From Pseudomonadota bacterium (lineage in GTDB: Bacteria; Pseudomonadota; Gammaproteobacteria; Burkholderiales; Burkholderiaceae_C): 50,067 bases of DNA. A model generated the notes under the pieces. It was not told where the DNA came from. It saw only the letters and a list, made by a program, of their open reading frames with translations, and did no database searches. How positions within the stretch are numbered: the stretch's first letter is position 1; each line of letters begins with the position of its first letter. Both the position numbers and the translations under genes were made by a program. Positions 1 through 50,067 of the stretch are shown piece after piece. Location of the stretch: NCBI GenBank assembly GCA_018241325.1, contig JAFEEB010000011.1, positions 1 through 50,067 of the forward strand, read 5' to 3'.

Positions 1-681
1 CGAGTCGTTGACGTTGATGGCGCGCATCTGCAACGTGCCCTTGGCCGACATCTCCTGCAGGCGGTGCACGCCCGTCGTCGTCTCCTCGGTCACACCCAGA
101 ATGTTTTTCAGGCGGCGGCTGTACCAGGTGGGGTCCGTCTTGAGCCTGGCCTTGATGGCGGCGTGCAGGATTTTTTCTTCTTCGCTGCCGGCCTTGCCCA
201 GCGCCTTGATGTCTTTTTCGGCGCGCGCGCCCAGGTGCATCAGCAGCGTGGCATCGCCGCCGTCGTCCAGGATCATGTTGGGGCCTTCGTGTTTGCTGCC
301 CTTGGCGCCGAACTCGAAGATGTGGTGCGTGTAGTCCCAGTAATCCGAGAGCGACTCGCCCTTGATGGCGAACACCGGCGTGCCGCTGGCGGCAATGGCG
401 GCGGCGGCGTGGTCTTGCGTGCTGAAGATGTTGCACGAAGCCCAGCGCACCTCGGCGCCCAGCGCCTCCAGCGTCTCGATCAGCACGGCCGTCTGGATCG
501 TCATATGCAGGCTGCCGGCGATGCGTGCGCCCTTGAGCGGCTGGGCCTTGGCGTATTCGGCGCGGATCGCCATCAGGCCGGGCATCTCGGTCTCGGCGAT
601 GGCAATCTCTTTGCGGCCCCAGGCGGCCAGGGACAGGTCGGCCACGGCCGAATCCACGGTGGGTTTGAGAACAGCGCTCAT
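1..681 (-). CDS. ahcY: Adenosylhomocysteinase, N-terminal part (partial)
   Basis: S-adenosylhomocysteine hydrolase, a cytosolic NAD-dependent enzyme that splits SAH to adenosine and homocysteine and so relieves product inhibition of methyltransferases. Only the first 227 codons are in the window; the gene continues past position 1. The ATG at 681 follows a GGAG about 8 bases upstream. The N-terminus reads [20 protein letters not shown] and later segments are typical of the family: [39 protein letters not shown] (substrate-binding region) and [17 protein letters not shown] (catalytic Asp region). The betaproteobacterial insert after the DDGGD block is present. Upstream lies an SAH riboswitch, so SAH itself is the expected inducer. 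The identification is very secure; the only limit is the missing C-terminus. Confidence 0.97.
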
Positions 682-752
682 GGTCTTCTCCAATCGAAGG
701 TTTCGAAAAAACCACGCTTTGGAGGGAGGGCACTCACCGCACTGCCAGCGTG

Positions 753-836
753 GGTGAGCGTCGTTGCCTTGAATGTCCGAGCCTCGCGCCCCGCGAACCC
801 GGTTTTCGGGTGGGGCACTGCAACGCTCCTCGGAAG
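753..836 (-). promoter_or_regulatory. SAH riboswitch upstream of ahcY
   Basis: On the minus strand the segment opens with CCGAGGAGCGTTGC and ends with CAACGACGCTCACC, the two conserved halves of the SAH riboswitch. CCGAG (829-833) can pair with CTCGG (777-781), and GAGCG (824-828) with CGCTC (756-760). The two pairings interleave, as expected for the known pseudoknot. A small CCCG-AAAA-CGGG hairpin fills the variable part (about 796-811). GGTGAG at 733-738 can pair with CTCACC at 753-758, which overlaps the second pairing, so this is a plausible switching hairpin. By family precedent SAH binding turns ahcY on. No covariance search was run. Confidence 0.93.
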
Positions 837-841
837 TTCGA

Positions 842-847
842 ATTATA
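842..847 (-). promoter_or_regulatory. Probable -10 box for ahcY
   Basis: A perfect TATAAT on the minus strand lies six bases upstream of the riboswitch 5' end, so transcription would start almost exactly at the aptamer. No good -35 hexamer is visible at 16-18 bp spacing, so only the -10 element is claimed. Confidence 0.6.
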
Positions 848-894
848 AAAAGGTTTGACGCAGCGCCTCGTTGCAAGGGCTGCTGGGGGCTGGC

Positions 895-2121
895 TCAGCA
901 GGTCGGCAACGGTTGGCTCTTGTTGATGGCGTCAACCGTGGCGAGAAAAGTCATCCAGTAGCTGGGCAGGTTGGCCCAAGGGTTGCCGCTGCCGGTAGTG
1001 GGGTTGTAGTGCAGATCAGTGACGTAGACCAAGCCGGTGTTGTTGCGCGCCGAGGCGGCGGCGCGCAACGCCTTCTGCATGTCGGCGCAGGACGCGTCGT
1101 GCACCAGCATGGCCTGCGCGCCATTGCCGCGCTGGTAAACCCAAGTGTTGCCCGGCTGCGGATCGGTCTTGAAGTAACTCACCGCCTGGCCTTCGAAGGT
1201 CGTCACCGTGTCAGCCAGCGCGGCGTAGCCCGCGTCGGGGTAGGTGCCGGGGTTACTGATGATGCGGAAGTCGGGGTATCGGCGGCGAATGTCGTTCGAG
1301 ACGGGCTGGTAGAAAGCGATCTTCCTGGGCGAGTTGTCGACCTCGTCGAGGAAGATGCCGCTGACGGCGCTGCCATAGTGGCTCAGGTAGGCATCGACGT
1401 TGGCCCGGATGTCGGCCTGCGAACGCCCGCCGTTGCCGTAGCCGGTCAGCACGTAGCCGATGAGCTTGCCGCCCTTGGCGATGAAGTCGGCGGCGGCGCT
1501 CACCAGGCCCGCGTCGGGTTTGTCGAACAGGCCATTGCTTGGGTTCAAGATGGCCGTAATCCGGACGTCCGGAAAACTCTGTTGGCCATTGCTGAGCGCC
1601 ACCCAGGGCGAATTGGCCCTGCCGGCCGAGAAATAGGCCGGCACCAGCACCTCGAGCGGCTTGGGCGGCGGGCGTAGATACAGGGTGAGCGCGGCCTTGA
1701 CCTCCGGCCGCCCGCTCACGGCCACACCGACTGCGGCGGTACCGGCGCTGGTGCCGACCAGCACAGCCAGCGCGTGCCCGTCAATGCCGGTGGCTGTGCG
1801 TGCGGGGGTAACGGTCGCCGAGGTAGCACTCAGGTCCACATAGATCTTGTCGGGAGCCGGCGCTCCGTTCAGCGTCATGCGCACGCTCAGCGGCACCGTG
1901 GCCCCCACCTCGCGCACGTTGTCGGCCGGCGTCGGACCGACGAATGCCAGCGCGATCGTTCCACCGGGCGGCAGCGAGGGTGGCGGCGCCAGCGTTGGCG
2001 ACGAAGGCGGTACCGTCACCCCGTCGTCCGACCCGTCGGAGCCGCCGCCGCAGGCGGCCAGGGTGGCGGTCACGGCGAGTAGGCAGGCCAAGGTGAAGCG
2101 GCTGCGCGAAGAAGGGGGCAT
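895..2121 (-). CDS. Lipoprotein with Ig-like and spherulin-4 (GH135-like) glycosidase domain
   Basis: Predicted lipoprotein of 408 residues. The ATG at 2121 has GGAG just upstream; an upstream in-frame start at 2145 has no such support. Residues 1-24 form a lipoprotein signal ending in LAAC (Cys24), followed by a Gly/Ser/Pro-rich linker. About residues 55-150 look like a bacterial Ig-like domain. Residues 155-408 match the spherulation-specific family 4 TIM barrel: VLVPAYFSAG, TAILNPSNG, GKLIGYVLTGYG, GIFLDEVD and FRIISNPGTYPD. In the fungal GH135 enzyme Sph3 the catalytic acids are an adjacent Asp-Glu and a later Glu; here Asp259-Glu260 and Glu310 (TTFEG) fit. Sph3 cleaves GalNAc/galactosamine polymers chemically like Pel. 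Since the gene sits 99 bp after pelG on the same strand, I infer a Pel-directed hydrolase on the cell surface or in the periplasm. The fold is fairly sure; the substrate is inference. Confidence 0.82.
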   Translation of the reverse strand: MPPSSRSRFTLACLLAVTATLAACGGGSDGSDDGVTVPPSSPTLAPPPSLPPGGTIALAFVGPTPADNVREVGATVPLSVRMTLNGAPAPDKIYVDLSATSATVTPARTATGIDGHALAVLVGTSAGTAAVGVAVSGRPEVKAALTLYLRPPPKPLEVLVPAYFSAGRANSPWVALSNGQQSFPDVRITAILNPSNGLFDKPDAGLVSAAADFIAKGGKLIGYVLTGYGNGGRSQADIRANVDAYLSHYGSAVSGIFLDEVDNSPRKIAFYQPVSNDIRRRYPDFRIISNPGTYPDAGYAALADTVTTFEGQAVSYFKTDPQPGNTWVYQRGNGAQAMLVHDASCADMQKALRAAASARNNTGLVYVTDLHYNPTTGSGNPWANLPSYWMTFLATVDAINKSQPLPTC

Positions 2122-2220
2122 GGGGTCTCCGTAGGCCACGGCCAAGGAGGCGCATTATGCACCCATGCGGGGCGGCGTGGCCGCGCGCCGTCAGGCGCGC
2201 CTGCAAGCCACCTGGGCCGG

Positions 2221-3594
2221 CTATTGCAGCATGAAAGTGCGGTACTCGAGCTGGTTGAGGCGGCGCGTGAGCAGATGCAGCCCGGTAGCCAGCGTCACCA
2301 ACTGCGCCACCGCGAAGCCGTAGCCATACAGCGGCGCGCCCCACCACAGTGTGAGGCCGGTGAGCGCCACGTTCAGCACCACGAACAGCACGCACAACAG
2401 CAGCACGGTGCGGCGCTGGTCGAGGTAGAAGAACACGTTCAACACCGCCATCACGCCGACCTGCAGGCCCGCCCCGATCACCTGCACGTGCAGCAGCGGC
2501 AGGTACAGGCGCGAGATACCCAGCACGTCAAGCACCCAGGGCCCGGCCACCATGGTCACCAGCACGGCCAGGGTCTGGATCTTGGCGATTTGGCCCAGGC
2601 CCTGCTGGATGGAGTAGACCATCTCGTCACGCATCGATTCGATGAACTGCAGCGACCCTCCGCCGCGCACAGCGTCGTAGAACTTGTCGTAGTACTCGAC
2701 GAAGTCGGTCTCGATGCGCATCAGGAACACCGCCATGCCCGGAATGATGGACAGGTAAGCCAAGAACACCGGCAGGTCGTAGATCAGCGAGGCGCGCAGG
2801 TGGCCGATGATGGGCTGCGAGGTGGGCGGAAAGAACCAGAACATGAACTTGTCGGCCCAGATGCCCAAGTTGTAGAGCAGGCCGATCGCCACCAGCGAGG
2901 GGTACAGCTTGCCCGGCTGCAGGAAATCAAAGGCGACCAGGCGCGGCGCGGCCGGAAACTCGCGCACCACCAGCAGCCACATGCCCGCCAGCAGCACGAA
3001 GTGACCCAGCACGAAGCCGCCCAGCAGGCCTTCCAGCCCCCAGGGGCGCAGCAGCAGCGAGCACACCACGATCAGCGCGTAAGCCGCGCCGAACAGGACG
3101 ACGATGGCCTTGTAGCGCTTCATGCCCGACAGCAGGATGGTCAGCATCCACACGGCACTGAGCAAGGCAAAGCCGGCCAACATCAGCAGGCGGTACAGGA
3201 GCCCCAAGCCAGGCAGCACCACGAACAGCGCCAGCGTGGCCAGCACCGCCGCTCCCAGCAGCACCAGCACCAGCAGACCATGCACGTTGGGCAAGACCTG
3301 CCGGCCTTGCTTTTCGAACAGGCGATCGGAGACAAAGCGCGTGAAAGTCAACTGCGCCAGGCCCGTGTAGATCAGACTGCACGCGACCAGGTAGGTCACC
3401 GAGGTCTGAAACTGCGTCACCAGCGTGGCCGGCTGGACCACGCTGGTGCTCAAGATGCCGATCAGCAGGATGCCGACGATCGACAGTACCCAGGGGCCCG
3501 ATCCGATCACGCCGGCGTAAGCGTAGGCCTGCACCAGGCCCAACAGCGTGTTGCGGCGCAGCAGGTGGCGCAGTTCGAATCCGATGCCGGCCAT
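2221..3594 (-). CDS. pelG: Pel polysaccharide inner-membrane protein PelG
   Basis: PelG is the multi-spanning inner-membrane component of Pel synthesis. It resembles polysaccharide transporters and forms the membrane synthase complex with PelD, PelE and the glycosyltransferase PelF. The 457-residue product matches the usual length (about 456). It opens with MAGIGFELRHLLRRNTLLG and contains around twelve hydrophobic segments. The start codon overlaps the pelF stop by one base (TGATG), implying translational coupling. It is the last canonical pel gene; the following lipoprotein gene begins 99 bp further on. No frameshift or truncation is visible. Confidence 0.95.
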   Translation of the reverse strand: MAGIGFELRHLLRRNTLLGLVQAYAYAGVIGSGPWVLSIVGILLIGILSTSVVQPATLVTQFQTSVTYLVACSLIYTGLAQLTFTRFVSDRLFEKQGRQVLPNVHGLLVLVLLGAAVLATLALFVVLPGLGLLYRLLMLAGFALLSAVWMLTILLSGMKRYKAIVVLFGAAYALIVVCSLLLRPWGLEGLLGGFVLGHFVLLAGMWLLVVREFPAAPRLVAFDFLQPGKLYPSLVAIGLLYNLGIWADKFMFWFFPPTSQPIIGHLRASLIYDLPVFLAYLSIIPGMAVFLMRIETDFVEYYDKFYDAVRGGGSLQFIESMRDEMVYSIQQGLGQIAKIQTLAVLVTMVAGPWVLDVLGISRLYLPLLHVQVIGAGLQVGVMAVLNVFFYLDQRRTVLLLCVLFVVLNVALTGLTLWWGAPLYGYGFAVAQLVTLATGLHLLTRRLNQLEYRTFMLQ

Positions 3595-5126
3595 CAGGCA
3601 ACTCCCGGAGCGTGGGCCAGGGCACGGTCATACACCCGGCGGTAGCGATCGAACATCAGGGTGTCCGTGTAATAGCGTTCGACGCGCGCCACGGCAGCCC
3701 GGCTGGCCGCCTGCCATGCGACGGGGTCGCCCAGCAGCGCCAGCGCGGCGTCGGCTAACTGCTGCGGCTGCGCGATCGGCACCACGACGCCTGAGGGGCC
3801 GAGCGCGCGGTCCTCGGCGTCCAGTCCCTCGACCAGCTGGCGGCACGAGCCGACGTCGGTGGCCACCGTCGGCACCCCCGCGGCATAGCCTTCAAGCAGC
3901 ACCAGCGGCAGCGCCTCGCTGATCGAGGACAGCACCACCAGGCCGATCTTCGGCATGAGATCTTCCACGCGCTGCATGCCCAGGAACCTGACGTGCTGCT
4001 GAAGGCCCAAGCTGCGCACCAGGTTGCGGCACTCCTCGACGTAGGTCGGGTCCTCGTCCTCGGGGCCGGCGATCCAGCCCTGGGCGTCAGGGCGTTGGTT
4101 GACCATGCGGCGCATGGCGCGGATGAAGGTCTTGATGTCCTTGATGGGCACCACCCGGCCAATCAGGCACAGTATCGGCGGCGGCTCGGCGGGTCGCTCG
4201 GCGCGCAGGGGCGAAAACCGCTCCACCCGGATGCCGTTGGGGATGCTGGCGGTGCGTTCGGCCGGTGCGCCGTCCGCGATCTGACGCTGGCGATTGGCCT
4301 CGTACAGCGCGATGATCGGGTCGGCGTGCTGGTAGCAGTAGCGGCCGATCCATTCGAAGAACTGGATCCACATCTGGCGCAGGTAAGACAGCTCTGTCGG
4401 GTCGCGCTGAAAGATGTTGCGGTTGTCGCGGATCCACTCGCTCTTGAACAGGTCGATCTTGCGCTCCTTGGTGTAGATACCGTGCTCCGAAAGAATGAGC
4501 GGCACGCCGCGCGTCTGCGCCAGCATGCCACCCAAAAGACCTGCGTAGCCGGTGGACGCGCAGTGCACCGCGCGCACGTCGATGAGCTGCTGTGCCACGC
4601 GGGCCAGCAACCACAGGGGCTGGTGCATGATGCGCACGGTCCAAAAGAAATCGACGAACGAAGGGTCGGAGCAGTGGCGACGGTAGTGTTCGCAGATCAC
4701 TTCCCAAGCGCGTCGGCTGTGCAGAAAGTCCTTCAGCTGCACCGATCCGTCCGGCTGCATCTGCTCGACGACGGCTTCGAAGGCGCGCATGGCCTGGGCG
4801 CTGATCGGGTCTTCGGCGAGGGCGTCGAGCAGGCGTTGCACCAGCGCATGTCCGACAGGGTCGCCAGCTCGGGCCAGCGGCTCCTCGTAGCTGCTGCCGT
4901 TCGCATACAGAAAGTGCTCTTCGAAATGCACCACGTTGGCGGGCAGCTGGTATTTGAAGTCTCCGTAGTCTTCGCGCCTGCTGCCCAGAAAGACGATGGC
5001 GAAGCGGTGTTCAGGGTAGGCGTGGATGATCTGGTTGATCCAGCCCGAAACTCCGCCTCGGACGTAGGGATATGTGCCCTCCAGCACCAGCGCGATGTCG
5101 GCCGACTGAGCCTTGGGGTGGGTCAT
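3594..5126 (-). CDS. pelF: Pel polysaccharide glycosyltransferase PelF (GT4)
   Basis: Cytosolic GT4-family retaining glycosyltransferase that polymerises Pel from UDP-sugar, by family precedent UDP-GalNAc. The product has 510 residues, close to the usual 507. The N-terminus carries the PelF signature ALVLEGTYPYVRGGVSGW. The C-terminal Rossmann half has PNGIRVERFSPL and the EX7E motif at Glu404/Glu412 (SEALPLVLLEGYAAG). I chose the ATG at 5126 because it overlaps the pelE stop as ATGA and matches family length; the longer open frame upstream lies inside pelE. The 1-base overlap with pelG points to coupled translation. Confidence 0.96.
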   Translation of the reverse strand: MTHPKAQSADIALVLEGTYPYVRGGVSGWINQIIHAYPEHRFAIVFLGSRREDYGDFKYQLPANVVHFEEHFLYANGSSYEEPLARAGDPVGHALVQRLLDALAEDPISAQAMRAFEAVVEQMQPDGSVQLKDFLHSRRAWEVICEHYRRHCSDPSFVDFFWTVRIMHQPLWLLARVAQQLIDVRAVHCASTGYAGLLGGMLAQTRGVPLILSEHGIYTKERKIDLFKSEWIRDNRNIFQRDPTELSYLRQMWIQFFEWIGRYCYQHADPIIALYEANRQRQIADGAPAERTASIPNGIRVERFSPLRAERPAEPPPILCLIGRVVPIKDIKTFIRAMRRMVNQRPDAQGWIAGPEDEDPTYVEECRNLVRSLGLQQHVRFLGMQRVEDLMPKIGLVVLSSISEALPLVLLEGYAAGVPTVATDVGSCRQLVEGLDAEDRALGPSGVVVPIAQPQQLADAALALLGDPVAWQAASRAAVARVERYYTDTLMFDRYRRVYDRALAHAPGVA

Positions 5127-6124
5127 GACGGGTTCCAGAAGTCGATCACCGGACGCAGGCGCGGCAGGGCGCTCCACTGGTCGAGGCTCTGCATCAGCGC
5201 TTGCGTCTGCGCGAAGTCTCGCCGTCCGAAGCACAGTTGCGCCTGGTAGGGCAGCACCCGCGTGGCCGGCAGGCCCAGCGCACGCGCCTGCACATAGGCC
5301 TGCTCGGCCTCGTCGGCGTGTCCGGTTTCGTCCAGCAGGCGACCCCGGCGCAGGTGCAGCGCGGCGTTACCAGGTTGCTGCTGCAGCACCAGGTTGCAAT
5401 AGCGCAGGGATTCGCGGATGGCGTGCGTGCGCAGGTCGCCCTGCACCAAGCCCTCGTAGACCTGCTCCCAATAGAGGTCGGACAGGCGATGCGCGGTGTG
5501 CAATGCCTGCTCGCTGCCTTCGGCGGCGTCCTCGAGGACATTGAGCTCGATGCCGATGGCACGGTTGAGGCGCTTTTCGAGGTTGTCGAGCATGCCGTAG
5601 GCTAGCAGGCGCAACTCGTCGCTGGGGTCGCTGAGCGCCCCGCGCAGCAAGGGCGCAGCCGTGCGGCCGGTAACGTGCTGGAGCGCCGCCATTGCGCGCA
5701 TGCGCACCGACACCGGCACCGCAGTCTTGCTCAGGAACGTGCGCAGACCAGCGTGGCGGAACTGGCTTTCACGACGTTGCGCCTGATCGAACTCGGGCAG
5801 CTGCAGGGATTCGAAATCGACCACCTGGCGACGACCGTGGTAGCGCGCCAGGATCGGAAACGCCGCCAGCACGCCCACAAAGCCCAGCACCGGAATCGCG
5901 TAGGTAAACCCGGCCATGAGCGCCAGCGTAGCCCAGCGCGGCTGCGCCACACGCTGGGAAATGAGCGGCAGCAATGCCAGCGACAGCAGCACGCTAGCCA
6001 GCGCGTGCACCACCAGGTAGCTAGCCAGCGCCGTGTCGGAATGCTCGGCCAGCAGGCGCGCGCTACTCCAAGCGCCGACCTCCAGCGCCAGCGCCGTCAG
6101 GCCGAACTTGAGGTCAAGCAGCAT
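5123..6124 (-). CDS. pelE: Pel biosynthesis protein PelE
   Basis: PelE is an inner-membrane protein with a cytosolic helical, TPR-like region, thought to scaffold the PelD/E/F/G synthase complex. The 333-residue product starts MLLDLKFGLTALALEVG and has about three hydrophobic N-terminal segments (roughly residues 5-25, 32-55 and 65-90). These are followed by a soluble helical region with repeats such as NAALHLRRGRLLDETGHADE and AEQAYVQARALGLPAT. The start overlaps the pelD end by 11 bases and the stop overlaps pelF by 4 bases. It is weakly conserved in sequence, so order and architecture carry much of the call. Confidence 0.9.
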   Translation of the reverse strand: MLLDLKFGLTALALEVGAWSSARLLAEHSDTALASYLVVHALASVLLSLALLPLISQRVAQPRWATLALMAGFTYAIPVLGFVGVLAAFPILARYHGRRQVVDFESLQLPEFDQAQRRESQFRHAGLRTFLSKTAVPVSVRMRAMAALQHVTGRTAAPLLRGALSDPSDELRLLAYGMLDNLEKRLNRAIGIELNVLEDAAEGSEQALHTAHRLSDLYWEQVYEGLVQGDLRTHAIRESLRYCNLVLQQQPGNAALHLRRGRLLDETGHADEAEQAYVQARALGLPATRVLPYQAQLCFGRRDFAQTQALMQSLDQWSALPRLRPVIDFWNPS

Positions 6125-7511
6125 GGGCCAGGGCGTGGATACGCTCCACGGTCCGCGTGGGCTGGGCGCCGTCCAGCGGCAGCACGTGCGGGAAGACGCC
6201 AGCCTCTGCCAGCGACTGCTGGCTCTTTTGCTGCAGCCAGTCCTCCAACCGGGCGATGTACCCCTCCGCGGACGTACCGTCGCCCATGGGCATCAGCAGC
6301 GCCAGCACCTGGCGCGTGGGGGTGTCAATCAGCCAAGTTTCGTCCAGTTCGCGTCGCAGGCGCAAGATCTGTTGCGCCAAATCCTGTGCCCGCGCGGCAG
6401 GTTGCAATTCGAGTGCCACGACGACGCTGGGCACATCGGCGCTGGCCTGAAGGTGGGCCAAACGCTGGATTTCGAAGGCAAACCGGGTCGGACAGTCGGG
6501 GCAGCGCTGCACGATGGGTTGCGCCAGCGCATTCATCGACAGGCCGTCGGTGTAGTAGCCCAGCAGCAACTTCAAGGTCTGGAGGTTTTCGGTGTGCAGT
6601 GCGAAGAACGACATGTCCTGCACCAGCAGCAGACCGTACACCTCGTCCGCCAGATCGAGCAGCGGCGCTGCCACCAGGTAGCGGGAGCTCTGCTGCGCTG
6701 TGACCGCCTGGCTGATATGGCACAGCTTGCGTGTTTCAAGCGCCTGGCGTACCAGCGGGTCGTCCGCGTGCAGACCCTGGTAGACCCCCAACACGGCGGC
6801 CGGCTCGGCGACCAACTGTCCTTCGACCACTGAGTGCAGGGCGGCGCAATCGAGCTGGCAGTATTGCGCCAGCAGCCGTAGCAGAGCCTGCGCGCCCTGT
6901 TCGCCACTGGCGCCGTCGCCCCCGGTGTCTCGCAGAGTCGCCAAGGCGTCGTGCATGGACATGGGACGGCCGATCAATTCGCGCCCGAGGCGGTCGTGCG
7001 ACAGGCGCAACAGGTAGTGCTGACGTACCACGTGATCCAGGCGTTGGTCAAGGTACATCTGCACCGTCTCGGCGCGGCGCGTTCGGGTGCGCCAGAAACT
7101 GGAAAACTCGCCGGCGACAAACACCAGGATCAGCCCACCCAGGAAGTACATCTGGGGGAAGGACCCCAGGCGCCCCGGATTGAGTGCCCACCATGCGGCC
7201 AACAGCACCGCGGAGCCGCCCAGTCCGGCCAGCGGGCCATAGCGCAAGGCCAGCAGCAGAGGCGCGAGCCAGGCCCACGGAAACTCGCCGGTGACCTGCA
7301 GCGGGTCCTGCCGCGCCCAGAGGTAGCCGAGGGCGACAGCCAGTAGCGGCAGCGCGATGATTTCGGCGACCATCGCCACGGGGTGGCCAGCCGTTGTAGT
7401 CAGTTTGCCCAGCAGATGGGGAGGCAGGCGCAAGGCGGCACCGGTCCCGCGGAGGACGCCGTCACCGCCGATCTGACGCGGGGTGCTGAAGGTCTGTGCG
7501 GACGTGGCCAT
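6114..7511 (-). CDS. pelD: c-di-GMP receptor of Pel synthesis, PelD
   Basis: Inner-membrane cyclic-di-GMP receptor that activates Pel polymerisation. The 465-residue product is near the usual 455. Four hydrophobic segments lie at about residues 45-140. A coiled region and a GAF domain (about 175-320) come next, then a degenerate GGDEF domain. The inhibitory-site motif that binds c-di-GMP is intact as RELD at about residues 387-390, so post-translational control by c-di-GMP is predicted. I took the ATG at 7511, eight bases after the pelC stop, because the open frame upstream encodes an Arg-rich sequence overlapping pelC. The stop overlaps pelE by 11 bases. Confidence 0.94.
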   Translation of the reverse strand: MATSAQTFSTPRQIGGDGVLRGTGAALRLPPHLLGKLTTTAGHPVAMVAEIIALPLLAVALGYLWARQDPLQVTGEFPWAWLAPLLLALRYGPLAGLGGSAVLLAAWWALNPGRLGSFPQMYFLGGLILVFVAGEFSSFWRTRTRRAETVQMYLDQRLDHVVRQHYLLRLSHDRLGRELIGRPMSMHDALATLRDTGGDGASGEQGAQALLRLLAQYCQLDCAALHSVVEGQLVAEPAAVLGVYQGLHADDPLVRQALETRKLCHISQAVTAQQSSRYLVAAPLLDLADEVYGLLLVQDMSFFALHTENLQTLKLLLGYYTDGLSMNALAQPIVQRCPDCPTRFAFEIQRLAHLQASADVPSVVVALELQPAARAQDLAQQILRLRRELDETWLIDTPTRQVLALLMPMGDGTSAEGYIARLEDWLQQKSQQSLAEAGVFPHVLPLDGAQPTRTVERIHALAHAA

Positions 7512-7519
7512 GGCCTGGC

Positions 7520-8071
7520 TCAGCGGGCATCGGCGAGGCCGGATTGCAGCAACTCGCGGATCAACTTCTGGGCCACGGCCGACAGTGCTTGGCGACTCCA
7601 GCCGCTCTGGCCGCCAGTGCCGCTCCACAGCGTGTCGCCGGTGGCCACGTCCAGGATACTGAGCGTCACACCTGCGGCGGGCTCGCCGTCGACGCCGACT
7701 TTGTAGCGCCACTCGTCCACCGATCCAGCCAGCGCATAGCGGATTTTCTGCTCGCGCGCCCAAGTCAGCGCGTCGTCCATGCGGGTGCTATCGGCGGCGC
7801 CAAACAGCGCTTCTTTCTGCGTGCTGGCCGGGGTGCGGCGCACCGTGCCCACGCCCTGCGCCTGCAGCAACGCGTGCGCAATGGCCTCGGCACGGTTGCC
7901 GGCCATCGGGGTTTCGGTGTGGTTGGCGAAGGGCAGCACCACCCAGGAGGCATGGCGCTCCAGGCTGGGCGGCGTGCCACGGTCGATGGTGGAGCACGCG
8001 GCCAGCACCATGAGAGCGCCGGTGGCAACCAGCATGGACAAGCGGCGTGCGATCGAGTGATGAAGGCGCAT
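7520..8071 (-). CDS. pelC: Pel outer-membrane-associated lipoprotein PelC
   Basis: PelC is a lipoprotein that forms a ring at the inner face of the outer membrane and guides the cationic polymer to the PelB pore. The 183-residue product begins at the ATG at 8071 with GGAG 7-8 bases upstream. Residues 1-26 are a lipoprotein signal ending VLAAC. The body contains WVVLPFANHTETPMAGNRAE and ends in the conserved region with SGTGGQSGWSR. Slightly longer than the P. aeruginosa protein (172). It sits 17 bp downstream of pelB and 8 bp before pelD. Confidence 0.93.
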   Translation of the reverse strand: MRLHHSIARRLSMLVATGALMVLAACSTIDRGTPPSLERHASWVVLPFANHTETPMAGNRAEAIAHALLQAQGVGTVRRTPASTQKEALFGAADSTRMDDALTWAREQKIRYALAGSVDEWRYKVGVDGEPAAGVTLSILDVATGDTLWSGTGGQSGWSRQALSAVAQKLIRELLQSGLADAR

Positions 8072-8088
8072 GGGGTTTCTCCTCGGGA

Positions 8089-11000
8089 CTAGAAACGAAG
8101 TTGATAGGTCAGTTGCACATTGCGCGTGAAGCCCAGGGACTGGATGCCGGACTTGGCAATGCCCCAGGTGAAGCTCAGATGGTCGGCGCCCAGCACAGTG
8201 CCGGCCACGCCCAGACGCAGGTCGTAGCCGGCCCCCAGTTCGCTGTGCCAGGTACGGCTGACACTGGCGTAGGGCCGGATCGCGCGCGTGTAGTCCTGCT
8301 CGTAGGCCATATTGGTCGACAAGCGCACACCATAGAAACGGAAATTGCCGGGCAGGAAGTAGTCGATGCCCATGTCGCCGCCGTCGGCGGGCACGAAGCG
8401 CTGCTGGAAGCGCGCGCCCTGCCCGCCCAGATAGAAGGGGTAGCGGCGCTCGAAGCGGTGGCTGGACCAGAAGGCGCCCACTTCCCACGTCGGTGTGTCC
8501 TGGCGCAAGGCGTGCGTGTATTCGATGGCGGTGTGACGGCCGCGGCCCACCTCTGCGCCGGTCTGCACGCGGTAGCGCTCGGCCCATTGCGACAGCACAA
8601 ACTGGTCCTGGCGCGTGGGCTGAAAGCGCAGATGGGCGGCCGCGCGCGTCTTCATGCCGCCCAAGCGCAGCGCCAGGCTTTCCTCACTGGGCAAGCGCCA
8701 GCCGAGTTCGCCGCGCACCGAGAAACTGCTGTTCAGGCGTTGCTCGTGCTCGACCCACACGGGCGTGGTGTTGGCGTAGCCGCGGCGGCTGGCGGCGCGC
8801 AACTGGGTCAGGCCGTCGCGGTGCCGCCATTTGAGCAGAATGGATGCGATGTTTTCGTTGGGGGCGCTGGCCAGCAGATCGGGCGCGGTCACGTGGCGGC
8901 GAATGGTGCTCCACTGAAAGTCCAGCGACACGCGCGGATTGAGGGCGAAGTGCAGGCCGACGTCGGTCTGGTTCTCGCTCGCGGCACCCAGATAGGTGTG
9001 CTGGACCTTGGTGCCGGCGTGGTTGCCGAAGCTCAGCAGGTTTTCGGTCAGTTGCTGGTGCAGCGGGTCATCATTGGGCTGATCGAGCTGCGCGTTGAAC
9101 GCCGCGCTCTGCGCCAGCCGAACGTCGTCCGCCCCGCTTGCCGCGCTGATGCGGTCGTAGCGCGGCAGGCGCTCGTCGTATTTCTCCAGCAACTGGCCGG
9201 CCGTGGCCTTGTCCTCCTGGCCCAGGGCGGCGCCGATTTCGGCCCACAGCGGGCCGTTCGCGCGGGTCGCGCGGCTGCGGGCGTACTGCTGCCACAGGAA
9301 GCCGCGCTCGGCGTTGTACTGCCCCGCGTCCTGGAACCAGCTGATCGCCAGTTCCGCCGCGGCGTCCGAGTAGTCGCCTTTGGCGTCCCGGTCCATGCGC
9401 ATCAGCTCGCGCAGCACGTCGCGCGCCGGATCGCCGGGCTGCTGCTGCATCAACAGCCGCGCACGGGCGACGCGCCGCGTGGCATCCAGCCCTTCTTCGG
9501 TGAGCCATTTCTGGCGTGCCTGAGCCCGCGTGAGCGGCTTGGCACCTGACCCCTGGCGCTCCGGCTGCCCTTGTTGCAACAGCAGTTGGCGGCGCAGGCG
9601 CCAGGCGCGGTCAGCCTCCTGGTTTTCTTCCAGCGCGTCGGCGTAGTTCATCAGCCAGAGAAAGTCATTCTCGTGCTCGGCCCGGTGCGGCGTGAGATAG
9701 CGGTCGAGCGCCACCTGGGGCAGCGACAAGGCCTGGTAGGCCGCGGCCAGCACCTCGTGCAGCTCGTCGCTGCCGCTCCAAGCCTGCTCGTGCAGCGCCA
9801 AGAGCTGGCGGATCGCGGACGCGTCATTGCTGTCGATCAACAGCCACAGCAAGGCGTCGCGCGAGTCGCTGGACTGGGGGTCGATCCGCAGCGCCTCCTC
9901 GTAGTATTGCCGCGCTTGCGCGAGGCGCCCCGTTTCATGGTAGTAGGCGCCCACCAAGCGCAGGAACAGGGGCGAGCGGCGCAGTGCGACCAGCGAGTGC
10001 CGGGCGGCGTCCGGCGCGGGGTCGGCCAGGGCCAGCGCGCGGGCAAACTCATGCCATTGCTTGTGGGTGGAAAACAAGGTCAGGGCTTCGATCAGGTGCC
10101 GCTCATGATCGAGCCGCTGCCATGCCAGCAGCGCCACCCGTGCCGCCTCCAGCGGCTGCTTGGGGCGCAGCAGGCGGATCAGGGCGTCGAAGTCGCCGAC
10201 CTCGGCATCGGGGGTGGCGACCAGTTTGCCGTAGGCGGCGATGGCCAGCGCGTTGTGGTCCCGGTTCTCGGCCAATTCGCCCGTCATGCGCCACAGGTCG
10301 CTGGCCGCCGCGGGCGATGTCGAGGTTTTGTCCTGCACGGCCTGCAGCCATTGCAAACCCTGCTCGGGCTGGCCCTGCGTGAGCGCCAGCACGGCCGCCT
10401 GCATCGCGTGCTCGGGCGTGAGCTGGCTCGGGTCGGCCAGCAGCTTGCGCCAGGTTTGCAGCGCGAGTTCGGATTGCCCGGCGCGCTCGGCCAGTTGCGC
10501 CTGCAGCACCATGGCGGCGGGGCTGCGGGCGTGCTGGCGCAGGTAGTCGAGGGCGGGCTGGGGCTCGCCCAGGCGCTCCTGCGCATCGACCAGTTCGCGG
10601 ATCAGCTTCAGGTCGTCCGGACGGCTTTGCAGCTGGTGGCGCAGGGCCTGAACCAGGGCGGCATCATCGAACAAGCCAGGGGCGAGCCGCAGCACGGCCT
10701 GCCAGGCAGCCTCTTTTTGCGTGGCGCGCGCGATTTCCAGCCAGTTCTGCAGCGCGATGCCGGGGCGCTCGGTCCATTCCGACACCTGCGCCAGGCGTTC
10801 GCGCCACATCATGTCGGAGGGGTTCTTGCGCACGGCGTCGTTGGCGAGCTTCCAAGCGTCCTGAAGTTTGCGCTTGCCCAGCAGCGCGGCGTATTCGTCC
10901 TGCAGCAATTCGGCCTGCGTCTGCTGCGCCTGCTGGCGCATCGCCGGGTCGGGCGACTCAAGCATCGGCTTCAAGGTGGCACTGGCACCGGCGACGTCGC

Positions 11001-12441
11001 CATGCAGGATCTGACGCTGCATCAGCAAGCGGCGCACCCGCATGTTGCCCGGCTCGTCGCGCAGCCAGTCGCGCAAGGTCTGCATCACGGCGGCATCGTC
11101 CAACGGGGCGGACGCGAGGCGCTGCACGCCTTGCCAGGCGGTCTTGCTTTGCGTTGCGCGGGCCACCTGTAGCCAATTTTCCAGGGCCACGCCGGGGCGC
11201 TGCGTCCATTCGGACACCTGGGCCAGACGCTCGCGCCACACCATGTCGCCGGGGTTCTGGCGCACGGCGGCGCTGGCCACGGCCCAGGCGTCCTCGAGCT
11301 TGCGGTTTTCCAGAAACACCTGATAGCCCAGGGTGTAGGTCTTGTCGTCAAACGGCAGCGTCGGCAGATCGGGCGCCGGCGGGGCATTGTCGGCCACGGC
11401 CAGCATCAGGCGCCGGGCGGGGTGCATCAGCAGGCTGGCGCCGTCGTCGAACTCGGACGATTCAGGGCGGGGCACCGGCTTGGGATGCCAGGCGACGGGT
11501 CGTAGCATGAAGTCCTGAATGGCGCTGGCCTGCTGGATCGCCTTCCAGTGCCGCTCCAAGCTCACGTGCAGCAGGCGACGCACGTAGCGTTCGGCCACGT
11601 CGGGCCGGCCAGCGGCCCGCGCCAGTTCGATCAGCAGGGTCAGGGTCTGCGGGTCGTTGGCCAGCGGACCCAGCTCGCGCTCGGCCAGCTCCAGCGCCGC
11701 CTTGGGCTTGTTGCCTGAGCGCAGCGCTGCCACCGCTGCGCCGTAGTAGCGCTTGGCCTCGCCGGCATCGGGCGTGCTCTTGCGCGCCTCCAGGTAGAGC
11801 TGCGCGCAGCCTTCATAGTCGCCCTGACCCAGCGCCTGCTTGGCGGAGTTTTCATAGTACTGGGCGGCTTCGCGCGGGTCCTTGGGGGCCTCGTCGCGGG
11901 TGATCTTGAGAACGATTTCGGGCGCGTCGAACTCGCTGGCCAGCACGGCGAGGCGGCTTTGCCGCTCGATCGGCCAAGACTCCTGCGCCAACCGGTGGAT
12001 GCTCTGGCGCAGCGCACCGACCAGCGCCACGCGCCGGGGGGTGTTGGTTTCGGGCGTGTCCTGATACTCGCGGTACAGCAGTTCGCCTTGCGTCCACAGG
12101 GCCTCCTTGCGCAGCGTCGGGTCGGGGGAATCGAGTGCGGGCTTCAGGGTGGCGTGGGCACCGACGGTGTCGTCGCGGGCGATCTGGTGCTGCGCCAGCA
12201 ACAGACGCAGGTGGGGGTTGTCGGGGTCGCTGCGCAGCAGGTTGAGCAGGTAGTTGCTGGACAACTCGGTCTCGCCGGCGCTGACCAGCCGTCGCTCGAT
12301 GTCCTGGCGCGGGTACAGCAGCCACAAGGCCCCGCAGACCGCGGCCGAGAGCACGCCGATCAGCCACGGGGGCGCGAGGACGGGGCGCGCGGCGCCGCTC
12401 TCAGCGCTGTGGGCAGAGGATCTGGATCTCAGCGGCGGCAT
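8089..12441 (-). CDS. pelB: Pel outer-membrane export protein PelB (TPR + beta-barrel), enlarged
   Basis: PelB exports Pel: an inner-membrane anchor (about residues 26-43), a long periplasmic TPR superhelix and a C-terminal 16-strand-type porin (about 1140-1450) ending in Phe. The product is about 1450 residues, clearly longer than the roughly 1190 of P. aeruginosa. Part of the excess is a tandem TPR duplication with a 144-residue period: the segment from Lys381 (KLEDAWAVASAAVRQNP, then WRERLAQVSEWTQRPG) recurs from Lys525 (KLQDAWKLANDAVRKNP, then WRERLAQVSEWTERPG). A shorter block (SPDPTLRK near the N-terminus, SPDPAMRQ at about 465) is also repeated. The chosen ATG at 12441 overlaps pelA by 41 bases and has no clear ribosome-binding site, so the exact start is uncertain. 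Confidence 0.93.
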   Translation of the reverse strand: MPPLRSRSSAHSAESGAARPVLAPPWLIGVLSAAVCGALWLLYPRQDIERRLVSAGETELSSNYLLNLLRSDPDNPHLRLLLAQHQIARDDTVGAHATLKPALDSPDPTLRKEALWTQGELLYREYQDTPETNTPRRVALVGALRQSIHRLAQESWPIERQSRLAVLASEFDAPEIVLKITRDEAPKDPREAAQYYENSAKQALGQGDYEGCAQLYLEARKSTPDAGEAKRYYGAAVAALRSGNKPKAALELAERELGPLANDPQTLTLLIELARAAGRPDVAERYVRRLLHVSLERHWKAIQQASAIQDFMLRPVAWHPKPVPRPESSEFDDGASLLMHPARRLMLAVADNAPPAPDLPTLPFDDKTYTLGYQVFLENRKLEDAWAVASAAVRQNPGDMVWRERLAQVSEWTQRPGVALENWLQVARATQSKTAWQGVQRLASAPLDDAAVMQTLRDWLRDEPGNMRVRRLLMQRQILHGDVAGASATLKPMLESPDPAMRQQAQQTQAELLQDEYAALLGKRKLQDAWKLANDAVRKNPSDMMWRERLAQVSEWTERPGIALQNWLEIARATQKEAAWQAVLRLAPGLFDDAALVQALRHQLQSRPDDLKLIRELVDAQERLGEPQPALDYLRQHARSPAAMVLQAQLAERAGQSELALQTWRKLLADPSQLTPEHAMQAAVLALTQGQPEQGLQWLQAVQDKTSTSPAAASDLWRMTGELAENRDHNALAIAAYGKLVATPDAEVGDFDALIRLLRPKQPLEAARVALLAWQRLDHERHLIEALTLFSTHKQWHEFARALALADPAPDAARHSLVALRRSPLFLRLVGAYYHETGRLAQARQYYEEALRIDPQSSDSRDALLWLLIDSNDASAIRQLLALHEQAWSGSDELHEVLAAAYQALSLPQVALDRYLTPHRAEHENDFLWLMNYADALEENQEADRAWRLRRQLLLQQGQPERQGSGAKPLTRAQARQKWLTEEGLDATRRVARARLLMQQQPGDPARDVLRELMRMDRDAKGDYSDAAAELAISWFQDAGQYNAERGFLWQQYARSRATRANGPLWAEIGAALGQEDKATAGQLLEKYDERLPRYDRISAASGADDVRLAQSAAFNAQLDQPNDDPLHQQLTENLLSFGNHAGTKVQHTYLGAASENQTDVGLHFALNPRVSLDFQWSTIRRHVTAPDLLASAPNENIASILLKWRHRDGLTQLRAASRRGYANTTPVWVEHEQRLNSSFSVRGELGWRLPSEESLALRLGGMKTRAAAHLRFQPTRQDQFVLSQWAERYRVQTGAEVGRGRHTAIEYTHALRQDTPTWEVGAFWSSHRFERRYPFYLGGQGARFQQRFVPADGGDMGIDYFLPGNFRFYGVRLSTNMAYEQDYTRAIRPYASVSRTWHSELGAGYDLRLGVAGTVLGADHLSFTWGIAKSGIQSLGFTRNVQLTYQLRF
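10420..11310 (-). repeat. Tandem in-frame duplication inside pelB (432-bp period)
   Basis: Two copies of a TPR-coding segment are offset by exactly 432 bases; equivalent Lys codons begin at 11301 and 10869. The DNA is still very similar, for example gcgccacaccatgtcg near 11232 and gcgccacatcatgtcg near 10800. Outer limits are approximate; the best similarity spans about 95 codons of each 144-codon unit. Confidence 0.75.
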
Positions 12442-15220
12442 CGGGCAGCTTGAACTGTTGCACGGAGGCAGGGGTCTGCGCCGCGGGGCGCAGGGCGGAA
12501 AGCGGGCGCTGATTGGCGCGCACCTGGCAGGCCTGGACATTGGCCAGGGCGAATTCCAGCGGCACGTGGCCCTTCAGAGTGAATCGCACTTGCCAACCGT
12601 CTCCCCCGACCTGCCAGTCATCCAGGCGGGCGTTGGCTTCATAAAGGTAGGGCGTGGTGGCCGCCTGCTCGCCGGTTTGCAGCAACGCCGCCGGGCCGCT
12701 CAGATGGACGTACAGGCCCTCGCTGCCGGGACGCGAACCCGCCACGCCCTGGCTGCGTGCCAGTTGCGGCTGCCCCAGCGCGGCGGGCAGGCGCACGGTG
12801 CGCAGGGCCCCGTTGCTGCTGCGCAGGCGCCAGCCCGAACCGTCGCGGGCGATGGCGTAGTCGAAGAAGTCCTGCGCCTTGGTGATGAATTCGGAGGTCG
12901 CCACGGGGTACAGGGGCTGTGCCAGCGCCCAGTCGTACACCTTCTTCAAGGCGCGCAGCGAGGCGGGCTTGCTGGCCGAATACACGTGGTAGTAGATGCC
13001 CACGGACTTGAGGCGCCGGGGCGCGCCCGTCATTTCGAAGGTTTCGATGACGCGCTCGTAGCCATAGTACGGCCCCGTCCACAGATTGGTGTAGATGTTT
13101 TCGTTGGTGATCGGCGCGTAGATTTGCAGGTAGCCCCCCTTGCGGATCCCCAGCGGCGCCACCGCGGTGAGCGAGGGGTTGGAGCGGGTGATGAAGGTGT
13201 CGCCGCCGTTGATGTTGAGCAGCCCGGCGCGGTAGGTGATCTCCAGCGCCTTGGCATTGGGCATGGTGTCGCCGGACCATTGCAGGATCCGGACCGGTTT
13301 GTCCTTGGGCGCCAGATGCTCGTCGATGTAGCGGGTGGAGCCCACGATTTCGCGCTCCAGGTTGATGGTGTAGCCCGGAATGTGCAGGGAATAGGCGGTG
13401 TCGCCGGCGTCCGCCGGCTGCGCACGCCGCAGCGCGGGATCCCAGACGAAGGGGTGCGAATACGTGTGGCTGCCCACTTCGATGTAGGGCAGGCGGAACA
13501 TCTGGCGCGCCAGCGCTTCGAGCTGCGGGCTTTCCTTGGGATAGAGGCCGTGCGGAGCGACTTCGGCCTCGATGACCGACATCGCCAGGGGAATGCGGTA
13601 TTTCTCGAAGACGTCCTTGAGCAGCACCTGCGCCGCCAGGGGGCTGCCCGCGAATTCGGCGCGCGAGGCAAAGCCGTCGCCATCCACATGGGCGGTCAGC
13701 AGGCGGCGCCCGTTTTCGGTCGTGGTGTCGGGGACGGGAATCGGGGGCAGGCGCAGCGTTTGCTGCAACAGGGCGAAGGGATCGACGATCCAGCGTGTCT
13801 GCTGCGTGCCGGGAATCTCGGCGATCACGTTGGGGTCGAGGATGAAGCCGCCCCAGGGCGTAACGGCGCCGCCCAGGAAGGTGCGGTCGCGCTGGTCGCG
13901 CAACTCGATCAGCGCTTGCGACTGCCGGGCCATGTCCGGCGCGAGGCGCACCGCGCCGGTCTGCAGTTCCGGCCGCGGCGGCGAGGTTTCGAAACCCATG
14001 ATGGGCGCCAGCCGGGTCTGCCGCAGGGCGCCCTGCGGCTTGGCCCCATCGGCAACCAGCCCCAGGCTGCGTTCGAGCGGCCTGTCCGGGTCCATGCCCC
14101 AGTCACCCAGGATGGCCAGCGGCATGCCGTCCCGGATGCGCGCCTGCAGCCACCGGCTCAGGGCGGGGCGCCGTTGCGCCGGGATGAAGCCGGAAAACCA
14201 GGTGACGACGCCGGCGTAGCGGTCCCGCCCGATGCGCTCCGGCAGGCTCTCGCGCACGTCCGCGTAGTCCGTCACGAAGCCCATGTGATCGAGCGGCATC
14301 TGCAGAAACCGGTGCGGCTCGCTCTCGTTGAGGGTCGGCGATTCGTCGCCGTCGTAGAGCACCAGCACGCGGCGCGGCACGGCTTCGATGCTGCCGACGC
14401 CGATGGTGGAGAGATCGGCATCCGTCACCCAAGGGATGAATCCGTCCTGCCGGATCTTGTCGGCCGTGGCGCGGGTGAGTTCCCGATCCTGGGGGGCGAC
14501 GTAGTCGATCACCAGCACCGGCAGGCCGTCGCGCTGCTGCACGGTGTGCAGTTGCTGCAGCAGCCATTGACGGTGTTCGGCCGGGACTTCCTCGTAGCGA
14601 CGCGCTTTGGCGTTCCATTGCCGGTAGAGCGACTCGGCGGCGACCATCTGGACTTTGTCACGCACCCGAGGGAGAACCTCGAAACCCCGATTCAGAACGA
14701 GCTTGATGCCGGGAAAGCGCTGGTGCAGCGTCTCGATCACGCGCACCAGGCCTTGCTGCTGGGCCTGTTCGTCGAAGCCTTTAGCCAGGCGGTAGGAGTC
14801 CAGCGTGTCGAGAAAAAAGCCGCGATAGCCCTGCTGCCACAGCGGCTGCACCACGCGGCTGGCAAAAAAATCGGCCCAGCCGGGGGTACTCAGGTCGATG
14901 ACGTCGGACTTCCAGTCGGGGTTGTGCGCGAACTTCCAAGCGGGCGGGATGTCGGGTTCGTAGGCGCGCGACGGCAGCACCTCGCCCACCGACGCGTAGG
15001 CATAGATTTGCGTGGTGGGCTGCAGGGCGTCGGGCTTGCCGATGTCGTGGTCCGGGTCGACAACCACCAGGTCGAACGCGCGGAAGTCACTCAGCGGAAT
15101 GCCGCTGCCGTAATAGAGCGCCACAGCTGGCATGGCGGCCTGCGCGCCGCTGGCCAGCAGCAAGCCGGCCAGCAGGCAGACCAAGCGCCTGCGCAGTTGT
15201 GAGACAAGACCTAAAACCAT
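12401..15220 (-). CDS. pelA: Pel hydrolase/deacetylase PelA
   Basis: PelA is the periplasmic bifunctional Pel enzyme: an N-terminal glycoside hydrolase (GH166) and a C-terminal-half polysaccharide deacetylase that exposes amines on the polymer. The 939-residue product is near the usual 948. Residues 1-28 form a Sec signal ending AQA. The hydrolase catalytic Glu is Glu196 (VAAESLY). Deacetylase metal and catalytic residues are Asp513 and Asp515 (HVDGDGF) and His585 and His589 (VGSHTYSHPF). They are offset by exactly 15 from those reported for the P. aeruginosa protein, so both activities look intact. The ATG at 15220 is chosen because it gives a clean signal peptide. A 105-bp gap separates it from the CotH-like gene; TACAAT at 15266-15271 is a weak -10 candidate without a good -35. 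Confidence 0.96.
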   Translation of the reverse strand: MVLGLVSQLRRRLVCLLAGLLLASGAQAAMPAVALYYGSGIPLSDFRAFDLVVVDPDHDIGKPDALQPTTQIYAYASVGEVLPSRAYEPDIPPAWKFAHNPDWKSDVIDLSTPGWADFFASRVVQPLWQQGYRGFFLDTLDSYRLAKGFDEQAQQQGLVRVIETLHQRFPGIKLVLNRGFEVLPRVRDKVQMVAAESLYRQWNAKARRYEEVPAEHRQWLLQQLHTVQQRDGLPVLVIDYVAPQDRELTRATADKIRQDGFIPWVTDADLSTIGVGSIEAVPRRVLVLYDGDESPTLNESEPHRFLQMPLDHMGFVTDYADVRESLPERIGRDRYAGVVTWFSGFIPAQRRPALSRWLQARIRDGMPLAILGDWGMDPDRPLERSLGLVADGAKPQGALRQTRLAPIMGFETSPPRPELQTGAVRLAPDMARQSQALIELRDQRDRTFLGGAVTPWGGFILDPNVIAEIPGTQQTRWIVDPFALLQQTLRLPPIPVPDTTTENGRRLLTAHVDGDGFASRAEFAGSPLAAQVLLKDVFEKYRIPLAMSVIEAEVAPHGLYPKESPQLEALARQMFRLPYIEVGSHTYSHPFVWDPALRRAQPADAGDTAYSLHIPGYTINLEREIVGSTRYIDEHLAPKDKPVRILQWSGDTMPNAKALEITYRAGLLNINGGDTFITRSNPSLTAVAPLGIRKGGYLQIYAPITNENIYTNLWTGPYYGYERVIETFEMTGAPRRLKSVGIYYHVYSASKPASLRALKKVYDWALAQPLYPVATSEFITKAQDFFDYAIARDGSGWRLRSSNGALRTVRLPAALGQPQLARSQGVAGSRPGSEGLYVHLSGPAALLQTGEQAATTPYLYEANARLDDWQVGGDGWQVRFTLKGHVPLEFALANVQACQVRANQRPLSALRPAAQTPASVQQFKLPDAAAEIQILCPQR

Positions 15221-15325
15221 CCCTGAGTGTTCTCTTTTGTGATTTGTTTCAAGAAAACCGCGCCAATTGTATCTCGATGTAGAAAACACTGTGGTTGGCG
15301 GCGATCAGCCCAGCCACTCAGACGT

Positions 15326-17131
15326 CTAGCGTGTGCATGGGGTCGCTCCCGGCATGGTCAGACAGAGGGTGCCAAACAGACGCTGGCCGTCGAAAGTGGT
15401 GTCGTCGAACGACACCGTCGAGTGGCCATCCGGATCGCTGGCCGTCACGCGGACCAAATAGGAACCCGCGGGCAGTGCACCCATGTCAAGCGAGGTCGCG
15501 CCGAACGCCGGAGCCGGGATGCCTACCCGCGTGGTCGGGTCGAACGCCGGGGTGCCTGCCTGCGCGCGAGCGAGCTCCACCCGGTAGCCGATTGGCTTGC
15601 CCTGGGGGTGAAACGGCGCCGGCCAGCCCCAACTCAGTTGCAGGCGCCCCGTCGCGTCGGTGCCCGACAACCAGAACGGCATCGGGCGTTCCAGGCTTTG
15701 CAGGAAGAAGCCGTAGTTGTCGCCGATCACGGTCTGCAGTCGCTGGTACTCGGTGGCCCATTGCTCCATGCGGGTGCCGGTGCCTTTGGCGTCGAGGTTG
15801 CCGAGGTCAGGCTCGCGGCCGACGATGGGTTCGACGATCGGCCGGTAGCTGTCCAGCAGTTGCTTAACCGCCGCGTCGGTCAAGTACTTGGCGCGGATTT
15901 CCTCCACCGCCGCCTTGAGCAGAGCCAAGTTGCCGGGCGCAGACAGGAACCGCCGATGCAGGGCGCTATCCCACCAGGTGCTGATGCCACGGTCCCATGG
16001 GGGGTAAACAGCCGCCCCAGGTTGCTGCGGATAGCCCAAGGCGCCGTCGTAGTCCCAGGGCAGAAAGTAAAATTTCTCGGTGCCCAAGGGCTGGTACAGA
16101 CCGAAATTCTGGTCGGTGGTGTCCCAGTTGCCCAGCAGGGTGGTGGTCGCCAGCCAGGTCAGGTAGTTGTTGCGGTCGAAGTAGCGCTTGAAGGTGGTCT
16201 CGAACGGCGTGTCCTCGCTGTTTAGGGCATTCACGGCATCAATGATGGCCTGATGCTTGCCAGAGTCCGACTCGATTTCCAACGCCTCTTCAAAGTCCGG
16301 CCCGGCCTTACCGCTGGCGAGCACCTGCAGCCGCGGATCCTCGTTAAAGTTGAACTCCGCCACCTTGTACACGTTGGAGCCGGCGATCCAGCCCCGTCGC
16401 TGCAGAAAGTCCTTTTTGCCCAAGCTCTCGACGTGGGTGAACAGGCCCATGGACCGCAGGCCGGCGCCTGTGCCAGCGTCGTAGCGAATCTCGGTGAATT
16501 GGGTGCGCAAGCTCTCGTGGTAAGGCACGGAGCGCATCAGGTCGAAGGCCAGCTTGTTGCGCACACGCGTGAGGTCGTACGGGTGCTTGTTGAGGTTCAG
16601 GGTATCTTCACCCCACCAAGCCACTGCCTTGTCGCCGAACTTGACACGGTAGGACTTGAGGGCGGCAAAGCGCGTGCTGCTGCCGCGCAGACGCATCTTG
16701 GCCGCGGCGTTCCTGATCTGACCATCGCCGGTGGAGCCGAGCACGTTGATCTCCGGCGTACAGTTATCCGCCTTGTTTTCGTCCAGGTTCACGGTGTCCA
16801 AAGTGACCATGCCGCCGGGATAGCTGGGCGGCGGGCTGTCGAGCTTGGCGCAGGTCGAGGTGTTGACCAGAAACCAGCCAGGCCCTTTGGCCGGCGTTGG
16901 TTGGTAGTTCAAATCCAGGGTGAGCAGCGACGCAGCCGCGTAGGGATAGAGGCCGGCCGCGTGTTGCAGATCATCGGGCCCGGCCGTGAAGGGCACCTGG
17001 GGCCCGGCCGGTGGCGGCGGGACTGGCGAGCCTCCGGGGGCCGGCTCGTAGCCACCCCCGCCGCACGCCGCCAGCACAAGACACAGACTCAGTGTTGACG
17101 CACGGCGCCAAGAGCTTCTTCGGATGCACAT
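15326..17131 (-). CDS. CotH-kinase-like lipoprotein
   Basis: Predicted exported lipoprotein of 601 residues with a CotH (spore coat protein H kinase-like) domain. Cys23 follows LVLAA and is succeeded by a Gly- and Pro-rich linker. Recognisable CotH motifs are KMRLRGSSTRF, NLNKHPYDLTRVRNKLAFDL, GNWDTTDQNFGLY (Asp337/Asp340, Asn343) and FLPWDYDGALG (Asp360/Asp362), the last two being the catalytic and metal-binding positions. About residues 500-601 look like a fibronectin-III-type domain. CotH proteins in Bacillus spores phosphorylate coat proteins, but there is no known ATP source outside the inner membrane, so the activity here is unknown. Its place directly before pelA on the same strand suggests a surface role linked to Pel. 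The ATG at 17131 is preferred over an upstream TTG at 17179. Confidence 0.85.
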   Translation of the reverse strand: MCIRRSSWRRASTLSLCLVLAACGGGGYEPAPGGSPVPPPPAGPQVPFTAGPDDLQHAAGLYPYAAASLLTLDLNYQPTPAKGPGWFLVNTSTCAKLDSPPPSYPGGMVTLDTVNLDENKADNCTPEINVLGSTGDGQIRNAAAKMRLRGSSTRFAALKSYRVKFGDKAVAWWGEDTLNLNKHPYDLTRVRNKLAFDLMRSVPYHESLRTQFTEIRYDAGTGAGLRSMGLFTHVESLGKKDFLQRRGWIAGSNVYKVAEFNFNEDPRLQVLASGKAGPDFEEALEIESDSGKHQAIIDAVNALNSEDTPFETTFKRYFDRNNYLTWLATTTLLGNWDTTDQNFGLYQPLGTEKFYFLPWDYDGALGYPQQPGAAVYPPWDRGISTWWDSALHRRFLSAPGNLALLKAAVEEIRAKYLTDAAVKQLLDSYRPIVEPIVGREPDLGNLDAKGTGTRMEQWATEYQRLQTVIGDNYGFFLQSLERPMPFWLSGTDATGRLQLSWGWPAPFHPQGKPIGYRVELARAQAGTPAFDPTTRVGIPAPAFGATSLDMGALPAGSYLVRVTASDPDGHSTVSFDDTTFDGQRLFGTLCLTMPGATPCTR

Positions 17132-17187
17132 GGGCGGATGGGATCCTCTCTGGAAACGCTTTTTTTCTGAGAGTATCAAAAATGGAG

Positions 17188-17216
17188 ATTATCCGCCATA
17201 CTCTTGTCGAATGCAA
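17188..17216 (-). promoter_or_regulatory. Candidate sigma-70 promoter for cotH-like gene and pel operon
   Basis: On the minus strand TTGCAT (17211-17216) and GATAAT (17188-17193) are separated by 17 bp, a reasonable sigma-70 match about 57 bp before the CotH-like ATG. A 7-bp inverted repeat, agagtat (17170-17176) and atactct (17198-17204), brackets the -10 box and could be an operator. Start and control are inferred. Confidence 0.45.
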
Positions 17217-17317
17217 CGTTATGTTTCAAAGACGCCAAGTATCGACGCCACGCGCTTGCCGCACAATCACCAGCATTCGGCGGTTGGCCTGGCGCGAAAA
17301 CCAGGCCGAATGGTTCG

Positions 17318-18346
17318 GTGGCGAAAGGCAAGGCAGTGATTCTGATAACAGGCGGCGCGGGCTACATCGGCTCGCACATGGGGGTGGCGCTGGCCCAGGC
17401 AGGCGAACGGTATCTGGTGTTGGACAACTTCAGCAACAGCCGGCGCTCGGTGCTGGAGCGCATGGGGCGCATCACCGGGCACGCGCCCGAGTGCGTGACG
17501 GGCGATGTGCGCGACGCGGCGCTGCTGAAGGCGCTGTTCGCGCAACATCGCATCAGCGCCGTGATTCATTTCGCTGCGCTCAAGGCGGTGGGCGAGTCGG
17601 TGCGCGAGCCGCTGGCCTATTACGACAACAACGTCGCCGGCACCGTCACGCTATTGCAGGCCATGCAGGCCGCCAATGTGCGCACGCTGGTGTTTTCTTC
17701 CTCCGCCACCGTGTACGGCGAGCCCGCTGCGCTGCCGATTCGGGAGGACTTCGCGCGCTCGGCCACCAACCCCTACGGTTGGACCAAGCTGATGATGGAG
17801 CAGGTGCTGACTGACCTGGATGCCAGCGCACCCGGTCAGTGGCGCATCGCGCGGCTACGCTACTTCAACCCCGTCGGCGCGCACGAAAGTGGCCTGATCG
17901 GCGAAGACCCGCGGGGTGAGCCCAACAACCTGATGCCTTACGTCGCGCAGGTGGCGGCGGGCCAACGCGAGCGGCTGAACGTCTATGGCGACGACTACCC
18001 GACGCCCGACGGCACCGGTCTGCGCGACTACATCCACGTGTGCGACCTGGCCGAAGGCCACATGGCTGCGCTGCGCTACCTGCGACAGCACGCAGGCTTG
18101 CTGACGGTGAACTTGGGCACCGGCCGGCCGGTGTCGGTTCTGGAGATGGTTCGCAGCTTCGAGCGCGCCAGCGGCCGGACGGTGCCCTATCGCGTGGCGC
18201 CGCGCCGCCCGGGCGACGTGGCCGCCTGCTGGGCCGACCCGAGCTTGGCCGAGCGACAGCTGGGCTGGCGTGCCCGGCGCAGCGTGGAGAACATGTGCGC
18301 CGACGCTTGGCGCTGGCAGCGCAACGTGACCCACGCGGAGGATTGA
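17318..18346 (+). CDS. galE: UDP-sugar 4-epimerase (GalE family) with open substrate gate
   Basis: Cytosolic short-chain dehydrogenase/reductase that interconverts UDP-glucose/UDP-galactose or their N-acetyl forms using bound NAD. It has the NAD motif GGAGYIGSH, SSSATVYGEP with the catalytic Ser, and the YxxxK pair in NPYGWTK. The gate residue that is Tyr299 in E. coli GalE (LPAYWAD) is Cys304 here (VAACWAD), as in human GALE (Cys307). In E. coli a Tyr-to-Cys change opens the pocket to N-acetylated sugars. I therefore infer UDP-GlcNAc/UDP-GalNAc activity, fitting the divergent pel operon. The GTG at 17318 gives 342 residues and a normal N-terminus; no strong ribosome-binding site is seen, so the start is tentative. 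Confidence 0.9.
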   Translation: MAKGKAVILITGGAGYIGSHMGVALAQAGERYLVLDNFSNSRRSVLERMGRITGHAPECVTGDVRDAALLKALFAQHRISAVIHFAALKAVGESVREPLAYYDNNVAGTVTLLQAMQAANVRTLVFSSSATVYGEPAALPIREDFARSATNPYGWTKLMMEQVLTDLDASAPGQWRIARLRYFNPVGAHESGLIGEDPRGEPNNLMPYVAQVAAGQRERLNVYGDDYPTPDGTGLRDYIHVCDLAEGHMAALRYLRQHAGLLTVNLGTGRPVSVLEMVRSFERASGRTVPYRVAPRRPGDVAACWADPSLAERQLGWRARRSVENMCADAWRWQRNVTHAED

Positions 18347-18501
18347 AGCGCGACGAGGCAAGCGCACGCTTGTGCAAGCCCAGCAACTGCCCGCATGGGT
18401 GTGGATCGTAAAATCGGCGCCTTATCATCCGGTCGCCCGCCCGCGCGACGGGGCCAATTTGCCATGCCGCGCACGGCGCAGCGCTTTGCCCATCATCACC
18501 C

Positions 18502-20130
18502 GTGTCCTACGCCCCCGAAACCCGCCGCCGCCGCACCTTCGCCATCATCTCCCACCCCGACGCCGGCAAAACCACGCTGACCGAAAAGCTGCTGCTGTTC
18601 TCCGGCGCGATCCAGATCGCCGGCGCCGTCAAGGGCCGCAAGGCCAGCCGCCACGCCACCAGCGACTGGATGGAGATCGAAAAGCAGCGCGGCATCTCCG
18701 TCGCGTCGAGCGTGATGCAGATGAGCTACCGCGATCACGTCATCAACCTGCTGGACACGCCCGGCCACAAGGACTTCAGCGAGGACACCTACCGCGTGCT
18801 CACCGCCGTCGATTCGGCCTTGATGGTCATCGACGCCGCCAACGGCGTGGAAGCGCAGACGCGCCGCCTGATCGAGGTCTGCCGCCAGCGCGACACACCC
18901 ATCATCACCTTCGTCAACAAGATGGACCGCGAGGTGCGCGACCCGCTGGACATCCTGGACGAAGTGGAGCGCGAGCTGGGCATGCCCTGCTGCCCCATCA
19001 CCTGGCCGGTGGGCCAGGGCAAGAGCTTTGGCGGCATCATCGACTTGCGCACGCAAAGCATGACGGTGTTCGCGCCCGGCAGCGACAAGCGCCCGCAGGA
19101 CTTCGAGACCATCCCGCTCACCGAGACCGACAAGCTGCGCAAGCGCTTCGGCGCCGCGTTCGACCACGCGATGGAAAGCATGGAACTGGCCGTGGGTGCC
19201 TCCACCGCGTGGGATCACGACGCGTTTCTGGCCGCCAGGCTGACCCCCGTGTTCTTCGGCTCGGGCGTCAACAACTTCGGCGTGATGGAGGTGCTGAACG
19301 CCGTGGTGGACATGTCGCCCCCGCCCGGCCCGCGCGTGGCCTGGACCGAAGTCAACCGCCAACGCGAGGAAGTCACCGTCCGGCCCGACGACGAGCACTT
19401 TGCCGGCGTGGTCTTCAAGGTTCAGGCCAACATGGACGCCAACCACCGCGACCGCATCGCCTTCGTGCGCGTGGCCTCGGGCAAGTACACGCCGGGCATG
19501 AAGATGCGCGTGCAGCGCACCGGCAAAGAGCTGCGCCCCACCAGCGTCGTCACTTTCATGAGCCAGCGCCGCGAGGCCGTCGATGAGGCCTATGCCGGCG
19601 ACATCATCGGCTTTACCACCCACGGCGGCGTGCAGCTGGGCGACAGCATCACCGACGGCCCCAGCCTGCAATTCACCGGCCTGCCCTTCTTCGCGCCCGA
19701 GATGTTCATGACCGTGGTACTGAAGAACCCCCTGCGCACCAAGCAGCTGCAGCAAGGCCTGATGCAGCTGGGCGAAGAAGGCGCCATCCAGGTCTTCAAG
19801 CCCGACGCCGGCGGCAACATGCTGCTGGGCGCCGTGGGCCAGTTGCAGTTCGAGGTGGTGCAGCACCGCCTGAAGACCGAGTACGACTGCGACGTGCGCC
19901 TGGAAGGCTGCCCCTACACCGGCGCGCGCTGGATCACGGCCGATACCCCCGCCGAGCTGAGCGCCTTCGAGAACGCCTACCCCCTGCGCATGGCCCGCGA
20001 CGCCGCCGACACCCTGGCCTACCTGTGCACCAGCCCGTATGACGTGCGGCTGGCGCAGGAGCGCTTTCCGAAGATCCACTTCCACCCGCTGCGCGAGCAT
20101 GCGGGCCTGGCGCTGCAAGCCAGCGCATGA
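18502..20130 (+). CDS. prfC: Peptide chain release factor 3
   Basis: Translational GTPase RF3, which recycles RF1/RF2 from the ribosome after termination. It has 542 residues and a GTG start. The G motifs are intact: HPDAGKTT (G1), DTPGHKDF (G3) and NKMDR (G4). RF3-specific stretches include RHATSDWMEIEKQRGISV and GAVGQLQFEVVQHRLK. The 155 bases between galE and this gene hold no convincing promoter or terminator that I can see. The stop overlaps the next gene by four bases, so this housekeeping gene leads into a surface-glycan gene set. Confidence 0.97.
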   Translation: MSYAPETRRRRTFAIISHPDAGKTTLTEKLLLFSGAIQIAGAVKGRKASRHATSDWMEIEKQRGISVASSVMQMSYRDHVINLLDTPGHKDFSEDTYRVLTAVDSALMVIDAANGVEAQTRRLIEVCRQRDTPIITFVNKMDREVRDPLDILDEVERELGMPCCPITWPVGQGKSFGGIIDLRTQSMTVFAPGSDKRPQDFETIPLTETDKLRKRFGAAFDHAMESMELAVGASTAWDHDAFLAARLTPVFFGSGVNNFGVMEVLNAVVDMSPPPGPRVAWTEVNRQREEVTVRPDDEHFAGVVFKVQANMDANHRDRIAFVRVASGKYTPGMKMRVQRTGKELRPTSVVTFMSQRREAVDEAYAGDIIGFTTHGGVQLGDSITDGPSLQFTGLPFFAPEMFMTVVLKNPLRTKQLQQGLMQLGEEGAIQVFKPDAGGNMLLGAVGQLQFEVVQHRLKTEYDCDVRLEGCPYTGARWITADTPAELSAFENAYPLRMARDAADTLAYLCTSPYDVRLAQERFPKIHFHPLREHAGLALQASA

Positions 20131-23100
20131 TGAACGGCCGCAGCGCGCCCAACAATTTCGACGCGCTTCGAATCTGCGCGGCGACTGCCGTGCTCTATAG
20201 CCACCAGCACGCGCTCACGGGTCAATTCGAGCCCAGCGTGCTGGGCCTGCACACGCTGGGCGGCTTTGCGGTGCTGGTGTTCTTCACCATCAGCGGTTAT
20301 CTGGTCACCACCAGCTGGCGGGCCGATCCCAGCGTGCTGCGCTTTGCCGCGCGGCGGGCCCTGCGCATCTGGCCGGCCTACACCGCCGTGGTCTTCCTGT
20401 CGGTCTATGGGCTGGGTGCTTGGCTGAGCGAGCTGCCGCTGGGCGCCTACCTGCGCGATCCCGACACCGCGGGCTATCTCGCCAACATCGCACTGGCTTC
20501 CAGAAATGCGCTGCCCGGGGTGTTCATGGACAACCCGCTGCCGCGCGCCGTCAACGGCTCCTTGTGGACCATTCCGCTGGAGGTGCAGTGCTACGTGGCG
20601 CTGGCCGCCGCCGGCTTGTTGGGCGCTCTTCGGCATCGCGCCATCTGGCTGGGCTTGATTGGGGTGATGGCGGTTTGGTACCAGGCCCGCTTCGGCCCCG
20701 ATTTTCACGCCGACTGGCAGTTGCGGCGCGAGATGCTGCTGTACTTTGTGGCGGGCTCGGCCGCCAGCGTGCTGCAAGCGCAGTGGGACACGCGCCGCAT
20801 CGGGGTAACGCTCGTGCTGTCCGCTCTGGCCGCCGCGCTGTGGCTGGCGCAGCTGCGCTACCTGGCCCTGCTGTCCATCGTGCCGTTCGCGGTGATTGCG
20901 TTCGGCACGTCCTCCACGCCGGTGGTGCGGCGCGTCGGACGCTGGGGAGATCCCTCCTACGGGATCTACCTGATCGCCTTTCCCGTGCAGCAAGCCGTCA
21001 TCCAGTTGTTCTGGCCGGCCCTGGGCTTTGGCGGCACGCTGGCGCTGGCGCTGGCCATCACGGTGGCGCTGGCCTATCTGTCGTGGCACGGCCTCGAAAA
21101 GTTTGCCTTGCGCCTGAAACCGCGCCGGCAGCCCAACGCCGCGTGGGGCCGCGCGCTCAAAGACCGCGCCACCACCGCAGTCGCCGCATTGAAACGCGGT
21201 GCCCCCCTGCTGGGCTGGCTGTGGCTGTGCTGGATTCTGGTGGCGGCGCTCAACAAGCTTTTGCGCCACCTGCCCGATCCCGCGGCGCCGCTCAACAGCG
21301 ACGCCACCTGGACCTATTTGCCCAACGCGCGCAAGCTGCTGCAGCAGCCCTGGGCGTTCTTGAGCACCGATCCGGCCAGCTACCACGTGGCGCCCGGCGG
21401 CTACCTTTGGGCCGCGGCCTGGGGCGCCGATCCGATCTCGATCCAATGGGCCAATGCCCTGCTGTTCCTGGGCTGCGTCGGGCTCATGTGGCGCAGCGCC
21501 CGCCGCTTGGGCGGCCTGCTGGCCGGGGTGGTGGCCACCGCCTTGCTGGTGTACCTGCCGCACATGATGGTGTATGTGCCCCAGGTGCTGACCGAAACCC
21601 CCTACCTGTTTGGCCTGTTGCTGGGCACTACCGCCGCCATCGAATATGCCCTGGGCCACCCGCGGCCGCGGCTGATGCTGGCCTTGGCGGCCATGGGGCT
21701 GGCGATCACCTTGCTGGTGCGTCCGGTATTGCAGTTGTTCACGCTGGGCGCCCTGGCGTTGGCGCTGACCTGGGTGGCCTATCGACGGTTGCGGCGCACG
21801 CGGCCAGCCGCCGGCACGCGCGATCTGGTCAACACCCGCGTGTGCCTGGCCTTGTGCGCTGCGCTGGTCTTGCCGGCGGCGGTGATCGTCAAGAACGGCG
21901 CGTATTTCGGTGTCTGGAGCCTGGGAACGGGCGCCGGCACCGGCCTGTACTACGGCGTGAGCCCTTTCAAGATGGGCCTGGAGCCGGTGTACACGGGCTT
22001 CAAGTACGACGCCGGTCTGACGCCATTGACCGCCGACCCGCGAACCCGCGGCCATCCGCTGTCCCAGCGTGCCGACGCCATCAACGGTCAGGTCGCGCTC
22101 AGCCTGGTGCGCAACACCAGCGCAGCCGACAACGTCGCGTTTTTCGCCGGCAAGTTGCGTGCCTGGTTGCTCTACAGCACGCCCGAGTTGTCAATGTATC
22201 CCAAGTTGCGGAGCTTTCGCCTGTTCGAATGGCTGACCATCGCCCTGGCAGCACTCAGCCTCGCATGGCGTTGGCGGGGCGCGGCGCGCATGGAAGCAGC
22301 GGCGCTGCCGGGCGCACCCGGCCCGGCAGGCAACAAGCTGGCGCTGCTTTCCGGCTTGCTGGCGCTGACCTTGGCCATGGCCGTGCAGTTGACGCCCGTG
22401 CTCTACAACACGCGCTACAACCAGTTTTTTCTTGAGCCTTGGCTGATGCTGCTGTGCGGCGTGGGCGCGGCGGTGCTGCTGCAATGGCGCGCCACCCCGC
22501 GGGGCGCATGGCGCGCCTTGTTGCTGCAAGCGGCACGCATGGCCCTCATCGTTGCCCTGCTTGCCTGGTTGCCTCCCGCCCTCAGCCGCTACGCCGCACG
22601 CCACGAAACGCTGGCCATGGACCCATACCGCCCCGGCCCGGTGGCCGTGCTGCTGAACGCCGGCAACATGGGCCCGGTGCGGGCCCGCAACGCGCAACGC
22701 CTGGACGCGCACCGGTGGCAACTTGACGTCGCGCCGGCCACACTGCAAATCCCCGTGCACGTTCCTTCGCCCGCATCCATTTCGCCCGATCAGGTCCTGG
22801 ACGCCATCTGGCGGCTGCGCCTGGCCATCCAAACACCCCCGGCGGCCCGCGCCTGCTCCCAGGCGACGCTCGGCTACACCGATGCCCACCCCTTGCGCGA
22901 GTGGTATCAGCCCGCATCCACGCTGCGCCTGCATGACGACGGCGAGCTGCACACCTACGCCTTTCACGGCAACGACATCCTGCGCCCGGCCGGCGATGGC
23001 CTGCTGACATTGACCTTCGCCTGCGCCCCCGGCACCATCGTTCGCTGGGACGGCGCCGAACTGCTGCGCTCCACCCTGCCCGAGGCCGCGCGCGCGCTGA

Positions 23101-23150
23101 TCCAGCATGGCACGCCCATCGACCCCTATTGGCGCCGCGAGCCACGCTGA
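20127..23150 (+). CDS. Acyltransferase-3 / GT-C type membrane glycosyltransferase fusion
   Basis: Large membrane protein of 1007 residues. Residues 1 to about 330 are an acyltransferase-3 (OafA-like) domain: FDALRICAATAVLYSH with the family His, VLVFFTISGYLV, and about ten hydrophobic helices. From about residue 345 there is a second multi-spanning region resembling GT-C/ArnT-like transferases. It opens with a helix, then NSDATWTYLPNARKLL, whose Asp sits where GT-C enzymes carry a catalytic acid, and later VYVPQVLTETPYLFGLLLG. The last 130 or so residues are soluble and probably periplasmic. Such a fusion could transfer a sugar from a polyprenyl carrier and O-acylate the same glycan. It starts at ATGATGA overlapping prfC. 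The AT3 half is firm; the GT-C half is recognised by pattern only. Confidence 0.8.
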   Translation: MMNGRSAPNNFDALRICAATAVLYSHQHALTGQFEPSVLGLHTLGGFAVLVFFTISGYLVTTSWRADPSVLRFAARRALRIWPAYTAVVFLSVYGLGAWLSELPLGAYLRDPDTAGYLANIALASRNALPGVFMDNPLPRAVNGSLWTIPLEVQCYVALAAAGLLGALRHRAIWLGLIGVMAVWYQARFGPDFHADWQLRREMLLYFVAGSAASVLQAQWDTRRIGVTLVLSALAAALWLAQLRYLALLSIVPFAVIAFGTSSTPVVRRVGRWGDPSYGIYLIAFPVQQAVIQLFWPALGFGGTLALALAITVALAYLSWHGLEKFALRLKPRRQPNAAWGRALKDRATTAVAALKRGAPLLGWLWLCWILVAALNKLLRHLPDPAAPLNSDATWTYLPNARKLLQQPWAFLSTDPASYHVAPGGYLWAAAWGADPISIQWANALLFLGCVGLMWRSARRLGGLLAGVVATALLVYLPHMMVYVPQVLTETPYLFGLLLGTTAAIEYALGHPRPRLMLALAAMGLAITLLVRPVLQLFTLGALALALTWVAYRRLRRTRPAAGTRDLVNTRVCLALCAALVLPAAVIVKNGAYFGVWSLGTGAGTGLYYGVSPFKMGLEPVYTGFKYDAGLTPLTADPRTRGHPLSQRADAINGQVALSLVRNTSAADNVAFFAGKLRAWLLYSTPELSMYPKLRSFRLFEWLTIALAALSLAWRWRGAARMEAAALPGAPGPAGNKLALLSGLLALTLAMAVQLTPVLYNTRYNQFFLEPWLMLLCGVGAAVLLQWRATPRGAWRALLLQAARMALIVALLAWLPPALSRYAARHETLAMDPYRPGPVAVLLNAGNMGPVRARNAQRLDAHRWQLDVAPATLQIPVHVPSPASISPDQVLDAIWRLRLAIQTPPAARACSQATLGYTDAHPLREWYQPASTLRLHDDGELHTYAFHGNDILRPAGDGLLTLTFACAPGTIVRWDGAELLRSTLPEAARALIQHGTPIDPYWRREPR

Positions 23151-23163
23151 CATACTTCACCCC

Positions 23164-23514
23164 ATGAGCCCTTTCCTCACTGCCATCACCGTTCTGTGCG
23201 TGCTGGGCATCTCGATCGGCCAGATGCTCTTCAAAAAAGCCGCCGGCTCGATCACCGACGCCGGCGCGTGGCAGCACTGGGTCTTCAACGGCTGGTTGAT
23301 TGCCGCCCTGGTGTTGTATGGCCTGACCACCCTGCTGTGGGTTTGGGTGCTGCGCCACGCCCCGCTGCACCTGGCCTACCCCTTCATGGGCCTGGCCTTC
23401 CTGATCGTGCCCACCTTGGGGTGGCTGTTCCTGGGCGAGCCGATCCATGTCTCCACCTTGATCGGGGGCGCACTGATCCTGGCCGGCATCGCCGTCACCG
23501 CCCAAACCTCGTGA
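23164..23514 (+). CDS. Small four-helix EamA/ArnE-like membrane protein
   Basis: A 116-residue protein with four hydrophobic helices, similar in size to SMR-family and ArnE/ArnF-like proteins that flip lipid-linked sugars or export small cations. Visible segments are GISIGQMLFKKAAG in helix 1, APLHLAYPFMGLAFLIVP in helix 3 and GWLFLGEPIHVSTLIGG in helix 4. The ATG at 23164 lies 13 bases after the preceding stop; the open frame upstream overlaps that gene. Placed between a GT-C fusion and a polyprenyl-phosphate-type GT2, a role in flipping a polyprenyl-phosphate-linked sugar is the best inference. Drug efflux is the alternative. Confidence 0.75.
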   Translation: MSPFLTAITVLCVLGISIGQMLFKKAAGSITDAGAWQHWVFNGWLIAALVLYGLTTLLWVWVLRHAPLHLAYPFMGLAFLIVPTLGWLFLGEPIHVSTLIGGALILAGIAVTAQTS

Positions 23515-23533
23515 CGCTCCGCCGGCTGCCCGC

Positions 23534-24523
23534 ATGAAAATCGCCGTCGCCATCCCCTGCTACAAGGTCACGCAGCACGTGCTGGGCGTGATTGCCGCCA
23601 TCGGCCCCGAGGTGGAGCGCATCTACGCCGTGGACGACGCCTGCCCCGACGGCAGCGGCCACTTCATCGAGCAGCACAACACCGATGCGCGGGTGCGCGT
23701 GCTGCGCAACCCCGAAAACCGCGGCGTGGGCGGCGCCATCGTCACGGCCTACAAGGCCGCGCTGCTGGACGGCATGGACATCGTCGTCAAGATCGACGGC
23801 GACGGCCAGATGGACCCGGCCCTGCTGCCGCTGTTCGTGCGCCCGCTGCTGCAAGAGCACGCCGACTACACCAAGGGCAACCGCTTTTTCCGCCCCGAGT
23901 CGGTGCAGGGCATGCCGCCGGTGCGGCTGTTCGGCAACGCCGTGCTGTCCTTTCTCACCAAGCTCAGCTGCGGCTACTGGAACGTGATGGACCCCACCAA
24001 CGGCTACACGGCGGTGCGCACCAGCGTGCTGGCCGAGCTGCCGCTGGACAAGCTCGAGCCGCGCTACTTCTTCGAGACCGACATGCTGTTTCGCCTGAAC
24101 ACGGTGCGCGCCGTGGTCAAGGACGTGCCGATGGACAGCGTGTACGCCGACGAGCAGTCCAACCTGAAGATCGGCCGGGTGCTGCCCGAGTTCCTGCGCA
24201 AGCACCTGTCGCGCCTCTCGCGGCGCTATGTGTACAACTACCTGGTGCGCGACTTCAACGTGGGCTCGCTCTACAGCCTGTGCAGCCTGTTCTTGATCGT
24301 GGGCGGCGGCGCCTTCGGCCTGTGGCATTGGGTGACGGGCAACCTCAGCCACCAACCGGCCACCAGCGGCACCGTGATGCTGGCGGCGCTGCCGCTGTTC
24401 ATCGGCATTCAGTGCCTGATCGCCTTCCTGCACTACGACGTGAGCAACGTGCCGATGGAGCCCCTGGCGCCCCAATTGCACGGGCTTGACGGCCTGCGCA
24501 CCACCGCGCCCCCTGCCGATTGA
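23534..24523 (+). CDS. Family 2 glycosyltransferase, polyprenyl-phosphate sugar synthase type
   Basis: GT2 enzyme of 329 residues resembling dolichyl/undecaprenyl-phosphate sugar synthases. The nucleotide-binding start is MKIAVAIPCYKVTQHV, followed by VDDACPDGSG and RNPENRGVGGAIVTAYKAA. The metal-binding DXD lies in KIDGDGQMDP (about residues 88-90). RYFFETDMLFRLN and QSNLKIGRVLPEFLRKHL follow. Two C-terminal hydrophobic segments (about 242-262 and 280-300) would anchor it to the inner membrane, as in GtrB-type enzymes. It would load a sugar onto a polyprenyl carrier on the cytosolic face. The stop overlaps the next start as TGATG. Confidence 0.88.
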   Translation: MKIAVAIPCYKVTQHVLGVIAAIGPEVERIYAVDDACPDGSGHFIEQHNTDARVRVLRNPENRGVGGAIVTAYKAALLDGMDIVVKIDGDGQMDPALLPLFVRPLLQEHADYTKGNRFFRPESVQGMPPVRLFGNAVLSFLTKLSCGYWNVMDPTNGYTAVRTSVLAELPLDKLEPRYFFETDMLFRLNTVRAVVKDVPMDSVYADEQSNLKIGRVLPEFLRKHLSRLSRRYVYNYLVRDFNVGSLYSLCSLFLIVGGGAFGLWHWVTGNLSHQPATSGTVMLAALPLFIGIQCLIAFLHYDVSNVPMEPLAPQLHGLDGLRTTAPPAD

Positions 24524-26382
24524 TGTTGGTCCCTGCACCCATGATTTTTTCGACCCTGCGGACGGCCCTGCTGGCCAGCCTCTTGTGCGCTGCGGGCCCA
24601 AGCCCGGCGCAGACCCCACCACCGCCTGCGCGCAAGCCCTTGGTGCTGGCGCCCACCGTGGAGGGCCTGCTGCTGTGCGACGCAGCGGTGGCCGACACGG
24701 GCATCGGCGACATCAACGCGGCCTATGCGTTTTGCCGCCAGCGCAAGCAAAGCGGCGCCGCGGCCCTGACGCGCCTGCTGGACACCCTGGAGCCCGGCGG
24801 CCCCAAGGGCGCGGTGCAGGTGGGCTATACGCTCACGCTGCAATTGCTGGCCCTGTACCAGAAAACACCCAAGGGCTGGGCCATCGACACCGATGTGCTG
24901 GACGCCTACCTGCGCGTGATTAGCCAGGTCGATCGACCGGTGGTGGTGTACCTCGCAGCCGACCACTTCGACTCGCTGGGCCCGCTGCCCACCGAGCTGG
25001 CCAAGGACCCGCGCAACCTGATGCACCTGGCCGGCGGCAAGCCACTGGAGCTGGGCTACTTCGGCTACCGCATCGTCCCCTACACCCTGCTGACCGACCC
25101 GGACATTCCGGTCAACCACTACCGCTTCGAGGCGCTGAAGCAGGTCGCCCAGCGCATCAAGGCCTTGCCCCGGAAGGTGCAAGATCGCATCGTGGCCTAC
25201 ACGCTGGCGGGCGAGCTGCATCAGATGTTCCCCGACTTCGAAAACGGCATGGGGGCCTGGCAGAACATCCAGGTCACCGACTACAGCGCCCCCTCGGTCG
25301 CCGGCTTTCGCGCCTGGCTGCAAGGCAAGTACCAGACGGTGGCGCAGTTCAACGCCCAAAACGGCTTCGACTACGCGTCGTTCGATGCCGTGCCGGCCCC
25401 AGCGCGCGACATCCGCAAGGACAAACTCAATTCCTTTGGCGAGCACTACGACGCCTATGCCGATGGCACGCTGCCCATCGGCGGCTGGTTGTGGGACCCC
25501 AAGCAGAGCATCGACCAGCTCGACCTGTACCTGGACGGCCGCCGCATCGGCCCCGTGCAGCGCGGCCTGAACCGGCTGGACGTGTACCGCGCCGTGGCCG
25601 AGGTCACCACGCCCAACACCGGCTTTCGGTACAACCTGGACTTCAGCGCGCTGGCGCCCGGGCATCACCTGGCGCAGGTGGTGGCCCAGTCGGGCAGCGC
25701 GCAATACAAGCTGGCGCAGGTCGAATTCGTGGTCGTGCCGCGCGACCAGAGCCGGGCCAAGACCACCCGGGCGCGCGAAGTGGCCGGCCTGAAGGACGCC
25801 AAGCAACTGGCCGGCGTGCGCTCCTGGCTGGACATGCCCCGCGCGCTGCAAGACGTGTACTACAACCCGCTGGCGCGCGACTGGAACGCCTACCGCGAGG
25901 CGCAGGTGGTCGGCTTTCTCAAGGCCTTCCACGCCCGCGCCGCCCAAGCGGGCCTGCCGGCCGACAAGCTGTACTCGCACCAGATCGTGCCCGAGGTCAA
26001 CGCGTCCTGGAACGCGCAGCTGTTTGCCGTGGGCGCCACCTTGCAGGGCGACACCCCCTGGAAGCAGGGCCTGAACATGTACGGTGGCGCCACCGACAGC
26101 GCCTGGCTACGCGCCTTCATGGCCGGCCGCCGCATCAGCGACTACGGCGCGCCCGAGTTCAACCCCCAGCAATGGAAGCGCCCCGGCGCCGCGCTGGCCG
26201 CGCTGCAGTCGCACTACGACGGCGGCGCGCGCTTCATCAGCCCCTACTACTTTTCCGTCATCCCCGAGCGCTTCAAAGGCAGCGCCGAGCACGGCGTGAA
26301 CCGCATGGAGCTGGGCCCGAAGAACGCCAAGGACGGCTCGGACCAGTTCTACCAGGCCATCATCGAGTTCGCCAAGCGATGA
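24523..26382 (+). CDS. Secreted putative glycoside hydrolase (GH42-like)
   Basis: Predicted secreted protein of 619 residues with a signal peptide (FSTLRTALLASLLCAAG, cleaved near PSPAQ). The remainder resembles a TIM-barrel glycoside hydrolase: PVVVYLAADHFDSLGPLP, RIVAYTLAGELHQMFPDFE and FRAWLQGKYQTVAQFNAQNG are reminiscent of beta-galactosidase-like GH42 enzymes. An inserted beta-sandwich-like segment is visible at about residues 320-410 (GGWLWDPKQSIDQLDLYLDG). Candidate acidic residues are the Glu in LAGELHQ and the Glu in IVPEVNASWN, but I cannot assign the catalytic pair. The start at 24523 overlaps the GT2 stop; 24541 is an alternative with a tidier signal peptide. It overlaps the next gene by four bases. 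Function is tentative. Confidence 0.62.
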   Translation: MLVPAPMIFSTLRTALLASLLCAAGPSPAQTPPPPARKPLVLAPTVEGLLLCDAAVADTGIGDINAAYAFCRQRKQSGAAALTRLLDTLEPGGPKGAVQVGYTLTLQLLALYQKTPKGWAIDTDVLDAYLRVISQVDRPVVVYLAADHFDSLGPLPTELAKDPRNLMHLAGGKPLELGYFGYRIVPYTLLTDPDIPVNHYRFEALKQVAQRIKALPRKVQDRIVAYTLAGELHQMFPDFENGMGAWQNIQVTDYSAPSVAGFRAWLQGKYQTVAQFNAQNGFDYASFDAVPAPARDIRKDKLNSFGEHYDAYADGTLPIGGWLWDPKQSIDQLDLYLDGRRIGPVQRGLNRLDVYRAVAEVTTPNTGFRYNLDFSALAPGHHLAQVVAQSGSAQYKLAQVEFVVVPRDQSRAKTTRAREVAGLKDAKQLAGVRSWLDMPRALQDVYYNPLARDWNAYREAQVVGFLKAFHARAAQAGLPADKLYSHQIVPEVNASWNAQLFAVGATLQGDTPWKQGLNMYGGATDSAWLRAFMAGRRISDYGAPEFNPQQWKRPGAALAALQSHYDGGARFISPYYFSVIPERFKGSAEHGVNRMELGPKNAKDGSDQFYQAIIEFAKR

Positions 26383-27224
26383 GCCCGCTGGAGCGATGGC
26401 CCGCCGCGGCGCGCGCACGCATCGCCGGCGTGCTCACCGACATCGACGACACCCTCACCACCGACGGCGCCATCACCCCTGACGCGCTGGAGGCGTTGGC
26501 GCAGCTCAAGGCCGCGGGCCTGCACGTCATCCCCATCACCGGCCGGCCGGTGGGCTGGAGCGAGCCCTTTGCCCGCGTGTGGCCGGTGGATGCCATCGTG
26601 GCCGAGAACGGGGCGGTGGCGCTGATTCCGGACGATTTGAATAAAAACGGCCTGCAGCGCCCGCCCCATGAGCGCAAGCAGCTATCAAAAATATATCAAC
26701 AAGCGGCCGCCACGCGCGCCGCCAACTTCAGCCGGATGCAGTGCGTGCTGGCGCAGATCGAGGCCGCGGTGCCCGGCGCGCGCCGCGCGCAGGACTCGGC
26801 CGGGCGCGAGTGCGACATCGCCATCGACCACAGCGAGTTCACCCACCTGCCCCAAGGCGCCATCGACCAGTGCGTGGCCCTGATGCGCGCGGCCGGCATG
26901 AACGCCACGGTCAGCAGCATCCACGTCAACGGCTGGTACGGCGCGCACGACAAGTGGCAGGGCGCGCAGTGGATCGTGCGCGAGTTGCTCGGGCGCGAAC
27001 TGGCGGCCGAGATCGACCAATGGGCTTACGTGGGCGACTCGACCAACGACCAGCGGATGTTCGAGCACTTCACCCACAGCGTCGGCGTGGCCAACATCGC
27101 GCGCTTCGTGCCCCAACTCGACCACCTGCCGCGCTACATCACCCCCAGCGCGCGCGGCGCCGGCTTTGCCGAGCTGGCGCGCTGCCTGCTGGCGGCACGC
27201 GCCGGATCAACGCGGCGCGCGTGA
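26379..27224 (+). CDS. HAD-IIB family sugar phosphatase-like hydrolase
   Basis: HAD-superfamily phosphatase of 281 residues, closest in pattern to sucrose-phosphate/mannosyl-phosphoglycerate phosphatases. The nucleophile motif is LTDIDDTLT (Asp21, Asp23), motif II is ITGRP, and motif IV is GDSTNDQRMF (Asp about 220). The cap contains CDIAIDHSEFTH and SSIHVNGWYGAHDKW. Residues about 88-105 (NKNGLQRPPHERKQLSK) look foreign: their DNA is a copy of an interspersed palindromic repeat, read in frame and probably forming a surface loop. The start overlaps the previous stop as ATGA; the 3' end overlaps the convergent CtaG-like gene by 18 bases. The substrate is probably a sugar phosphate feeding the upstream glycan genes. 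Confidence 0.85.
   Translation: MSPLERWPAAARARIAGVLTDIDDTLTTDGAITPDALEALAQLKAAGLHVIPITGRPVGWSEPFARVWPVDAIVAENGAVALIPDDLNKNGLQRPPHERKQLSKIYQQAAATRAANFSRMQCVLAQIEAAVPGARRAQDSAGRECDIAIDHSEFTHLPQGAIDQCVALMRAAGMNATVSSIHVNGWYGAHDKWQGAQWIVRELLGRELAAEIDQWAYVGDSTNDQRMFEHFTHSVGVANIARFVPQLDHLPRYITPSARGAGFAELARCLLAARAGSTRRA
26641..26690 (-). repeat. Interspersed palindromic repeat, copy inside the HAD gene
   Basis: On the minus strand these 50 bases align without gaps to 42380-42429, with 38 identities and the shared core TGATAGCTGCTTGCGCT at the left end. The arms GCTTGCGCT and GGGCGCT give it a partly palindromic character. The copy lies in the coding sequence of the HAD phosphatase and keeps the frame open. 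Confidence 0.7.
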
Positions 27225-27815
27225 CGGCGCCCCCAACTGCGCACGGGCCTCGCGCCGCACCATCACCCACGCCACCCAGGCCAGCCACAGCGCGGCCACG
27301 CCGGCGGCAGCGCCGATCAGCCACTGGCCCAGGCGCACCTGGTCGTCCAGCAGGTAGGCGTTGCACAGGCGCAGCGGCGACTCGATGTACAGCGAGCCGA
27401 CCACCGCCATCATGGGCAGCACGTTGCCCAAAAAGAAAAATTGCAGCACCAGCCCGGCCGGCCGCCAGGACAGGCGCAGCGCCGCCCCGGCCGCCACCAG
27501 CGCGGCCAGCTTGGTCCATTCCACGCCGGGGCGCAGCAGCGCCAGGTCCAGCACGCGCGGCACCATGCCGACGGCCAGCACCAGCGCCACCAGCAGCAGG
27601 CCGCAGATGCCCTGCGCGTTCCAGCGCGCAACGGCGGCGCGCGCGCGCGCCGGCAAGCCCGCCGCCAGCAGGGCGCCGGCGCCCATCAGCAGCGGAAACT
27701 GCCAGACCATGTGGCGCCACATGCTCGCTTCCAGCGTGTGGCGCGCCCAGGGCAGGCACAGCAGGGCAAGCCCGATCAGACCGGCCAGCGCCTGGTGGCG
27801 CGGGGTGACGGTCAT
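27207..27815 (-). CDS. Small membrane protein of the oxidase cluster, CtaG-like
   Basis: Hydrophobic protein of 202 residues with about five or six membrane segments. The stretch RHMVWQFPLLMGAGALLAAG resembles the first His-bearing helix region of caa3-type oxidase assembly factor CtaG, but the protein is shorter than CtaG. It is the last gene of the minus-strand oxidase module; its ATG overlaps the SCO1-like stop (ATGA), so translation is probably coupled. Its 3' end overlaps the convergent HAD gene by 18 bases. The role is inferred as copper or oxidase assembly from context and limited resemblance. It could equally be an unrelated membrane protein. Confidence 0.6.
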   Translation of the reverse strand: MTVTPRHQALAGLIGLALLCLPWARHTLEASMWRHMVWQFPLLMGAGALLAAGLPARARAAVARWNAQGICGLLLVALVLAVGMVPRVLDLALLRPGVEWTKLAALVAAGAALRLSWRPAGLVLQFFFLGNVLPMMAVVGSLYIESPLRLCNAYLLDDQVRLGQWLIGAAAGVAALWLAWVAWVMVRREARAQLGAPSRAPR

Positions 27816-28462
27816 GACAACCCCTCGGGTGCCGGCTGGCGCGCCAAATGGCGGGCATAGTTCAATGCCAGTTGCTGCTCGGCCAGATCGAACACGCGCA
27901 CCATGCGGCCGTGGCGGTCGAACACCAGCAGGGCGGCGTTGTGCTCGAAATCGCCGCGGCCGTCGGGCACCACCACCACGCCCAGGCGGCGCAACAAGGC
28001 CTGCTGCTGGGCCGCGTCGGGCACGCGCACGAACTGCCACAGCGCGGGCTGCGCGTGCAGGCCGGCAGCGTAGGCTTGCAGGGCGCTCGGGTCGTCGTGG
28101 GCGCCGTCGAAGCTGATGGACACGAGGCGCACGTCGCTGCCCTGGCCGGCGGCGGCGTCGGCTTGCAGCGCGGCCTGCAATTGCTGAAAGCTGCCGCCTA
28201 GGCTGCGGCACACCGTCAGGCAGCGCGTGTAGAAAAAATCGACGATGTGCACGCCGCCGCCCGCGGCCAGCAAAATGGGCAGCTCGGCCGCGGTGACGCC
28301 CGGGCCCTGGACGGCCACGGCGGGCGCGGGCACCGGGTGCAGGGCCACGTCGTGGCGGCGCGCGCCCTCGTCGGTCCACACCTGGAAGTCGCGCGTGATC
28401 CAGGCCGCGGCGCTGTAGCCGCACAGCAGCAACAGCACGCTGACGATCGCGGTGCGCCACAT
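27812..28462 (-). CDS. SCO1/SenC-family copper chaperone
   Basis: Membrane-anchored periplasmic thioredoxin-fold protein of the SCO1/SenC/PrrC family, which delivers copper to or maintains thiols of cytochrome oxidase. It has 216 residues with an N-terminal anchor ([18 protein letters not shown]). The copper-binding CxxxC is [10 protein letters not shown] (Cys81, Cys85), and a later His in [13 protein letters not shown] fits the third ligand. [13 protein letters not shown] matches the usual VSxDP region. The ATG at 28462 is 19 bases after the cytochrome c stop. Its position in the cbb3-type gene set supports a role in assembling that oxidase. Confidence 0.88.
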
Positions 28463-28481
28463 CACCGGCTCCCGGTGCGAC

Positions 28482-29096
28482 TCAATTGCCCGTGGCGGCC
28501 AGGGCCTTGAGCGCGGCCCCGCCCTCGAAGGGCGTGGTGCGCGCCGCACCGGCCTTGCGCTCGGTGGCGAACACGCTGGCATCGATGGGCTCGGACTTGT
28601 TGCTCCAGCTGCTGCGGATGTAGCTGGCCACGCCGGCCAGCTCGGCGTCGCTCAGCTGCGCGAACGCGGGCATCTGGCCGTTGAATTTCTGGCCTTCGAC
28701 CTCGATCTCGCCGGTGATGCCGTGCAGCAGGATGTTGGCCAGCACGCGCGGCTCGCCATGCACCCAGTCGGAGCCGTCCAGCGGCGGAAAGACGCCCGGC
28801 AGGCCCTTGCCGGTGGCCTGGTGGCAGGCCGCGCAGTTGGCGGCAAAGATGGCGCCACCGTCCACCGCACCGCCGCTGCCGGCGCCCGCCGCCTGAGGCC
28901 GCAGGTCGGCCAGCGTGCGGTGATCGCCCAGGGCGGGGCTGGTGTAGGGCCCGGAGTTGATGATGTAGATGATGCCGAACAACACCATGCCCACGGCGAT
29001 CACGGCGGGCAGGATCGGCATGGGGCGAATGCGCTCCTCCGGATCGACGCGCTCGCGGTCCTGGGCGTGCACGGCTTGCTGGTCGGGTTCAGACAT
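28482..29096 (-). CDS. Membrane-anchored monoheme cytochrome c (CcoP-like position)
   Basis: Cytochrome c of 204 residues with an N-terminal membrane anchor (about 28-47, LPAVIAVGMVLFGIIYII). It has one heme site, CAACH (Cys88, Cys91, His92), and a likely axial Met in NGQMPAFAQL. It takes the place of CcoP in the oxidase cluster, but classical CcoP is near 300 residues with two hemes. Nothing suggests truncation: the frame is clean and the domain complete. It probably passes electrons to the CcoO-like subunit 48 bases upstream. Confidence 0.88.
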   Translation of the reverse strand: MSEPDQQAVHAQDRERVDPEERIRPMPILPAVIAVGMVLFGIIYIINSGPYTSPALGDHRTLADLRPQAAGAGSGGAVDGGAIFAANCAACHQATGKGLPGVFPPLDGSDWVHGEPRVLANILLHGITGEIEVEGQKFNGQMPAFAQLSDAELAGVASYIRSSWSNKSEPIDASVFATERKAGAARTTPFEGGAALKALAATGN

Positions 29097-29144
29097 GGGA
29101 AAACCTCACTGGATTGGGTTGCACGGTCGCGCGAGCGGCGGGGC

Positions 29145-29732
29145 TCACTTGGGCTCGGGTGGCAGGACCGGGTAGTTGCGCTTGAGCGACTGCAGGTACT
29201 TCACCAGGTCCAGCACCTCGGGCTTGGCCACCACCACCTTGCCCTGGGGCTGCACGTCGGGCGGCAGGTGCACCACGACCTCGTCCTTGTCGGCCTTGTC
29301 CTTGACGTCGAACAGGAAGGGGAACGAGGGCATGGTGGATTCCTTGACGTAGCCGCGCGGCTGGAACAGGTGGCCCAGCTGCCAGTCGGCGCTGGGCTGG
29401 CGCACGCCGATGTTGAACAGGTCGGGGCCGGTGCGCATGCTGCCCAGCAGGTGCGGCCGGTCGTAGACGTAGTCGCCCGCCACGGCCGCGCGCCCCCAGC
29501 CGCGCTTGGCGTCGGGGCCGAAGCTGGAGTCGCGCGGCTGCTGCGTGTGGCAGTACACGCAGCCGTTGGCAATGTAGACCTCGCGGCCGCGCAGCTCGGC
29601 GCTGGTGTAGGGCTTGAGACCCTCGGGCGCCGGCACGTCGCGGATCTGGAAGTAGGGGATCAGCACCAGCGCCACGACGGCGATGCTGAAGGTCACCATG
29701 GCGCCGGTGACGAGTTTCGGTTCATTTTCCAT
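29145..29732 (-). CDS. ccoO: cbb3-type oxidase monoheme subunit, CcoO-like
   Basis: Membrane-anchored monoheme cytochrome c of 195 residues. It has one N-terminal helix (about 9-28), the heme motif CVYCH (Cys58, Cys61, His62) and the CcoO-type block AGDYVYDRPHLLGSMRTGPDL, with ESTMPSFPFLF supplying the axial Met. The heme pocket differs from classical CcoO (usually CYNCHSQ), so this is a divergent branch. Its start lies 11 bases inside the end of ccoN, suggesting coupled translation. Confidence 0.88.
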   Translation of the reverse strand: MENEPKLVTGAMVTFSIAVVALVLIPYFQIRDVPAPEGLKPYTSAELRGREVYIANGCVYCHTQQPRDSSFGPDAKRGWGRAAVAGDYVYDRPHLLGSMRTGPDLFNIGVRQPSADWQLGHLFQPRGYVKESTMPSFPFLFDVKDKADKDEVVVHLPPDVQPQGKVVVAKPEVLDLVKYLQSLKRNYPVLPPEPK

Positions 29733-31389
29733 CAGCGGGCTCCAGGGGGCTGGATTGGGGATGGAACAAGGCGGCGCCGACCCGGTTGGGACCGAAGCGC
29801 AACACCATCACCAGCACGTGGAAGGCAAAGATTAGGTGGCTGGCCAGCATGAGCGAGCCGCCCACGCTGCGCCACTCCAGGTAGGGAATGGTCAGCGTGA
29901 CCGACTCGATGAAGGGCTTACTGGCGTCCAGCATGGCCAGGCCCTGCAGCCAGCCACCGTAGGTCAGCGGCCCGAAATAGATCAGGATGCCGATGGCGGC
30001 CAGCCAGAAGTGCGCCGAGATCAGCCGCGGGAAGGGCCACTCCCAGTTGAGCACGCGCGGCAGCATGAAGTAGATGGCGCCGAACAGCACCATGGTGACG
30101 AAGCCGTAGGCCCCCAGGTGGGCGTGCGCCACGGTGAAGTGCGTGAAATGCGCCACCTGATTGACCGAGCGCAGCGCCTCGATCGAGCCCTGCACCGACG
30201 ACAGCATGTACATGAAGCCGCCGAACATCATGAAGCGCAGCGTGGGCGAATACCGCGCCAGCCGCATGCGACCCCACATGGTGCCGGCCATGTTGATGGA
30301 GAAGGCCGCCACGGGCACGATCATCATCATGCTTTGCACGATGGACAGCGTGATCAGCCACTCCGGCACCGGTCCGCCGATCAGGTGGTGGCCACCGACC
30401 TGGGCGTAGAAGAAGGCCAGCGTCCAGAAGCCCAGGATGGACAGGTTGTAGGAGCTCACGCGCCGGCCGATCACCTTGGGCAGGAAGTAGTAGATGGCGC
30501 CCAGCGCCGCGGGCGTGAACCACAGGCCCAGCACGTTGTGGCCGTACCACCAGTTCATCGTGGCCTGCTCCACGCCAAAGTGCGCGCCGGGCAGCTTGGC
30601 CACGGTGAACAGCATGGCGATCCACAGGATGGAGGCCACGTGATACCAGGCGCTCACGTAGATTTCATGCGACTTGCGATAGGCCACCGTGGCCAGCACC
30701 GGCGGGATGATGCAGAGGAAACCGGCGACGATGAAGATGCCGATCTGCCACGGGATCTCCAGGTACTCCATGCCGGCCGTCCAGCCCATGCCGAAGCCGC
30801 CGATGGCGCTGGCGATGCCGACGTTGATGAGCGCACCGCCCATCATCACCCACAGCGGGCCTCGCAGCGGGGTGCGCATCAGGCGCGGCAGCAGCCAGAT
30901 GATGATGCCCAGCTCGGCGTTGGTGATCCACCCGTAGAGCACGGCCGTGAGGTGGTAGGTGCGCATGCGCCCGAAGGTCTCCCACCCCTCGGACACCAGA
31001 AAGTCGGGCCAGTGCAGCTTGAGCGATGCAGTCAGCCCGGCCATGGAGCCGAAGACCAGCCACATGACGGCGAACCCGATGAACATGAACACCGGAAACG
31101 CCGTGGATCGGTCTGCGCCATAGCGGTCGTCCAGCCCCTCGGGGTCCTCGGCCTGCTGCAGGTCGCGCCCCCTGTCGTTGGTCTCGGTGATGGCCTGCTG
31201 CAAGCGCGCTTGGTCGCGGTCCGTGAGCGAGGGGTCGTCCGCCTTGCCGATCTCACCCGCGGCAAAGATGCTGCCGGCGGTCTTGGGGTTTTCAACGAAC
31301 AGGCCCTTGCGCATCGACCACATGAAGGCAAACAGCCCGATGAGGGAAAGCACAAAGGCCGACAACAGGCTCACGACCGCGCTGTCCAT
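29722..31389 (-). CDS. ccoN: cbb3-type cytochrome c oxidase catalytic subunit with CcoS-like N-terminus
   Basis: Catalytic heme-copper oxidase subunit of the C (cbb3) family, 555 residues, longer than the usual 475 or so. The core has the expected ligands: RMRTYHLTAVLYGW (low-spin heme His), WWYGHNVLGLWF (CuB His), FFYAQVGGHHLIGGPVPEW (Tyr and His pair) and FTHFTVAHAHLGAYGF. The first 100 residues are extra: a helix with LIGLFAFMWSMRKGLF resembles the small maturation protein CcoS, followed by a charged linker (DDPSLTDRDQARLQQ). I read this as a CcoS-like segment fused to CcoN. The ATG at 31389 follows AAGGAT. It is the first gene of the operon; an FNR-like site lies upstream. Confidence 0.9.
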   Translation of the reverse strand: MDSAVVSLLSAFVLSLIGLFAFMWSMRKGLFVENPKTAGSIFAAGEIGKADDPSLTDRDQARLQQAITETNDRGRDLQQAEDPEGLDDRYGADRSTAFPVFMFIGFAVMWLVFGSMAGLTASLKLHWPDFLVSEGWETFGRMRTYHLTAVLYGWITNAELGIIIWLLPRLMRTPLRGPLWVMMGGALINVGIASAIGGFGMGWTAGMEYLEIPWQIGIFIVAGFLCIIPPVLATVAYRKSHEIYVSAWYHVASILWIAMLFTVAKLPGAHFGVEQATMNWWYGHNVLGLWFTPAALGAIYYFLPKVIGRRVSSYNLSILGFWTLAFFYAQVGGHHLIGGPVPEWLITLSIVQSMMMIVPVAAFSINMAGTMWGRMRLARYSPTLRFMMFGGFMYMLSSVQGSIEALRSVNQVAHFTHFTVAHAHLGAYGFVTMVLFGAIYFMLPRVLNWEWPFPRLISAHFWLAAIGILIYFGPLTYGGWLQGLAMLDASKPFIESVTLTIPYLEWRSVGGSLMLASHLIFAFHVLVMVLRFGPNRVGAALFHPQSSPLEPADGK

Positions 31390-31463
31390 GGTGGGATCCT
31401 TTGGATGGTGACAAAACTGCAAGCCCTGTCCAAGCCTGCCCCTTGGCGCGTGGCGCCCACGCA

Positions 31464-31493
31464 CGCGCGGCAACATGGCACTCGTGCCGCGCG
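31464..31493 (-). other. Hairpin in the 5' leader of the ccoN operon
   Basis: A 9-bp perfect inverted repeat (31464-31472 with 31485-31493, arms cgcgcggca/tgccgcgcg) with a 12-base loop sits right at the inferred transcript start, some 75 bases before ccoN. There is no U-tract, so it is more likely a stabilising or regulatory leader structure than a terminator. Confidence 0.45.
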
Positions 31494-31500
31494 GGGGTCG

Positions 31501-31544
31501 TTTATGCTCCTGTTGCGTCCACTTGTCACCTTGACCTGCGGCAA
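31501..31544 (-). promoter_or_regulatory. Candidate FNR/Anr-type promoter of the oxidase operon
   Basis: On the minus strand TTGCC-GCAG-GTCAA (31531-31544) matches the FNR/Anr consensus TTGAT-N4-ATCAA at 7 of 10 positions. CATAAA (31501-31506) would be the -10 box. The implied start near 31495 puts the site centre at about -42, the class II activator position. Low-oxygen induction is usual for cbb3 oxidases. The match is imperfect. Confidence 0.42.
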
Positions 31545-31600
31545 GTCGGGGCTGTCAGCATGGGTTTGCACGAAACACTTGACTGCGCGCCAAATCGAGC

Positions 31601-31642
31601 GCCCAGCAAAAAGCCCGCCAAGAGGCGGGCTTTTTGCTGGGC
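31601..31642 (-). terminator. Rho-independent terminator after initiator tRNA
   Basis: A perfect 19-bp inverted repeat (31601-31619 with 31624-31642) with a 4-base loop contains GGCGGGCTTTTTGC on each strand. It lies 3 bases after the tRNA 3' end, so it would end the tRNA transcript and insulate the ccoN operon from the ribosomal cluster. It can act in both directions. Confidence 0.85.
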
Positions 31643-31645
31643 ATT

Positions 31646-31722
<77 letters not shown>

Positions 31723-31733
31723 GTAAGCCATAA

Positions 31734-31739
31734 ATTATA
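31734..31739 (-). promoter_or_regulatory. -10 box for initiator tRNA
   Basis: A perfect TATAAT on the minus strand lies 11 bases before the mature tRNA 5' end, between rplQ and the tRNA. The -35 region falls in the rplQ 3' end and is weak. No terminator is visible between rplQ and the tRNA, so read-through from the ribosomal operon could also contribute. Confidence 0.55.
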
Positions 31740-31747
31740 CTGTATTT

Positions 31748-32134
31748 TTATTCGGCCTGCTCGCCATCCGTGGCTTCGGGGCGGTCCACCAGCTCGACAA
31801 AGGCCATGGGCGCGTTGTCGCCCACGCGAAAACCCATCTTCAGAATGCGCGTGTAGCCGCCCGGACGCGCCTTGAAGCGCGGGCCCAGGTCGGCAAACAG
31901 CTTGGCCACGCTGGCGTCGTCGCGCAGGCGGGCAAACGCCAGGCGGCGATTGGCCACGCTGTCGTTCTTGGACAGGGTGATCATGGGCTCGATCACGCGG
32001 CGCAATTCCTTGGCCTTGGGCAGCGTGGTCTTGATCGCCTCGTGGGCGATCAGCGAGTTCATCATGTTGCGCAGCATCGCCTGGCGATGCGCGCTGGTGC
32101 GGTTGAGTTTGCGCAGGCCGTTACCGTGTCGCAT
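31748..32134 (-). CDS. rplQ: 50S ribosomal protein L17
   Basis: L17, 128 residues, starting [20 protein letters not shown] with the conserved [20 protein letters not shown] block. The ATG at 32134 is preceded by AAGGA about 9 bases upstream; the frame open further upstream is intergenic. It is the last gene of the spc/alpha cluster, 105 bases after rpoA. L17 contacts the large subunit near the exit tunnel. The acidic tail (EATDGEQAE) is a lineage extension. Confidence 0.97.
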
Positions 32135-32201
32135 GGTGCTTTTCCTTTCTTTCCTTGTTGTGCAGGCCGCCGGATCAGGTACGGCCTGGTGCACGAAATG
32201 C

Positions 32202-32217
32202 CGCATCCGAAGATGCG
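32202..32217 (-). other. UUCG-tetraloop hairpin between rpoA and rplQ
   Basis: On the minus strand CGCATC-TTCG-GATGCG forms a 6-bp stem with the very stable C(UUCG)G tetraloop, directly after the rpoA stop region. A second imperfect hairpin (about 32159-32193) follows before rplQ. No U-tract follows either, so these are likely mRNA stability or processing elements. Confidence 0.5.
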
Positions 32218-32239
32218 ACCACTATAAAAACGAGAGCAA

Positions 32240-33238
32240 TCAGCGTTTATCCAGTCCCGACGGCGGCCAGTTTTCGAGCTTCATGCCCAGGGTAAGGCCA
32301 CGCGATGCCAGCACTTCCTTGATCTCGTTGAGCGACTTGCGACCCAGGTTGGGGGTCTTGAGCAGCTCGTTTTCGGTGCGCTGGATCAGATCGCCGATGT
32401 AGTAGATGTTCTCGGCCTTCAGGCAGTTGGCCGAGCGCACGGTCAGCTCCAGCTCGTCCACCGGGCGCAGCAGGATCGGATCGAACGTCGTCGCGGCGCC
32501 GCCGCGCGGCTGGTTCGTCTCGAAGATGCCTTCGATGGCCGAGCCTTCGAGCTGGGCGAACACCGCCAGCTGCTCCACCAGGATCTTGGCCGATGCGCGC
32601 ACCGCGTCCTCGGCGTTGATGGCGCCGTTGGTCTCGATCTCCATCACCAGCTTGTCCAGGTCGGTGCGCTGCTCGACGCGGGCGTTTTCCACCGCGTAGC
32701 TCACGCGCTTGACCGGCGAGAACGAGGCGTCCAGCACGATGCGGCCAATGGACTTGGTGGGCTCGTCACCATAGCGGCGCACGGTGCCGGGCACGTAGCC
32801 ACGGCCCTTTTCAACCTTGATCTGCATGTCCAGCTTGCCGCCGTGCGACAGGTTGGCGATCAGGTGGCCGGGGTTGACGATCTCGACGTCATGCGGCGTC
32901 TGGATGTCGGCGGCGGTGACCATGCCCTCGCCGTCCTTGCGCAGGCTCAGCGTGACCTCGTCGCGGTTGTGCAGCTTGAACACCACGCCCTTGAGGTTGA
33001 GCAGCAGGTTGACCACGTCTTCCTGCACGCCGTCGATGCTGGAGTATTCGTGCACCACGCCGGCGATCGTCACCTCGGTGGGCGCATAGCCGACCATGGA
33101 GGACAGCAGCACGCGGCGCAGCGCGTTGCCCAAGGTGTGTCCGTAGCCGCGCTCGAAGGGCTCGAGCGTGACCTTGGCCTTGTTCTCGCCCAGGGGCTCG
33201 ACGTTGATGGCTTTGGGTTTCAGCAATTGGGTTTGCAT
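32240..33238 (-). CDS. rpoA: RNA polymerase alpha subunit
   Basis: Alpha subunit of RNA polymerase, 332 residues. The N-terminal assembly domain includes [20 protein letters not shown]. The C-terminal domain that binds UP elements and activators includes [20 protein letters not shown] and [18 protein letters not shown]. The ATG at 33238 gives [17 protein letters not shown]. The usual alpha-operon order rpsD-rpoA-rplQ is kept. Confidence 0.98.
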
Positions 33239-33300
33239 TCTTCAGACTTCCTCTCAATACCCCCGGCTCGTTACACCGGTAAGGCTGGTGAAGCACCAAA

Positions 33301-33318
33301 CCCGCCAAGGTTGGCGGG
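33301..33318 (-). other. Hairpin between rpsD and rpoA
   Basis: On the minus strand CCCGCCA-ACCT-TGGCGGG forms a 7-bp stem followed by TTTGGTG, and then a second small hairpin (GGTG-CTT-CACC, 33287-33297). It lies in the 115-base gap between rpsD and rpoA. It could attenuate or mark RNA processing; the U-run is too short for a strong terminator. Confidence 0.45.
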
Positions 33319-33353
33319 CCGGAACATGGGAGACGCTTGCGCGCAACGGAGAA

Positions 33354-33977
33354 TCAGCGCGAGTAGAGTTCGACGATCAGCGATTCGTTGATGTCGGCGC
33401 CGTATTCGTCGCGGTCGGGCACCTTCTTGAACGTGCCCTCGACCTTGTCGGTGTTGACCTCGACCCAGCCCGGAAAGCCCACCTGGCCGGCCAGTTGCAG
33501 CGCTTCTTGCACGCGGGTCTGCTTCTTGGACTGCTCGCGCACGGCGATCACGTCACCGGTCTTGACCAGGTATGACGGGATGTTGACCGGCTGGCCGTTG
33601 ACCGTGACGGCCTTGTGCGACACCAGCTGGCGCGCTTCGGCGCGGGTGGAGCCAAAGCCCATGCGATAAACCACGTTGTCCAGGCGCGACTCCAGCAGCG
33701 ACAGCAGGTTGGAGCCGGTGTTGCCGCGGCGGCGCTCGGCCTCGGCGAAGTAGCGGCGGAACTGCTTTTCCAGCACGCCGTACATGCGCTTGACCTTCTG
33801 CTTCTCGCGCAGCTGCAGGCCGTAGTCGGAGGTGCGCTGGCCCGAAGTGCGGCCGTGCTGGCCGGGCTTGGTTTCGAACTTGACCTTGTCGGTGATCGAG
33901 CGGCGCGCGCTCTTCAGGAACAGGTCGGTGCCTTCGCGGCGGGAGAGTTTGGCCTTGGGGCCGAGGTAACGTGCCAC
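33354..33977 (-). CDS. rpsD: 30S ribosomal protein S4
   Basis: S4, 207 residues, a primary 16S rRNA binder and, in enterobacteria, the repressor of its own operon. It begins at a GTG (33977): [20 protein letters not shown]. The S4-type RNA-binding domain is visible in [20 protein letters not shown] and [25 protein letters not shown] precedes the start by about 9 bases. It is preceded by an unusually long 149-base gap with hairpins. Confidence 0.98.
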
Positions 33978-34075
33978 TTCTCTATCCTTTTACATCGTCT
34001 GCCCCGGCCACTCGCCGGGGGAGCCGCCCGGTGCAAGCACGCAGGCGGCGGTGGGCTTGACAACAAACAACCAAG

Positions 34076-34113
34076 AAAAACAAAAGGACACGGCGTGCGC
34101 GGCAACGCCGTGT
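34076..34113 (-). terminator. Terminator-like hairpin between rpsK and rpsD (possible attenuator)
   Basis: On the minus strand an 8-bp stem (34106-34113 with 34088-34095, ACACGGCG/CGCCGTGT, 10-base loop) is followed by CCTTTTGTTTTTC. This has the form of an intrinsic terminator but lies inside the ribosomal operon, so partial termination or attenuation before rpsD is likely. A second 7-bp GC hairpin (CCCCGGC/GCCGGGG, 34002-34020) follows closer to rpsD. Confidence 0.5.
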
Positions 34114-34126
34114 TGACCCGTCGTTA

Positions 34127-34531
34127 TCAAATTCTGCGGCGCTTTTGCGGGCGGCAGCCGTTGTGCGGCACCGGCGTCACGTCCGAGATCGAGTTGATGC
34201 GAATGCCGAGAGCCGCCAGTGCACGCACCGAGGACTCGCGACCCGGGCCGGGGCCCTTGATCTCGACGTCCACGTTCTTGATGCCCTGGTCGATCGCGGC
34301 GCGGCCCGCCACCTCGGAGGCCACCTGCGCGGCAAACGGCGTGGACTTGCGCGAGCCCTTGAAGCCCTGGCCGCCCGAGGACGCCCACGACAGCGCATTG
34401 CCCTGGCGGTCGGTGATGGTGATGATGGTGTTGTTGAACGACGCGTGCACGTGCGCAATGCCGTCCGCGATGTTCTTGCGGACTTTCTTGCGAACGCGTT
34501 GCGCGGCGTTGCTGGCGGGTGCTTTGGCCAT
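34127..34531 (-). CDS. rpsK: 30S ribosomal protein S11
   Basis: S11, 134 residues, a platform protein of the small subunit near the mRNA exit. Family signatures are [40 protein letters not shown] and, at the C-terminus, [16 protein letters not shown]. It starts at ATG 34531, 18 bases after rpsM. Full length with no anomalies. Confidence 0.98.
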
Positions 34532-34549
34532 GTTGGGATGGTTCCTTGA

Positions 34550-34915
34550 TTATTTCTTCAGCGACTGCGCGGCCTTGCGCGGGCCCTTGCGCGTGCGGGC
34601 GTTGGTGCGGGTGCGCTGGCCGCGCATCGGCAGGCCGCGACGGTGGCGAAAGCCCCGATAGCAGCCGATGTCCATCAAGCGCTTGATGTTCATCGTGGTT
34701 TCGCGGCGCAGGTCACCCTCGATGGTGAACTTGGCGATCTGGTCGCGAATTTTTTCCTGGTCGCCGTCCGTCAGGTCCTTGACCTTCTTGGAGTAGGCGA
34801 TGCCGCAGGCGTCGCAAATGTTGCGCGCGGTCTGACGGCCGATGCCGAAGATCGCCGTCAGACCGATTTCGGTGTGCTTGTGCGGCGGAATGTTGATGCC
34901 AGCAATACGTGCCAT
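34550..34915 (-). CDS. rpsM: 30S ribosomal protein S13
   Basis: S13, 121 residues, located in the head of the small subunit and contacting the P-site tRNA. It starts [20 protein letters not shown] and has the C-terminal basic tail [20 protein letters not shown]. The preceding gene rpmJ ends 39 bases upstream. Confidence 0.98.
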
Positions 34916-34954
34916 GCTTGTGTCGTCCTGTAAACCTGAAGTCGCCTTGCCGAA

Positions 34955-35068
34955 TCAGCCTTGACGCTGCTTGTGACGCGGATCGGTGCAGATCACGCGC
35001 ACCACACCCTTGCGACGGATGATTTTGCAGTTGCGGCAAATTTTCTTGACCGAAGCTGAAACTCTCAT
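34955..35068 (-). CDS. rpmJ: 50S ribosomal protein L36
   Basis: A 37-residue protein on the minus strand, [20 protein letters not shown] at the N-terminus and a tail ending in PRHKQRQG. It is the zinc-binding form of L36: Cys11, Cys14, a third Cys and a His give the CxxC...C...H cluster. AGGAGAGTGAA precedes the ATG. It lies between secY and rpsM, where many bacteria also carry infA; only 81 bases separate it from secY, so infA is not here. Confidence 0.95.
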
Positions 35069-35149
35069 TTCACTCTCCTAAAACCCTTGTGTGTCCGATG
35101 CCGACAGCCCGGCCGGACCGCCTTCTCTCTTGTCTCGATTGCGACGCGC

Positions 35150-36469
35150 TCAACCGTTGAGCGTCGTCTTGAAATTGGCCTTCTTGAGCAACGACTCGTA
35201 TTGCTGGCTCATCATGTAGTTCTGCACCTGGGCCATGAAGTCCATGGTGACCACCACCAGAATCAGCAACGAGGTGCCGCCGAAGTAGAACGGCACGTTG
35301 TAGCGCAAGATCAGAAACTCCGGCAGCAGGCACACCAGCGTCACGTAGATCGCGCCCACCAGCGTCAGCCGCATCAGAATCTTGTCGATGTACTTGGCGG
35401 TTTGCTCGCCGGGGCGAATGCCGGGGACGAACGCACCGCTCTTCTTCAGGTTGTCGGCGGTTTCGCGGCTGTTGAACACCAGCGCCGTGTAGAAGAAGCA
35501 GAAGAAAATGATCGCCGCCGCGTACAGCATCACGTAGATCGGCTGGCCCGGCGACAGCGTGGAGGCGATGTCCTTGAGCCACAGCATCGAGTCGCCCGTG
35601 CTGAACCAGCCCACCACGGTGGCCGGCAGCAGGATGATCGACGAAGCGAAGATCGGCGGAATCACGCCGGCCATGTTCAGCTTGAGCGGCAGGTGCGAGG
35701 ACTGACCGCCATACACCTTGTTGCCCACCTGACGGCGCGCGTAGTTGACCAGGATCTTGCGCATGCCGCGCTCGACATACACCACGAAGTACGTCACCAG
35801 GCACACCACGGCCACGATGAACAGCGCGACGATGATGCTCATCGCGCCGGTGCGCACCAGCTCCGCCAGACCACCCACGGCACCCGGCAAACCGGCTGCG
35901 ATGCCCGCGAAGATCAGGATGGAGATGCCGTTGCCCAAACCGCGCTCGGTGATCTGCTCGCCCAGCCACATCAGGAACATGCTGCCCGCAGCCAGGCTGA
36001 CCACCGCGGTCAGGCGAAAGCCCCAGCCCGGATTGATGACCAGGCCTTGGGAGGCCTCCAGCGCCACGGCGATGCCGAAGGACTGGAACAGGCACAGACC
36101 CAGCGTGCCGTAGCGCGTGTACTGCGTGATCTTGCGCTGGCCGGCCTGGCCCTCTTTCTTGAGGGCCTCGAAGGTCGGCAACACGTAGGTCATCAATTGC
36201 ATGATGATCGACGCGGAGATGTAGGGCATGATGCCCAGCGCGAACACGGTAAAGCGTGACAGCGCGCCACCCGAGAACATGTTGAACAGGTTCAGGATGC
36301 CGCCTTGCTGGTTCTGGAACAGCTGGCGCAGCTGGTCGGGATTGATGCCGGGCACGGGAATGTGCGCACCGATCCGGTACACGACCAGCGCGCCCAGCAG
36401 AAAGAACAGGCGGCGGCGCAGATCGCCGTATTTGCCTGTCTTCGCGACTTGGTTTGCGCCCGTAGCCAC
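35150..36469 (-). CDS. secY: Preprotein translocase subunit SecY
   Basis: Central channel subunit of the Sec translocon in the inner membrane, 439 residues with ten membrane helices. It begins at a GTG (36469) with [20 protein letters not shown]. The plug and pore region has [16 protein letters not shown], and the cytosolic loop [20 protein letters not shown] is typical. In the standard spc-operon position after rplO, 30 bases downstream. Confidence 0.98.
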
Positions 36470-36499
36470 TTGGTCAATCCACCTTCAAGAATGCCGGCA

Positions 36500-36931
36500 T
36501 CAAGCCAGCGAACCGCCCGCGGCCTCGATCGCCGCTTTCGCGCCGGCCGTGGCCCCGATGCCCGTCAGCTTGACAGCGCGGGTGAGCTCGCCGTTCTTGA
36601 TGACCTTGACCACCTTGGTCAGGCCGCGCACCAGGCCGGCCTGCTTGAGCGAAAGCAGGTCCACCTCGGGCTGGCCCAGGCGCTCCAGGTCACCCAGGGT
36701 GATCTCGGCGTTGAACTGAAGCGACACCGACTTGAAGCCGCGCTTGGGCAGACGGCGCTGCAGCGGCATCTGACCGCCCTCGAAGCCGACCTTGTGGTAG
36801 CCGCCCGCACGGGACTTCTGGCCCTTGTGGCCGCGCCCGGCGGTCTTGCCCAGGCCCGAACCAATGCCGCGCCCGACGCGTCGACGCGCGCGCTTGGCGC
36901 CGTCTGCGGGTTTGATGCTGTTGAGTTCCAT
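36500..36931 (-). CDS. rplO: 50S ribosomal protein L15
   Basis: L15, 143 residues, a late large-subunit assembly protein. The N-terminal Gly/Arg-rich extension is typical: [20 protein letters not shown], then [17 protein letters not shown]. It starts at ATG 36931, 12 bases after rpmD. Confidence 0.97.
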
Positions 36932-36943
36932 GTCGCAAATTCC

Positions 36944-37129
36944 TCAGACGATGCGGACCAGATAGTCGATCTTGTTGATCATGCCGCGCACCGCCGGCGT
37001 GTCCTGCAGCTCGCGCGTGCTGTTGACCTTGCGCAGGCCCAGCCCGCGCACCGTGGCGCGATGGTCCGCTTTGCAACCGATGGGGCTGCGCACGAGTTGG
37101 ACCGTGACGGTCTTTTGTTGGGTTGTCAT
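36944..37129 (-). CDS. rpmD: 50S ribosomal protein L30
   Basis: L30, 61 residues, with [20 protein letters not shown] and the conserved [20 protein letters not shown]. It lies between rpsE (14-base gap) and rplO (12-base gap), the normal order. Confidence 0.96.
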
Positions 37130-37143
37130 GCCATCTCTCCGGT

Positions 37144-37665
37144 TCAGGCGGTGAAGATGTCTTCGACCGACTTGCCGCGCTTGGCCGCCACTTCGGCGGG
37201 GGTGGTGCCCTTGTTCAGGGCGTCCAGCGTGGCGCGCACCATGTTGTAGGGGTTGGACGTGCCGTGGCTCTTGGCCACGATGTCGGTGATGCCGAGCACC
37301 TCGAACACCGCGCGCATCGGGCCGCCGGCGATGATGCCGGTCCCGCGGGGCGCCGGCGCCATCATCACGGTGGCGGCGCCGTGGCGACCGGTCACGTTGT
37401 GATGGATCGTGCCGTCCTTGAGCGAGACCTTGCGCAGGTTGCGGCGCGCCTCGTCCATGGCCTTTTGCACGGCAGCGGGCACTTCCTTGGACTTGCCCTT
37501 GCCCATGCCGACGCGGCCGTCGCCGTCGCCCACCACGGTGAGCGCGGCAAAACCCAGAATCCGGCCGCCCTTGACCACCTTGGTCACGCGGTTGACGGAA
37601 ATCATCTTCTCGCGCAGGCCGTCCTCGGGACCGTCGCCTTGCGTTCTCGCTTGAAACTTAGCCAT
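37144..37665 (-). CDS. rpsE: 30S ribosomal protein S5
   Basis: S5, 173 residues, involved in decoding fidelity and mRNA helicase activity at the entry site. It has [20 protein letters not shown], the Gly-rich loop [19 protein letters not shown] and [19 protein letters not shown]. Normal length; 17 bases after rplR. Confidence 0.98.
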
Positions 37666-37682
37666 CTTGTCCGTCCTTGCGA

Positions 37683-38048
37683 TCAGAATTGCAGGCCCGC
37701 TTCGCGGGCTGCTTCGGCCAGCGCCTTGACGCGGCCGTGGTAGGCAAAACCGGCGCGATCGAACGCGACCTGCTCGACACCGGCGGCCTTGGCGCGCTCG
37801 GCAATGCGCTTGCCGATCACCTGGGCGGCGGACACGTTGGCCCCCTTGCCCGCGGCGCCCAGCTGCTTGCGCATTTCGGCTTCGGCGGTGGAGGCGCTGG
37901 CCAGCACCTTGGTGCCGTCGCCGGAGATGACGGCGGCATAGATGTGCAGGTTGGTGCGGTTGACCGTCAGACGCGCCACACCTTGCGTGGCGATACGGAT
38001 GCGCGTCTGGCGGGCACGGCGAAGACGCTGCTCTTTCTTGGTGATCAT
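37683..38048 (-). CDS. rplR: 50S ribosomal protein L18
   Basis: L18, 121 residues, a 5S rRNA-binding protein. Signatures are [40 protein letters not shown] and the C-terminal [20 protein letters not shown]. It starts at ATG 38048, 11 bases after rplF. Confidence 0.97.
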
Positions 38049-38059
38049 GATGCAGGTCC

Positions 38060-38593
38060 TTATTTCTTCTTGGTTTCCTTGATCGTCACCTTCTCGTCCG
38101 CGTAGCGGATGCCCTTGCCCTTGTAGGGCTCGGGCGGACGAGCGGCACGGATCACGGCGGCCATCTGGCCGACGGCCTGGCGATCGGCGCCCTTGACGAC
38201 GATCTCGGTCGGCGCCGGGGTTTCGACCTTCAGGCCCGCGGGCATGTCGAAGTTGACGGGGTGCGAAAAACCGATCGACAGGTTGAGCTTGTTGCCCTGG
38301 GCCTGCGCGCGGAAACCCACGCCCACCAGGGTCAGCTTCTTCTCGAAGCCCTTGCTCACGCCCACCACCATGTTGTTGACCAGCTGGCGCATGGTGCCGC
38401 TCATGGCGTTGGCTTCGCGCGACTCGCCCACCGGAGCAAAGCTCAGGTTGGCGCCATCGGCAGCGATCTTGACCAGCGGGTTGGTGGCCAGCTTGAGCTC
38501 GCCACCCGAGCCCTTGACGGTGATCAGCCCGTCACCGAGCTTGACGTCCACGCCAGCCGGCACGGACACACCCATTTTTGCGATACGCGACAT
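38060..38593 (-). CDS. rplF: 50S ribosomal protein L6
   Basis: L6, 177 residues with two repeated domains, near the sarcin-ricin and GTPase-centre region. It starts [20 protein letters not shown] and ends with the family hallmark [20 protein letters not shown]. It is 12 bases after rpsH. Confidence 0.97.
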
Positions 38594-38605
38594 CTGAATT
38601 TCTCC

Positions 38606-39001
38606 TTAGGCCACGTAGCACAGCACTTCGCCGCCGACACCGGTGGCGCGCGCCTTGCGATCGGTCATCACGCCCTGGGGGGTGGTGACGATGGCCACGC
38701 CCAGGCCGTTCATGACCTGGGGAATGGCGCCCGCGCCCTTGTACACGCGCAGGCCGGGACGGCTGACGCGCTCGATGCGCTCGATGACCGGGCGACCGGC
38801 GTAGTACTTGAGGGCGATTTCCAGCTCGGACTTGCCGCCTTCGGACTTGATTTCGAAACCGTCGATGTAGCCCTCGTCCTTCAGGACCTGGGCAATGGCC
38901 ACCTTGACCTTGGACGACGGTACCGACACGGTTTGCTTGGCCACCATCTGCGCGTTGCGGATGCGCGTCAGCAGGTCGGCAATCGGATCACTCATGCTCA
39001 T
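38606..39001 (-). CDS. rpsH: 30S ribosomal protein S8
   Basis: S8, 131 residues, a primary 16S rRNA binder and, in E. coli, translational repressor of the spc operon. It starts [20 protein letters not shown], with a second possible ATG two codons in. It ends with the conserved [20 protein letters not shown] and GGEVLCYVA. Confidence 0.97.
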
Positions 39002-39020
39002 GTTGTGTTTCTCCTGCCGA

Positions 39021-39326
39021 TTACCAGCTGGCCTTGGTCACGCCGGGGATCTGGCCTTCGAAGGCCAGCTCGCGCACCTTGGCACGGGCCAGGCCGAACT
39101 GGCGGAAGGTGCCGCGCGGACGACCGGTGATTTCGCAGCGGTTGCGCTGGCGCGTGGGATTGGCGTTGCGCGGGAGCTTTTGCAGCGCCAGGCGAGCCTG
39201 CGCGCGCTCTTCGTCGCTGCGCTTGGCATCATTGGCGATGGCCTTGAGCTCGGCGTGCTTCTTGGCGTACTTGGCGACGAGTTTCTCGCGCTTGAGTTCG
39301 CGTTCGATCAATGCGGTTTTTGCCAC
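39021..39326 (-). CDS. rpsN: 30S ribosomal protein S14
   Basis: S14, 101 residues, the long zinc-independent form without CxxC pairs. It begins at a GTG (39326): [20 protein letters not shown]. The C-terminal block [20 protein letters not shown] is typical. It lies 10 bases after rplE. Confidence 0.97.
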
Positions 39327-39336
39327 AACGTCACCC

Positions 39337-39876
39337 TCAGTTCTTGAACGGAAAACGGAAAGCCGCGAGCAGTGCCTTGCACTCTTCGTCGGTCTTGGCC
39401 GTGGTCGTGATGCTGATGTTCAGGCCACGCAGGGCGTCGACCTTGTCGTATTCGATCTCGGGGAAGATGATCTGCTCTTTGACGCCCACGTTGTAGTTGC
39501 CGCGGCCGTCGAACGAGCGCCCCGAAATGCCGCGGAAGTCACGCACGCGCGGCAGCGCCACGGTGACGAAGCGGTCGAGAAATTCATACATGCGCGCACC
39601 GCGCAGGGTGACCATGGTGCCGATCGCCTGCTGCTCGCGGATCTTGAAGCCGGCGATGGCCTTCTTGGCCTTGGTGACCACGGGCTTCTGGCCGGCGATC
39701 TTGGTCAGGTCGCCCACGGCGTTGTCCATGATCTTCTTGTCGGCGACGGCCTCGCTCACGCCCATGTTGAGCGTGATCTTGGTCAGGCGCGGAACCTGCA
39801 TGGGCGACTTGTAGCCGAACTTCTTGATCAGCTCGGGCGCCACTTTTTCGCGGTAGTGTTGTTGCAATCGTGCCAT
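39337..39876 (-). CDS. rplE: 50S ribosomal protein L5
   Basis: L5, 179 residues, a 5S rRNA-binding protein of the central protuberance. It has [40 protein letters not shown] and [20 protein letters not shown]. Eight bases separate it from rplX. Confidence 0.98.
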
Positions 39877-39884
39877 GGTGAACC

Positions 39885-40202
39885 TCAGACCTTGATCTCG
39901 TCGCCGCTGGACTTGAACACGCGCACGCGGGTGCCGTCCTGCAGGGTCTTGATGCCGACGCGGTCGGCCTTGCCGCTCGTCTTGTTGTAGATCGCCACGT
40001 TGGACTGCTGGATCGGCATCGCCTTCTCGATGATGCCGCCCTGCACGCCCTTCATGGGGTTGGGCTTGGCGTGTTTCTTGACGATGTTGATGCCGTCCAC
40101 CACCACGCGGTCTTCGTCCACGCGCAGCGACACCGTGCCGCGCTTGCCCTTGTCGCGGCCGGCGATCACGATGACCTCATCGCCCTTGCGAATCTTGTTC
40201 AT
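39885..40202 (-). CDS. rplX: 50S ribosomal protein L24
   Basis: L24, 105 residues, an early assembly protein with a KOW motif ([20 protein letters not shown]). It continues with [20 protein letters not shown]. The ATG at 40202 is 14 bases after the rplN stop; the longer open frame upstream lies within rplN in another frame and is not real. Confidence 0.97.
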
Positions 40203-40216
40203 GACTTCGCCTTTCC

Positions 40217-40585
40217 TTACAGGACTTCGGGAGCGAGCGACACGATCTTCATGAAGCGCTCGGTGCGCAGCTCGCGCGTGACCGGGCCGAAGATGCGGGT
40301 GCCGATGGGCTCCAGCTTGTTGTTGAGCAGCACGGCGGCGTTGCCGTCGAACTTGATGAGCGAGCCGTCGCCACGGCGGATGCCCTTGGCGGTGCGCACC
40401 ACGACGGCGCTGTAGATCTCGCCCTTCTTGACGCGACCGCGCGGCGCAGCCTCCTTGACGCTCACCTTGATGATGTCGCCCACGCTGGCGTAACGCCGCT
40501 TGGAGCCGCCCAGCACCTTGATGCACATGACGGACTTGGCGCCGGTATTGTCGGCAACCTCGAGCCTGGATTCAGTCTGGATCAT
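40217..40585 (-). CDS. rplN: 50S ribosomal protein L14 (first gene of the local ribosomal operon)
   Basis: L14, 122 residues, at the subunit interface. It has [20 protein letters not shown], the RNA-binding [20 protein letters not shown] and [20 protein letters not shown]. In most bacteria rplN follows rpsQ in a continuous S10-spc cluster; here the gene before it is glpD, with a strong promoter between, so the spc operon is an independent unit. The leader between promoter and ATG is about 155 bases and contains a GC-rich hairpin. Confidence 0.98.
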
Positions 40586-40609
40586 TGTTCAATGTTTCCC
40601 AACTTGCAC

Positions 40610-40630
40610 CCGGCGCGCCAAACGCGCCGG
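40610..40630 (-). other. GC hairpin in the rplN leader
   Basis: A perfect 8-bp stem (40610-40617 with 40623-40630, ccggcgcg/cgcgccgg) with a 5-base loop lies about 25 bases before the rplN ATG. No U-tract follows, so it is not a terminator. It may be a translational or processing control element of the spc operon. Confidence 0.45.
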
Positions 40631-40745
40631 ATCAGTCTTGGGCCCGGCGCTTCCTGTCGGCAAGCACTCAAGCGGAGTGCCGGCCTTGGCAAAAAGCGCC
40701 TTGCGGGGCTGAAATTCTTGCGCCCAATAATGAGCGAAGCCCTTG

Positions 40746-40774
40746 ATTATGGCAGATTGCAAAAGGTGAGTCAA
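40746..40774 (-). promoter_or_regulatory. Strong sigma-70 promoter of the spc operon
   Basis: On the minus strand TTGACT (40769-40774), a 17-bp spacer and CATAAT (40746-40751) form a near-consensus promoter. It begins eight bases after the glpD stop and points toward rplN. A 5-bp CCCCG/CGGGG hairpin spans the glpD stop and may weakly terminate the upstream transcript. Confidence 0.75.
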
Positions 40775-40782
40775 GCACCCCG

Positions 40783-42363
40783 TCAGGCCGGGGCTTTGGC
40801 GTACGCGGCTGCCAGCTGTTCGAAGCCGCCCGCGTCGGGGTCGCGCCCCAGCTCCTGGCGCAGGATGTCGGCCACGGCGGGTGCGGCGCCGGCCGCCTGC
40901 GCGGCGTCCAGAAAGAGCAGGCGGCAGCGGCGCGCCAGCACGTCCTCGACCGTGCGGGCGTACTCGAAGCGCGCGGCAAAGCGCACCATGGCCTCGGACA
41001 AGCCACCGGCCAGCCAATGCCCGGCCCCCGGCAAGGCGGCCACGGCGGCGGCTTCGCCTCCATAGGTGTGCAGGCCCTGCGGCCCGCTGATGGGGGCCGT
41101 CTGCGCCCCCGCCGCGCCCACCAGCGTGAGCCGGGCGGTGCGCGAGGGCCCACGCGGCGGCAGACGGCCGCTGTCCACGCAGTGCTGAAGCACGTCCTCA
41201 GCCATGGCGCGGTAGGTGGTCCACTTGCCGCCCGTCACCGTGACCAGGCCCGAGCGCGCCACGCGCACCGTGTGCTCGCGGCTGATGGCCTTGGTGGCGC
41301 CCGGCTCGTCGGAGGGCTTGACCAGCGGGCGCATGCCGGCCCAGCTGCTCAGGATGTCGGTGCGCGCGGGCGCGCGCCGCAGGTAGCGCGCGGCCTCGGT
41401 CAGGATGAAGTCCACCTCGGCGGCCAGCGGGCGCGGCTCCAGCGGCACGTCGGTGCGCGGGGTGTCGGTGGTGCCCAGGATCAGCTTGCCCAACCAGGGC
41501 ACGGCAAACAGCACGCGGCCGTCGTGCGTGCTGGGCACCAGCAGGGCGTGCTCGCCGGGCAGAAAGGACTGGTCAACGACCAGGTGCACGCCTTGGCTGG
41601 GCTCGACCATGGGCTGCACGGTTTGGCCGGCGGCGCGCGCGTCTTGCTGGCGCAGCGCGTCCACCCACACGCCGGTGGCGTTGACGATGCAGCCGGCCTG
41701 CACGCAAAACTCGCGCCCGCTCTCGGCATCGCGCAGGCGCAGGCCGACGGCGCTGCCGCCCTCGTGCAGCACCTCGAGGGCCTCGCAGTAGTTCAGCAGC
41801 AGCGCGCCATACTGCGCCGCCGTGCGCGCCAGGGCCAGGGCCAGGCGCGCGTCGTCGAACTGGCCGTCCCAGTACTTGACGCCGCCCTTCAGGCCCTGTG
41901 GCTGCACGCCGGGCAGCAGGCGCTGGGTCTGGCCCGCGCCCAGCCATTCGGTGCGCCCCAGCCCGGCACTGCCGGCCAGCAGGTCGTACAGCTTCAGGCC
42001 AACACCGTAGAACGGCGTCTCCCACAGCTTGTAGGAGGGCATGACGAAGGCCAGCGGCTGCGCCAGGTGCGGCGCGCTGTGCAGGATGTGCACGCGCTCG
42101 TGCAGCGCCTCGCGCACCAGGTGGATGTCGCCCTGCGCCAGGTAGCGCACGCCGCCGTGCACCAGCTTGGTGGCGCGCGAGGAGGTGCCCTTGGCGAAGT
42201 CGTGCGCCTCCACCAGCAGCACGCGGTGGCCGCGCTGGGCCGCGTCCAGCGCCACGCCCAGGCCGGTGGCGCCGCCGCCCACCACAGCCAGGTCGTAGCG
42301 CACCGGCTCGGCCAGGCGCTGCAGCAAGGCGGCGCGGTCGGTGGGCAGGGGGGTGTCGGTCAT
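40783..42363 (-). CDS. glpD: Aerobic glycerol-3-phosphate dehydrogenase
   Basis: FAD-dependent membrane-associated enzyme oxidising glycerol-3-phosphate to dihydroxyacetone phosphate with electrons to quinone. It has 526 residues. The FAD-binding start is YDLAVVGGGATGLGVALDAA, followed by GTSSRATKLVHGGVRYLAQG and, in the C-terminal half, RVARSGLVTVTGGKWTTYRA. The ATG at 42363 is preferred; the extension to 42408 runs into a repeat element and is unlikely to be translated. glpK lies upstream on the same strand; no glpF or glpR is present. Confidence 0.96.
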   Translation of the reverse strand: MTDTPLPTDRAALLQRLAEPVRYDLAVVGGGATGLGVALDAAQRGHRVLLVEAHDFAKGTSSRATKLVHGGVRYLAQGDIHLVREALHERVHILHSAPHLAQPLAFVMPSYKLWETPFYGVGLKLYDLLAGSAGLGRTEWLGAGQTQRLLPGVQPQGLKGGVKYWDGQFDDARLALALARTAAQYGALLLNYCEALEVLHEGGSAVGLRLRDAESGREFCVQAGCIVNATGVWVDALRQQDARAAGQTVQPMVEPSQGVHLVVDQSFLPGEHALLVPSTHDGRVLFAVPWLGKLILGTTDTPRTDVPLEPRPLAAEVDFILTEAARYLRRAPARTDILSSWAGMRPLVKPSDEPGATKAISREHTVRVARSGLVTVTGGKWTTYRAMAEDVLQHCVDSGRLPPRGPSRTARLTLVGAAGAQTAPISGPQGLHTYGGEAAAVAALPGAGHWLAGGLSEAMVRFAARFEYARTVEDVLARRCRLLFLDAAQAAGAAPAVADILRQELGRDPDAGGFEQLAAAYAKAPA

Positions 42364-42379
42364 GACTGTGTAGCTCTGA

Positions 42380-42429
42380 TTCTGATAGCTGCTTGCGCTT
42401 GTTGGCAATGCGCTAGAGGCGGATTTTAT
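42380..42429 (+). repeat. Interspersed palindromic repeat, copy upstream of glpD
   Basis: Fifty bases containing TGATAGCTGCTTGCGCTTG at the left and GCGCTAGAGGCGGATTTTA at the right; the GCGCT blocks are in inverted arrangement. It aligns ungapped (38/50) with 26641-26690 on the other strand. It lies in the 275-base gap between glpK and glpD, 17 bases from the glpD start; the rest of that gap shows no gene, only a possible CATAAA -10 (42424-42429). Confidence 0.7.
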
Positions 42430-42638
42430 GCTTGCAGACCCATTGAGGCATGTCCGTCATGGATCGCGCAGGGCGCCCCCCGCAACGCACCAACCCAAAG
42501 AGCCCAATGGCCGCGGAGCAGGCCGGGCCAGCGATCGCCGTGGCCGGGGTCTCCCCGGTCACTGGCGAGCCTTGCAGGCCGCGCCGACGCGCGCGCACCG
42601 GGCGCAGCATCGCGCAGCGAGTGAAGACTGGGGCTGTG

Positions 42639-44165
<1,527 letters not shown>

Positions 44166-44277
44166 GGCGGCAAGCGTAGCGGATGGCCCGCGCCGACACC
44201 AGCGGACCTACACTGCATGCTCCCGCAGCCGTCCCCGCGGTCGCGCTGCCCATTGCAAACGACCGACCCCATCGACC

Positions 44278-45123
44278 ATGAGCGCACCCACCTTTGCCCC
44301 AAGCACCCGCATCGCCTTCATCGGCGGCGGCAACATGGCCAGTGCCGTCATCGGCGGGCTGATCCAGCGTGGGCTGCCGGCGGCGCAGATCGCCGTGGTC
44401 GAGCCCTTCGAAGCGGCGCGCACCGCCCTGCGCGAGCACCATGGCATCGACGCCCTGCCCACCGCCGGCGCCGCGCTGGCCGGCGCCGACCTGCTGGTCT
44501 GGGCCGTCAAGCCGCAAAGCTTTCAGGCCGCTGCCGCGCCCGTGGCGGCGCATGCGGGCGGCGCGCTGCAACTGTCGGTGATGGCGGGCATCCGCTCGGA
44601 CGCCATCGCCAAGGCCACGGGCAGCGCCCGCATCGTGCGCTGCATGCCCAACACGCCGGCGCTGGTCGGGCGCGGCATGACCGGCCTGTTTGCCGGCCCC
44701 GCCGCCACCGCCGCCGACCGCGCGCTGGCCGAAGCGGTGATCCGCACCACGGGCGACGCGCTGTGGGTGGAGCGCGAGGAGCAGCTGGACGCCGTCACCG
44801 CGCTGTCGGGCTCGGGCCCGGCCTATGTGTTTTATTTTCTGGAGGCGATGCAGCAGGCGGGCGTCGAGCTGGGCCTGACGCCTGAGCAGGCGCGCACGCT
44901 GGCGGTGGGCACCTTTGCCGGCGGCGCGCACTTGGCGGGCGCATCCGCCGAGCCGCTGGCCACCCTGCGCGAGCGCGTGACCAGCAAGGGCGGTACCACC
45001 CACGCCGCGCTGACCGCGCTGGAGCAGGCGGGCGTGAAGACCGCCTTCGTCAAGGCCATGCACGCGGCCTGCGTGCGGGCGGCGGAGCTGGGCGACGAGT
45101 TCGGGCGCACGCCCCCGCACTGA
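44278..45123 (+). CDS. proC: Pyrroline-5-carboxylate reductase
   Basis: Last enzyme of proline synthesis, reducing pyrroline-5-carboxylate with NAD(P)H. It has 281 residues. Signatures are the Rossmann start IAFIGGGNMASAVIGGLIQR, the RCMPNTPALVGRGMTGLF segment, and the C-terminal helix region ALSGSGPAYVFYFLEAMQ with LRERVTSKGGTTHAALTALE. The ATG at 44278 fits family length; the longer open frame upstream overlaps glpK. A terminator hairpin follows 27 bases after the stop. Confidence 0.97.
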   Translation: MSAPTFAPSTRIAFIGGGNMASAVIGGLIQRGLPAAQIAVVEPFEAARTALREHHGIDALPTAGAALAGADLLVWAVKPQSFQAAAAPVAAHAGGALQLSVMAGIRSDAIAKATGSARIVRCMPNTPALVGRGMTGLFAGPAATAADRALAEAVIRTTGDALWVEREEQLDAVTALSGSGPAYVFYFLEAMQQAGVELGLTPEQARTLAVGTFAGGAHLAGASAEPLATLRERVTSKGGTTHAALTALEQAGVKTAFVKAMHAACVRAAELGDEFGRTPPH

Positions 45124-45150
45124 GCCGCACGACCCCCACCGCGGCCACGA

Positions 45151-45177
45151 AAAAGCGCCCCACGAAGGGGCGCTTTT
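45151..45177. terminator. Bidirectional terminator between proC and the DUF11 gene
   Basis: A perfect 11-bp inverted repeat, aaaagcgcccc and ggggcgctttt with a 5-base loop. The A/T ends give a U-run on both strands, so it can end proC and the convergent DUF11 transcript. Confidence 0.85.
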
Positions 45178-45226
45178 GCATGGGCTCGGCAGGCCGGGCG
45201 AGGGACCTCCCCGCCCGCCGCCGGGG

Positions 45227-48200
45227 TCAGCCGTGCACGCGGCGGCGCACGGCAAACCCGGCCATCAGCAGGGCCAGCAGGGCCAGGCTCCACTGCGACA
45301 GGGTCGGGATCGCGCTGACGTCCGGCTTGTGCTCGCCGAAGTTGTAGTCGATGGCGTGGTTGCCATCTTGCAGCACGACATTGGAAAAGACGTCGTTGCC
45401 CGCCGTGCCCGCGCCGCCGGTGGCGCCCGTGCCCAGCGTGTCCTTGCCGTCGATCCAGCCGCCCGGTTGAACCTCGTGCACGGTATAGGTGCCGGGCATC
45501 AGGCCGGTGAAGCTGTAGTGGCCGTTGGCGTCGGTGGTGGTGGTGGCCACCACCACGCCGCCCTGCAGCAGCTCGATGGTCACGCCGCCAATGCCCTCTT
45601 CACCCGCATCGATGGTGCCGTTGTCGTTGCGGTCGTGATAGACCGTGCCGGCAATCGAGGCCGCGACGGCCGGGTCCACCGGCGCTCCGGGCACTTCGGT
45701 GCGCGCCGTGCCCGTGTTGTTGCCCGGGTTGGTGTCGCCGGGCGCGTCCAGCGTGGCGGTGTTGATGATCGGGCTGTTGCCGGTGTAGGGGTTGGCCAGT
45801 TGCACCAGGACGTGGAACGTCTTGGTCGCGTTGACCGCCAGTGCCCCGACCGCACAGCTCACGTTGCTGCCGGCGGCCACGCAGCCGTCCGGCGAGGACA
45901 CGAAGCTCATGCCGGCCGGCAGCGGGTCCATGACCTGCGCGCCATTGCTGGCCAGCGGGCCGTTGTTGGTCACCGTCAGGGTGTACGTGGCCGTGTCGCC
46001 CGCGTGAATCTGCGGCTTGTCGATGGCCTTGGCCAGCGCCAGGTCGGTGGCGATATCGACGCGGCGCGTGGTGGTGTCCTCGTTGGTGGCGTTGTTGCTC
46101 GACTCGCGCTCGGTCTCGTCAACCTTCACCTCGACGTGGTTGCTCTGCGTGCCACTGTAGGCGCCCGCGGTGACGATGCTCTCGGCACGCATCATGTAGG
46201 TGATGACGATCTTGTTGGCGGCACCCGGCGCCACGGTGGGGAAGGTGCATTTGAGCGTGCCACTGATGTCCCCGATCGCCGGCACCGTCGTGCAAACCGT
46301 GGCAACGTTCGCCACGGGAGTGCCCGCGACGGACGCCGTCAGGCTGCCCTGCCAGCTGAAGCGGGCGGTCGGGCTGCCTTGCGGGAAGGTGTCGGTCACC
46401 ACCAGGTTGGTGCCGTAGGACGGCCCGACGTTGGTGACGGTGAGGGTGTACATCGTGTCGCCACCCAGGACCACCGGGTCCACGCTGTCGGTCTTGTGCA
46501 CCAAAACATCGAGATCGGCCGCGATCACGCCGGCGTCCGCGCTGCCCGAGTTGTTGGTGGTGTCGGTTTCGGTGCTGTCGGTCGTCACGTTCACCACGTT
46601 GTGGATGGTGGTGTTCAGTGCGGCCACCAGCGGCCGCAGGCGGAAGGTGGCGGTGTACTGGGTGCCGGGTGGCACCGAGGCCCAGGTGCACTCCACCGTG
46701 CCGCTGGTGGCGCCATCGGCCGGCGCGGTGCAGGTGCCGCCGTTGGTCGCCGTGGCGGTGCCCAGCATGGCGGTATTGGCCGGCAGCGCGTCGGTGATCT
46801 TGACGTTGGTCGCCGTGGACGGCCCGTTGTTGCGCGCGGTGACCACATAGACCAGCGGCTCGCCCACGTGCACCGGGGTGGGCGTGACGGATTTGGTCAC
46901 GGTCATGTCCACGCGCGGCTGGACAGTGGTGCTGGTGGTGTTGCTGGTGTTGTTGCCCCGGTTCGGATCACCGACGTCGTTGGATTGCACCGTGGCTGAG
47001 TTGGTGCGCGTCAGGTCGGTCGCGCCGGTGTTGCCGGGCTTGACCACGATGGTCACCACCGCCGTGGCGCCGTTGGCCAGGGTCGGGATCGTGCAGTCCA
47101 CGGTGACGTCACCGTTGGCGGGGCCCGCCGGGCTGCAGGTGCCGGTGCCCGTGGTGACGGCCGCGCTCACCAGGCCGTTCGGGTTGAGCAGGTTGGTCAG
47201 CGCGTCGCGCACATGCACGTTGGTGGCGGCGTCGGGGCCCGCGTTGCGGACCGTGAGCACATAGGTCAGGTTCTGGCCCACGACCACCGGGTTGGGGCTG
47301 GCGGTTTTCGTGATGGACAAATCAGCGCTGGTCGCCGTGCTGGCGTTGCCCACGGTCTGGCAGTCGTTGCCGGCGTTGCTGTCGACGCGGCCGGGGCCGG
47401 ACAGCGCCACGCAGGCACGGTTGCTGATCGAGCCGGCTGCGGGCTGGACCACGGGAATGGCCAGGTTGGGCGCGTTGGCGTTGGCGGCCAAGCCGCCGGC
47501 CGGGACGGTGTACCTGCACGACAGGTTGAGCGGACCGTTGGCGGGGTAGCCGCCGGGCGGGGGCGTGCAGCTCCAGCCGGCGCTGGACGGGGCGGCGCGC
47601 ACGGTCAGCCCGGCGGGAATGTTCTCGGTCACGTCGATGAACTGGCCCGGCGCCACGGCCAGCGGGCCCGTGTTGCGCACGGTGATGTTCCAGTTGTAGT
47701 TCTGGCCTGGCACCACGGGCGAGATGCTGGCGGCCTTGGTCAGTTGCAGGTCAGCGGTGTTGCTGCCGGTGACCGTGACGCTGCTGCTGTTGTTGCCCGG
47801 CACCGGGTCGGTCTGCCCGGCGGGCAGCGCCACGTTGGCGGTGTTCGGAATGCTGCCCGTGCCGTTCACCGTGGTGTTCAGGGTGATGTCCGGCAGATCG
47901 GTGTAGGGGCCGCCGTTGTAGGTGCCGCCGTAGGTGCAGCTGAGCTGGGGCGCGGTCCAGGTGCAGCTCCATGGCGCCGGCGCGCTGTGGCTGACGTAGG
48001 TCAGGCCGGCGGGCAGGGTGTCGGTCACCACGATGTTGGACGGGGGCGTGCCGCCCTGTTGGCGGGCCCGCAGGGTATAGGCCACGGCGGCGCCGGTGGC
48101 GACGGTTCCGGACGGGCTGGCCGACTTGCCGATGGTCATGTCGGTGCCGCTGGTGAACGGCACATTGACCAGCGCGGTGTTGTTGGTCAGGTCGCCATCG

Positions 48201-49111
48201 GGGTAGCTGGAGCCCACGCCAAAGCTGGCCGTGACCGTGCCGTTGAGGTTGCCCACGGCGGGCACGCTGATGTTGGGGAAGGCGGCGCCGTTGGCCAGGG
48301 TGTCGTTGCCCGGCGTGCGGGTGCAGGTGATGGTGGCGCCGGGCGCGGGCGGGTTGGAGCGCGGGTAGCCGCCAGCGGGCGTGCAGCTCCAGCCGGTGCC
48401 TGTGGGCACACCGGTGATGGTGGCGCCGGCCGGCACGTTGAAGGTCACGGTGGGCGCCTGACCTGCGGGCAGGGCGTTGGGGCCCGCGTTGTCCACGTGC
48501 AGGGTGTAGTTGTAGGGCGTACCCGCCGCAGCGCCGGCGCCGGCCGTGCTGGTGGCGCTGATGCGCAAGTCGGCCGCGTCGGTAACGGTGATGTTGCGCG
48601 TGAGGCTGTTGTTGCTCGCGTTGGGATCCGTGGTGGCTGAGGTCAGGTCGACCTTGTTCGGATACACGCCGGCGCCGGGCATCTTGATGTTCAGGGTGAT
48701 GGTGCGCAGACCCCCAGGGTATGGCACGCTGCCCCAGGTGCAGGCGTAGGGTGCGGCGCCAGTGCAACTGCCACCGTCGCTGGCAACCATGCTGACAAAG
48801 GTGGCCCCCGCCGGGATGGTGTCGGTCACCTTGACGTTGCTGGACGCGTTGGGACCGTTGTTGTCCACCGTGATGGTGATGGTGGCAATGCCGCCGGCGG
48901 GCACCGGGTCGGGGTTGACCACGTGATTGGACAGCACCATGTCGGCCGACTGCGCCCAGGCGCCGGTGGCGAACACCAGCGCGCCCAGGGCCATGGCGCC
49001 GCGCAGCGATGCGCGCCGCAAGCGGGTTGAAAACGACGTGAAACGTGTGACCGAACCCGCGCTGTCGCGCAAGGCGGGTGCGCCCGCACCCTGAATTGGT
49101 GGATTGACCAT
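45227..49111 (-). CDS. Large secreted DUF11-repeat protein with IPTL-CTERM sorting tail
   Basis: Surface protein of 1294 residues. A long signal (about 1-54, hydrophobic [15 protein letters not shown]) precedes eight DUF11-type beta-sandwich repeats of 115-145 residues. Each has a version of ADLxxxK, YTLTVxNxGP, [13 protein letters not shown] and DPxPGNN; for example repeat 5 opens [20 protein letters not shown] and repeat 8 [20 protein letters not shown]. An SdrD B-like domain (about 1160-1255, [20 protein letters not shown]) follows. The tail is [15 protein letters not shown] plus a Gly and RRR, the IPTL-CTERM exosortase signal, with Ser where the usual motif has Gly (IPTLxxWG). Processing by an exosortase encoded elsewhere is expected. 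GGAGG precedes the ATG by 10 bases. Probably an adhesive or structural surface protein; no enzyme domain is seen. Confidence 0.9.
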
Positions 49112-49196
49112 GAAACTCCGACCTCCAAGCAGGTAAACCTGTCTTTACTGATGTAAAAATTCTAACGGGCGCACGCCGCCGCTCGATGACGACGCC

Positions 49197-49225
49197 GTTG
49201 TATAAGCGGAACAATATAGTGTCAA
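49197..49225 (-). promoter_or_regulatory. Sigma-70 promoter of the DUF11 gene
   Basis: On the minus strand TTGACA (49220-49225) and TACAAC (49197-49202) are spaced 17 bp, about 85 bases before the DUF11 ATG. The local sequence is AT-rich against a GC-rich background. An imperfect inverted repeat (49216-49224 with 49237-49246, atagtgtca against tgaccactat) covers the -35 box and the ubiA stop. It may be an operator or a weak ubiA terminator. Confidence 0.6.
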
Positions 49226-49242
49226 CTTACGAAAAATGACCA

Positions 49243-50067
49243 CTATGTCGAAATGATTCCAAACGTCAGCGCGATGCCGGCAAACACCGTCGCGCCCAGC
49301 CAGTGGTTCTGGCTGAAGGCGACGAAGCAGCCCTCGCGCGTGCGATCGCGGATCAGCGTGTAGTGCCACGCGGCTTGGGCGGCGGCTGCGGCAAAGGCCA
49401 CGTACAAAATCGGCGAGGGCGCGCGGGCGGCCGCCACCCACAGCCAGACGACCAGATACACCGCGTAAAAGCCCATCACCGCCGGCACGTCCCAGCGGCC
49501 CAGGGTGATGGCCGAGGTCTTCATGCCGATCTTGAGGTCGTCGTCGCGGTCGACCATGGCGTATTCGGTGTCGTAGGCCAGCACCCAGAAGCCGTTGCCC
49601 AGCAGCAGCACCCAGGCTTCGATCGGCACGGCGCCCTGCACCGCCGCGTAAGCCATCGGGATGCCGAAGCTGAACGCCACGCCCAGCACGGCCTGGGGCA
49701 TGGACACCACGCGCTTGGCATAGGGGTAGGCGATGGCGATGGCCAGGGCCGGAAAGGACAAGGCGATGGCGGTGGCGTTGGTGGTGAGCACCAGGGCGAA
49801 GGCGATGAGGGCCAGCACGGCGCCCAGCGCCAGCGCCTCGCGCACGCTGACCTCGCCCGTCGTCACGGGGCGCCGCGCCGTGCGCTTGACGTGGCGGTCG
49901 AACTCGCGGTCGGCCACGTCGTTGACGCAGCAGCCGGCCGAGCGCATGAGGATGGTGCCGGCGACGAACACGATGAGCAGGTGCCAGCCCGGAAAGCCGC
50001 CCGCCGCCAGCCACAGCGCGCTGAGCGTGGGCCACAGCAGCACCAGCCAGCCGGCGGGGCGGTTGAA
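49243..50067 (-). CDS. ubiA: 4-hydroxybenzoate polyprenyltransferase (partial)
   Basis: Integral membrane prenyltransferase of ubiquinone synthesis, attaching the polyprenyl chain to 4-hydroxybenzoate. The window holds 274 codons, entering in frame at [18 protein letters not shown]; the true start lies beyond the right edge. The two Asp-rich motifs are present: [15 protein letters not shown] for prenyl-diphosphate Mg2+ binding and [19 protein letters not shown] as the second. Around nine helices are visible. It ends 131 bases before the DUF11 start and may end at the inverted repeat there. Confidence 0.95.

Follow-up and report, generated by a model that had tools for sequence, protein, structure and literature searches.

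A GH135-type spherulin-4 lipoprotein encoded beside pelG is a candidate accessory Pel hydrolase in Comamonadaceae

The gene that follows pelG in the DNA analyzed here (the window, 50,067 nucleotides, one whole contig of a 3.82 Mb draft genome) encodes a spherulin-4 lipoprotein which, judged from sequence comparison, appears to be a real and recurrent member of the pel operon in Comamonadaceae and a candidate accessory Pel hydrolase, apparently undescribed so far. The protein is probably an outer-membrane GH135-type lipoprotein that, by analogy with the fungal enzyme Sph3, would act as an endo-acting alpha-1,4-N-acetylgalactosaminidase on the cell's own Pel, and it would be made together with the Pel machinery. 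The initial annotation of this DNA had located the gene exactly, at 895-2121 (the open reading frame lies on the minus strand), and had named it a candidate second Pel hydrolase; that proposal gains support from the GH135-type barrel and its acids, from Sph3 as the closest solved structure, from recurrence beside pelG and from the intact motifs of PelA. The features of the locus are listed below in window positions.

749-837, minus strand: SAH riboswitch, 3' of the spherulin gene and upstream of ahcY
848-18505, no strand: block missing from a same-genus genome (G900) between ahcY and prfC, from alignment with that genome
895-2121, minus strand: spherulin-4 (GH135-type) lipoprotein gene, 408 aa, read as terminal in the pel operon; ATG start at 2121, final stop-codon base at 895
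934-1653, minus strand: spherulin-4/GH135 (beta/alpha) barrel with Asp259, Glu260 and Glu310, from PF12138, conservation and Foldseek
1672-1956, minus strand: predicted beta-sandwich (Big_1/Ig-like) spacer, residues ~56-150, from a Big_1 match below the cut-off and a confident model
2050-2121, minus strand: signal peptide and lipobox LAAC with Cys24, then a Gly-rich stretch, from sequence
2221-3594, minus strand: pelG (PF16933, E 2.4e-158)
3594-5234, minus strand: pelF, start codon unsettled (NF038011, E 4.9e-237)
5123-6124, minus strand: pelE, from its operon place, a weak TPR match below the cut-off and a match to the gene that relatives carry in this position
6114-7763, minus strand: pelD, true start probably inside the ORF (PF16963, E 7.5e-38)
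7520-8587, minus strand: ORF holding pelC (C-terminal ~185 codons), no Pfam match, kept between pelB and pelD in relatives
8089-12540, minus strand: pelB, TPR-type matches below the cut-off, place conserved in relatives
12401-15289, minus strand: pelA, hydrolase and deacetylase (PF03537, E 3.3e-21; full-length P. aeruginosa PelA 9cgy, E 3.9e-189)
15326-17179, minus strand: CotH-kinase gene, flanked by pelA and the divergent epimerase
17204-18346, plus strand: divergent NAD-dependent epimerase (UDP-sugar 4-epimerase type), upstream of pelA in relatives too

The assignment to spherulin-4, for which a profile search had been proposed, is confirmed by PF12138 (E 9.4e-37, 127.2 bits against a cut-off of 30.2), whose match spans residues 157-396 and covers profile positions 1-239 of 239. 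This gene carries the sole PF12138 match in the 3.82 Mb draft genome, and none of 14 control genomes has one. A Pfam search of the protein gave no match to PF03537 (GH114/GH166) at E 0.01, while the PelA of the same operon matches that family. The lipoprotein call made earlier stands, as the translated ORF contains the lipobox LAAC-GGG, in which the residue after the Cys is Gly and not Asp. Under the +2 rule, outer-membrane lipoproteins carry no Asp after the lipobox Cys, and the Gly at this position points to an outer-membrane location. The Ig-like linker of the initial annotation holds only in part: by sequence it is weak, with a Big_1 match at residues 84-141 that falls below the cut-off (E 0.0017, 18.9 bits against 34.9), but a separate beta-sandwich is present in the structural model.

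We generated this model with AlphaFold2 from 75 sequences, comprising the window protein and proteins of the locus survey described below; the same 75 of 89 sequences served for the tree and the conservation counts, 14 rows, mostly near-copies, being left out. The model has a mean pLDDT of 91.9 and a pTM of 0.85, and predicts a beta-sandwich at residues ~56-150 (block pLDDT 94-98) followed by the barrel. The best solved relative by sequence is Sph3 of Aspergillus clavatus, 5c5g (E 5.8e-11, phmmer against solved structures), and the comparison with Sph3 suggested earlier returned it as the closest solved fold as well: Foldseek ranks 5c5g and 5d6t (Sph3 with GalNAc) first and second, with E 2.5e-15 and 5.4e-15, TM over the target of 0.73 and 0.74, and a probability of 1.00 for 5c5g, followed by a third hit at E 1.7e-09 and rmsd 21. 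In the fold alignment Sph3 and the window protein share 21% identity. In the phmmer alignment, counting along the chain pairs Asp259, Glu260 and Glu310 with the DE and E of Sph3, and positions 116, 117 and 172 of the 5c5g chain were likewise equated by counting with Sph3 Asp-166, Glu-167 and Glu-222, which are given as its catalytic acids (PMC10485009); PMC12054363 prints the acids as Asp196/Glu222. Across the alignment of spherulins Asp259 is kept in 75/75 rows, and Glu260 and Glu310 in 73/75 each, the rows lacking Glu260 or Glu310 (L111, L128 and L136) all falling outside the Comamonadaceae clade, within which there is no exception. Profile, fold and alignment thus agree on the spherulin-4 barrel with catalytic-type acids that the initial annotation had described, and by predicted fold, profile and acids the protein belongs to the GH135/spherulin-4 type.

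On the minus strand the gene order is pelA, pelB, pelC, pelD, pelE, pelF, pelG and the spherulin gene, which starts 99 nt 3' of pelG on the same strand and which, from this arrangement, we take to be the final pel operon gene. A simple sigma-70 scan, which other promoter types would escape, found no promoter-like site on 700-2400. The 99 nt gap after pelG and the lack of a sigma-70-like site together suggest that the gene is co-expressed with pel, and pelG and the spherulin gene are probably co-transcribed; for the same two reasons, the independent control of Pel release or dispersal envisaged earlier for a separate hydrolase is disfavoured. Because the SAH riboswitch stands between the spherulin gene and ahcY, ahcY has its own leader. 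The riboswitch upstream of ahcY is also present in G900 and G778, two same-genus genomes.

PelA has a hydrolase domain of its own, as had been noted and as its PF03537 match and intact motifs bear out. The LDT, ES and H-I/V-DGDG motifs are intact in 9/9 PelA proteins examined, seven from operons with an adjacent spherulin gene and two from operons without one. Glu218 is the catalytic base of PelA, and its change abolishes secreted Pel (PMC9894940); a count along the chain assigns this residue to the ES motif, and PMC12054363 prints the acids of the hydrolase domain as Asp160/Glu223. A role for the spherulin as substitute for a lost PelA hydrolase was rejected on these 9/9 PelA, and the lipoprotein is, on the predicted integrity of those motifs, an addition to the PelA hydrolase and not a replacement for it.

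Recurrence beside pelG was examined at 78 loci, obtained by keeping, out of 208 confirmed spherulin stretches, the 80 most similar to the spherulin query, a selection that over-represents kin of the window. With the Pel proteins of the window as queries, PelG was found at 23/78 of these loci and lies directly upstream of the spherulin gene on the same strand in 23/23, with more of the pel operon visible where the contig reaches; the neighbourhood survey called for at the outset therefore finds recurrence, within Comamonadaceae and relatives. Hosts of pel-adjacent loci include Paenacidovorax, Paracidovorax, Acidovorax, Giesbergeria, Simplicispira and Xylophilus. The estimated gap between pelG and the spherulin gene is 10-103 nt in the 22 loci with a placeable start, and two tandem spherulin genes occur in 10/23 PelG-bearing loci (L068, L073, L077, L084, L085 and L089-L093). 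Complete operons, with divergent epimerase, pelABCDEFG and spherulin, are present in six genomes (L144-L149), with two spherulin copies in L144. Among the pel-adjacent proteins, 32/33 carry a lipobox with Gly after it, L088 alone lacking a lipobox, and 33/33 have the Asp-Glu motif; the spacer is absent from the pel-adjacent copies of two genomes (G767 and G876), which have a short linker only. The same-strand place next to pelABCDEFG is conserved across genera and restricted to Comamonadaceae and relatives.

The remaining 55/78 loci comprise 10 of Comamonadaceae type not seen beside pel and 45 other spherulins. Among the former, the contig of L066 starts 170 nt before the match, and in Delftia the spherulin gene lies ~17 kb from pelG on the opposite strand. 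Outside the Comamonadaceae clade 0/45 loci show PelG within the available flanking sequence, several contigs being short, and a general link of the spherulin-4 family to pel was rejected on this count. One of the 45, from a Pirellula MAG (L117), has a PF03537 GH114-type domain (30.7 bits, 4206-4985, plus strand) ~5 kb upstream of the spherulin, another pairing of two galactosaminidase-type families, and its weak PelA-like match is this GH114-type domain. A loose pattern finds a PEP-CTERM-like tail in 26/45 of these proteins (within L098-L143 except L103), 21 of which were judged genuine by eye; a Pfam scan of two of the 45 gave a PEP-CTERM match in one, L098. PEP-CTERM systems go with exopolysaccharide, and envelope anchoring may be a wider theme of bacterial spherulins.

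Co-occurrence with PelG was counted in genome samples that overlap the locus survey (L103/G204, L069/G896, L082/G133 and L094/G093 are shared) and are not independent of it. At order level PF12138 occurs in 12/399 genomes and PelG in 43/399, and 11/12 PF12138 genomes also have PelG (Fisher p 7e-11, kinship ignored), while 32/43 PelG genomes lack a PF12138 match. In four of the 11 genomes with both, the spherulin gene is directly after pelG; in six it is far away or on another contig; and in the eleventh, apparently a Delftia (G133), it is on the contig of pelG, ~17 kb off and on the other strand. The family-level sample of 190 genomes has PF12138 in 20 and PelG in 25, of which 24 are over the cut-off; 14 genomes have both, and in six of them the spherulin is directly after pelG. 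Among the 24, 10 lack any PF12138 match and 15 lack a member of the lipoprotein clade, membership being assigned in genomes by score (at least 240 bits). PelG is present in 9/11 genomes with a clade member, and the two without it (G845 and G941) share one genus. At phylum level PF12138 was found in 9/398 genomes, six from the family of the window and three from outside the order, a single one of which carries PelG, on a different contig. Direct succession of pelG and spherulin is seen in G000, G171, G204, G377, G767, G876 and G896, partly the same organisms as in the locus survey.

Three side observations concern the surroundings of pel. In G794 the PelG match is split (C5:144970-145692 and C5:212013-212597, ~67 kb apart) with PF12138 elsewhere on the contig, which suggests a disrupted pel locus. 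A scan of the gene next to pelG in 4 of 16 pel loci without the spherulin there met no standard alternative but four mutually unlike genes (AbrB-type, beta-CASP, FAA hydrolase and AAA). CotH was rejected as a constant pel partner, as it occurs in 5/62 PelG genomes and was seen beside pel in the window only, one of the five (G159) being too fragmented to judge adjacency.

In a quick tree, all 27 pel-adjacent rows and nine non-adjacent ones form one clade of 36/75 rows (SH-aLRT 100), and the adjacency label needs 6 changes on the tree but 22 when shuffled, a comparison inflated by near-copies. Our preferred reading of the tree is one old pel-spherulin association whose linkage was lost later. 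The two spherulin copies of Paracidovorax fall in two separate clades, while in Xylophilus ampelinus the two copies group as nearest neighbours; duplication therefore took place more than once. Neither PelG nor PF12138 has a match in G778 or G900, the same-genus genomes of the family sample. G900 has ahcY and prfC ~250 bp apart and aligns to window positions 1-791, 818-847 and then 18506-18953, with 80 bp against the 17,658 bp of the window between. Because this absent block spans the spherulin gene, which ends at 895, the gene lies inside a 17.7 kb block with pel, CotH and the epimerase, and the block comes or goes with pel, spherulin gene included. G778 carries ~5.5 kb of other genes at the ahcY-prfC site, an ABC transporter set among them.

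Pel is a partly deacetylated alpha-1,4 GalNAc/GalN polymer (PMC12022489, PMC9135694) and the likely substrate of the lipoprotein. Both Sph3 and the PelA domain belong to the retaining endo-alpha-1,4-N-acetylgalactosaminidases (PMC10485009), Sph3 being specific for GalNAc-containing polymer (PMC11356417), and both Sph3 and the GH166 PelA domain disrupt Pel-dependent aggregates of Streptococcus intermedius (PMC12345266). By analogy with Sph3, we infer endo action and a preference for acetylated stretches. In the proposed mechanism, PelA (GH166 and deacetylase) would cut and deacetylate the polymer in the periplasm, and the spherulin barrel would cut still-acetylated Pel at or near the outer membrane, from which the Gly-rich tether and, in the window, also the beta-sandwich spacer would distance it. 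Fully acetylated polymer is the stated preference of Sph3 and partly deacetylated polymer that of GH166 (PMC12054363), so an outer-membrane GH135 enzyme would cut acetylated stretches that PelA leaves. Such cutting might set chain length and the share of cell-bound versus released Pel, or clear polymer stuck in export. The fungal galactosaminogalactan cluster encodes an epimerase, a synthase, a deacetylase, a GH135 enzyme and a hydrolase for deacetylated polymer (PMC11356417), and the function set at the pel locus of the window equals it, a likeness of functions for which no shared descent is claimed. A bolder extension, which we put forward tentatively as possible, is that the Comamonadaceae pel locus is an independently assembled counterpart of this five-function cluster, whose GH135 lipoprotein takes part in outer-membrane Pel maturation and shares the substrate with PelA according to acetylation state.

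A rather doubtful alternative, which differs from the main reading in role and not in substrate, is that the lipoprotein is needed for Pel production and frees polymer jamming synthesis or export, release and dispersal not being its job. Galactosaminogalactan synthesis depends on Sph3, which is proposed to prevent clogging (PMC12054363, PMC11356417), and the fixed operon place of the gene would suit such a duty; against it, PelA already supplies a hydrolase, and Pel loci persist without the spherulin, as in the 15/24 and 10/24 family-level PelG genomes counted above. It is improbable that the enzyme serves attack on, or scavenging of, galactosamine polymers made by fungi or other bacteria, its pel linkage being secondary: spherulin-4 genes without nearby PelG do occur in other phyla, and G845 and G941 carry a clade member without PelG in the genome, but the repeated placement after pelG, the single clade and the shared pel block would be left unexplained. 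Less probable again is a non-catalytic role in which the lipoprotein binds Pel and keeps it attached to the cell; the lipid anchor and the modelled spacer would suit such a role, but the almost invariable retention of the acids argues against it. A passenger gene unlinked to Pel is very improbable, for although non-adjacent members exist, adjacency is kept where clade proteins have diverged to 40-48% identity with that of the window, and the gene has been tandemly duplicated in place. A hydrolase acting on the cell's own Pel thus remains the reading that we prefer.

To our knowledge, the one described Pel hydrolase of P. aeruginosa is the PelA domain, which forms one protein with the deacetylase. 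A separate lipid-anchored GH135 enzyme in a pel operon would, if true, make cutting and deacetylation genetically separable. The literature searched holds no record of the native polymer of any bacterial GH135 enzyme; the locus of the window suggests one and makes the question testable, and the diverged, duplicated natural versions are candidate biofilm-cutting enzymes. The initial annotation knew of no description of such a gene within a pel operon, and our search of the open-access literature likewise found no report of GH135 there, though a mention could exist in the 2015 Sph3 paper or in Le Mauff 2019; the word spherulin is absent from the main text of PMC7112168, PMC12345266 and PMC7112194. 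Published Gram-positive pel loci do have separate hydrolases, epimerases and CotH genes alongside (PMC7112168, PMC12345266), CotH beside pel in streptococci and clostridia (PMC7112168). What is apparently undescribed is thus a GH135-type lipoprotein ending a Gram-negative pel operon, separate Pel hydrolases beside Gram-positive pel being known.

Four known systems bear comparison. PelAH of B. cereus ATCC 10987 (BCE_5582) is likewise encoded by a separate hydrolase gene beside a pel operon and disrupts Pel-dependent biofilms, but it is predicted to resemble the PelA hydrolase domain, is Gram-positive and divergently transcribed, and accompanies an operon whose PelA lacks that domain (PMC7112168). 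SIR_1591 of Streptococcus intermedius is a predicted extracellular hydrolase beside a Gram-positive pel operon that disrupts Pel-dependent aggregates; it differs in being a TIM barrel with DUF4832, not described as spherulin-4 (PMC12345266). P. aeruginosa PelA (GH166 and deacetylase) is a Pel-processing enzyme also encoded here as pelA, and differs from the spherulin lipoprotein in being periplasmic, of another GH family and equipped with two catalytic domains. Sph3 of Aspergillus, founder of GH135 (5c5g, 5d6t), shares the barrel and the DE and E acids, is also membrane-tethered, and its gene accompanies those that make an alpha-1,4 GalNAc/GalN-containing polymer; it is fungal, however, acts on galactosaminogalactan and is held by a transmembrane segment, whereas the window protein has a lipid anchor (PMC11356417 for the fungal enzyme).
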